Assembly (NCBI RefSeq): GCF_002286735.1
Contig: NZ_NRTA01000043.1
Location: 1 to 32,899 of the forward strand
DNA from: Leptolyngbya sp. BC1307
GTDB taxonomy: Bacteria > Cyanobacteriota > Cyanobacteriia > Phormidesmidales > Phormidesmidaceae
Direction: 5' to 3'
Length of the DNA stretch: 32,899 nt
The notes below the pieces were generated by a model. That model worked only from the letters and a program-made list of their open reading frames with translations, searched no databases and was not told the DNA's origin. The first letter of the stretch is position 1, and the number at the start of each line of letters is the position of its first letter. Both the position numbers and the translations under genes were made by a program. This document shows positions 1 to 32,899 of this stretch, in pieces.

Positions 1-31
1 TGATAACTACTCCTTGATTGGATAGCGAAAT

Positions 32-79
32 AAAAGCCCCCCGCACGCTGCTTCTGGCAGGCCGTGCGGGGGGCTTTTT
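32..79 (+). terminator. Strong Rho-independent terminator of an upstream gene outside the window
   Basis: A GC-rich inverted repeat forms a stem of at least 13 bp: positions 35-47 pair with 63-75, with a run of six C facing six G. The loop is about 15 nt. The right arm runs into five T, and four A precede the left arm, so it could also terminate leftward transcription. It presumably ends a gene lying before the window and insulates the PLD gene at 119. Confidence 0.85.
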
Positions 80-118
80 GTTTGATTTGATTGGCAGCTA
101 GGCAGAGGCGGCGAGTTT

Positions 119-1618
119 ATGTCTGCAGCTAGACCGACAGTGCAGCCAAAAATCTATACACTGCAAGTGCCATTGGTCAGAGGAGTGTGTGGAGTGGGTC
201 TGATAATTACTGTTTTTCAATGGTTGCTTATTGGGCTGGTCGTGCTGGTTGCGATTGTCTTGCTGAGCTTGTACATCCGGGGGGCGTTTCGATGGCGGCC
301 TCCCTTTCATATAGAGCATGCGATCGCCCCTAAAGACCCTCGATTTCTGCTAACGGTGAGCAGCCTGACCAAGTCTCTCTCTTCAACGGGCAAGGTGATC
401 GGCTTCTGGAACACAGCTGACGAAATTCAAACAGCTCGCATAGCGGCCATTAACAGCGCTCAGCAAAGCATTCAGTTTGAAACGTTTATCATGACACCGG
501 GGAAACGAGCCCAAGATTTTTCGGAAGCGATCGCCCGTCGAGCCACCGAAGGCATTGAAGTACAGCTACTCGTCGATAGCTGGGGAACCCGGAAACTGCC
601 GATGAGCTACTGGCGGCGTCTGCAGTCAGCCGGAGCGCAGATTGTCTTTTTTAATCCGTTCGATTTTAGGGCCCCTGCTAACTATGCCGGGCGAACTCAC
701 CGCAAGCTGCTAATTATTGACGGTGAAAAGGTCTGGATAGGTGGGGCGGGCATTTCAGATCTGTGGGACGGCGTCGAGAAATCGGACGACACTAAGCCCT
801 GGTTTGATATCGAAGCGGCCTTTACGGGCGAGGTTGTAACCGTACTATCGACTGTTTTTCAGACCCACTGGCAGGGGTACAAGCGATATAACGATAGCCA
901 GGCGACGGCTGTCGATATGGCGAAAATTTATCCGGCGGTGGCTCAGCGAGAGGCGTCGTCGGCACGTTCAGCTTATCGGCCACCCAATACTGCTAATCGT
1001 CACTACGCCAGGCAGACGCCGCCGGAGGCTGAGACGCCAACGCTTCAAGACAAGGTTGATAAGGCGGCAATGTTGGTAACTATTGGCACAAAGCCGGGCT
1101 ACCGAGAATCGCCTATCGAAATCACTAAGCAGACATTGATTGCCTGCGCGCGGCGACGGATTTGGCTATCGAGCCCCTATCTTTTGCCCAATAGGAGTAC
1201 TCGGGAGCTGCTGATTGGCGCTCAGCGGGCTGGGGTAGACGTGCGGATTTTGACGACCAGCGTTCGGTCTGACAAAAAGCCGGTTTATTACGCTTCTTAT
1301 GAGGTGTACGGCTCGCTATTAAAAGCTGGTATCAAAATCTTCGAATATCAGCCCAGCATGATCCATGCCAAAATGCTGATCATTGACGATGAGTGGGTGA
1401 ATATGGGTAGCGCTAATATCGACTATCGCAGCTTTTTACACAACGATGAGCTGGATATCATCTCTGATAGCGCGGAACTATTCAATCATGTAGAACAGGC
1501 TTTTGAGCGAGGATTCGCCGAATGTGAGCAGATCGGCCTGCGGCAATGGAAAAGGCGCTCTTGGCTGAAGCATCGGCTACTGGGCAATGTGGTGCGCTTA
1601 GTAGAGTGGCAGCTTTAG
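119..1618 (+). CDS. Membrane-anchored phospholipase D / cardiolipin synthase-like protein
   Basis: This 499-aa protein belongs to the phospholipase D superfamily and probably makes or remodels phospholipid (cardiolipin-synthase type) at the cytoplasmic membrane. It has both HKD catalytic motifs: HRKLLIID at about residues 194-201 and HAKMLIID at 416-423, each followed by a GSxN/GGAG-like turn. Residues 27-53 form one strongly hydrophobic segment, a likely membrane anchor. Bacterial cardiolipin synthases usually have two such helices, so the substrate is not certain; other PLD-family hydrolases fit as well. A proline/alanine-rich linker (about 270-310) separates the two halves. The ATG at 119 lacks a clear Shine-Dalgarno sequence, and GTG codons near residues 22-27 are possible later starts, but those would trim the helix. 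It stands alone behind the terminator at 32-79. Confidence 0.85.
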   Translation: MSAARPTVQPKIYTLQVPLVRGVCGVGLIITVFQWLLIGLVVLVAIVLLSLYIRGAFRWRPPFHIEHAIAPKDPRFLLTVSSLTKSLSSTGKVIGFWNTADEIQTARIAAINSAQQSIQFETFIMTPGKRAQDFSEAIARRATEGIEVQLLVDSWGTRKLPMSYWRRLQSAGAQIVFFNPFDFRAPANYAGRTHRKLLIIDGEKVWIGGAGISDLWDGVEKSDDTKPWFDIEAAFTGEVVTVLSTVFQTHWQGYKRYNDSQATAVDMAKIYPAVAQREASSARSAYRPPNTANRHYARQTPPEAETPTLQDKVDKAAMLVTIGTKPGYRESPIEITKQTLIACARRRIWLSSPYLLPNRSTRELLIGAQRAGVDVRILTTSVRSDKKPVYYASYEVYGSLLKAGIKIFEYQPSMIHAKMLIIDDEWVNMGSANIDYRSFLHNDELDIISDSAELFNHVEQAFERGFAECEQIGLRQWKRRSWLKHRLLGNVVRLVEWQL

Positions 1619-1728
1619 AGCCTCAGGCATGAGCGGTTCAGCTGGGTCATACAGCTCTATGCCAATACTCAATGAAAGCGATCGCTGAGTACTAAAATGA
1701 AAGCAACCCGTGCTACCGGTTTTAAGCA

Positions 1729-2304
1729 ATGATGGCACTTACCTTAGATATGCGCGCCGCTGACCTCGCCCTGAGTGAGGCCGAGTTTTATCGTCTGTGT
1801 CAGGCAAATCCGGATTTAAGACTCGAACTCACCGCAGAAGGACATTTAATACTGATGCCGCCGACCGGATGGGAGACAGGCAACCGAAATTTTGACCTTG
1901 CCCAGCAGTTTGGTAATTGGGTGAAGCGCGATGGCAGCGGACTGGGCTTTGATTCGTCTACGGGCTTTAGATTGCCGAACGGGGCGATTCGCTCCCCTGA
2001 TGTGGCTTGGGTGCTAAAGAGCCGGATAGAAGCCTTATCTCCCGATCCCAATAAGTTTTTGCCGCTGTGCCCCGATTTCGCCGTTGAGCTACAGTCTGCG
2101 AGCGACACGCTATCAGTGCTGCAGGCAAAAATGCAGATGTATTTAAACAATGGCCTCACTCTAGGCTGGCTAATTAGCCCTCAAGACAAAATTGTCGAAA
2201 TCTATCGTCCGGAGCAGCCGGTTGAAACGGTGCCGCTGTCAGGCACGCTATCAGGTGAACCAGAGCTACCTGGCCTTCAGGTCAATCTAGACGAAATTTT
2301 TTAG
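1729..2304 (+). CDS. Uma2 family (DUF820) restriction-endonuclease-fold protein
   Basis: This 191-aa protein belongs to the Uma2/DUF820 family, which is greatly expanded in cyanobacteria and has a PD-(D/E)XK nuclease-like fold. Visible landmarks are the N-terminal LSEAEFYRL segment, the GxFRLPNGAIRSPDVAWV strand with the acidic D91, FAVELQSASD with E120, and K134 in the following helix (LQAKMQMYL). Together they match the D...ExQ...K active-site order of the family. The usual spelling after the Glu is EVxSPSD, so this copy is slightly divergent there. Members are often solitary and their cellular role is not established; a link to transposition or DNA repair is only suggested. No partner gene is evident nearby. 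Confidence 0.88.
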   Translation: MMALTLDMRAADLALSEAEFYRLCQANPDLRLELTAEGHLILMPPTGWETGNRNFDLAQQFGNWVKRDGSGLGFDSSTGFRLPNGAIRSPDVAWVLKSRIEALSPDPNKFLPLCPDFAVELQSASDTLSVLQAKMQMYLNNGLTLGWLISPQDKIVEIYRPEQPVETVPLSGTLSGEPELPGLQVNLDEIF

Positions 2305-2335
2305 AAAGTTGCTAAATTTCCTCTATCTTTTTTCT

Positions 2336-2542
2336 TTATTTTCTAAAGGGGCCGACCCAGATGGCTGCGCCCGTAACCAGGGGAATCAGGGCAAAAATGC
2401 CGCCAAACACGAGCGGATGGGTTCTGGCAGCAGGGAAGCTGAGCAGCGTGCCCATGACCAGGCCGCAGTAGAGCAGGGCAGCGAAGGGGACAGCGCAGAT
2501 CAAGATGATCATCAAGCGGTCGTTGGATTCTATCGGGGCCAT
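2336..2542 (-). CDS. Small two-helix membrane protein, unknown function
   Basis: This 68-aa leftward frame is convergent with the Uma2 gene and starts with MAPIESNDRLMIIL. It has two clear hydrophobic stretches (about residues 9-35 and 44-63) joined by a short loop, and ends in a basic tail (GPFRK). The even hydrophobic pattern with polar ends looks like a genuine small membrane protein rather than chance. Overlapping frames on either strand are rich in charged or irregular residues and look spurious. I do not recognise the family. Its stop lies 31 nt beyond the Uma2 stop. Confidence is moderate because it is short and no Shine-Dalgarno sequence is evident. Confidence 0.5.
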   Translation of the reverse strand: MAPIESNDRLMIILICAVPFAALLYCGLVMGTLLSFPAARTHPLVFGGIFALIPLVTGAAIWVGPFRK

Positions 2543-2711
2543 AGGCGGGCAGGTGAGGGATTAGGCGGCAGTTGGGTGTAGCTGCTCTACACAGGCCAAC
2601 CAAGTCACAGGAAGTTTGGTTAATATGACCTATGTTAGTAGATGCTTTCAAGCAAGCCCTCTGTCTGAGCCCGCCCTTTAGCACTTAGTTCCTTTGTTTT
2701 TACAGCGTTTG

Positions 2712-3458
2712 ATGCAGCGAAAGACCTCAGAAAGCCCGGAAAATACTGCTGAAAACCCATCCAAAAAGAGCTTAAAGAAGTCCCGGTCTCGCTCTAAGAA
2801 AAAGTCGGTTTTAGATGGCATGGGGCCCATTGGCTTGACGATGCTGATGTTTTTAGGGGTGGCTTGGACAATTCATGGGTGGTCATCAGTGCCATCGGCT
2901 GAAGAGGACCTGCTAGAGCCGACGGACTATGTCGCCTCGCCGCTGCCTTTGGTAATGGAGGGAGGCGACCCCTACCTGCGAGCCCTGATGCGAACGATCT
3001 CAGCAGCAGAATCCAACACGGCAGACCCTTACCGACTGCTGTACGGCGGACAGCGAGTGGAGGATTTGAGCGTGCATCCTGACGAGTGTGTGGCGATTGT
3101 GAATGGGCCAAATCTGGGAGACTGTACGACGGCGGCAGGCCGCTATCAGTTTTTGACAACGACCTGGGAGAGCCAGGCCCGATACTACAATCCTCAGCGG
3201 CTGTCCTGGTACGAGGTATGGGAGCAGCCTAGCTTTGAGCCCGAGTATCAAGATGCAGTGGTGTATGACTGGCTGGCTGATTCGGAGGTGTGGGGCGTAG
3301 ATGTTGTTGAACTGCTGCGCCAGGAAGAGGTAAAGACAGTGCTAGAGCTGCTGTCGGGCACCTGGACTAGCCTGGGCTACGGCATTGAAGACAACAGCAT
3401 GTCTGACCTGCTGCCTCAAATTTATGAGCAGATGCTGACAGAAGAGCTGGCAAATTGA
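2712..3458 (+). CDS. Membrane-anchored GH104 (lambda endolysin-like) muralytic enzyme
   Basis: The protein is 248 aa from the ATG at 2712; an in-frame TTG at 2694 would add six residues. A very basic N-terminus rich in Ser/Lys/Arg is followed by one membrane helix at about residues 37-56, so the rest probably lies outside the cytoplasmic membrane. The C-terminal 150 residues resemble lambda endolysin (glycoside hydrolase family 104, a lytic transglycosylase). Shared landmarks are the catalytic-type Glu in ISAAESNTADPY, the G-G-x-x-V-x-D-x-S-x-HP region, and AAGRYQFLTTTW, the counterpart of lambda GAGRYQLLSRWW. It should cleave the glycan strands of peptidoglycan. No phage genes surround it, so a housekeeping role such as wall remodelling is more likely than a prophage lysin. 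Similar anchored enzymes are common in cyanobacteria. Confidence 0.8.
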   Translation: MQRKTSESPENTAENPSKKSLKKSRSRSKKKSVLDGMGPIGLTMLMFLGVAWTIHGWSSVPSAEEDLLEPTDYVASPLPLVMEGGDPYLRALMRTISAAESNTADPYRLLYGGQRVEDLSVHPDECVAIVNGPNLGDCTTAAGRYQFLTTTWESQARYYNPQRLSWYEVWEQPSFEPEYQDAVVYDWLADSEVWGVDVVELLRQEEVKTVLELLSGTWTSLGYGIEDNSMSDLLPQIYEQMLTEELAN

Positions 3459-3550
3459 TCCGTAAGGCAGATGCGAGCGCTGGTGGCGATGGCTAACATA
3501 TAGCGACTTTAAGCGGCAGTTGGTGGCTCTGGCCATACAAACAGCAGACT

Positions 3551-3943
3551 ATGTCAACGTATCGGACGGTGATCTTAGAGGCTCATGATGGCTCACGGTG
3601 GCGATCGCTGTCCGAACTTCCCACTTTTGAAGACTCGCGCATCAATCAGTATCTGCTATGGGAAAACCCCAGCCTGTCACCCTTGCCCCAGAGTGCCAAA
3701 GATTTTCCGCCCCTGCCAGATGATTGCAGTGAGGGCGCGCGATCGCGCTTAAAAGAGGTGGCTTATCTGGTGACTACCTGCCTAAACCTGTCGGGGTTTC
3801 GCTTGGGCGTAGAAAATGTTGCCCGCGCTTACAAAGGTCACAGCTCGCAGGCAATGACCGAACTAAGAGGGGCGATCGCTATGGCCGAAGTCCTATCAGG
3901 CGGCAATATTCCTGTCCGGTTTATCATCTTGCTAGATCACTAA
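3551..3943 (+). CDS. Conserved-looking hypothetical protein, 130 aa
   Basis: I do not recognise this gene. It encodes 130 residues without membrane segments or a signal peptide. The N-terminal part (TVILEAHDGSRWRSLSELP) looks beta-stranded, the middle is proline-rich (about residues 42-58), and the second half is helical, ending in a hydrophobic strand (VRFIILLDH). Three HIP1 octamers lie inside the frame and are read as ordinary codons, as is typical of resident cyanobacterial genes. It starts 92 nt after the muralytic enzyme on the same strand and converges with cnaT, with 94 nt between their ends. Confidence 0.7.
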   Translation: MSTYRTVILEAHDGSRWRSLSELPTFEDSRINQYLLWENPSLSPLPQSAKDFPPLPDDCSEGARSRLKEVAYLVTTCLNLSGFRLGVENVARAYKGHSSQAMTELRGAIAMAEVLSGGNIPVRFIILLDH

Positions 3944-3976
3944 AAGCTTCGTCCAGGGCGCTTGGGCGCGCTGCTT

Positions 3977-4031
3977 GGCTCCTTCACCCGGCGGCGGGTC
4001 AGAGAACTACGCAGGCCATGACGTAGGAGCC
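3977..4031. terminator. Nested inverted repeats between convergent genes, possible terminator
   Basis: GGCTCCT at 3977-3983 is complementary to AGGAGCC at 4025-4031, and a smaller stem CTACG/CGTAG (4007-4011 with 4022-4026) lies just inside. The element sits between the stops of two convergent genes, where a bidirectional terminator is expected. There is no U-tract on either side, so the assignment is weak. Confidence 0.3.
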
Positions 4032-4037
4032 TGCACA

Positions 4038-5183
4038 TTAGGCAGCTTCGTCAATGGCGGCTCTGATCTCGTAGAGCTTATCTTTGACAGCGTTGTTGGT
4101 TAAGAGGGATTCGCTGAGTTCAAACCCGGCTGCTAAGCTATCCACTCGACCGACGCGCCACAGATAAAAGCCACTGTTCCACACGGCTGAGCGGCTGACT
4201 TCGTTCGGTTGCCCCGTGAAAGCCGCCTGGTAGTACGCTAACAACTCTGCTAGCGGGGTGATCTCTGGGTCTGACCCATGAAAGCCATAGTCGCGGGGAT
4301 GTAGTAGCAGTCGTTCAGTTTCTAAGGTGCCAGCTTGCAAATGATTGAGGCCGATAATACCAGTGCGATCGCGGGCAATATCACAGCTCCCTTCTAAGCC
4401 CTTGACCGTCGTAAAAAAGGACGTGCCGCGCTGGGTGAAGGCATCCTGAGTGCGCGCTTCGGTGGGGGGGTGCACATAGCCGCTGACCAGGTTGCTCTGG
4501 CCGATGTAGGGCGACCACATAATCTCAACGGTAGCCAGGGTAGGGCGCTTACCAATTTGCTCGCGGTAGGGCACCATCGCCTGCGCCTGCGGGAAGTGAA
4601 CCGGCTGGTAAACAAAGCCCAGACCGGTCTGAGCCAGTACCGTTTGTACCTGGTCAATGGTCAGCGCTGGCCAATTAAGCCCTAGCCCCTGCCAAATTTC
4701 TGCCGTTGGCAGGCCCATTTTGGTCGGCATGCGATCGCCGCCAGCCATCACCACCGGGGCACCCGCTGCAACCATGATCAGCGCCGTCAGGGGGGTGATA
4801 GGCGCTGTACGCGATCGCCCATCGTAAGGATTGCAAAAAACAGTAACCGGATAAGGCGCGTCAATCTCACTGAGGTGAGGGCCGAGCGCGTCGTAGGTAT
4901 CGAGCATCCCGGCGAGTTCGGTAGGGGTCGGACGCTTGATCCGGTGGGCGATCATAAAAGCGCCAATCTGAGCGGGAGTGGCCGCTTCGGTCAGCATCAG
5001 CACAGTGGCAGTCGCCGCTTCCTCGCGGCTTAGCGACTTGGCGGTATGGATGCCGCTGCCTATTTTTTTTAGCAGGTCTCGAAATTGGTCACTCAAAGAC
5101 TGGTTGCTTGGGTTGTTCTGGTTGGTCAGTGGGGCATCGGGGAGGTAGCTCATAGGGACGGTGGTGGGACCGCTAATTGGCAC
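4038..5183 (-). CDS. cnaT: CnaT-like regulator, anthranilate phosphoribosyltransferase family
   Basis: This protein of up to 381 aa has the fold of TrpD (anthranilate/nucleoside phosphoribosyltransferase). The glycine motif that binds PRPP in TrpD (GTGGD) reads NPYDG here, and the KHGNR loop is replaced by AGGDRMPTKMG, so ordinary TrpD activity is not expected. In Anabaena sp. PCC 7120 the homologous gene cnaT lies beside ntcB and is needed to express the nir nitrate-assimilation operon. The same neighbour is present here: ntcB ends 3 nt upstream. I infer CnaT by family plus synteny. The first possible start is a GTG at 5183; an ATG at 5153 (351 aa) is an equally good choice. It is probably co-transcribed with ntcB from the NtcA-type promoter at 6210-6251. 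Confidence 0.78.
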   Translation of the reverse strand: MPISGPTTVPMSYLPDAPLTNQNNPSNQSLSDQFRDLLKKIGSGIHTAKSLSREEAATATVLMLTEAATPAQIGAFMIAHRIKRPTPTELAGMLDTYDALGPHLSEIDAPYPVTVFCNPYDGRSRTAPITPLTALIMVAAGAPVVMAGGDRMPTKMGLPTAEIWQGLGLNWPALTIDQVQTVLAQTGLGFVYQPVHFPQAQAMVPYREQIGKRPTLATVEIMWSPYIGQSNLVSGYVHPPTEARTQDAFTQRGTSFFTTVKGLEGSCDIARDRTGIIGLNHLQAGTLETERLLLHPRDYGFHGSDPEITPLAELLAYYQAAFTGQPNEVSRSAVWNSGFYLWRVGRVDSLAAGFELSESLLTNNAVKDKLYEIRAAIDEAA

Positions 5184-5186
5184 CGG

Positions 5187-6125
5187 CTAGCTGGCGGTAG
5201 GGAGGACGGCAAGGTCGCTGACTTGGGTAAATTGGTCGCTGGCCTGCTGACGCACCAAATCGCAAAACTCTCGAATAGGCGGAATCATCAGGCGGTCGTG
5301 GGTAGTAACCATCACCACTTTGCGCCGCAACACAGGCGCACCGGTTGCCCGCACGGTCAGGTCGGGGTCGCGGCGGCTTTCGATCAGGGCGGAGCGCGGC
5401 AGCAGGGCTACCATATTACCCTGGCGGACAACACCCCGAAAGGCATCGAGCGTATTGAGTTCTAAGGCGATCTTGAAATCTGCGCCCTGATCTCGAAACT
5501 GACTTTGGACAATGCGCTGCATCCCGTAGCCGTCTTTAAACACCACCTGCGGATAGCGAGCAATTTCTGCCCAGGGCACCGTCTGGTGGCGGCTCAGCGG
5601 ATGATCTGCCGCCATCAGCACTTCGACAGGCTCTTCGTAGAGCGGCACCACCACCATTTCTTGATTGTTGGTAAGTAGCGGGTTGTGCATGACGATAGAG
5701 ACATCGACCAGGCCATCGCGCAGTACTTTGAGGGAGCGATCACTGCCCAATGCCGTGATCCGCAGCTGCACATTGGGGTGCGTATGGCAGTACTGCGTGA
5801 CAATCGGTGGCAGCAGATATGCGCAGACCGAATGAATCCCAGAGATGCACAGCTCAGTCTGCTTCCCCTTGACCAGATCGCCAATTTCTTGCTGAGCCTG
5901 CTGCCACTCTTTGCAGATACGCAACGCTCTGGGCATCAGCGTGCTGCCAGCTAGGGTGAGCTTAGCCTGAGCCGTCCGGTGAAACAGCGATACGCCAAAA
6001 TCATCTTCAATCGCCCGCACCTGGCGGCTAATGGTGGACTGGGTAACGCCGCACTGCCGCGCCGCCGCCTGAAAGCTGCCAGTTTCGGCGACCGCTAAAA
6101 AAGCCTGCAACTGCTCTAGGCGCAT
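5187..6125 (-). CDS. ntcB: NtcB, LysR-type activator of nitrate assimilation genes
   Basis: This 312-aa LysR-type regulator starts MRLEQLQAFLAVAETGSFQA. A helix-turn-helix occupies residues 20-45 (AARQCGVTQSTISRQVRAIE), and a periplasmic-binding-like effector domain starts near residue 90. The N-terminus matches the NtcB type as I know it. NtcB activates nirA-type operons when nitrite or nitrate is present, together with NtcA. Context supports this strongly: cnaT follows directly, and a HEAT-repeat gene plus nirA lie upstream, the same set as in Anabaena and Synechococcus elongatus. A perfect NtcA box with a correctly spaced -10 element sits 85-126 nt upstream of the start codon. The C-terminal tail after about residue 290 is not typical and may be variable. 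Confidence 0.88.
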   Translation of the reverse strand: MRLEQLQAFLAVAETGSFQAAARQCGVTQSTISRQVRAIEDDFGVSLFHRTAQAKLTLAGSTLMPRALRICKEWQQAQQEIGDLVKGKQTELCISGIHSVCAYLLPPIVTQYCHTHPNVQLRITALGSDRSLKVLRDGLVDVSIVMHNPLLTNNQEMVVVPLYEEPVEVLMAADHPLSRHQTVPWAEIARYPQVVFKDGYGMQRIVQSQFRDQGADFKIALELNTLDAFRGVVRQGNMVALLPRSALIESRRDPDLTVRATGAPVLRRKVVMVTTHDRLMIPPIREFCDLVRQQASDQFTQVSDLAVLPTAS

Positions 6126-6209
6126 AAAAATTACAGAGTGATACAGCTGCGTAAGGTCTAGCTCATGGGTTGAAGCATGCGCTGCCCCTGATCTAAACCC
6201 TCATCTCTA

Positions 6210-6251
6210 ACTGTAAAGCGCAGTCATATTTGGTTTTGTAAGGGTTGCTAC
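6210..6251 (-). promoter_or_regulatory. NtcA-activated promoter for ntcB-cnaT
   Basis: Read on the minus strand, 6251-6238 is GTA-GCAACCCT-TAC, a perfect match to the NtcA consensus GTA-N8-TAC. Exactly 22 nt downstream comes TACAGT (6215-6210), matching the TAN3T -10 element. This is the class II layout of NtcA-activated cyanobacterial promoters. Transcription would start near 6203, leaving a leader of about 78 nt before the ntcB ATG at 6125. It implies that ntcB-cnaT can be expressed independently of the upstream HEAT gene and under nitrogen-status control. Confidence 0.8.
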
Positions 6252-6367
6252 GGCCCAGCCAGCAAAAAAGTGTGGGCTTCCAAATTTACTTCAGGCCACC
6301 CCCGATTCGGATAGATTTGGGGATTGGGTAGTCGCTGAATTTGCCATCTTAGCAGTGCCTAGGCAAG

Positions 6368-7696
6368 TTACCAGGCGGATAAACTCTCAGTCACTTGCTG
6401 TCGCCGCAGCGGGGGTGTGTTTTCGTCTTCTACATATTGCTGAATTTTGGTTTGGGCAGCTTTGGGATCAATTTGCTTGAGGGCGCTCAGGACGTGCATT
6501 CTGATGCGAGAGTCGGGGTCGCTGAGCATGGGGATCAGGCTGTCGAGGGCGGGGCGAGCGCTGAGTCGGGCCAGAGATGAAATGACGGCTTGCTTGAGGG
6601 CTAGGGCGCTAGGGTAGGTTGACAAGTCAGTTTCTTTAGAGCGATCGCCGACCTCGACCGTTGGGTTCGCTAAATTATCGGCCTGAAGCCAGCCAAGCAG
6701 AGGCTGAGCCGCTTGCAGTTTGAGAGTGGCAGAGCGGGTTTGGCCAAGCGATCGCGCAATCTCTTGCTGAACGGCAGGCATGACGACCGGCACGGCGCAG
6801 TCAAAAGCATGGGTAAGGTAGGCCACGGCAGCTGGCGTATCCATCCAGCCCAGAGCCCGGACGATAGCAACCTTGACCGCTACGGGCTGTGGCTGGGTAA
6901 GCGATTCTCCCAGTGCGATGACGGCTGCTTCACCCCCGAGCCGTCCTAAGGCCACGGCGCTTTCTCGGGCGATCGCTTCGTCTGGATGATACAGACAGCG
7001 CTGCAGCGAACCGATCAAATCAGTCGTAGTGAGCAGATCAGCCCGCCGACCCAGCGTGCGGATGGCTTCAATGCAGACCGGGCTCACATCATCGAGCGCG
7101 GCCAATAGCACTGGTGTAACCCGAGAATCGTGAAAGCTGCCGAGGGCTTCGACGGCGATCGCCCGAAGCTGAGGATCGGCGTCAGCAGCAATGCTCAGTA
7201 GCGGGGATATGGTGACGCTGCGGCGAATGCGAGCCAGCGTCCGGGCCGCTAAGATTCGGCGAGCCAGCGGCTGATGCGGGTCTAGCAGGTGAGTAAGGCT
7301 AGCGATGGCACTGCTACCCAGCTGAGTGAGGGCTTTAATGGTCTCTAGCTGAAGGTCTTCGGCAGTCGTCGTCACCAGCAGCTCTGCCAGCGCTTCGACC
7401 ACTACCGGATGGTCAAACTGCGCCAGTGCTCGCACCAAAAACCATTGATTTTCGGGATCGGTGCTGTCTTCCAGACGATCGATTAAGTAAGGGATAGGGC
7501 GATCGCCCCACTGCACAAACTGCCGATCAAGTCGCTTGGTTCTGTCCCATTTACTTTGAAAGTCACCTTCGACGAGCTGGGCGATCGCCTGCTCTATTTG
7601 CCTTTCGGTTTCGTGCTCGGCTATGGATTCTCCGTCAGGATTATCTTTTGGGTGAGCAGCAGAGTCGGATGAAGAGATAGATTCCGCAGACGACAT
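6368..7696 (-). CDS. nirB: HEAT-repeat protein, probable NirB
   Basis: This 442-aa soluble protein consists largely of HEAT/PBS-lyase-type helical repeats. Examples are QWFLVRALAQFDHPVVVEAL, LRAIAVEALGSFHDSRVTPV and AIARESAVALGRLGGEAAVI, spread over about residues 70-440. The acidic, Ser-rich N-terminal 30 residues look disordered. It diverges from nirA and lies upstream of ntcB, which is the position of nirB in the nirB-ntcB/nirA arrangement of Synechococcus elongatus. There NirB is required for full nitrite reductase activity. The name is inferred from synteny and the repeat fold; a phycobilin lyase-like HEAT protein is the alternative, but no phycobiliprotein genes are near. The start has AAGG 6 nt upstream of the ATG. 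Confidence 0.62.
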   Translation of the reverse strand: MSSAESISSSDSAAHPKDNPDGESIAEHETERQIEQAIAQLVEGDFQSKWDRTKRLDRQFVQWGDRPIPYLIDRLEDSTDPENQWFLVRALAQFDHPVVVEALAELLVTTTAEDLQLETIKALTQLGSSAIASLTHLLDPHQPLARRILAARTLARIRRSVTISPLLSIAADADPQLRAIAVEALGSFHDSRVTPVLLAALDDVSPVCIEAIRTLGRRADLLTTTDLIGSLQRCLYHPDEAIARESAVALGRLGGEAAVIALGESLTQPQPVAVKVAIVRALGWMDTPAAVAYLTHAFDCAVPVVMPAVQQEIARSLGQTRSATLKLQAAQPLLGWLQADNLANPTVEVGDRSKETDLSTYPSALALKQAVISSLARLSARPALDSLIPMLSDPDSRIRMHVLSALKQIDPKAAQTKIQQYVEDENTPPLRRQQVTESLSAW

Positions 7697-8200
7697 AAGA
7701 CCTTAAATAACTCCTCAATATAATGAGCGCATAATCGGTAGCAATAGCTAGCCTTCATAGTCGAGCGCTGCTCTCTTGTGGCCGAAGCTAAGGCAGATTC
7801 AGAGGCGTCTAAGGTGGCAAAGCACTCCCAACAGCCCGAAGTACCTCGCAGCTTTCTCTGAATATTCCTGAAAATATTACGGTTGCTGCTTAACCTCAGT
7901 ATCTACCAGGCTATCAGATGACTCAAGAATCAACAGCTCGAACGAAGCAATTGGGTCTTCACTTAGCTCTCAAGTAGTTTTGGTTGCCTGTGCTACCAAA
8001 TTCTGTCTGTGACTGGCCAGGTGATGAAGCGCCTAATAGCCCAATCAAGTTCGATGGTTCAATGCTGATAGCAGATAGCCTGGAGCAACATAAACGCTGA
8101 AAACTGGCATAGAAAGGATGAAAACATTTCTAAATTGGTTGCATAGGCTATCCGAACGCTAGCTTCATGTCTCTAGAGCGATCGCTCCGAGCCAGTATTT

Positions 8201-8235
8201 TGCAAAAAACGCATCGTAATAATGCAGCTAATGCC
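8201..8235 (+). promoter_or_regulatory. Tandem putative NtcB binding sites upstream of nirA
   Basis: Two one-mismatch copies of TGCA-N5-TGCA, the LysR-type motif reported for NtcB in the S. elongatus nirA region, occur at 8201-8213 (TGCA-N5-CGCA) and 8223-8235 (TGCA-N5-TGCC). They are 22 bp apart start to start, about two helical turns, and end 28 bp before the NtcA box at 8263. The spacing suits cooperative binding of a LysR tetramer. Confidence 0.5.
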
Positions 8236-8262
8236 ACAGATGAGCCTAATGAGGTTAGAAGC

Positions 8263-8304
8263 GTATCTGTTAATACAAAAGGCTCTGTAGATTTTTCATA
8301 TGTT
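8263..8304 (+). promoter_or_regulatory. NtcA-activated promoter of nirA (nirA-nrtP-narB)
   Basis: GTA-TCTGTTAA-TAC at 8263-8276 is a perfect NtcA box. It is followed after exactly 22 nt by TATGTT (8299-8304), a TAN3T -10 element. This predicts activation by NtcA and 2-oxoglutarate under ammonium shortage, with transcription starting near 8311. No -35 element is needed in this promoter class. Confidence 0.85.
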
Positions 8305-8614
8305 AGGAGCAACTCAACAGCAGATGAGTTAGACAAAACCCTAAAACGGTTCCTTATAAGCGTGGTGGGCAAGGGCACCCGTCAAATATTTAACAAGTCT
8401 TTGATAGCTGTACTTGCCACTTTTCTTCGCCGAGTCACTTCGGTTGTGGTTTCTATAAAACTGCACAGGCTTATCATTAGAACCCGTTAAAAAAAGGTTT
8501 GAAAGGCCGCTGCTGTGTTCTACACCTTGAATGAATTGACTTGCCACTTGGCGAAAAAACAGCGAAGGCAAATTGATGATTTCAAGGCGAAATTACTAAA
8601 CATTTGGGTATGGC

Positions 8615-10174
8615 ATGGTTACTTCACCAAGCGTCGCAGACAGGGTGGAAAAAAAGAATAAGTTTGAGAAATACAAAGCCGAAAAAGACGGTTTAGCGGT
8701 TAAGGACGAACTTGATAAGTTTGCCGAAATGGGCTGGGAAGCGCTCGATAAAACTGACCTGACTGGCCGACTGAAGTGGTTAGGTGTATTCCATCGGCCG
8801 GTCACCCCAGGCAAGTTCATGCTGCGCTTGCGGATGCCTAACGGCGCGCTCTCTAGTCATAAAATGCGCATTCTCGCTGAAATCGTCCAGTGCTACGGTG
8901 ACGACGGCTGCGCGGATGTAACCACCCGGCAAAATCTCCAGCTGCGCGGCGTCCGCCTGGAAGACATTCCCGATATCTTCGAGCGCTTTAAGCAGGCGGG
9001 CATTACCTCTATTCAGTCGGGCATGGATAACGTGCGCAACATTACCGGTTCGCCAGTAGCGGGCATCGCTGCCAATGAACTGATCGATACGCAGGGTCTG
9101 GTGCGTAAAGTGCAGGACATGATTACTAACAATGGTGAAGGCAATTACGACTTTACCAACCTGCCTCGTAAGTTCAACATTGCGCTTGAAGGCAGCCGGG
9201 AAGATTCCATTCATTCAGAAATTAACGACATCGCCTTTTTGCCAGCATTTAAAGACGGTGTAGAAGGCGGCGAACTCGGATTTAACGTCATTGTCGGCGG
9301 ATTTTTCTCGGCTAAACGCTGCGACTCGGCGATTCCCCTGAATGCCTGGGTGCCTGCTGATGACACGGTGGTGGAGATTTGCCGCGCCATTCTGACAGTA
9401 TTTCGCGATTTGGGATCGCGGGGTAACCGACAGCAGACGCGCCTGATGTGGCTGATTGAAGAAATGGGCCTGCAAGAGTTTCGCGCGGCGGTAGAAAAGC
9501 AAATGGGCCAGTCCTTAGCGTCTGCGGCCCCAGAGAACGCCATCACCGACGAAGGCAAGAGCGATCATCTCGGCGTTCACGCCCAAAAGCAGCCCGGATT
9601 GAACTACGTGGGTCTGCACATTCCGGTGGGCCACTTCTACGCCGATGACATGTTTGAAATTGCTCGCCTCGCGGAAGTGTACGGCAATGGCGAAATTCGC
9701 CTGACCGTCGAGCAAAATGTCATCATCCCCAACATTCCGGACTCTCGCCTGGAGGCGTTTTTGCAGGAAGCGCCCGTGCAGAAGTTCTCGATTGACCCGT
9801 CGCCGCTGGTGCGCAGAAGTGTTTCCTGCACCGGGTCGCGGTTTTGCAACTTTGCTCTGATCGAAACTAAGCAGCGCGCCCATGCCTTAGCCCAGGAGCT
9901 AGATGCGCTGTTTGAGATAGATGAGAAGGTGCGCCTGCACTGGACGGGTTGTCCTAACTCCTGCGGTCAGCCGCAGGTGGCTGACATCGGGTTCTTAGGA
10001 ACAAAAACTCGTAAGGATGGCAAGACCGTGGAGGCTGTCGATATTTACATGGGCGGTCAGGTAGGTAAACATGCTCAGCTTGGCGAGCGGGTGATGAAAG
10101 CCGTGCCCTGTGAAGATTTGAAGGAGGTCGTTGCTGACCTGCTGCAAGAAAAGTTTGGGGCAATTGCCAAATGA
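8615..10174 (+). CDS. nirA: Ferredoxin-dependent nitrite reductase
   Basis: NirA reduces nitrite to ammonium with six electrons from ferredoxin, using siroheme and a [4Fe-4S] cluster in the cytoplasm. The 519-aa protein has the tandem nitrite/sulfite reductase ferredoxin-like halves. The cluster/siroheme cysteines are visible as SCTGSRFC (C405, C411) and GCPNSC (C446, C450). The VTTRQNLQLRG segment (about 102-112) holds conserved siroheme-contacting arginines. Length is normal for cyanobacterial NirA and there is no C-terminal ferredoxin extension. The ATG at 8615 has no strong Shine-Dalgarno sequence. nrtP follows after 179 nt with a stem-loop in between, so the three genes may form one operon with internal processing. 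Confidence 0.97.
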   Translation: MVTSPSVADRVEKKNKFEKYKAEKDGLAVKDELDKFAEMGWEALDKTDLTGRLKWLGVFHRPVTPGKFMLRLRMPNGALSSHKMRILAEIVQCYGDDGCADVTTRQNLQLRGVRLEDIPDIFERFKQAGITSIQSGMDNVRNITGSPVAGIAANELIDTQGLVRKVQDMITNNGEGNYDFTNLPRKFNIALEGSREDSIHSEINDIAFLPAFKDGVEGGELGFNVIVGGFFSAKRCDSAIPLNAWVPADDTVVEICRAILTVFRDLGSRGNRQQTRLMWLIEEMGLQEFRAAVEKQMGQSLASAAPENAITDEGKSDHLGVHAQKQPGLNYVGLHIPVGHFYADDMFEIARLAEVYGNGEIRLTVEQNVIIPNIPDSRLEAFLQEAPVQKFSIDPSPLVRRSVSCTGSRFCNFALIETKQRAHALAQELDALFEIDEKVRLHWTGCPNSCGQPQVADIGFLGTKTRKDGKTVEAVDIYMGGQVGKHAQLGERVMKAVPCEDLKEVVADLLQEKFGAIAK

Positions 10175-10256
10175 GTCTCTGTTGACTCATGTTTTCCCGG
10201 CCTGACGGCTGCTGTCGATAGTCATTATTGGGGCAGCAGGTCGGGCCACCAAAAAA

Positions 10257-10286
10257 GAAGTCTTGAGGTTGCCGCCTCAAGACTTC
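10257..10286. terminator. Perfect 12-bp stem-loop between nirA and nrtP
   Basis: GAAGTCTTGAGG (10257-10268) is perfectly complementary to CCTCAAGACTTC (10275-10286), with a 6-nt loop. Six A precede the left arm and there is no T-run on the right. As an intrinsic terminator it would therefore work on the minus strand. On the nirA transcript it is more likely a processing or mRNA-stabilising hairpin, or a partial terminator that tunes nrtP relative to nirA. Confidence 0.55.
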
Positions 10287-10353
10287 AGTTAAGTAGCCTC
10301 GCTCCGGAACCATCCGGGGCAGGGCATATCCATACCTAGGAGCATAGCGCAAG

Positions 10354-11985
10354 ATGATTGGAGAGTTGTTTACGAAAGCAACTCAGGGCAGGTATAGAAT
10401 ATTACACCTGACCTGGTTTGCCTTCTTTTTATCATTTGTTGTTTGGTTTAATTTCCCACCGTTCGCGACGACTATTGTTCAAGAGTTTGGCCTGACTCCC
10501 CAGCAGGCGGGCACTATCGGCCTGTGTAACGTGGCTTTGACGGTACCGGCTCGGATCATTATCGGGATGCTGCTCGATAAGTACGGCCCTCGCGTTACGT
10601 ATACCTGTCTGCTAATTTATGCGGCAATTCCCTGTTTGATCTTTGCAACGGCGACGAGCTTCAACCAGCTGGTTGTTGGCCGCTTGCTGATGGGGATTGT
10701 CGGTGCGGGCTTTGTAATCGGCATTCGCATGACCGCAGAGTGGTTCCCCCCAAAAGAAGTGGGTACAGCTGAAGGTATTTACGGCGGCTGGGGCAACTTC
10801 GGATCTGCGTTTTCTGCCTTCACGATGGTGCTTTTTGCGATGGCGCTGAGCTTCTTGCCCGGTTCGTTTAACTTCGGTGAGCCTCAGCCCTTCGAAGTTT
10901 TGGGGATGTCCTTCAGTAGCGAAGTTTTGAATTGGAGAGCGGCGATCGCAGGCTCCGGTATTGTGACAGCGCTATACGGCGTGTTTTACTACTTCAATGT
11001 CACCGACACGCCTCCGGGTAAAGTCTACCGTCGTCCTGCAAGCGCTCGCGGCATCGAAGTGACTACCGTTCGCGACTTCTGGTTCTTGATGGCCATGAAC
11101 GTCCCTCTGACGGCCATCTTGATGGTGATTGCCTGGAGACTGCAACAAGTCGGCTTTCTTTCTGTTCCGGCAATGTTTATCACCATGCTCTTGCTACTGG
11201 GGCTGTATGCGTTTCAGGCGTACAACTGCTGGATGGTCAACAAAGATCTCCTGGCCGGACGCAAACGCTACCCCGCAGAAGATCGCTATCGGTTTAAGCA
11301 GGTTGCGATTCTAGAGCTGACTTATGTTGTGAACTTTGGCTCTGAGCTAGCGGTGGTTTCCGTGCTACCTGCCTTCTTTGAAGGCACCTTCAGCCTGGAT
11401 AAAGCAGCCGCTGGGATGATTGCCGCGAGCTATGCGTTTATGAATCTGGTCTCTCGTCCGGGCGGCGGCATCATCTCCGACTCGGTCGGTAGCCGCAAGT
11501 GGACGATGACGGTACTGCTAGGCGGCATGGGAATTGGCTATCTGCTCTTTAGCATGGTCGGCAGCAGTTGGTGGTTGCCGGGGGCAGTGCTGCTGGTGAT
11601 GGCTTGCTCCTTCTTTGTGCAGGCAGCAGAAGGCGCTACCTTTGCCCTCGTGCCGCTGGTGAAGTCTCGGATTACAGGACAGGTTGCCGGCAACGTCGGT
11701 GCTTACGGCAACGTCGGCGCAGTCGCTTACCTGACAATTTTGCTCCTACTTCAACAGGCGCTAGTTCCTGCCGGTGATGGAGTCGATCCAGCCGTTATCG
11801 CCGCTGGAACGGCTCGGGCGAATGCGCTCTTTTTCCAGGTGCTAGGGGTAGCCGGTTTAATCGTCGCCTTCCTCTGTGCGTTCTTTCTGGATGAACCCAA
11901 GAACTCCTTTGCCGATGCTCACGAGGGTGAAGAGGTGGCCATTCCGGTTGCGCCTGCTGCTGGTAATCCTTCTGTGATGAGTTAA
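10354..11985 (+). CDS. nrtP: NrtP nitrate/nitrite permease (MFS, NNP family)
   Basis: This 543-aa major facilitator of the nitrate/nitrite porter family is expected to import nitrate and nitrite across the plasma membrane, as NrtP of Synechococcus sp. PCC 7002 does. The MFS motif GMLLDKYGPR (about 72-81) follows the second helix. The NNP glycine signatures are present in both halves: GGWGNFGSAFS (about 145-155) and AGNVGAYGNVGAVAY (about 446-460). Conserved substrate arginines appear in RMTAEWF and SRPGGG. About twelve hydrophobic helices can be traced. TAGGAGC about 12 nt before the ATG is a reasonable ribosome binding site. Its place between nirA and narB stands in for the nrtABCD genes of many freshwater cyanobacteria. 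Confidence 0.95.
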   Translation: MIGELFTKATQGRYRILHLTWFAFFLSFVVWFNFPPFATTIVQEFGLTPQQAGTIGLCNVALTVPARIIIGMLLDKYGPRVTYTCLLIYAAIPCLIFATATSFNQLVVGRLLMGIVGAGFVIGIRMTAEWFPPKEVGTAEGIYGGWGNFGSAFSAFTMVLFAMALSFLPGSFNFGEPQPFEVLGMSFSSEVLNWRAAIAGSGIVTALYGVFYYFNVTDTPPGKVYRRPASARGIEVTTVRDFWFLMAMNVPLTAILMVIAWRLQQVGFLSVPAMFITMLLLLGLYAFQAYNCWMVNKDLLAGRKRYPAEDRYRFKQVAILELTYVVNFGSELAVVSVLPAFFEGTFSLDKAAAGMIAASYAFMNLVSRPGGGIISDSVGSRKWTMTVLLGGMGIGYLLFSMVGSSWWLPGAVLLVMACSFFVQAAEGATFALVPLVKSRITGQVAGNVGAYGNVGAVAYLTILLLLQQALVPAGDGVDPAVIAAGTARANALFFQVLGVAGLIVAFLCAFFLDEPKNSFADAHEGEEVAIPVAPAAGNPSVMS

Positions 11986-12006
11986 GAGTTGTTCAAGGGT
12001 AAAGAT

Positions 12007-12071
12007 TGACACAGGTTTTTGTGTCAGTTTCCACTAAACCGGTAGGGGGCGTTTGATCGTCTCCTACCGGT
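12007..12071 (+). other. Two consecutive stem-loops between nrtP and narB
   Basis: The first is TGACACA/TGTGTCA (12007-12013 with 12020-12026, 6-nt loop), followed by GTTT. The second is ACCGGTAGG/CCTACCGGT (12038-12046 with 12063-12071, 16-nt loop), followed by a T-rich stretch. Both are perfect. They may attenuate transcription into narB or protect the upstream mRNA end. Neither has a classical long U-tract. Confidence 0.5.
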
Positions 12072-12104
12072 CTGTTTATCAGCATTTATGGGGAAGGTTC
12101 AGCG

Positions 12105-14408
12105 GTGTCACATTCAGCCAAAACAGGTTCGACCAAAACACTCTCAACCAAAACACTCTGTCCCTACTGCGGCGTAGGCTGCGGCCTAGAAGTTTTTCCG
12201 CCCGCTCGCAAAGGCCGGGGAATCACTCGTGACAGCGAAGGTCGGCCAATTTGGCAGGCGGTAGGCGATAGAGAGCATCCTTCTAGCAAAGGGCAGGTGT
12301 GCATTAAAGGCGCTTCGGTCGGCGAATCACTGAATAAAGACCGGCTCAAGCACCCGATGATACGGGAGTCGCTAGAGGTTCCTTTTCAGCAAGTAAGTTG
12401 GGAAGCAGCGCTCGGTAAGATCACCTCAGAAATTCAAAAATCAATTGAGCTGCGTGGCCCAAACTCCATCTGTATGTACGGCTCGGGGCAGTTTCAAACC
12501 GAAGATTATTACGCGGCGCAAAAGCTCATCAAAGGCTGCATCGGCACGAACAACTTTGATGCCAATTCGCGTCTCTGTATGTCTTCAGCGGTGTCGGGCT
12601 ATATTCAGAGCTTTGGCTCCGATGGCCCGCCCTGCTGCTACGACGATCTAGAGGAAACGGACTGTGCCTTTTTGATCGGCACCAACACCGCAGAGTGTCA
12701 TCCGATCATCTTTAACCGCTTGCGCAAGCATCACAAAAAAAATAAAGGCGTCAAGCTGATTGTGGTCGATCCGCGTCGTACGGATACTGCTAAGAATGCT
12801 GACCTGCATTTGGCGATTAAGCCGGGTACTGACATTGCCCTGCTCAACGGCATTGCCTATCTGCTCATTCGCCAGGGCAAGCACGATCCTGTTTTTATTG
12901 ATTACTGCACAGACGGCTTTACCGAATATGCTCAAGTAGCCGCTCAGTACCCGCCTGATCGCGTGGCGGAAATTTGCGGTATTGCCAAAGCAGATGTGGA
13001 AAAGGCCGCTAAGCTGTGGGGCGAGTCTCAGCGGGTGCTTTCGCTGTGGTCAATGGGTGTTAACCAGTCGAGCGAAGGCACGGCCAAGGTGCAAACGATT
13101 ATTAATTTGCACCTGATGACCGGCAACATTGGCCGTCCGGGGGCGGGGCCGTTCTCCCTGACCGGTCAGCCCAATGCGATGGGAGGCCGGGAGGCGGGCG
13201 GGCTGGCGCATATATTACCGGGCTACCGGTTGGTGAAAAATCCGGTTCATCGGCGGGTGGTTGAGCGGGTTTGGCAGTTGCCCGAAGGCAGTATTTCGCC
13301 GGAGCCCGGTTTGGCCGCTTGGGATATGATGCTGGCGCTGGAGCGTGAAGCGGTAGGCGTGCTGTGGGTAGCCGCTACCAACCCAGCGGTGAGCATGCCC
13401 GATATTGAGCGGACGAAGGCAGCGCTGCTAAAGTCGCCGTTTACCATTTGCCAGGATGCTTACTACCCGACTGAGACGGCAGCTTACGCGCATGTGCTGC
13501 TACCTGCGGCCCAGTGGGGCGAGGCTTCGGGCGTGATGACCAATTCTGAGCGGGTAGTGACGTTTTGTGAGGCTTTTCGAGCGCCGGTGGGCAGTGCTAG
13601 AGCGGACTGGGCAATCTTTGCTGAGGTGGGTCGCCGCCTGGGCTTTGAGAAGCAGTTTGATTGGTCGGATGCAGCGGCGGTGTATGACGAATTTGTCAGC
13701 CTGACGGCAGACCGGCTGTGCGATATGAGCGGGCTCAGTCATGAGCGATTGGCTAAAACAGGGCCGATTCAGTGGCCCGCACCGGTGTGTGAAACAGCAC
13801 AGACGGCGGCGACTAAGTTTGACAAGCGGCTGTATACTGATTTCAATTTTTTGACGGAGAACGGTCGGGCGAAGTTTGCCGCGTTTCATATCAAAGGGCT
13901 GGCGGAGCCGCCCGATCCGGAGTTTCCGATGGTGCTGACGACCGGGCGACTGCTCGGGCACTGGCATACGCAGACGCGCACCGGGCGAATTGAGAAGATT
14001 GCGAAGAAGTACAGCCAGCCGACACTAGAGGTCAATCCTCGGGATGCGCAGCAGATGCAGTTGCAGTCGGGAGATTGGGTAGAGGTGCGATCGCGCCGAG
14101 GCTTTGCCCATCTCCCCATCCGGGTCACTCAAAATATCTGCCGGGGCACCGTCTTTATGCCGATGCACTGGGGATTTTTATGGGCTGACAATGCTGAAGT
14201 AAATGGGCTTACCCATCCTCAGTCATGTCCGATTTCTAAGCAGCCAGAGCTGAAAGCTTGCGCCGTACAGCTCACGCTGATTGCTTCCCAGCCGCCGACC
14301 GCTGCGCCCACGAGCGCTGAGCAAATTATGGCGATGGTGCAGTCGCCGCCGGCTGTGACTCAGCAAGCTGCGATCGCCTCTCAGCGAGATCAGGTGGTTG
14401 CTCGATGA
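12105..14408 (+). CDS. narB: Assimilatory ferredoxin-nitrate reductase, molybdenum cofactor type
   Basis: NarB reduces nitrate to nitrite using ferredoxin, with a [4Fe-4S] cluster and bis-molybdopterin guanine dinucleotide. The N-terminal cluster ligands are C19, C22, C26 (CPYCGVGC) and C66 (KGQVCIKG). The molybdopterin oxidoreductase body follows, and the C-terminal MGD-binding domain starts near residue 600 ([19 protein letters not shown], then [10 protein letters not shown]). At 767 aa it is slightly longer than usual because of a Thr/Ser/Lys-rich N-terminal extension and an Ala/Gln-rich C-terminal tail. Translation starts at a GTG at 12105 with GGGGAAGG 7 nt upstream; the nearby ATG at 12088 is out of frame. 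It completes the nitrate-to-ammonium pathway with nirA. Confidence 0.97.
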
Positions 14409-14468
14409 CTGCTCGCAAGGTTGACCCTACCTGTAGTATTAGATTGAATCTACACAGCAAGGGGCAGC

Positions 14469-14921
14469 GTGAGCAATCGATTTATCAGGTTTCTTCGCCG
14501 TCATTCGAGCGACCAGGGCTTTTTAAAGAACTTAGAGCTGTTTGAGAGCCTGGTTTCTAAGCTGCTCTCGATTGCGATGGTGATAGTAATTATCGTCGTT
14601 ATCGTAGATCTGGGACTGTATTTGGCCGATGTCCTGTTCAACCCTGATCCCAACACCTTTTTGGGGACGACGCTGCTGAATATTTTTGGGTTGTTTCTCA
14701 GTGTGCTGATTGCGCTAGAAATTTTAGAAAATATTACGGCCTACCTGAGAAAACATGTCGTGCAGGTAGAGCTGGTAATTGTCACTTCGCTGACGGCAGT
14801 GGCGAGAAAGATCATTATTCTAGATCTGGAAAAGGTGACGGGGGTGAGTTTGATTGGGCTGGCGATCGCCATTCTCTCGCTTTCCATCAGCTACTTTATT
14901 GTTAAAAACGTGCATTCGTAA
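14469..14921 (+). CDS. PsiE-like (phosphate-starvation-inducible) membrane protein
   Basis: This 150-aa membrane protein of the PsiE family has four hydrophobic segments at about residues 31-54, 67-88, 100-118 and 124-145. Family-typical elements include the first helix ending VDLGLYLADVL, the LALEILENITAYL-like stretch (here IALEILENITAYL), and ARKIIILDLE. In Escherichia coli PsiE is induced by phosphate starvation, but its molecular function is unknown. The GTG start at 14469 is preceded by AAGGGGC. It lies 60 nt after narB and 12 nt before the next gene, so it likely belongs to a transcript with the LpxB-related gene. No Pho box was searched for rigorously. Confidence 0.85.
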   Translation: MSNRFIRFLRRHSSDQGFLKNLELFESLVSKLLSIAMVIVIIVVIVDLGLYLADVLFNPDPNTFLGTTLLNIFGLFLSVLIALEILENITAYLRKHVVQVELVIVTSLTAVARKIIILDLEKVTGVSLIGLAIAILSLSISYFIVKNVHS

Positions 14922-14933
14922 CCCCGGCTGGCA

Positions 14934-16154
14934 ATGAAACTGCTGTGCATCAGTAACGGCCACGGTGAAGATGTAATCGCGCTGCGCATTCTCACGCCGC
15001 TGCGTCAGCTTTGCCCTGAAGTGAGTCTGTCGGTTTTGCCGATTGCCGGGGCAGGCAACAGCTATCGCTCAGCGAATCTGCCGGTAATTGGCCCGGCGCG
15101 ATCGCTTCCCTCTGGGGGCTTTCTCAACCGCGATCCGCAGCAGCTCGCCCGCGATTTGCAAGGGGGATTACTGGGTTTAACGCGATCGCAGCTCGCCGCT
15201 ATCAAAACTTGGGCCAAAACCGGTGACGCCATTCTCGCGGTTGGTGACGTTGTCCCGTTGCTATTTGCCTATCTCAGTGGCTTGCCCTATGCCTTTGTCG
15301 GCACGGCTAAGTCGGAGTACTGGCTGCGAGACGAACAGGGTAAATTGCCCGCGACGAATCTGTGGAACCCGCTAGAGGGCTGGTCAGGTTCTGTATATTT
15401 GCCCTGGGAGCGCTGGCTAATGTCGCGTGATCGCTGCCGCGCGGTCTTTGTGCGCGACGCTCTCACCGCAAAGCAGCTAGAGCATTTAGGGGTGAGGGCT
15501 AAATATGCGGGTAACCCAATGATGGATGGCCTCAGCCCGACCGGGACGCTATCTGCTCAGCCAATGCCCGCTGACGCCCTGACGATTGCGCTATTACCCG
15601 GCTCTAGGCCGCCCGAAGCTTACGACAACTTTGCCCGAATGCTGGCGACATTGCCGGGTCTCATAGCGGCGTTTGGCGATCGCCCGCTGACCTTACTGGC
15701 GGCGATCGCCCCTAGTCTCTCTCTCCACAAGCTGCAAGCTTACCTATCTGACTGGCAATTTATTCCCGGTGCCTATCCTGCTTACACCCGCCAGACGGCC
15801 ACGATTGTATTGATATCTGACGCTTATAACGACTGCCTCGATCAGGCCGAAATTGCGATCGCCACCGCTGGCACGGCTGCTGAGCAATTTGTCGGGCTGG
15901 GCAAACCCGTCATTACGCTCCCCGGCAAAGGCCCTCAATTTACCCCGGCGTTCGCGACTGTGCAGGCCAAAATGCTCGGCCCCTCGGTACAGATGATCGA
16001 CGATCTTGAGCAGGTGGGGATGGCGATCGCTCAAATCATGCGCGACCCCGACCGACTGCGAATGATTGATCAAAACGGCAAGCAGCGCATGGGAGAGAGT
16101 GGGGCGGGCGATCGCATTGCCCAGCAATTAACCCAGGCTTTATTGATAGACTAA
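14934..16154 (+). CDS. Lipid-A-disaccharide synthase-related glycosyltransferase
   Basis: This 406-aa protein has a GT-B glycosyltransferase layout and belongs to the cyanobacterial LpxB-related family. It begins with a nucleotide-fold strand and [14 protein letters not shown], then [17 protein letters not shown] (about 101-117). The donor-binding half holds [15 protein letters not shown] (about 219-233) and [25 protein letters not shown] (about 309-333), typical of the UDP-sugar site. True LpxB joins two acylated glucosamines in lipid A synthesis. Cyanobacteria generally lack classical lipid A, so the real acceptor is unknown. No lpx neighbours are present. Several HIP1 sites lie in the frame. 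The start 12 nt after psiE suggests co-transcription. Confidence 0.88.
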
Positions 16155-16179
16155 AAGCCTACTCTTTTGCGCTATCGCC

Positions 16180-17538
16180 ATGAACGCTCAAACCAGCTCG
16201 CCGTTTACCAATAGCCCCACGTCTACGGCATTGCCGCTGGTGGCCATTGCTCAGCAAACGCAGCAGGCCGCTCGCGAACTGGCTCAGCTTTCGGCTGCGG
16301 CTAAAAATGAGATAATCGAGGCGATCGCTCAGGCTTTAGAGGCGGCGGCTGGTACCATCACTGCGGCCAATCAGGCAGACCTGCAAGCTGCCCTCACAGA
16401 AAACCTGGCCAAGCCACTCTACAGCAGATTAAAGCTCGATGACATCAAACTCAAAGGCGCTATTCAGGGCGTCCGCAGCGTAGCGGCGCTGCCCGACCCA
16501 ACCGGCCACATCACCATTCACCGCGAACTCGACGACGGCCTGACACTCAAGCGCATCGCCTGCCCGCTCGGCGTTTTAGGTATCATCTTTGAATCGCGCC
16601 CGGATGCGGTCATGCAAATTTCTGCCCTGGCCATTAAGTCTGGCAACGGCGTGATTCTGAAAGGGGGCCGCGAAGCGATTCGCTCTTGTACTGCGCTGGT
16701 CACTGCTATTCGCCAAGGTACTGCCAATGCCGGGGCAAATCCTAACGCCGTTCAGCTTTTGACGACCCGCGAAGAAACCAACGCCCTGCTGGCGCTCGAT
16801 CAGTACGTCGATTTGATCATTCCTCGCGGCTCTAACTCGTTTGTGCAATACGTGCAGGCCAATACTCGCATTCCGGTACTGGGTCATGCTGACGGCATCT
16901 GTCACCTCTATATAGACAAAGCCGCTGATATTGAACAGAGCAAGTCAATTGTGGTTGATTCTAAAGTGGGCTATCCTTCGGCCTGCAATGCCGTCGAAAC
17001 GCTTTTAGTTCATCAAGAGATTGCCGCTAAAGTGCTGCCAGTTATTGCTGAAGCTTTGCAAGCCGAGGGCGTTGAGCTACGGGGCGATCAGGAGAGCCAG
17101 CAGATTTTGAGCAATATCAAACCGGCAACAGAAGATGACTGGTCAACTGAATATAGCGACCTGATTTTAGCGATTCGCGTGGTCGATTCGCTAGAGGCGG
17201 CGATAGACCATATCAACACTTATGGATCGCGGCATACGGAGGCGATCGCCACCACCGACCAATCTGCCGCCGACATCTTCATGGCTCAGGTTGACGCTGC
17301 GGGTGTGTACCACAACTGCTCCACTCGCTTTGCTGATGGCTTCCGCTACGGCTTCGGCGCAGAAGTCGGCATCAGCACTCAAAAAATGCCCCCTCGTGGC
17401 CCGGTAGGGTTAGAAGGGCTGGTCACTTACAAGTATCAGCTTGTAGGAGACGGTCACATTGTTGCGACCTACTCCGGTGCAGATGCAAAACCTTTCACTC
17501 ACAAAGATTTTTTATCAACGATGAAGTCAGAAGGATGA
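16180..17538 (+). CDS. proA: Glutamate-5-semialdehyde dehydrogenase (gamma-glutamyl phosphate reductase)
   Basis: ProA reduces gamma-glutamyl phosphate to glutamate semialdehyde with NADPH, the second step of proline synthesis. The 452-aa protein has the aldehyde dehydrogenase fold. The nucleotide-binding [18 protein letters not shown] segment is at about residues 128-145, LKGGREA at 160-166, and the catalytic cysteine C269 lies in [14 protein letters not shown]. The C-terminal [24 protein letters not shown] is diagnostic. It starts 25 nt after the LpxB-related gene. No proB is adjacent. The gene after it, folB, is metabolically unrelated. Confidence 0.96.
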
Positions 17539-17598
17539 ACGATGAGTTTAGATCTGTTTAGCTCGCTTCTCACTTCGCGAATCACTTCATCGTTCATC
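17534..17598 (+). repeat. Long-loop inverted repeat at the end of proA
   Basis: GATGAACGATGA (17534-17545, overlapping the proA stop codon) is perfectly complementary to TCATCGTTCATC (17587-17598), with a loop of about 41 nt. The loop itself contains the near-repeated units CTTCTCACTTCGCGA and ATCACTTCATCG. It fills most of the 83 nt before folB and may be a transcript-stabilising hairpin or a small dispersed repeat. Confidence 0.5.
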
Positions 17599-17621
17599 AC
17601 TCATCCTTCACACTTTCCCCT

Positions 17622-17981
17622 ATGGATACCATTCATATCAACGGCATCAAAGCCTTTGGCTACCTCGGCGTGCTTAAAGAGGAAAATGTTTTAGGCCAAT
17701 GGTTTATTGTCGATCTCAAAATCTCTATCGATCTCTCTGCGGCGGGCAAAAGCGATGCGCTAGAAGATACGCACAGCTATGTAGAGATTGTTCAAGAGAC
17801 TCAGCGGCTGATTCAAACAGAGAAATTTAAGCTAATTGAGAGTTTGGCAGATGCGGTTGCGACTCATGCCCTTAAAAGTGACCCTCGTATTCAACAAATC
17901 AATGTAAAAGTCACCAAACCCACTCCACCTATCCCCAATTTCAGCGGCACTGTCGCTGTAGAAATTACGCGCCCGAACTAG
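17622..17981 (+). CDS. folB: Dihydroneopterin aldolase
   Basis: FolB cleaves 7,8-dihydroneopterin to 6-hydroxymethyl-dihydropterin and glycolaldehyde in folate synthesis. The 119-aa length is typical. Visible active-site landmarks are the GYLGVLKEENVLGQWF region with the conserved Glu before Asn-x-x-Gly-Gln (E21), SYVEI with Tyr53, LIESLAD with Glu73, and the C-terminal VKVTKPTPPI with Lys99. The start is the ATG at 17622, without a strong Shine-Dalgarno sequence. It follows proA on the same strand behind an inverted repeat and converges with the gene at 18112-18912. Confidence 0.95.
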   Translation: MDTIHINGIKAFGYLGVLKEENVLGQWFIVDLKISIDLSAAGKSDALEDTHSYVEIVQETQRLIQTEKFKLIESLADAVATHALKSDPRIQQINVKVTKPTPPIPNFSGTVAVEITRPN

Positions 17982-18019
17982 AACAACACGAGTTTACAAG
18001 GCAATAGCGTGGTCGATGA

Positions 18020-18079
18020 ATGAGCAATGGCTCATATCGCAAAGCGCGAATGCCTCCGCATAGCTGACGCCTGCTATGC
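18020..18079. repeat. Pair of small palindromes between convergent genes
   Basis: ATGAGC-AATG-GCTCAT (18020-18035) is followed by GCATAGC-TGACGCCT-GCTATGC (18058-18064 with 18073-18079). Both are perfect hairpins in the gap between folB and the convergent gene at 18112. The layout resembles the small dispersed palindromic repeats common in cyanobacterial intergenic DNA. It could also act as a weak bidirectional terminator. Only a genome search can show whether it is repeated. Confidence 0.4.
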
Positions 18080-18111
18080 CTTCTTCAAGATGCGTACTGC
18101 CCCCGACTAGC

Positions 18112-18912
18112 TCAGCTCTCGGAGCCTTGCCCGCCTTCCTGCGCAAATTCGATCTTAATACCGCCATCTTCAGAAAACACAACGTCGCCGCCTAATGCTC
18201 TAATCTGAGCAACGGCTCGCTCACGAGTTGCGTCGTCTATTGCCGTGGTGAGAATACTGCTCCAGGCATTCACCTTAGCCTCCATACTCTCTGGATTGGC
18301 AGCCAAATACGCCGCCGTCTGCGCGGATAAAGCCGCCATCTGCTGGCTACCGGCATCGTCAGACTCAGCCGCCCACTGTGCTGCCATCTCAAAAGAGTGT
18401 TGTGCTTCATCGCCATCGTTGAGAAACAACAGCTCATCAGTGCCCTTATATCGCCAGATGTAGTAGCTGTCGGCAGGCTTTTGCTGCCCAAATGAAGAGA
18501 GTCCTTTGTCTATGATTTCTACTGTTTTATCTGGCATGCCGGCGTAGAAGGTCGTGCTTTCAGAGAGAAAGATGTAGAAGGGCCGGTAGTAAGGATCGTG
18601 ATTTAAGACTGCTTCCATGTAGTTAGGGCTCAAACCATAGCCGCTAGTCTGACGGTTTTGGTTATCGCCAAAATACTGTAAGAACTCCAAAAAGCTCCAG
18701 TTAGCGACAACGTTTCTAAAACCAAAGCTCGGCCCCTCGCTGAGTAACTTGAGCTTTTCTAGCTGACCGGATAGCTGTTGATCAGTCATGAGAGCTTGTG
18801 AACTGCTAGTCTTCAGCTTATTCAGAGCAGAACTTTGCAGTACACCAACTGCACTAGAGACGGCTAAAATAAACGCGATGTTTTTGATTGCATTGATCGG
18901 CTTTTCAGTCAT
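18112..18912 (-). CDS. Uncharacterised secreted or anchored protein next to pilA
   Basis: I do not recognise a named family. The 266-aa protein has an N-terminal hydrophobic stretch (about residues 9-27, IKNIAFILAVSSAVGVLQS) that may be a signal anchor. The following region (60-150) is rich in aromatic residues: NWSFLEFLQYFGDNQNRQT, NHDPYYRPFYIFLSEST and DSYYIWRYKGTDELLF. The C-terminal half is alanine-rich and helical, like degenerate tetratricopeptide repeats, ending in an acidic/Gly tail. It lies directly downstream of pilA on the same strand, separated by a terminator-like hairpin. A role at the cell surface or in pilus biology is a guess from position only. Confidence 0.75.
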   Translation of the reverse strand: MTEKPINAIKNIAFILAVSSAVGVLQSSALNKLKTSSSQALMTDQQLSGQLEKLKLLSEGPSFGFRNVVANWSFLEFLQYFGDNQNRQTSGYGLSPNYMEAVLNHDPYYRPFYIFLSESTTFYAGMPDKTVEIIDKGLSSFGQQKPADSYYIWRYKGTDELLFLNDGDEAQHSFEMAAQWAAESDDAGSQQMAALSAQTAAYLAANPESMEAKVNAWSSILTTAIDDATRERAVAQIRALGGDVVFSEDGGIKIEFAQEGGQGSES

Positions 18913-18968
18913 AGTCAGAGGTGGGAGATATATACTAACAATCTGTTTGTACGTATGGAATATACCTA

Positions 18969-19005
18969 AAAGCAGCCAAGCGGTTTTATCCTACTTAGCT
19001 GCTTT
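18969..19005 (-). terminator. Terminator downstream of pilA
   Basis: AAAGCAGC (18969-18976) pairs with GCTGCTTT (18998-19005); after one mismatch the stem continues with three more pairs. On the minus strand the right arm ends in four T. It lies 45 nt after the pilA stop and about 57 nt before the next gene, so it likely ends or reduces pilA transcription before the 266-aa gene. Confidence 0.6.
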
Positions 19006-19050
19006 AACACTATCTAGTCAGATGAACTTGCCGAACAGCGCGTTCAAGCG

Positions 19051-19629
19051 TTAATTCACGGGCTTGTAGTTGGCCGTACAAGAAGTTGCAGGAACTGTCG
19101 TGTTTCCATAAGCGACCGTTTGGTTGCCATCAACGTCAGCAGGCGTACCTGCAACAGCCTTTGACTCATTGGCTTCACAAAGTATAGCCAAGGTAGTCGC
19201 TTCATTGTCATTGACCGTAGCAAGCTCAACGCCACCGATATATGCCTTAATAGATGCTGCTTCTACTCGGGGCTTAGCTCTGTTGGTTACACCGACAGGT
19301 GCAACAGTTGTAGGAGCTGTAATTTCGTATTCGTAGTTGCTAGTCTCGGAAGCAATGCCTAAACCGAGTTCGCCAAAGTTATCAGCACCTGCAAACTCGT
19401 CATTCTCCAGGTAGTAAGCCTGCTGAGCGCGGTTCATGGAGCCAACGTAGGTCTTAGCTTCAGACTGCTTGGCTTTGTTGGCCTGGTTGAGGAAAGAAGG
19501 CAGGGCGATGGCCGACAGAATACCGATGATGATGATAACAACGAGAAGCTCAATGAGCGTGAAACCGCCGTTGCCCTTTTTCTTTGCAGAGAAATACTGA
19601 AGCATTTTGGCTTTGAGTTCGGTTTTCAT
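19051..19629 (-). CDS. pilA: Type IV major pilin, PilA
   Basis: This 192-aa type IV prepilin has a basic leader of 22 residues ending in KKKGNGG. The PilD cleavage site G22|F23 follows, then FTLIELLVVIIIIGILSAIA, with Glu5 of the mature protein at E27. The long N-terminal helix (to about residue 75, ending in QQAYYLEN) gives way to a variable beta-rich head. Cys152 and Cys185 near the C-terminus could form the usual D-region disulfide. It would be exported and polymerised into pili used in motility and DNA uptake. GGAGACACC about 9 nt before the ATG is a good ribosome binding site. The assembly genes are not in this window. Confidence 0.95.
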   Translation of the reverse strand: MKTELKAKMLQYFSAKKKGNGGFTLIELLVVIIIIGILSAIALPSFLNQANKAKQSEAKTYVGSMNRAQQAYYLENDEFAGADNFGELGLGIASETSNYEYEITAPTTVAPVGVTNRAKPRVEAASIKAYIGGVELATVNDNEATTLAILCEANESKAVAGTPADVDGNQTVAYGNTTVPATSCTANYKPVN

Positions 19630-20044
19630 GGAAGGTGTCTCCGTGATGTTTTTGAGGTAAGTGCGTATGCTTTATGGAAATTAAGCTATCCGCCTGCGCA
19701 GTAGAGGCAACCGATGATGTAACCTCTCTGGGCGGGTCGATGTTGACTTGCTTTCCGCTCCGAACTTACTTTGCCCCTCAAGAAAACTTGAACAGTCAGC
19801 CTATTTACACAAGACACCGCCCACCCACTACTCATTAAATCCGTACTTTTCCGGTACCCGCTTCAGAGTTTCAGCCACAGAGCGCCCCCAACGAACAGCC
19901 ACCCTCAGGTTTCCCATTCTCTCATCAAAATATTTTGTTTTTTCTAAAAGGGAGCCATGCAGCCATTGTTTATCCTTTTCATATAGCCCCTAACGATCTT
20001 CTCCGCTAAAGGTACTGCATTTACAACGGTCGCCTCTGGCCTTA
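19630..20044. other. 415-nt gap upstream of pilA, possible dispersed element or structured leader
   Basis: No gene is convincing here. A rightward 81-codon frame at 19748-19993 lacks a ribosome binding site and known domains. On the minus strand the gap would hold the pilA promoter and leader. One stretch, 19830-19925, is G-rich on the minus strand and contains GGGAAACC, a central G-rich block, GTGGCTGAAAC and GGGTACCGG. These could form several short helices, but I could not assign them to a known riboswitch. Confidence 0.4.
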
Positions 20045-20488
20045 TCAAAACAAATCCAGCGGGAAAGGCCCATACGTCCCGTTGACTTGCTCTAGCTCAG
20101 GTTCAGAAGTGTGATAGGTCATCAAAACACCTCGCGATTTGCCGCTATAGCCATCCAAATACCACGCATTCTTAAGCGTATTAAACTTAAGATAAACAGC
20201 GCCTGCCCGGTCTGGAATGTCTAGCTGAATCGGCTGACTGAGTGCGGCAACGTAGCTTTCAAGCGCAGCTGCTGCGGCTGCAAGCGTGTCGGCACAGATG
20301 CCGAGCGTTTGATACTCACTGATTTCGTTGAGCCACAGCAGATCTGAGCAGATGGCCTGCCTTTGTTCGGCAGAAAGGGTAGGGGGTGTCTCTGCCAGGC
20401 TGACCTTTATCAGCGCCTGACGGACGGTTTTTAGCTTGGCAGACATTAGCTTGGCAGATAGTGCCTCAGGCGGTTGTTCAGACGACAT
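20045..20488 (-). CDS. DUF1824 family protein
   Basis: From the ATG at 20488 this is a 147-aa protein of the cyanobacteria-specific DUF1824 family; an upstream GTG at 20512 would add eight residues. The family hallmark is the C-terminal block: a strand VYLKFNTLKNAWYLDGYSG, then SRGVLMTYHTSEPE and NGTYGPFPLDLF. The N-terminal two thirds are helical. Its function is unknown. It is divergent from radC, the two ATG starts being 91 nt apart, so they may share a promoter region. Confidence 0.88.
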   Translation of the reverse strand: MSSEQPPEALSAKLMSAKLKTVRQALIKVSLAETPPTLSAEQRQAICSDLLWLNEISEYQTLGICADTLAAAAAALESYVAALSQPIQLDIPDRAGAVYLKFNTLKNAWYLDGYSGKSRGVLMTYHTSEPELEQVNGTYGPFPLDLF

Positions 20489-20579
20489 CGCAAAATAGCC
20501 CGGTATCTTCACCTCAGCTTACGGTGTTTTGAGAGCGGTTTCGGGCTCACTGAAAAGAGTTCTCTGCTTGCTCACCCTT

Positions 20580-21311
20580 ATGACTTATAGCCTGCGAGTT
20601 GCTGATATGGCCGAGGCCGAAAGACCTCGTGAGCGGCTGCTAGCTCACGGTGCCAAGCGTCTCTCTGCCGCTGAGCTGGTTGCCATTTTGCTGAGCACAG
20701 GTCAGGGGCCAGGCAAACTATCGGCAGTCGGGCTGGGTCATTTTTTGCTACAGCACTTGGGTAAAGATCAGCACAGCGGCGACGGCCTCTTGGCCCTGCG
20801 AGATGTCACCGCAGAAGAATTAATCGAAATTTCGGGGGTTGGCCCCGCCAAAGCTGCGACGATTTTGGCGGCGATAGAGCTAGGCAAACGGGTTTTACAA
20901 AGCCAGCCGCTGAACCTCACCGTAGTAGATGATCCGAGCGTAGCGGCAGCCGCCCTCGGTCACGAACTGATGTGGCAGTCTCAAGAGCGCTTTGCTGTCT
21001 TACTGCTAGATGTGAAGCATCGCATCATCGGCTCTAAGGTAATCACCATCGGCACCGCCACCGAAACCCTGGCCCACCCCCGAGAAATCTTCCGCGAAGT
21101 AATCAGACGCGGCGCAACTCGCGTGATCGTCGCGCACAATCATCCTTCAGGCAGCTTAGAGCCCAGCACTGAAGACATTCATCTCACCCGACAACTGCTC
21201 AAAGGCGCTCATCTCCTCGGCATTCCGCTGCTAGATCATCTGATTTTGGGCAACGGTGATTTTGCCAGCATTCGGCAGACGAGCGACCTGTGGAATGAGT
21301 CGATGGAGTGA
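20580..21311 (+). CDS. radC: RadC/DUF2466 JAB-domain protein
   Basis: This 243-aa RadC-family protein begins at the ATG at 20580 ([10 protein letters not shown]); a longer frame from a TTG at 20529 adds residues atypical of the family. The N-terminal part has a UPF0758 region with a helix-hairpin-helix ([15 protein letters not shown], about 81-95). The C-terminal MPN/JAB domain carries the metal-binding motif HNHPSG (186-191) and the downstream Asp (D199) in STEDIHLT. A role in DNA repair was proposed and later disputed, so the biochemical function is open. It is the last chromosomal gene before tRNA-Val and the integrase island. Confidence 0.92.
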
Positions 21312-21386
21312 GCTCACAAACCATCGCGCTGGCCGTATTGGCTGGTCGCTCAGACCGTTTGTAAACATGTTAAAGTGAATAGCCAA

Positions 21387-21458
21387 GGGCGATTAGCACA
21401 GTGGTAGCGCGCTTCCTTCACACGGAAGAGGTCACAGGTTCGAACCCCGTATCGCCCA
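21387..21458 (+). tRNA. tRNA-Val (anticodon CAC)
   Basis: The 72-nt cloverleaf folds with a perfect 7-bp acceptor stem (GGGCGAT with ATCGCCC), discriminator A, and a D-arm containing AGTGGTA. The anticodon stem is CTTCC/GGAAG with loop TTCACAC (anticodon CAC, Val codon GUG), and the T-arm loop is TTCGAAC. CCA is not encoded. A, C mismatches occur in the D- and T-stems. The 3' end is a classic integrase target, and an integrase gene begins 210 nt downstream. Confidence 0.95.
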
Positions 21459-21596
21459 TAATTACGTAAATGACTGAAACCGTTGACTTGCAGCACTCAA
21501 AGGCTTGTAAATCAATGGTTTTGAAAGCTGGTCAAATTCCTTTGTCAGGAAGCGGCTTTGTAACAGTTGGTCATTTTTAGGCGACTTTAGCTCCCG

Positions 21597-21618
21597 TTTG
21601 ACTATCATTTGACTATCA
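21597..21618 (+). repeat. Perfect 11-bp tandem direct repeat upstream of the integrase
   Basis: TTTGACTATCA occurs twice with no spacer (21597-21607 and 21608-21618), 50 nt before the integrase start. An inverted copy of most of it (TTTGATAGTCAAA) lies inside the integrase frame near 22082-22095. Short iterated sites of this kind next to an integrase are typical of arm-type integrase or excisionase binding sites, or an operator for integrase autoregulation. Confidence 0.6.
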
Positions 21619-21668
21619 AAGATGAGTACGTTAGTTCGCTATCGATGTACTACTTTTGAGCACTCACC

Positions 21669-22838
21669 ATGTACAGCAAAAAATCAGGCAGAGCACCCAA
21701 AGGTTCTGTAGGCATTGAATCCTTTCGCGGCAGATTACGGATACGACTGCCCCGGCACCTGTATGACGGTAAGCAAAAGTATCTTTCGACTGACCTGGCC
21801 GATGCTGCCATCAACCGGAAAGTGGTTGAAGCCAAAGCCAAGCTCATGGAGTCGGATATAGCCCTTGAGCGCTTTGACTATTCTCTGGTGAAATACGGCA
21901 AGCCCAAGCCAGCTCAGCTAGCCGCGCTAGAGCCCGCACAGCTTCAGAGTATGAAGGTTATGGAACTTTGGGAGCGATATGCCGCTGACAAACGGTCTGG
22001 GTTGAAGCCCAAGACTCAGGAAAAGTATGACAATCTCACTCGGTTATATAGGAAGTTAGGGGAGGTGACTATCGACGAGCCTTTGATAGTCAAACAAAAA
22101 CTGGAGCAGGTCACTACCATCTACCGCACGAAGGATGGGCTCATGTATTTGGCTGCGGCCTGCCGCTGGGGCAAGAAACACAAGCTGGTTTCGTCTAACC
22201 CCTTTGAAGGGATGGCCCAGGAGCTGCCTAAATACCGTTATCAGGTCGATCCTAAGCCGAATGCCTTTACTGAAGAAGAGCGAGATCGGGTTATTGAGGC
22301 GTTTCGGCGCGATCAGCGTAAAGGCATGAACTATAGCCACTACGCCCCATTCGTTGAATTTTTGTTCTGCGTAGGTTGCAGACCGAGTGAGGCAATTGGT
22401 TTGCAGTGGCAGCACATTTCAGAAGACTTTGGCACCATCAGCTTTGAAGGCTCGCTGGTACAAATCGGAAACCGCCGGATTCGCAGCAAGGGGAGCAAAA
22501 ATAATAAAACTCGGCAAATCGCTGTTTCCAGGCGAGTTCAGGCTTTGCTAGAGTCGATCATGCCGGAAGAACCACGGCCCACTCAGCTTGTTTTTCCTTC
22601 GCGGGATGGAGACTCTATCAGCTATCGTAACTTTTCTCGAAGAGCCTGGACTCGGATCGTCAATCCTATCAAGCCTGATACGACTCCCTACTGTTGTCGA
22701 GACACATTCATTACGACGCAATTAATAAAGGGCGTACCGAGTACAGTGATCGCAAAATGGTGCGATACCTCGACTCAGATGATCGATAAAAACTACGCAG
22801 ATAAACTCAAGCTTGCGCAGATTCGGCCACAAGATTAG
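21669..22838 (+). CDS. Tyrosine site-specific recombinase (integrase) of a genomic island
   Basis: This 389-aa tyrosine recombinase would integrate and excise a mobile island at the neighbouring tRNA-Val. The N-terminal 80 residues form an arm-binding-like domain, a SAM-like core-binding domain spans about 95-185, and the catalytic domain about 200-385. Active-site residues are R238 (GCRPSEAIGL), a Lys in KNNKTRQIAV (K280), R344 in PYCCRDTF, W364 and the nucleophile Y376 (DKNYADKL). In the HxxR box the His is Tyr (Y341), and the residue after R is Asp rather than His. A Tyr at the first position is common in cyanobacterial island integrases. The gene reads away from the tRNA, the usual arrangement. 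It appears to lack HIP1 sites. Confidence 0.9.
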   Translation: MYSKKSGRAPKGSVGIESFRGRLRIRLPRHLYDGKQKYLSTDLADAAINRKVVEAKAKLMESDIALERFDYSLVKYGKPKPAQLAALEPAQLQSMKVMELWERYAADKRSGLKPKTQEKYDNLTRLYRKLGEVTIDEPLIVKQKLEQVTTIYRTKDGLMYLAAACRWGKKHKLVSSNPFEGMAQELPKYRYQVDPKPNAFTEEERDRVIEAFRRDQRKGMNYSHYAPFVEFLFCVGCRPSEAIGLQWQHISEDFGTISFEGSLVQIGNRRIRSKGSKNNKTRQIAVSRRVQALLESIMPEEPRPTQLVFPSRDGDSISYRNFSRRAWTRIVNPIKPDTTPYCCRDTFITTQLIKGVPSTVIAKWCDTSTQMIDKNYADKLKLAQIRPQD

Positions 22839-22895
22839 GGCTGATCTCGTGTTTGGGGTCTATTACTCAACAGCACTTTGAGGGGATTGAGTGAA

Positions 22896-22916
22896 CGATC
22901 TCCGTGTTGGAGATCG
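22896..22916 (+). terminator. Hairpin after the integrase
   Basis: CGATCTCC (22896-22903) and GGAGATCG (22909-22916) form a perfect 8-bp stem with a 5-nt loop, 57 nt after the integrase stop. There is no T-run, so termination would be weak. The rest of the 272-nt gap to the next gene shows no further gene; an AT-rich stretch near 22995-23030 may hold the operon promoter. Confidence 0.4.
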
Positions 22917-23099
22917 CCTTGTGGCTGGAAACTGGCCGTTGTTTTAACGTTTTCTGACAAAACCGGCACAGCGGAGATTTTTGGGTAAAGAAGCTTTAAT
23001 TAGCGAGCCGCATAAGCCGAAAAGTTTATAGCCGCTGCCTGTTCGTGCAGATTTTTCCTTAGCTACTGGGCACTTTCTATGAAAAGGAGCCTAAGGAAC

Positions 23100-23114
23100 A
23101 TGTTTGAAAAATGA
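23100..23114 (+). promoter_or_regulatory. Four-codon leader ORF overlapping the start of the defence operon
   Basis: ATG-TTT-GAA-AAA-TGA (23100-23114) encodes MFEK and its stop overlaps the ATG of the 807-aa gene as ATGA. The only good Shine-Dalgarno sequence, AAAGGAG (23083-23089), is about 10 nt before the leader ATG but 21 nt before the gene ATG. Ribosomes may therefore load at the leader and re-start at the gene, coupling translation of the first defence gene to the leader. An in-frame ATG at 23079 would extend the leader to 11 codons. Confidence 0.35.
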
Positions 23115-25534
23115 GCGAGGTGGATTTTTCTCGGTCTGGACGAGCGGAACAGGTTTGGCGGAAGCTTAGGATTGAGAGCAACTGGGGCCATTTTAATCGT
23201 CCGTCAGGACATCGCTTCTTGGGTAGCCTTCGATTATCAAAGCTAGACTCAGATCAGCTATTAGACATCACCTCAGAGAACCTGAACCGGTTGAGTTCGG
23301 TAACTTTTAAGCGGTTATGCGATCGCTTCAACCTGAACGACCCTAAGAAATACTGGATCCGCATTGTCACGCTGGCGCTATCTGAATATGCCTACTATGA
23401 CGACGGTGAAGATGGTTTTTGGCAGGGGGTGTGCGATCACCTGAGTGTAGAAAACAGCCAAGGGATTCAAAACGCGCTCAGAGAAGTGCTTAATCAAGGA
23501 TTCAATCTGCTTGGTCTAGTGCAAGCTCAAAAGAAAAATCGCTATGTTTCAACGCTATGGCTGCAAAGTGGTATTCCTCAGCAAAATTTGGCTCAATTTG
23601 CTCAATTGTTAGCAGAACTCTCATCACAGTACGATTGGTGGGATATTAATGATGCGGAGCCGGAAGATCTATCCTGTTTGTTGTACGATTTTTGTCAGGA
23701 ACACCATCCTCAGTGGGGAAAGCTACTCACTTTCCTGAGCAGTAGCTGTGCGAAAGATGACGATAGCGTAGAACCTATCTCGGGGCAAATACTCAAGGGG
23801 ATTGCCTTTGTCGCTAAGTCTTTGGAGCAAAAAGGTCTAAATCCAGTAGTACTGAAGGATGCCCATGAACGAGAAAGACTCCTTCAGAACTTTGGGTTGT
23901 CTAATACTTTTTTCCTTCGCGACTGGGATGATTTCGTCAGCGTACTTACACCGCAAAGCAATAGTTTGCATCGTAGGCGCAGTATTGTCAGCCATCGTAA
24001 AAAGCCTTTGTCGTTATGGCTCGATATATTTGACACGGAGGAAATTCAGCTTGTTTTGCCTGCTCAAACACTTCAAAGTTCAGACTGGAAAGTCTTGAGC
24101 GATACCTATGTGAATATTCCAGAGCGAGGCTGGGAGTCAACGTTTTCAAGGAATGGAAAGCTAGAGATTTCAGAAGACGTTACGTCGCTAGTCGAACAAG
24201 TCGCTAATGAATGGGTTTGGCATTTGCGATCGCACAGCAATACGTCTCTAACAGAGTGGTGCTGCGAGGGGACTTCACCTGCTTTACCGCTTTTGTTTTT
24301 CGATGCTGAGACAGGCGATCACCTGTCACCACATGATGGGTTGAGAGGTATTACTGATATTATTGTTTTCCACTCTAGAGACGTTCAAATAGCGTTATCT
24401 AAAGGCGTTAAAGTCGAAAAGAGCTTTGTTCCCTGTAGTATTGCTGGTTGGCGAGGTCAGCAGATTCGGTTGGCTGACGAGCAGGCACAGCTAACAGTTC
24501 ACGGTGCTCAATCTACAAAAGTTGTTCCGTGGGAAAGATCTCAGGAAGAATTTCTTCAGCTTCGAGGACTTAAGCTGAAGCACAAAACACCAATTTACCT
24601 GGAAGCGCCTTCTGTTTGGCATCCATCTGTCCTTTTGCCTAAGACCGTGAGTATTCGGATTGAGAATCTGAATACTCGTAAAGTACTCACTGAAGCAGAT
24701 GAGCAAATTCGATTAAAAGCTAGCGACACTTGGCAGGCAATCGAATTATCAAAATGGATTGATAGTAAGGGCAAGTATTCCGTGCTTATCTGGAATGAGA
24801 ATGAGCGCTGGCATGAGAAATTTGAGCTTCGCTCTAGTTTTGAGCTTGAGCAATCCTTACTTATCGATCAAGCTCAGGCGTACGACCTCGACGAGCAACC
24901 TCTCTCTATGCCAATTTGGGTCTCTTCAACTCAAGACTTTTGGTTGGAAGAGCTAAAGTTGAAGAACTTATGGCCACTAGAAGAAGTTATTTTTACACTT
25001 GAAAGCCAGAAAGAAAAGCATTCCTTTACCAGACATGCTAACTCGTTTGGCCTACTATCTATATCGTTGGCATCTTTTCGGGATGACCTACCTGAGTCAG
25101 GTAGGTATGGCTTGAGCTATCAGCGACAGGGTGAAGACCATCAAAGCCTATTAGATGTGTCTTGCGAAGAGTCGATGGACAATATCGTGACAGAGCAGAG
25201 ATACCTTTTGCCAAAGGCAAGTGCTGATGAGCTGTCTTCAGATAAAAAGCGGACGAGTGTAGAATCTGAACCTCAACAGATAACTTACTCTCTTAATATC
25301 AAAAACAACACACGTGAAATACGTAAAGCATTTTGCACGAGGTTCTCGAATCAGCTAAAGAAAACTGGATTGACACAGCACAATATCGAACTCATCAAAG
25401 ATCCGATTCTGAAAGATTTGATTTTGATTAAGATCGGAAGTCAGCAGGACTTTACTATTCTAGAAGATACTGCAAATGATGTTGCGTCTACTCTCTACAC
25501 GAGTATAAGTCTGATCGCTTGGGGAAAACGATGA
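23111..25534 (+). CDS. Large unknown protein, first gene of DUF1998-helicase defence operon (DruH-like candidate)
   Basis: I do not recognise a domain with certainty. The 807-aa soluble protein has no membrane segment. Residues 1-280 are helical (WRKLRIESNWGHFNRPSGHR and onward). Residues 290-480 look mixed alpha/beta, with SLWLDIFDTEEIQLVLPAQ and a GWRGQQIRL motif. Residues 500-690 are beta-rich with Ig-like strand patterns. The C-terminal 90 residues (after a Ser/Glu linker) form a small alpha/beta domain. It overlaps the next gene by 4 nt (ATGA) and is followed by a giant DUF1998 helicase. In type III Druantia a large protein, DruH, precedes helicase DruE. By position and size this is the equivalent gene, but homology to DruH is an inference I cannot test by eye. 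Confidence 0.8.
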   Translation: MSEVDFSRSGRAEQVWRKLRIESNWGHFNRPSGHRFLGSLRLSKLDSDQLLDITSENLNRLSSVTFKRLCDRFNLNDPKKYWIRIVTLALSEYAYYDDGEDGFWQGVCDHLSVENSQGIQNALREVLNQGFNLLGLVQAQKKNRYVSTLWLQSGIPQQNLAQFAQLLAELSSQYDWWDINDAEPEDLSCLLYDFCQEHHPQWGKLLTFLSSSCAKDDDSVEPISGQILKGIAFVAKSLEQKGLNPVVLKDAHERERLLQNFGLSNTFFLRDWDDFVSVLTPQSNSLHRRRSIVSHRKKPLSLWLDIFDTEEIQLVLPAQTLQSSDWKVLSDTYVNIPERGWESTFSRNGKLEISEDVTSLVEQVANEWVWHLRSHSNTSLTEWCCEGTSPALPLLFFDAETGDHLSPHDGLRGITDIIVFHSRDVQIALSKGVKVEKSFVPCSIAGWRGQQIRLADEQAQLTVHGAQSTKVVPWERSQEEFLQLRGLKLKHKTPIYLEAPSVWHPSVLLPKTVSIRIENLNTRKVLTEADEQIRLKASDTWQAIELSKWIDSKGKYSVLIWNENERWHEKFELRSSFELEQSLLIDQAQAYDLDEQPLSMPIWVSSTQDFWLEELKLKNLWPLEEVIFTLESQKEKHSFTRHANSFGLLSISLASFRDDLPESGRYGLSYQRQGEDHQSLLDVSCEESMDNIVTEQRYLLPKASADELSSDKKRTSVESEPQQITYSLNIKNNTREIRKAFCTRFSNQLKKTGLTQHNIELIKDPILKDLILIKIGSQQDFTILEDTANDVASTLYTSISLIAWGKR

Positions 25535-26454
25535 GTAAGCAGCAAATCATAAAAATATTAAGCAATCACCGACACGCTCACTGCTTTAGTCTGGCAAAGC
25601 CGCTAACGTTAAATGCGATTACAAAGCTTCTTGAATCCAGTTTGCCACCACACCACGCTACAGAGGCTCTCAAAAGTAACGTCTATGAAAGCTTGCTAGA
25701 ACTGCAAGCTCAAGGAGAAATCCTCATAGGTATGGGCAATCAATTTTGCATGGCTCCGCCTACTGTAATTACAGAAGATAAAACGGATTTGATCGGGATT
25801 TTGTTTAAGGGCGATCGCGCATATCTAAAGCTGGCGCATCAAGCTCTAGAAACTGGACAGCCTTGTGATCGAACTATTCTGCATCCTAAACTTCAGAAGT
25901 TTGATTGGCTCGAAGCGCGTCTGAAAAATTGTCATATCCGGCTCCTGACCGTCTCAGACAGCGTAATACAGTTACTTAATCCTGACTGTCCAAAACGCTC
26001 TCGGCTACTTGGGGCAGAGTGGCCCGAAGATCCATTTTATACACTTCAAGGAACAGTCAACGTTCAATCATACATTCCTGAGCTTGGAGCAGGGCAGTGG
26101 GATCGATGGCAATCCACTACCCGACATCAGATCGCTGATCGCTCGCTTCTAAGATTGCCTACGGGTGAATATCTTTGGTTTGAAGAAGCGCAGATGTATG
26201 AGCTGACTCCTGACGAAGCCTGCTTAGCTATGTTTTGGCTAGACCGGCAGATGGATTGCCCTATTCTCCTTGCTTGGGATGAAACACCGGGCCGATTAAA
26301 TTTGCAAAAGACTACGCTGCCTAGCACCTACGCACAGTGGCTTTGGCGGTTGTCTGAACCCGATGAAAATCAACCCAGGACGCGACGCTTTCAGCCATCT
26401 CATCGTCCATTTGTGTGTGAAGCGCTTGCTCGGTTGGGCTGCAAGTTAGTTTGA
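25531..26454 (+). CDS. Unknown 307-aa protein, second gene of the helicase defence operon
   Basis: No family is recognisable. The gene starts at the ATG at 25531, overlapping the previous stop as ATGA; an in-frame TTG at 25519 is less likely. The N-terminal about 85 residues (IIKILSNHRHAHCFSL, then a helix-rich stretch and LLELQAQGEILIGMGNQFCM) have the rhythm of a winged-helix DNA-binding domain. The rest is mixed, with many Trp and Pro residues, and ends in PFVCEALARLGCKLV. Translational coupling to the 807-aa protein suggests the two act as a pair, possibly as one protein split in two. Only 32 nt separate it from the helicase gene, with no terminator. Confidence 0.85.
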   Translation: MSKQQIIKILSNHRHAHCFSLAKPLTLNAITKLLESSLPPHHATEALKSNVYESLLELQAQGEILIGMGNQFCMAPPTVITEDKTDLIGILFKGDRAYLKLAHQALETGQPCDRTILHPKLQKFDWLEARLKNCHIRLLTVSDSVIQLLNPDCPKRSRLLGAEWPEDPFYTLQGTVNVQSYIPELGAGQWDRWQSTTRHQIADRSLLRLPTGEYLWFEEAQMYELTPDEACLAMFWLDRQMDCPILLAWDETPGRLNLQKTTLPSTYAQWLWRLSEPDENQPRTRRFQPSHRPFVCEALARLGCKLV

Positions 26455-26486
26455 GCCTTATTTATTGTTCTTAGTTATTTACCTTT

Positions 26487-29400
26487 ATGTCTGACTACCT
26501 CAACCCGATTGATGCTGCGCAACAACCTCGCCAGAACCTGATTCGCTATCTACTCACCGCGTATCCCCTACGCGACCCGCATCTGAGATATGGCTTCAAG
26601 CAACTGTTAGAGGAGCCAGGGGCGATCTATCAATATCCTTATCTTGAGGGAGCGCAGCCCTATCAAGCAGGCACCAGTCTTGAGAATCTGGTGGCACAAA
26701 AGATACTGCATCCGTCAGTTCTCAAGATGTTTGATCCGACGCGCGTACTTTATAAGCATCAGGAAGAAGCCATCATAGCGGTTGCAGCGCGACAGGAAAA
26801 CATCGTCGTTGCGACTGGAACTGGATCGGGCAAAACAGAATGCTTCCTCATTCCAATGATGGATTACCTGCTTAAGCACCCGCAAAAGGGTGTACAGGCT
26901 TTAATTTTGTACCCGATGAATGCGCTGGTCAACGACCAGGTAAAGCGGTTACGGCAGGTGCTTTGTCATCAGGGTGAAGAGCAGGCGCTGGTTCGGTTTG
27001 GGTTTTACACCAGCCGCACTGAAAAAACACCTCAAGATGCCAGAGAGAGTCTTAAGGCAGAGCTAGAAGCCAGTGATCGAGAAGAACTTTTAGCGCTGTT
27101 TACAAAAGAAGAAAAAGCATCGTGTAATCTCAGTCGCCCTGAATATCTTGTCGATGCTGCTATAGACAAAATTATGAGGGTACAGGCAATCTCTAGAGAA
27201 GAGATTTGGGAAAACCCGCCTCAAATCTTAGTCACAAACTACTCCATGCTGGAGCATATGCTGATCCGTCCGCAGGAGCGGGAGTCAATTTTTGCCAGCG
27301 CTCAGCATTTTAAGATGCTGGTGGTGGATGAAGCGCACTCCTACAGCGGCTCAACCGGTACGGAGGTAGCTATGCTGATTAAGCGGTTCAAGTCTGCTGT
27401 TGGCATTGAAGATGAAGGTCAGATGCAGGGCATTGCAACCAGTGCCACGCTAGGCGATCGCACAAAAGAAAACGTCGTTAGCCAAGTGAGCGAATTTGCC
27501 CAAGACTTATTTAGCGAACCTTTTGAGCAAGTAATTTGGGGTGATCGCATTCCGGTAAACCAACGGTTGGGCACTCCCTACAATCTGCCAGACGGCCTGA
27601 CAGAATCCGATATCTACGAGCACTTTTACGACTTAGACATTCCTGCCCTAGATAGTTCAATGGAGGAATGGCGAGAGGAGTTGAGTTATCTCATCCCTGA
27701 GCCGACACTAGAAGATGCCGCTAATCAGGCCAGGGATATTCATCATTTTCTGTGGTTGGTTTTGGGACGAAACCCAACCATTCACCGTTTGATTGAATGC
27801 CTTGGCAAAAGCCCTCAGCCATGGAATCAACTAGCGCGATCGCCTCAACTCTGGGAAGTGCCTACAGCATTAGATGGTAGCCTGCCATCACAGGTAGACA
27901 AGAAGCTAGAGAAAGCGCTTTCTAACTTAGTCAAACTCGGAACCTTAGCCAAAGAGAACGCGCATTCGCTGCCGCTGCTTCCGGTGAGACTCCATCTACT
28001 GTTTCGCAGTATGGAAGGGCTTTATGCTTGCGTTGATGCCAAGTGCAAAGAAGCGGCTGTTGACCCATCTGTGGGTGAGCGTTCCAACTGCTATGGCAAG
28101 TTGTATCTCAATAGCAAGGTTGATTGTGAGTGCTGTGCGTCACCTGTAGTAGAACTCGCTAGCTGTCGTAAGTGCGGCCAGTCGTATGGATTGACTCATT
28201 TGGGCCAAAGCGATGAGCTACAGCTATTGCCCCGTTCTTTAGAAGCGCTAGAGAACAGTCATTCAGTTTACGTCCTTACCGCTGGGAATTTAGATAGTGT
28301 CACTAATGATGAAGGAGACGATAGCGAGGAGATAGATACTACAGAAACAGCGGTCAAAGACACTGTAGGAAGCTTTGAGATTTGCAAAAGCGGACGGAGC
28401 AATGGCTGGATCGGGAAGAAAAGTGGCAATCCGATTGATGAGTCAGCTTCATCAGCACATCAGTTGGTTTGGCATCGCCCGCCCAAAGCCGTTAATCTTG
28501 AGGGGGGCTATCTCAACCAGTGCCCTGCCTGTGGGGCAAGGCGATCGCACGCCTCTCCTATTGGGCGATTTGTCTCTTATACCGATGCGCCCTTAGAAGT
28601 CATGCTTGATAGCTTGTTTGAGCTGTTGCCCCAGCCAAAAACAGAAAAAGACTCTTTACAAGCGACTGGACGTAAACTTCTCACTTTTTCCGATGGGCGG
28701 CAAGATGCGGCTTTCTTTGCTTCTGATTTTCAGCGCACCCATACCGAGGCTCTCTACAGACAGCTAATTTGGCGAGCTTTTGAGGAAGTACAAGAGAACA
28801 ATGTCACCTCAGTCAACCAAGTAGAAGAAAAGTTAGTTGAATATTTCTTAGAAAGATCTATTCCTCATCCAGATAGAGAATCTGATAAACATCATCGTAG
28901 CTATGTTGCTGATGATACGAATGAAGAGAGTAGTCTGAATCAAATCGACTGTGCAAAACGAGCACGGAGCCGTGCTAAAGAGCTGCTGATTCGGGAATTT
29001 GGGGTGCCGTCTGCTCGTCGGTTTTCGGTTGAGGCACTAGGGCTGCTGAGCTGTCACATAGAAGATTTTTCTCCCTCTTTCTTAGCGCAGGTAACCGAGC
29101 AATTCAAGTTGCCAGTGACTGAGAATTTTATGATCGCCCGGATCTTTCTGACGGGGCTAACAGATATGATTCGGCTGATGGGTGCGATTGACCTTCAGGG
29201 AACGTCTCGCTATTTCCCAGAAACAGGAGGCGTCAGCGGCGGACAACCTGCCAGATTTGATGCCAAAGGTCGCTCTCAAAGTTACTTAAAGCTAGAAAGA
29301 GATCCAAAAGACACGCAGGCAATTTCCTTTCTCTGGCGGAAGAAAGCAAACGGTGAACCGGCACAGCGGCAGAATCAGATTGTCATGTACTATTGCATTT

Positions 29401-32400
29401 TTTTGCAGGGCCTTCCTTCTGAAGAGAGTTTGTCGTGGCTATTTGATGAGCTGCTTCGGCAGGGTACTTTAGTTAAATACAGAGATGGTCGTCAGCTTCA
29501 TTGGGAGCTGGTCAATCTCAGGCAGACTGCCCACGATTGGCATCAGTGCAATACCTGTCAGCAAATCTTCCAGGTTCCAGGACTTTCTGAGGTTTCCAAG
29601 CAATCTACAGTAGGCGTTGATCGCTGCTTAGCGCCTCAGTGTGAAGGTGTTTTACAGCCTTTCAATCTCGATTCAGATTATTTTTCAGACCATCACTATC
29701 GGCATTTGATTCAAAAGCGCAAAGCGCTGCCGCTGCGATCGCAAGAACACACCGCTCAGCTAGGTACCGAAGAATTAGCCAAGCGCGAAAACCGTTTTCG
29801 GCAAGGCAAAATCAACCTGCTGAGCTGCTCAACAACGCTAGAAATGGGGGTAGATATTGGTGAATTGCAGGCAGTCGCGCTGCGCAACTTTCCGCCCCAT
29901 GTGAGCAACTATCAGCAGCGGGCAGGCCGAGCCGGTAGGCGAACAGACGGTGTGGCTATTACGCTTATGTATGGCCAACGCCGGCCTCATGACCGCTATT
30001 ATTTTGAGCGTCCTGAGCAGCTAATCGATGGCAAGAATCAGGTTCCCAAACTCGATCCTACCAACTTTGAAATTCAAAACCGGCATATTCGAGCCGAATT
30101 GCTGGCCTTGTTCCTGCGGACAGAATACGGTGCCGGGGCAGAAAAAATAATGATGGCTGGGTTCTTGGGTCTTCCTGAAAACCTTATGCAGCTATCTAAA
30201 ATTCCGACAGAATCTATTTTGCTACGGCTCAAAGAATGGCTACATGGGCAGAAAGCGGAGACTTGCGTTCAGCAATGGTTGAGTCAACTGAAGACACAGA
30301 AGCCCGCCGGTTCTGTTCTTGAGCAGTTTGAAATAGACCTGAAGGCATTTCAGACTGCTCAACTGGAAGATTGGAACGCCTTATCAAACTTACTGACCGG
30401 TCTAAAACAAGCAGTTCGCGACGCTGAGGACGCGAATGAAAGCAAACGGCAGAAAGGCTTTGAATACAAGCGCGACCGCATTAAAGAGGAACTGACGAAA
30501 ATTCAGAAGCGACAGCTTCATGAAGAGCTAGCGAAAGCAGGCATTCTACCAATATACGGGTTTCCGATTGACGTGGTGCAACTGCTGACCAGAGAGAGCC
30601 AACGCTTCTCGAAAGGACAGGGAAAGCATCGACTACAGCGCGATCGCCGTCTAGCATTAGGGGAATATGCTCCTGGCCAAAGCGTCGTCGTCGATGATCG
30701 CGTCCACAAAAGCGTCGGGGTCTTACGGCCCGATGACCTGCCTAGCCGCGCTTACTGGGTTTGCCAATCCTGCAACTTTTTTATGGCAGGCAGTACAGAC
30801 TTAACGCTGCTCGCTAGGCTAGGTGTAGAAGACGGCGATCCTAAATGTCCAGTTTGCGCAGTAAAGCTGCCCGCTGCTAACCAAAAGCCCCGGCATTACA
30901 AAGTCCCTAAATCCTTTATCACCGACTGGAGCGAAAACCCAGCCGTCACACCTCGCAGAAAACCTATGCGCCAGCCCACTTCGCAGGTTTTTCTGGCGCA
31001 GGAAGGCGATTCTTCAGAACCGATGCTAGAGCCGTTTTTTGAACTCATCACCAGCCAGGGCGGTCAGTTCTTTCTGGCCAATCAAGGCGGTAAGGGCGGC
31101 AGGCATCAGGGCTTTGCGCTGTGTCGGCGGTGTGGCCGTGACCTGACCGAGCTGCGTAATAAGATTTCTCGGAAAAAAGCTTCGCAAAGAAAGTCCTCGC
31201 CGCTCCCTCATACTCACCCCATTACGGGTATCGCGTGTGAAGGATGGCACGAACCTACGCATCTGGGCCACGAGTTTCGCAGCGATTTGCTGAAAATTCG
31301 CTTTACGCCTGCGGCAAAGCCTCAAAGCTTATTTGGGGCGGTGACTCATTTAGATGGCGGACGAGAAATTCATTCGGATGCTGACTCAGACGTGCCCGTA
31401 GACGGGTCTGCTTTTTGGCGGTCGCTCACCTATGCCCTACTCGCTGCCGCTGCTCAGATAATTGACGTTCCTCGCTCTGAACTAGATGGCCTATTTAGCC
31501 CGCTCGAACAGAGCTTTGGAAACGTGGCAGAAATTATTATTTACGACAACGTTCCCGGCGGGGCTGGCTACAGCCGACGCATTGCCGATCAGTTCTCAGA
31601 AGTCTTGCAGCGTGCCTACCAGCTAGTCGAGTCCTGTAGCTGTAGCAGCAGTTGTTACGACTGCCTGCGAACCTATACCAATCAGGCGTTCCACCATGAG
31701 CTTAATCGACATCTCGTTTCAGAATTTTTGAGCCCAATTGTAGAAGATATACAGCCGGACGCGGTGCTGAAAGCCTTTGCGCCGAATGCGAACCGGGTCG
31801 ATTTGCTGCGAATGTCTGAAAGGCTAGACAGCTATTACGCTATGGCTGGAGCGCGCAGTATTGCCTATTTGCCTGCGATCGCTGCCCCATTCACTCTCCA
31901 ACGATTGACTCAAATGATCAACGCGCTAGGCGGCAGCACATCGCTAGAACTTATTGTGACTGACCTGCCTGAACGAGGTGAAGACGATCAGGTCAGGGTT
32001 TTACGCAAGCGACTGTCTCAGTGGATTGACCAGGGGACATTGAAATTGTATACCACAGCTCAGCGGCAAAATCCTCTCTTGTGTCTGAGCAGTCAGCTCT
32101 CACATAGAATAGCTTTGCAGCTCCAGCCCGCTTCAGATGGGAAACCTGTAGAATGGCTGCAAACTCGGAGTGAACAAGGGGTAGCGTCTGTTTTTCAGAA
32201 GTTGCAAACGTTGAAAGAGGATGCAGCAGTTGTTGAATCTGAAGCGCTAGAAGATCCTAATACGCAGGTGATCTTTTTAACGCCTGATGGGAAGCTACTC
32301 ACGCTTGAACAGCTCAGAGAAGTGATGGGGCTATCGTCAGTTCTAAAAGGGAACCAGATCAAGAAGCTGATTTATAGCGATCGCTACCTGAACAGTCAGC

Positions 32401-32762
32401 AAAGTCCTAGAGCCAACATTCTAAAGTCACTACTTCAGAGTGAGTGGACAACTGCGGCCTCTCACCTCACCATCCACATACAGCAACTGAAGGCTGAATA
32501 CGACAGCCGCAGCACACATCGCCGTAAAGATATTGAGGAAGAACTATCAAGGCTACCTGGACAGCTCAAAGTCGAAATGCGTCCATATCCAAACCGCCAC
32601 AGACCACCTTTTCCTCACCAGCGTGAGTTGACTATCTGGCTCACTAACAATGCGACTTACCGTATTCTTTTCGATAAAGGGTTAGATTTTCTCGATCAAG
32701 CGCCCAATGGAATGTACCGTATTACAGAAGCCACGTACATTGTGATTATTAAGGCATCTTAG
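26487..32762 (+). CDS. Giant DEAH-box helicase with DUF1998/MZB cysteine cluster (DruE-like)
   Basis: This 2091-aa superfamily 2 helicase is probably the DNA-translocating core of an anti-phage system. The N-terminal RecA domain has Walker A GTGSGKT (111-117), DEAH (281-284) and SATLGD (319-324). The second RecA domain has motif V-like TTLEMGVDIG and motif VI QQRAGRAGRR near 1141-1152. The roughly 800-residue insertion between them carries CxxC pairs (about 547-563, 678-681). More CxxC knuckles lie near 1021, 1425, 1454 and 1545. A CSCSSSCYDC cluster (about 1717-1726) marks DUF1998/MZB. The last 50 residues hold HQRELTIW and KGLDFLDQ, resembling the MIT_C phospholipase-D-like fold. Length and order fit DruE of Druantia; DISARM DrmA/DrmB and MrfA/YprA helicases are related but shorter or split. 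Confidence 0.92.
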   Translation: MSDYLNPIDAAQQPRQNLIRYLLTAYPLRDPHLRYGFKQLLEEPGAIYQYPYLEGAQPYQAGTSLENLVAQKILHPSVLKMFDPTRVLYKHQEEAIIAVAARQENIVVATGTGSGKTECFLIPMMDYLLKHPQKGVQALILYPMNALVNDQVKRLRQVLCHQGEEQALVRFGFYTSRTEKTPQDARESLKAELEASDREELLALFTKEEKASCNLSRPEYLVDAAIDKIMRVQAISREEIWENPPQILVTNYSMLEHMLIRPQERESIFASAQHFKMLVVDEAHSYSGSTGTEVAMLIKRFKSAVGIEDEGQMQGIATSATLGDRTKENVVSQVSEFAQDLFSEPFEQVIWGDRIPVNQRLGTPYNLPDGLTESDIYEHFYDLDIPALDSSMEEWREELSYLIPEPTLEDAANQARDIHHFLWLVLGRNPTIHRLIECLGKSPQPWNQLARSPQLWEVPTALDGSLPSQVDKKLEKALSNLVKLGTLAKENAHSLPLLPVRLHLLFRSMEGLYACVDAKCKEAAVDPSVGERSNCYGKLYLNSKVDCECCASPVVELASCRKCGQSYGLTHLGQSDELQLLPRSLEALENSHSVYVLTAGNLDSVTNDEGDDSEEIDTTETAVKDTVGSFEICKSGRSNGWIGKKSGNPIDESASSAHQLVWHRPPKAVNLEGGYLNQCPACGARRSHASPIGRFVSYTDAPLEVMLDSLFELLPQPKTEKDSLQATGRKLLTFSDGRQDAAFFASDFQRTHTEALYRQLIWRAFEEVQENNVTSVNQVEEKLVEYFLERSIPHPDRESDKHHRSYVADDTNEESSLNQIDCAKRARSRAKELLIREFGVPSARRFSVEALGLLSCHIEDFSPSFLAQVTEQFKLPVTENFMIARIFLTGLTDMIRLMGAIDLQGTSRYFPETGGVSGGQPARFDAKGRSQSYLKLERDPKDTQAISFLWRKKANGEPAQRQNQIVMYYCIFLQGLPSEESLSWLFDELLRQGTLVKYRDGRQLHWELVNLRQTAHDWHQCNTCQQIFQVPGLSEVSKQSTVGVDRCLAPQCEGVLQPFNLDSDYFSDHHYRHLIQKRKALPLRSQEHTAQLGTEELAKRENRFRQGKINLLSCSTTLEMGVDIGELQAVALRNFPPHVSNYQQRAGRAGRRTDGVAITLMYGQRRPHDRYYFERPEQLIDGKNQVPKLDPTNFEIQNRHIRAELLALFLRTEYGAGAEKIMMAGFLGLPENLMQLSKIPTESILLRLKEWLHGQKAETCVQQWLSQLKTQKPAGSVLEQFEIDLKAFQTAQLEDWNALSNLLTGLKQAVRDAEDANESKRQKGFEYKRDRIKEELTKIQKRQLHEELAKAGILPIYGFPIDVVQLLTRESQRFSKGQGKHRLQRDRRLALGEYAPGQSVVVDDRVHKSVGVLRPDDLPSRAYWVCQSCNFFMAGSTDLTLLARLGVEDGDPKCPVCAVKLPAANQKPRHYKVPKSFITDWSENPAVTPRRKPMRQPTSQVFLAQEGDSSEPMLEPFFELITSQGGQFFLANQGGKGGRHQGFALCRRCGRDLTELRNKISRKKASQRKSSPLPHTHPITGIACEGWHEPTHLGHEFRSDLLKIRFTPAAKPQSLFGAVTHLDGGREIHSDADSDVPVDGSAFWRSLTYALLAAAAQIIDVPRSELDGLFSPLEQSFGNVAEIIIYDNVPGGAGYSRRIADQFSEVLQRAYQLVESCSCSSSCYDCLRTYTNQAFHHELNRHLVSEFLSPIVEDIQPDAVLKAFAPNANRVDLLRMSERLDSYYAMAGARSIAYLPAIAAPFTLQRLTQMINALGGSTSLELIVTDLPERGEDDQVRVLRKRLSQWIDQGTLKLYTTAQRQNPLLCLSSQLSHRIALQLQPASDGKPVEWLQTRSEQGVASVFQKLQTLKEDAAVVESEALEDPNTQVIFLTPDGKLLTLEQLREVMGLSSVLKGNQIKKLIYSDRYLNSQQSPRANILKSLLQSEWTTAASHLTIHIQQLKAEYDSRSTHRRKDIEEELSRLPGQLKVEMRPYPNRHRPPFPHQRELTIWLTNNATYRILFDKGLDFLDQAPNGMYRITEATYIVIIKAS

Positions 32763-32899
32763 CTCTCTATTTGCCGTAGCTCGACAGGGTAATGATGAAT
32801 CGGGGTATCAACTCAAGGCGGGAAAAGCAGAGCTTCTAGTCAAGTAACAAATAGCACATTGGCCAGGCGGATAGAAAAAGCTCTGCGGCGAAGCCCAGA

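What the first reader, a model, noticed from the sequence alone, without database searches (positions are those of the whole stretch)
23111..32762. Candidate variant anti-phage system: two unknown proteins plus a DUF1998 giant helicase
Three tightly packed genes (ATGA overlap, then a 32-nt gap) sit behind a tRNA-linked integrase. The last is a 2091-aa DEAH helicase with DUF1998/MZB cysteines, the hallmark of Druantia DruE and of DISARM-type helicases (established knowledge). No methyltransferase, PLD nuclease (DrmC) or DUF4338 protein (DruA) is visible, which excludes complete DISARM and type I/II Druantia in this window. The nearest known layout is type III Druantia (DruH plus DruE). Here, however, there are two upstream genes (807 and 307 aa) instead of one, so this may be a split or new subtype.
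Basis: partly seen in the sequence, partly recalled or inferred. Interest (0 to 1): 0.85.

Follow-up and report, generated by a model that had tools for sequence, protein, structure and literature searches.

The report
New three-gene Druantia-type phage defence cassette
Cyanobacteria carry a mobile three-gene cassette that pairs a giant Druantia-type DNA helicase with two undescribed partner proteins; it most likely blocks viruses and looks like a new subtype of a known bacterial immune system.

Summary
In detail: A (23111-25534, 807 aa), B (25531-26454, 307 aa) and C (26487-32762, 2091 aa) form a tight cassette behind a tRNA-Val and an integrase. C is a Druantia helicase (PADLOC DruE1 776 bits, DruE3 720; closest solved chain 9tu7), not housekeeping MrfA. 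Its C-terminus aligns with that of E. coli DruE, which papers call an active PLD nuclease. A-B-C order is kept at 16 of 16 genome loci found with B, on three plasmid lineages and in two further genomes (some copies are broken); all named hosts are cyanobacteria. "Split DruH" is not supported: neither A nor B matches DruH by HMM or profile-profile comparison, and C proteins form their own clade outside the sampled type III. B shows a remote profile match to DruL, the small protein before DruE in type IV; its model starts with a winged-helix-like domain. A's weak model has a helical start and Ig-like domains, as DruH is described; homology is unproven. Best reading: a new Druantia subtype, A as sensor, B as adaptor, C as helicase-nuclease. 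Antiphage activity is inferred. Bell et al.'s "type III-like" branch could not be sampled, so C may belong to a published branch.

The parts
21387..21458 (+). tRNA-Val (CAC), likely integration site
   Evidence: ARAGORN
21428..21459 (+). 32-nt tRNA 3' end, candidate attL; a perfect copy without a recognised tRNA gene lies on contig C11 of the same genome (candidate attR)
21669..22838 (+). tyrosine recombinase/integrase, 389 aa
   Evidence: Pfam Phage_integrase and Arm-DNA-bind_2
23111..25534 (+). gene A, 807 aa: helical N-terminal part, then tandem Ig/FN3-like beta-sandwiches; proposed sensor
   Evidence: no family hit beyond chance
25531..26454 (+). gene B, 307 aa: N-terminal winged-helix-like domain; remote DruL-like profile; proposed adaptor
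26487..32762 (+). gene C, 2091 aa: DruE-type SF2 helicase with C-terminal PLD-type region
26817..26837 (+). C Walker A, GTGSGKT (residues 111-117)
27327..27338 (+). C DEAH box (residues 281-284)
31425..31667 (+). C MZB/DUF1998 domain with cysteines C1717, C1719, C1723, C1726
32373..32681 (+). C C-terminal PLD-type region (residues 1963-2065): YSDRYL and H2044xR2046xL...D2063xG; that these are the catalytic residues is inferred
   Evidence: alignment to E. coli DruE; motif count

Best explanation
A mobile, cyanobacterial three-gene Druantia-type antiphage system. C is the effector: a DruE helicase that loads on 3' single-stranded tails of replicating phage DNA, unwinds them and cuts with its C-terminal PLD-type domain. 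A is the fast-diverging sensor, with a helical N-terminal part and Ig-like domains that would recognise a phage component, in the place of DruH. B is a small winged-helix adaptor, remotely related to DruL, that couples A or DNA to C. Shown here: tight gene order, co-occurrence, helicase family and motifs. Predicted here: winged-helix-like start of B, Ig-like part of A. Inferred: defence activity, sensing, coupling and nuclease activity.
For: C matches seven DruE profiles at 459-776 bits; the next families are SngC 112, BrxH 98, DpdJ 92 and DISARM DrmA 64 bits (best 25 of 51 shown). Nearest solved chain is 9tu7, 2108 aa, E 3.5e-88, against 1e-29 for MrfA/YprA 6znp. Walker A, DEAH and MZB cysteines invariant in five cassette helicases and E. 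coli DruE. HxRxL..DxG near the C-terminus in 9 of 11 cassette helicases and in 6 of 9 type III rows. A-B-C order at 16 of 16 genome loci, 12 of them with three unbroken genes and full-length C; on 5 of 5 plasmid records with B, of which three are near-identical and have A split in two; in G280, and in G187 with C broken. C is the only MZB protein found in the genome. B-DruL profile score 36.2 over 189 columns, 0 of 150 column shuffles as high (max 24.0), above 55 of 55 control profiles, real or reversed (max 25.1). B residues 1-78 match winged-helix domains (VIA Z 10.1 to 8.1, rmsd 1.3-2.8 A in 45 of the 50 rows shown). A's Ig/FN3-like part (residues 478-678, Z up to 8.2). A diverges fastest in 6 of 6 pairs, e.g. 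window against L020: A 48%, B 54%, C 68%, as PMC13192584 reports for DruH against DruE. Divergent WYL-domain gene upstream in 13 of 23 loci plus a cut piece in L035; integrase, tRNA and candidate att repeat.
Against: I know of no antiphage test of this cassette. A's model is poor (pLDDT 59, pTM 0.36) and its structural matches are generic Ig folds. B-DruL is nominally only 38% probable, single DruL sequences do not stand out from unrelated proteins, leaving one row out lowers the score to 28.7, and PADLOC scans of 15 B proteins give no DruL. Foldseek alone has no match for B at E<=0.001. Two cassettes have helicases ending near residues 1742-1754, before the PLD-type region (G187, L036), so nuclease output cannot be universal. 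No WYL gene was found in the window.
Confidence: 0.7

Rival explanations
1. Split or strongly diverged Druantia type III: A plus B together equal DruH (807+307=1114 aa against 1119 aa in E. coli), with a type III DruE.
For: Length sum; similar described architecture (helical N-terminal region plus three Ig-like domains, PMC13192584 passages); DruE3 is the second-best DruE type; shared C-terminal motif; a by-eye resemblance of A residues 85-156 to DruH 68-139 (my note).
Against: The other 18 single-frame A proteins have 952-1382 aa, so the length sum is particular to the window. A-DruH and B-DruH profile comparisons not significant (A N-terminal part 10 of 150 shuffles as high, full length 4 of 60). 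DruH profiles: 0 of 14 A members, 0 of 15 B members. Cassette helicases form a clade separate from the 8 type III rows, both with SH-like support 100. The profile aligner did not pick my by-eye alignment.
Confidence: 0.15
2. A divergent Druantia type IV: A is DruF and B is DruL.
For: Same layout, large gene then ~300-450-aa gene then DruE (Calothrix L017, Nostoc C052 L079, TIOX110 L081). B-DruL profile match.
Against: A against DruF not significant (6 of 40 shuffles as high; N-terminal part 4 of 40); no DruF hit in 14 A members. DruE4 has the lowest best score of the four DruE types for C (485 bits). The two type IV helicases in the tree sit with type I, apart from the cassette clade.
Confidence: 0.08
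3. Housekeeping DNA repair by a YprA/MrfA helicase with two accessory genes.
For: Shared MZB domain and helicase core.
Against: Profile and solved-chain searches put C with DruE; A is patchy (4 of 386 genomes, own included), occurs on plasmids and near integrases in some loci; several decayed copies (G334, L023, L026).
Confidence: 0.03

Closest known systems
Druantia type III (DruH-DruE)
   Same: DruE helicase whose C-terminus aligns with that of E. coli DruE; a large, fast-evolving upstream partner with Ig-like domains; can sit at tRNA genes (PMC12458937 figure legend)
   Different: no detectable DruH; an extra 307-aa gene B; helicase outside the sampled type III clade
Druantia type IV (DruF-DruL-DruE)
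   Same: gene order large - small - DruE; B remotely like DruL
   Different: A does not match DruF; helicase of another clade
Druantia type I (DruABCDE)
   Same: best DruE profile is DruE1 (776 bits); a ~350-aa gene (DruD) right before DruE in Nitrosococcus
   Different: no DruA, DruB, DruC or DruD match in the window's A or B
Druantia III-B / 'type III-like' branch of Bell et al. (PMC12458937)
   Same: described there as a distinct helicase branch in which PLD domains occur only occasionally
   Different: could not be compared: no sequence known to be of that branch was within reach

Membership tests
Druantia (any type) | DruE helicase (DEAH core plus DUF1998/MZB) | tested here: met
   PADLOC DruE1/3/2/4 at 776/720/527/485 bits; motifs
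Druantia (any type) | antiphage activity | not testable with these tools
   needs phage challenge
Druantia type III | DruH partner | tested here: not met
   no DruH profile hit for A or B; profile-profile not significant
Druantia type III | A shares the DruH fold (9tud) | tested here: inconclusive
   9tud not in the 50 rows shown for A's weak model; not known whether it is in that library
Druantia type III | helicase within the DruE3 clade | tested here: not met
   8 type III rows one clade, 11 cassette rows another, both SH-like support 100 (FastTree with long-branch warnings); III-B branch not sampled
Druantia type III | C-terminal PLD nuclease end | tested here: met
   HxRxL..DxG aligned to E. 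coli DruE, motif count; activity not tested
Druantia type IV | DruF | tested here: not met
   no hit in 14 A members; profile test 6 of 40
Druantia type IV | DruL | tested here: inconclusive
   profile-profile match, no PADLOC hit
Druantia type I | DruA, DruB, DruC, DruD | tested here: not met
   no profile hit for A or B of the window; one DruC hit in a relative (L033) lies in an N-terminal extension that the window's A lacks; B-DruD 48 of 150 shuffles as high
DISARM | separate DUF1998 gene (DrmB), methyltransferase, DrmC | tested here: not met
   MZB fused in C; A and B have no such hit; the window ends 137 nt after C
[quoted passage not shown]
   A and B precede C; no methyltransferase annotated round three plasmid cassettes; the window's downstream side is not visible
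MrfA/YprA housekeeping | closest to MrfA | tested here: not met
   6znp E 1e-29 against 9tu7 E 3.5e-88

The most novel reading that the evidence does not exclude
A distinct Druantia type in which an unrelated Ig-domain sensor (A) replaced DruH and is linked to DruE through a winged-helix, DruL-like adaptor (B); in some cyanobacteria the sensor carries an N-terminal hydrophobic segment and a long extension, perhaps placing surveillance at the membrane. DruE would then be a common helicase-nuclease module onto which different sensors are plugged.
Probability: 0.4. Interest if true: 0.72.

Novelty: new variant of a known kind. Interest (0 to 1): 0.6.

Why it matters
It would add a cyanobacterial Druantia subtype of which PADLOC 2.0.0 recognises only the helicase, and it separates the constant part (DruE) from exchangeable partners, so that what senses infection in Druantia becomes testable by swapping partners. 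The remote B-DruL link suggests a shared adaptor next to DruE in more than one type.

Tried and rejected
Rejected: A+B = split DruH; A = DruF; B = DruD (48 of 150 shuffles as high); A = type I protein before DruD (14 of 40 and, for the N-terminal part, 17 of 40 as high). Profile tests against shuffles were 12 in all. B-DruL stood out. The DruH N-terminal part against the type I protein was marginal (23.2 against a null maximum of 21.6, 0 of 40). In the other ten, between 3 of 40 and 69 of 150 shuffles reached the real score. JetC, LmuB and DruC hits of A relatives lie in the N-terminal extension and are gone when it is left out of L031 and L033, though L033 then shows one weak other hit (PD-T4-9_A, E 0.0096).

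Led nowhere: viral contigs for A and B, no relative; first genome-contig scan with C alone; Foldseek for B, nothing at E<=0.001; A's top structural hits are generic complement, fibronectin and Ig folds, and 9tud is not in the rows shown; Pfam for 14 A members, at most two members per family, best E 0.0037; a slow maximum-likelihood tree did not finish, so the tree is FastTree, with long-branch warnings, and four partial rows (G254, C052, TIOX110, G218) were dropped. A comparison with 18 relatives did not resolve the element's right end. Tree labels: III from a DruH-type partner (PADLOC for E. coli, annotation for the others), I from DruA annotation or a DruD match, IV from PADLOC hits; ARM is my own label from the neighbours.

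Full report
What is there. The window is contig 43 of a 4.9-Mb genome draft. That it is a cyanobacterium is inferred: the named relatives are cyanobacteria. A 32-nt perfect copy of the tRNA 3' end, with no tRNA gene recognised there, lies on contig 11. This is what an attR would look like, but the window contig ends 137 nt after C and the right border is not resolved.

C is a Druantia helicase. The best PADLOC scores per type are DruE1 776.5, DruE3 720.4, DruE2 526.8 and DruE4 484.9 bits; the next families are SngC 112 and BrxH 98, and DrmA has 64. The closest solved chain is 9tu7 (2108 aa, E 3.5e-88). I infer that it is the DruE of PMC13192584, since the E. coli DruH matches 9tud, which is named DruH. 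Walker A, DEAH, the second RecA motifs and the four MZB cysteines are invariant across five cassette helicases and E. coli DruE. Near the C-terminus, HxRxL..DxG aligns with the end of E. coli DruE; PMC13192584 and PMC12458937 place an active PLD nuclease in that last domain, and that this motif is its catalytic site is my inference. The motif is found in 9 of 11 cassette helicases. The helicases of G187 and L036 end near residues 1742-1754, before this region. PMC12458937 says that in its type III-like branch helicases most often lack a nuclease domain. No other MZB protein was found in the genome.

A and B are undescribed families as far as I could search. Neither has a hit beyond chance in PADLOC, Pfam or NCBIfam. 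A occurs in 4 of 386 and B in 3 of 386 genomes of the phylum, the window's own included. The genome with A but no B, G334, keeps only a C-terminal remnant of C. In G280 the cassette is intact; in G187 C is broken into two frames. Five plasmid records carry B, all with A and C in the same order; three of them are near-identical, and there A is split in two. A sixth plasmid record holds only a 93-residue piece of A. A B-seeded scan of genome contigs gave 16 loci. In all 16, A or its remains precede and C or its remains follow B. A is broken or partial in L023, L026 and L037; C is broken in L023 and L026 and short in L036; so 12 of 16 have three unbroken genes with full-length C. B is present there by construction, so the independent evidence for co-occurrence is the A search and the C search. 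The C search gave 12 of 386 genomes at E<=1e-30. Of these, G000, G280 and G187 have the cassette, G334 a remnant, and G282 a 50%-identical C cut by a contig end (no A or B found in that genome). The other seven have only distant helicases (27-42% identity); frames of 150 aa or more in the regions fetched round them, and round a second, distant helicase of G282, have no A or B match at E<=1.

Is it a split DruH? The sum 807+307 is close to 1119, but the 18 other single-frame A proteins have 952-1382 residues. Sequence and profile comparisons with E. coli DruH and seven other DruH-type proteins are negative, and PADLOC's DruH models hit 0 of 14 A and 0 of 15 B proteins. A DruH profile found DruH in 1 of 386 genomes, a member of another class of the phylum. 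By eye, A residues 85-156 recall the N-terminal patch that PMC13192584 finds essential in DruH (my note). The profile aligner did not pick that alignment, so I count it as a lead only.

B resembles DruL. The profile of 22 B proteins against five DruL-type rows scores 36.2 over 189 columns. Two of the five rows appear to be the same protein (leaving either out changes nothing); three of the five have PADLOC DruL hits, and the other two are tblastn relatives of one of these (82% and 25% identity). The best of 150 column shuffles is 24.0, and the best of 55 control profiles, forward or reversed, is 25.1. Leaving single rows out gives 28.7-41.0. Against it: the nominal probability is 38%, single DruL sequences do not stand out, and HMMER finds no DruL in 15 B proteins. 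The AlphaFold model of B (pLDDT 85) begins with a winged-helix-like domain, residues 1-78, close to Z-alpha, Fur and linker-histone domains; the rest was barely tested by that search.

A looks like a recognition protein. Its model is weak overall (pLDDT 59), but residues 478-678 match Ig/FN3-like sandwiches (Z up to 8.2) behind a helical N-terminal part. PMC13192584 (parts 1-2 of 15 and passages seen) describes DruH as having helical ends and three Ig-like domains, as the likely phage sensor and as more divergent than DruE. A is likewise the fastest-diverging gene here in 6 of 6 pairs (48%, 54% and 68% for A, B and C against L020). In 4 of the 18 other A proteins (L021 of G187, L031, L033, L036) there is a 359-465-residue N-terminal extension that begins with a hydrophobic segment; in L031 and L033 it matches JetC and LmuB profiles, which I take for coiled coil.

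Tree. In a FastTree of 34 helicases the 11 cassette rows are one clade (SH-like support 100) and the 8 type III rows another (100). The cassette joins two helicases of other classes of the phylum (G016, G018; 98); its place relative to types I/IV and III is unresolved, and the program warns of long branches. The III-B / type III-like branch of PMC12458937 could not be added, so the helicase may belong to that branch.

Mechanism. I think that C works as DruE does: it loads at 3' single-stranded DNA of replicating phage genomes, unwinds and cuts (reported for E. coli DruE in PMC13192584, inferred here). A senses a phage component, and B passes the signal or delivers DNA. In M. smegmatis, contact between DruH and DruE is reported to be required (PMC13316683, parts 1-2 of 7 read), while PMC13192584 found no stable DruH-DruE complex in E. 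coli; so whether A, B and C form a stable complex is open. A divergent WYL-domain gene lies upstream of A in 13 of 23 loci, with a cut piece in L035, which suggests regulated expression; it was not found in the window.

Literature. Of PMC12458937 I read parts 1-3 of 8, the figure legends and passages; of PMC8565338 (type IV), passages. Searches (listings, the last two capped at 20 rows) showed no paper on this cassette; supplementary tables could not be read, and the helicase could be listed in one of them. Doron et al. 2018, which defined types I-III, is known to me only through these papers and recall.

Noticed in passing
L011, L013, L023-L030, L032, L034, L037 upstream of A: a divergent WYL-domain gene (45-92% identical to that of L013) precedes A in 13 of 23 loci; a cut piece in L035; not found in the window
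   Followed up: partly
L031, L033, L036 and L021, start of A: A carries a 359-465-residue N-terminal extension starting with a hydrophobic segment; in L031 and L033 it matches JetC/LmuB profiles, probably coiled coil
   Followed up: partly
L021 (G187) 11038-14832 and L036 10948-16188: cassette helicases that end right after the MZB domain, before the PLD-type region
   Followed up: partly
L079 1-7792 (Nostoc sp. C052 plasmid): dcm-type methyltransferase, a 664-aa gene (DruF by position only), a 302-aa gene (25% identical to a DruL, tblastn) and a DruE-type helicase in a row: may be a type II/IV hybrid Druantia
   Followed up: no
L066 4992-15447 and L065 8811-14951: the helicases nearest to the cassette clade (other classes of the phylum) have no A or B match nearby; that of L066 directly follows a type I restriction (REase_I) gene
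   Followed up: partly
L067 6015-13578 (G218): DruH followed by a DruE cut by the contig end, in the phylum but outside the window's class; the only DruH in 386 genomes
   Followed up: no
L013 9299-24927: in Pseudanabaena the cassette lies tail to tail with another YprA-type helicase next to an annotated 3'-5' exonuclease gene
   Followed up: no
window 8615-14408: nitrite/sulphite reductase, MFS transporter and molybdopterin oxidoreductase in a row: looks like a nitrate assimilation cluster
   Followed up: no
window 20529-21311: RadC-like gene directly before the tRNA-Val insertion site
   Followed up: no
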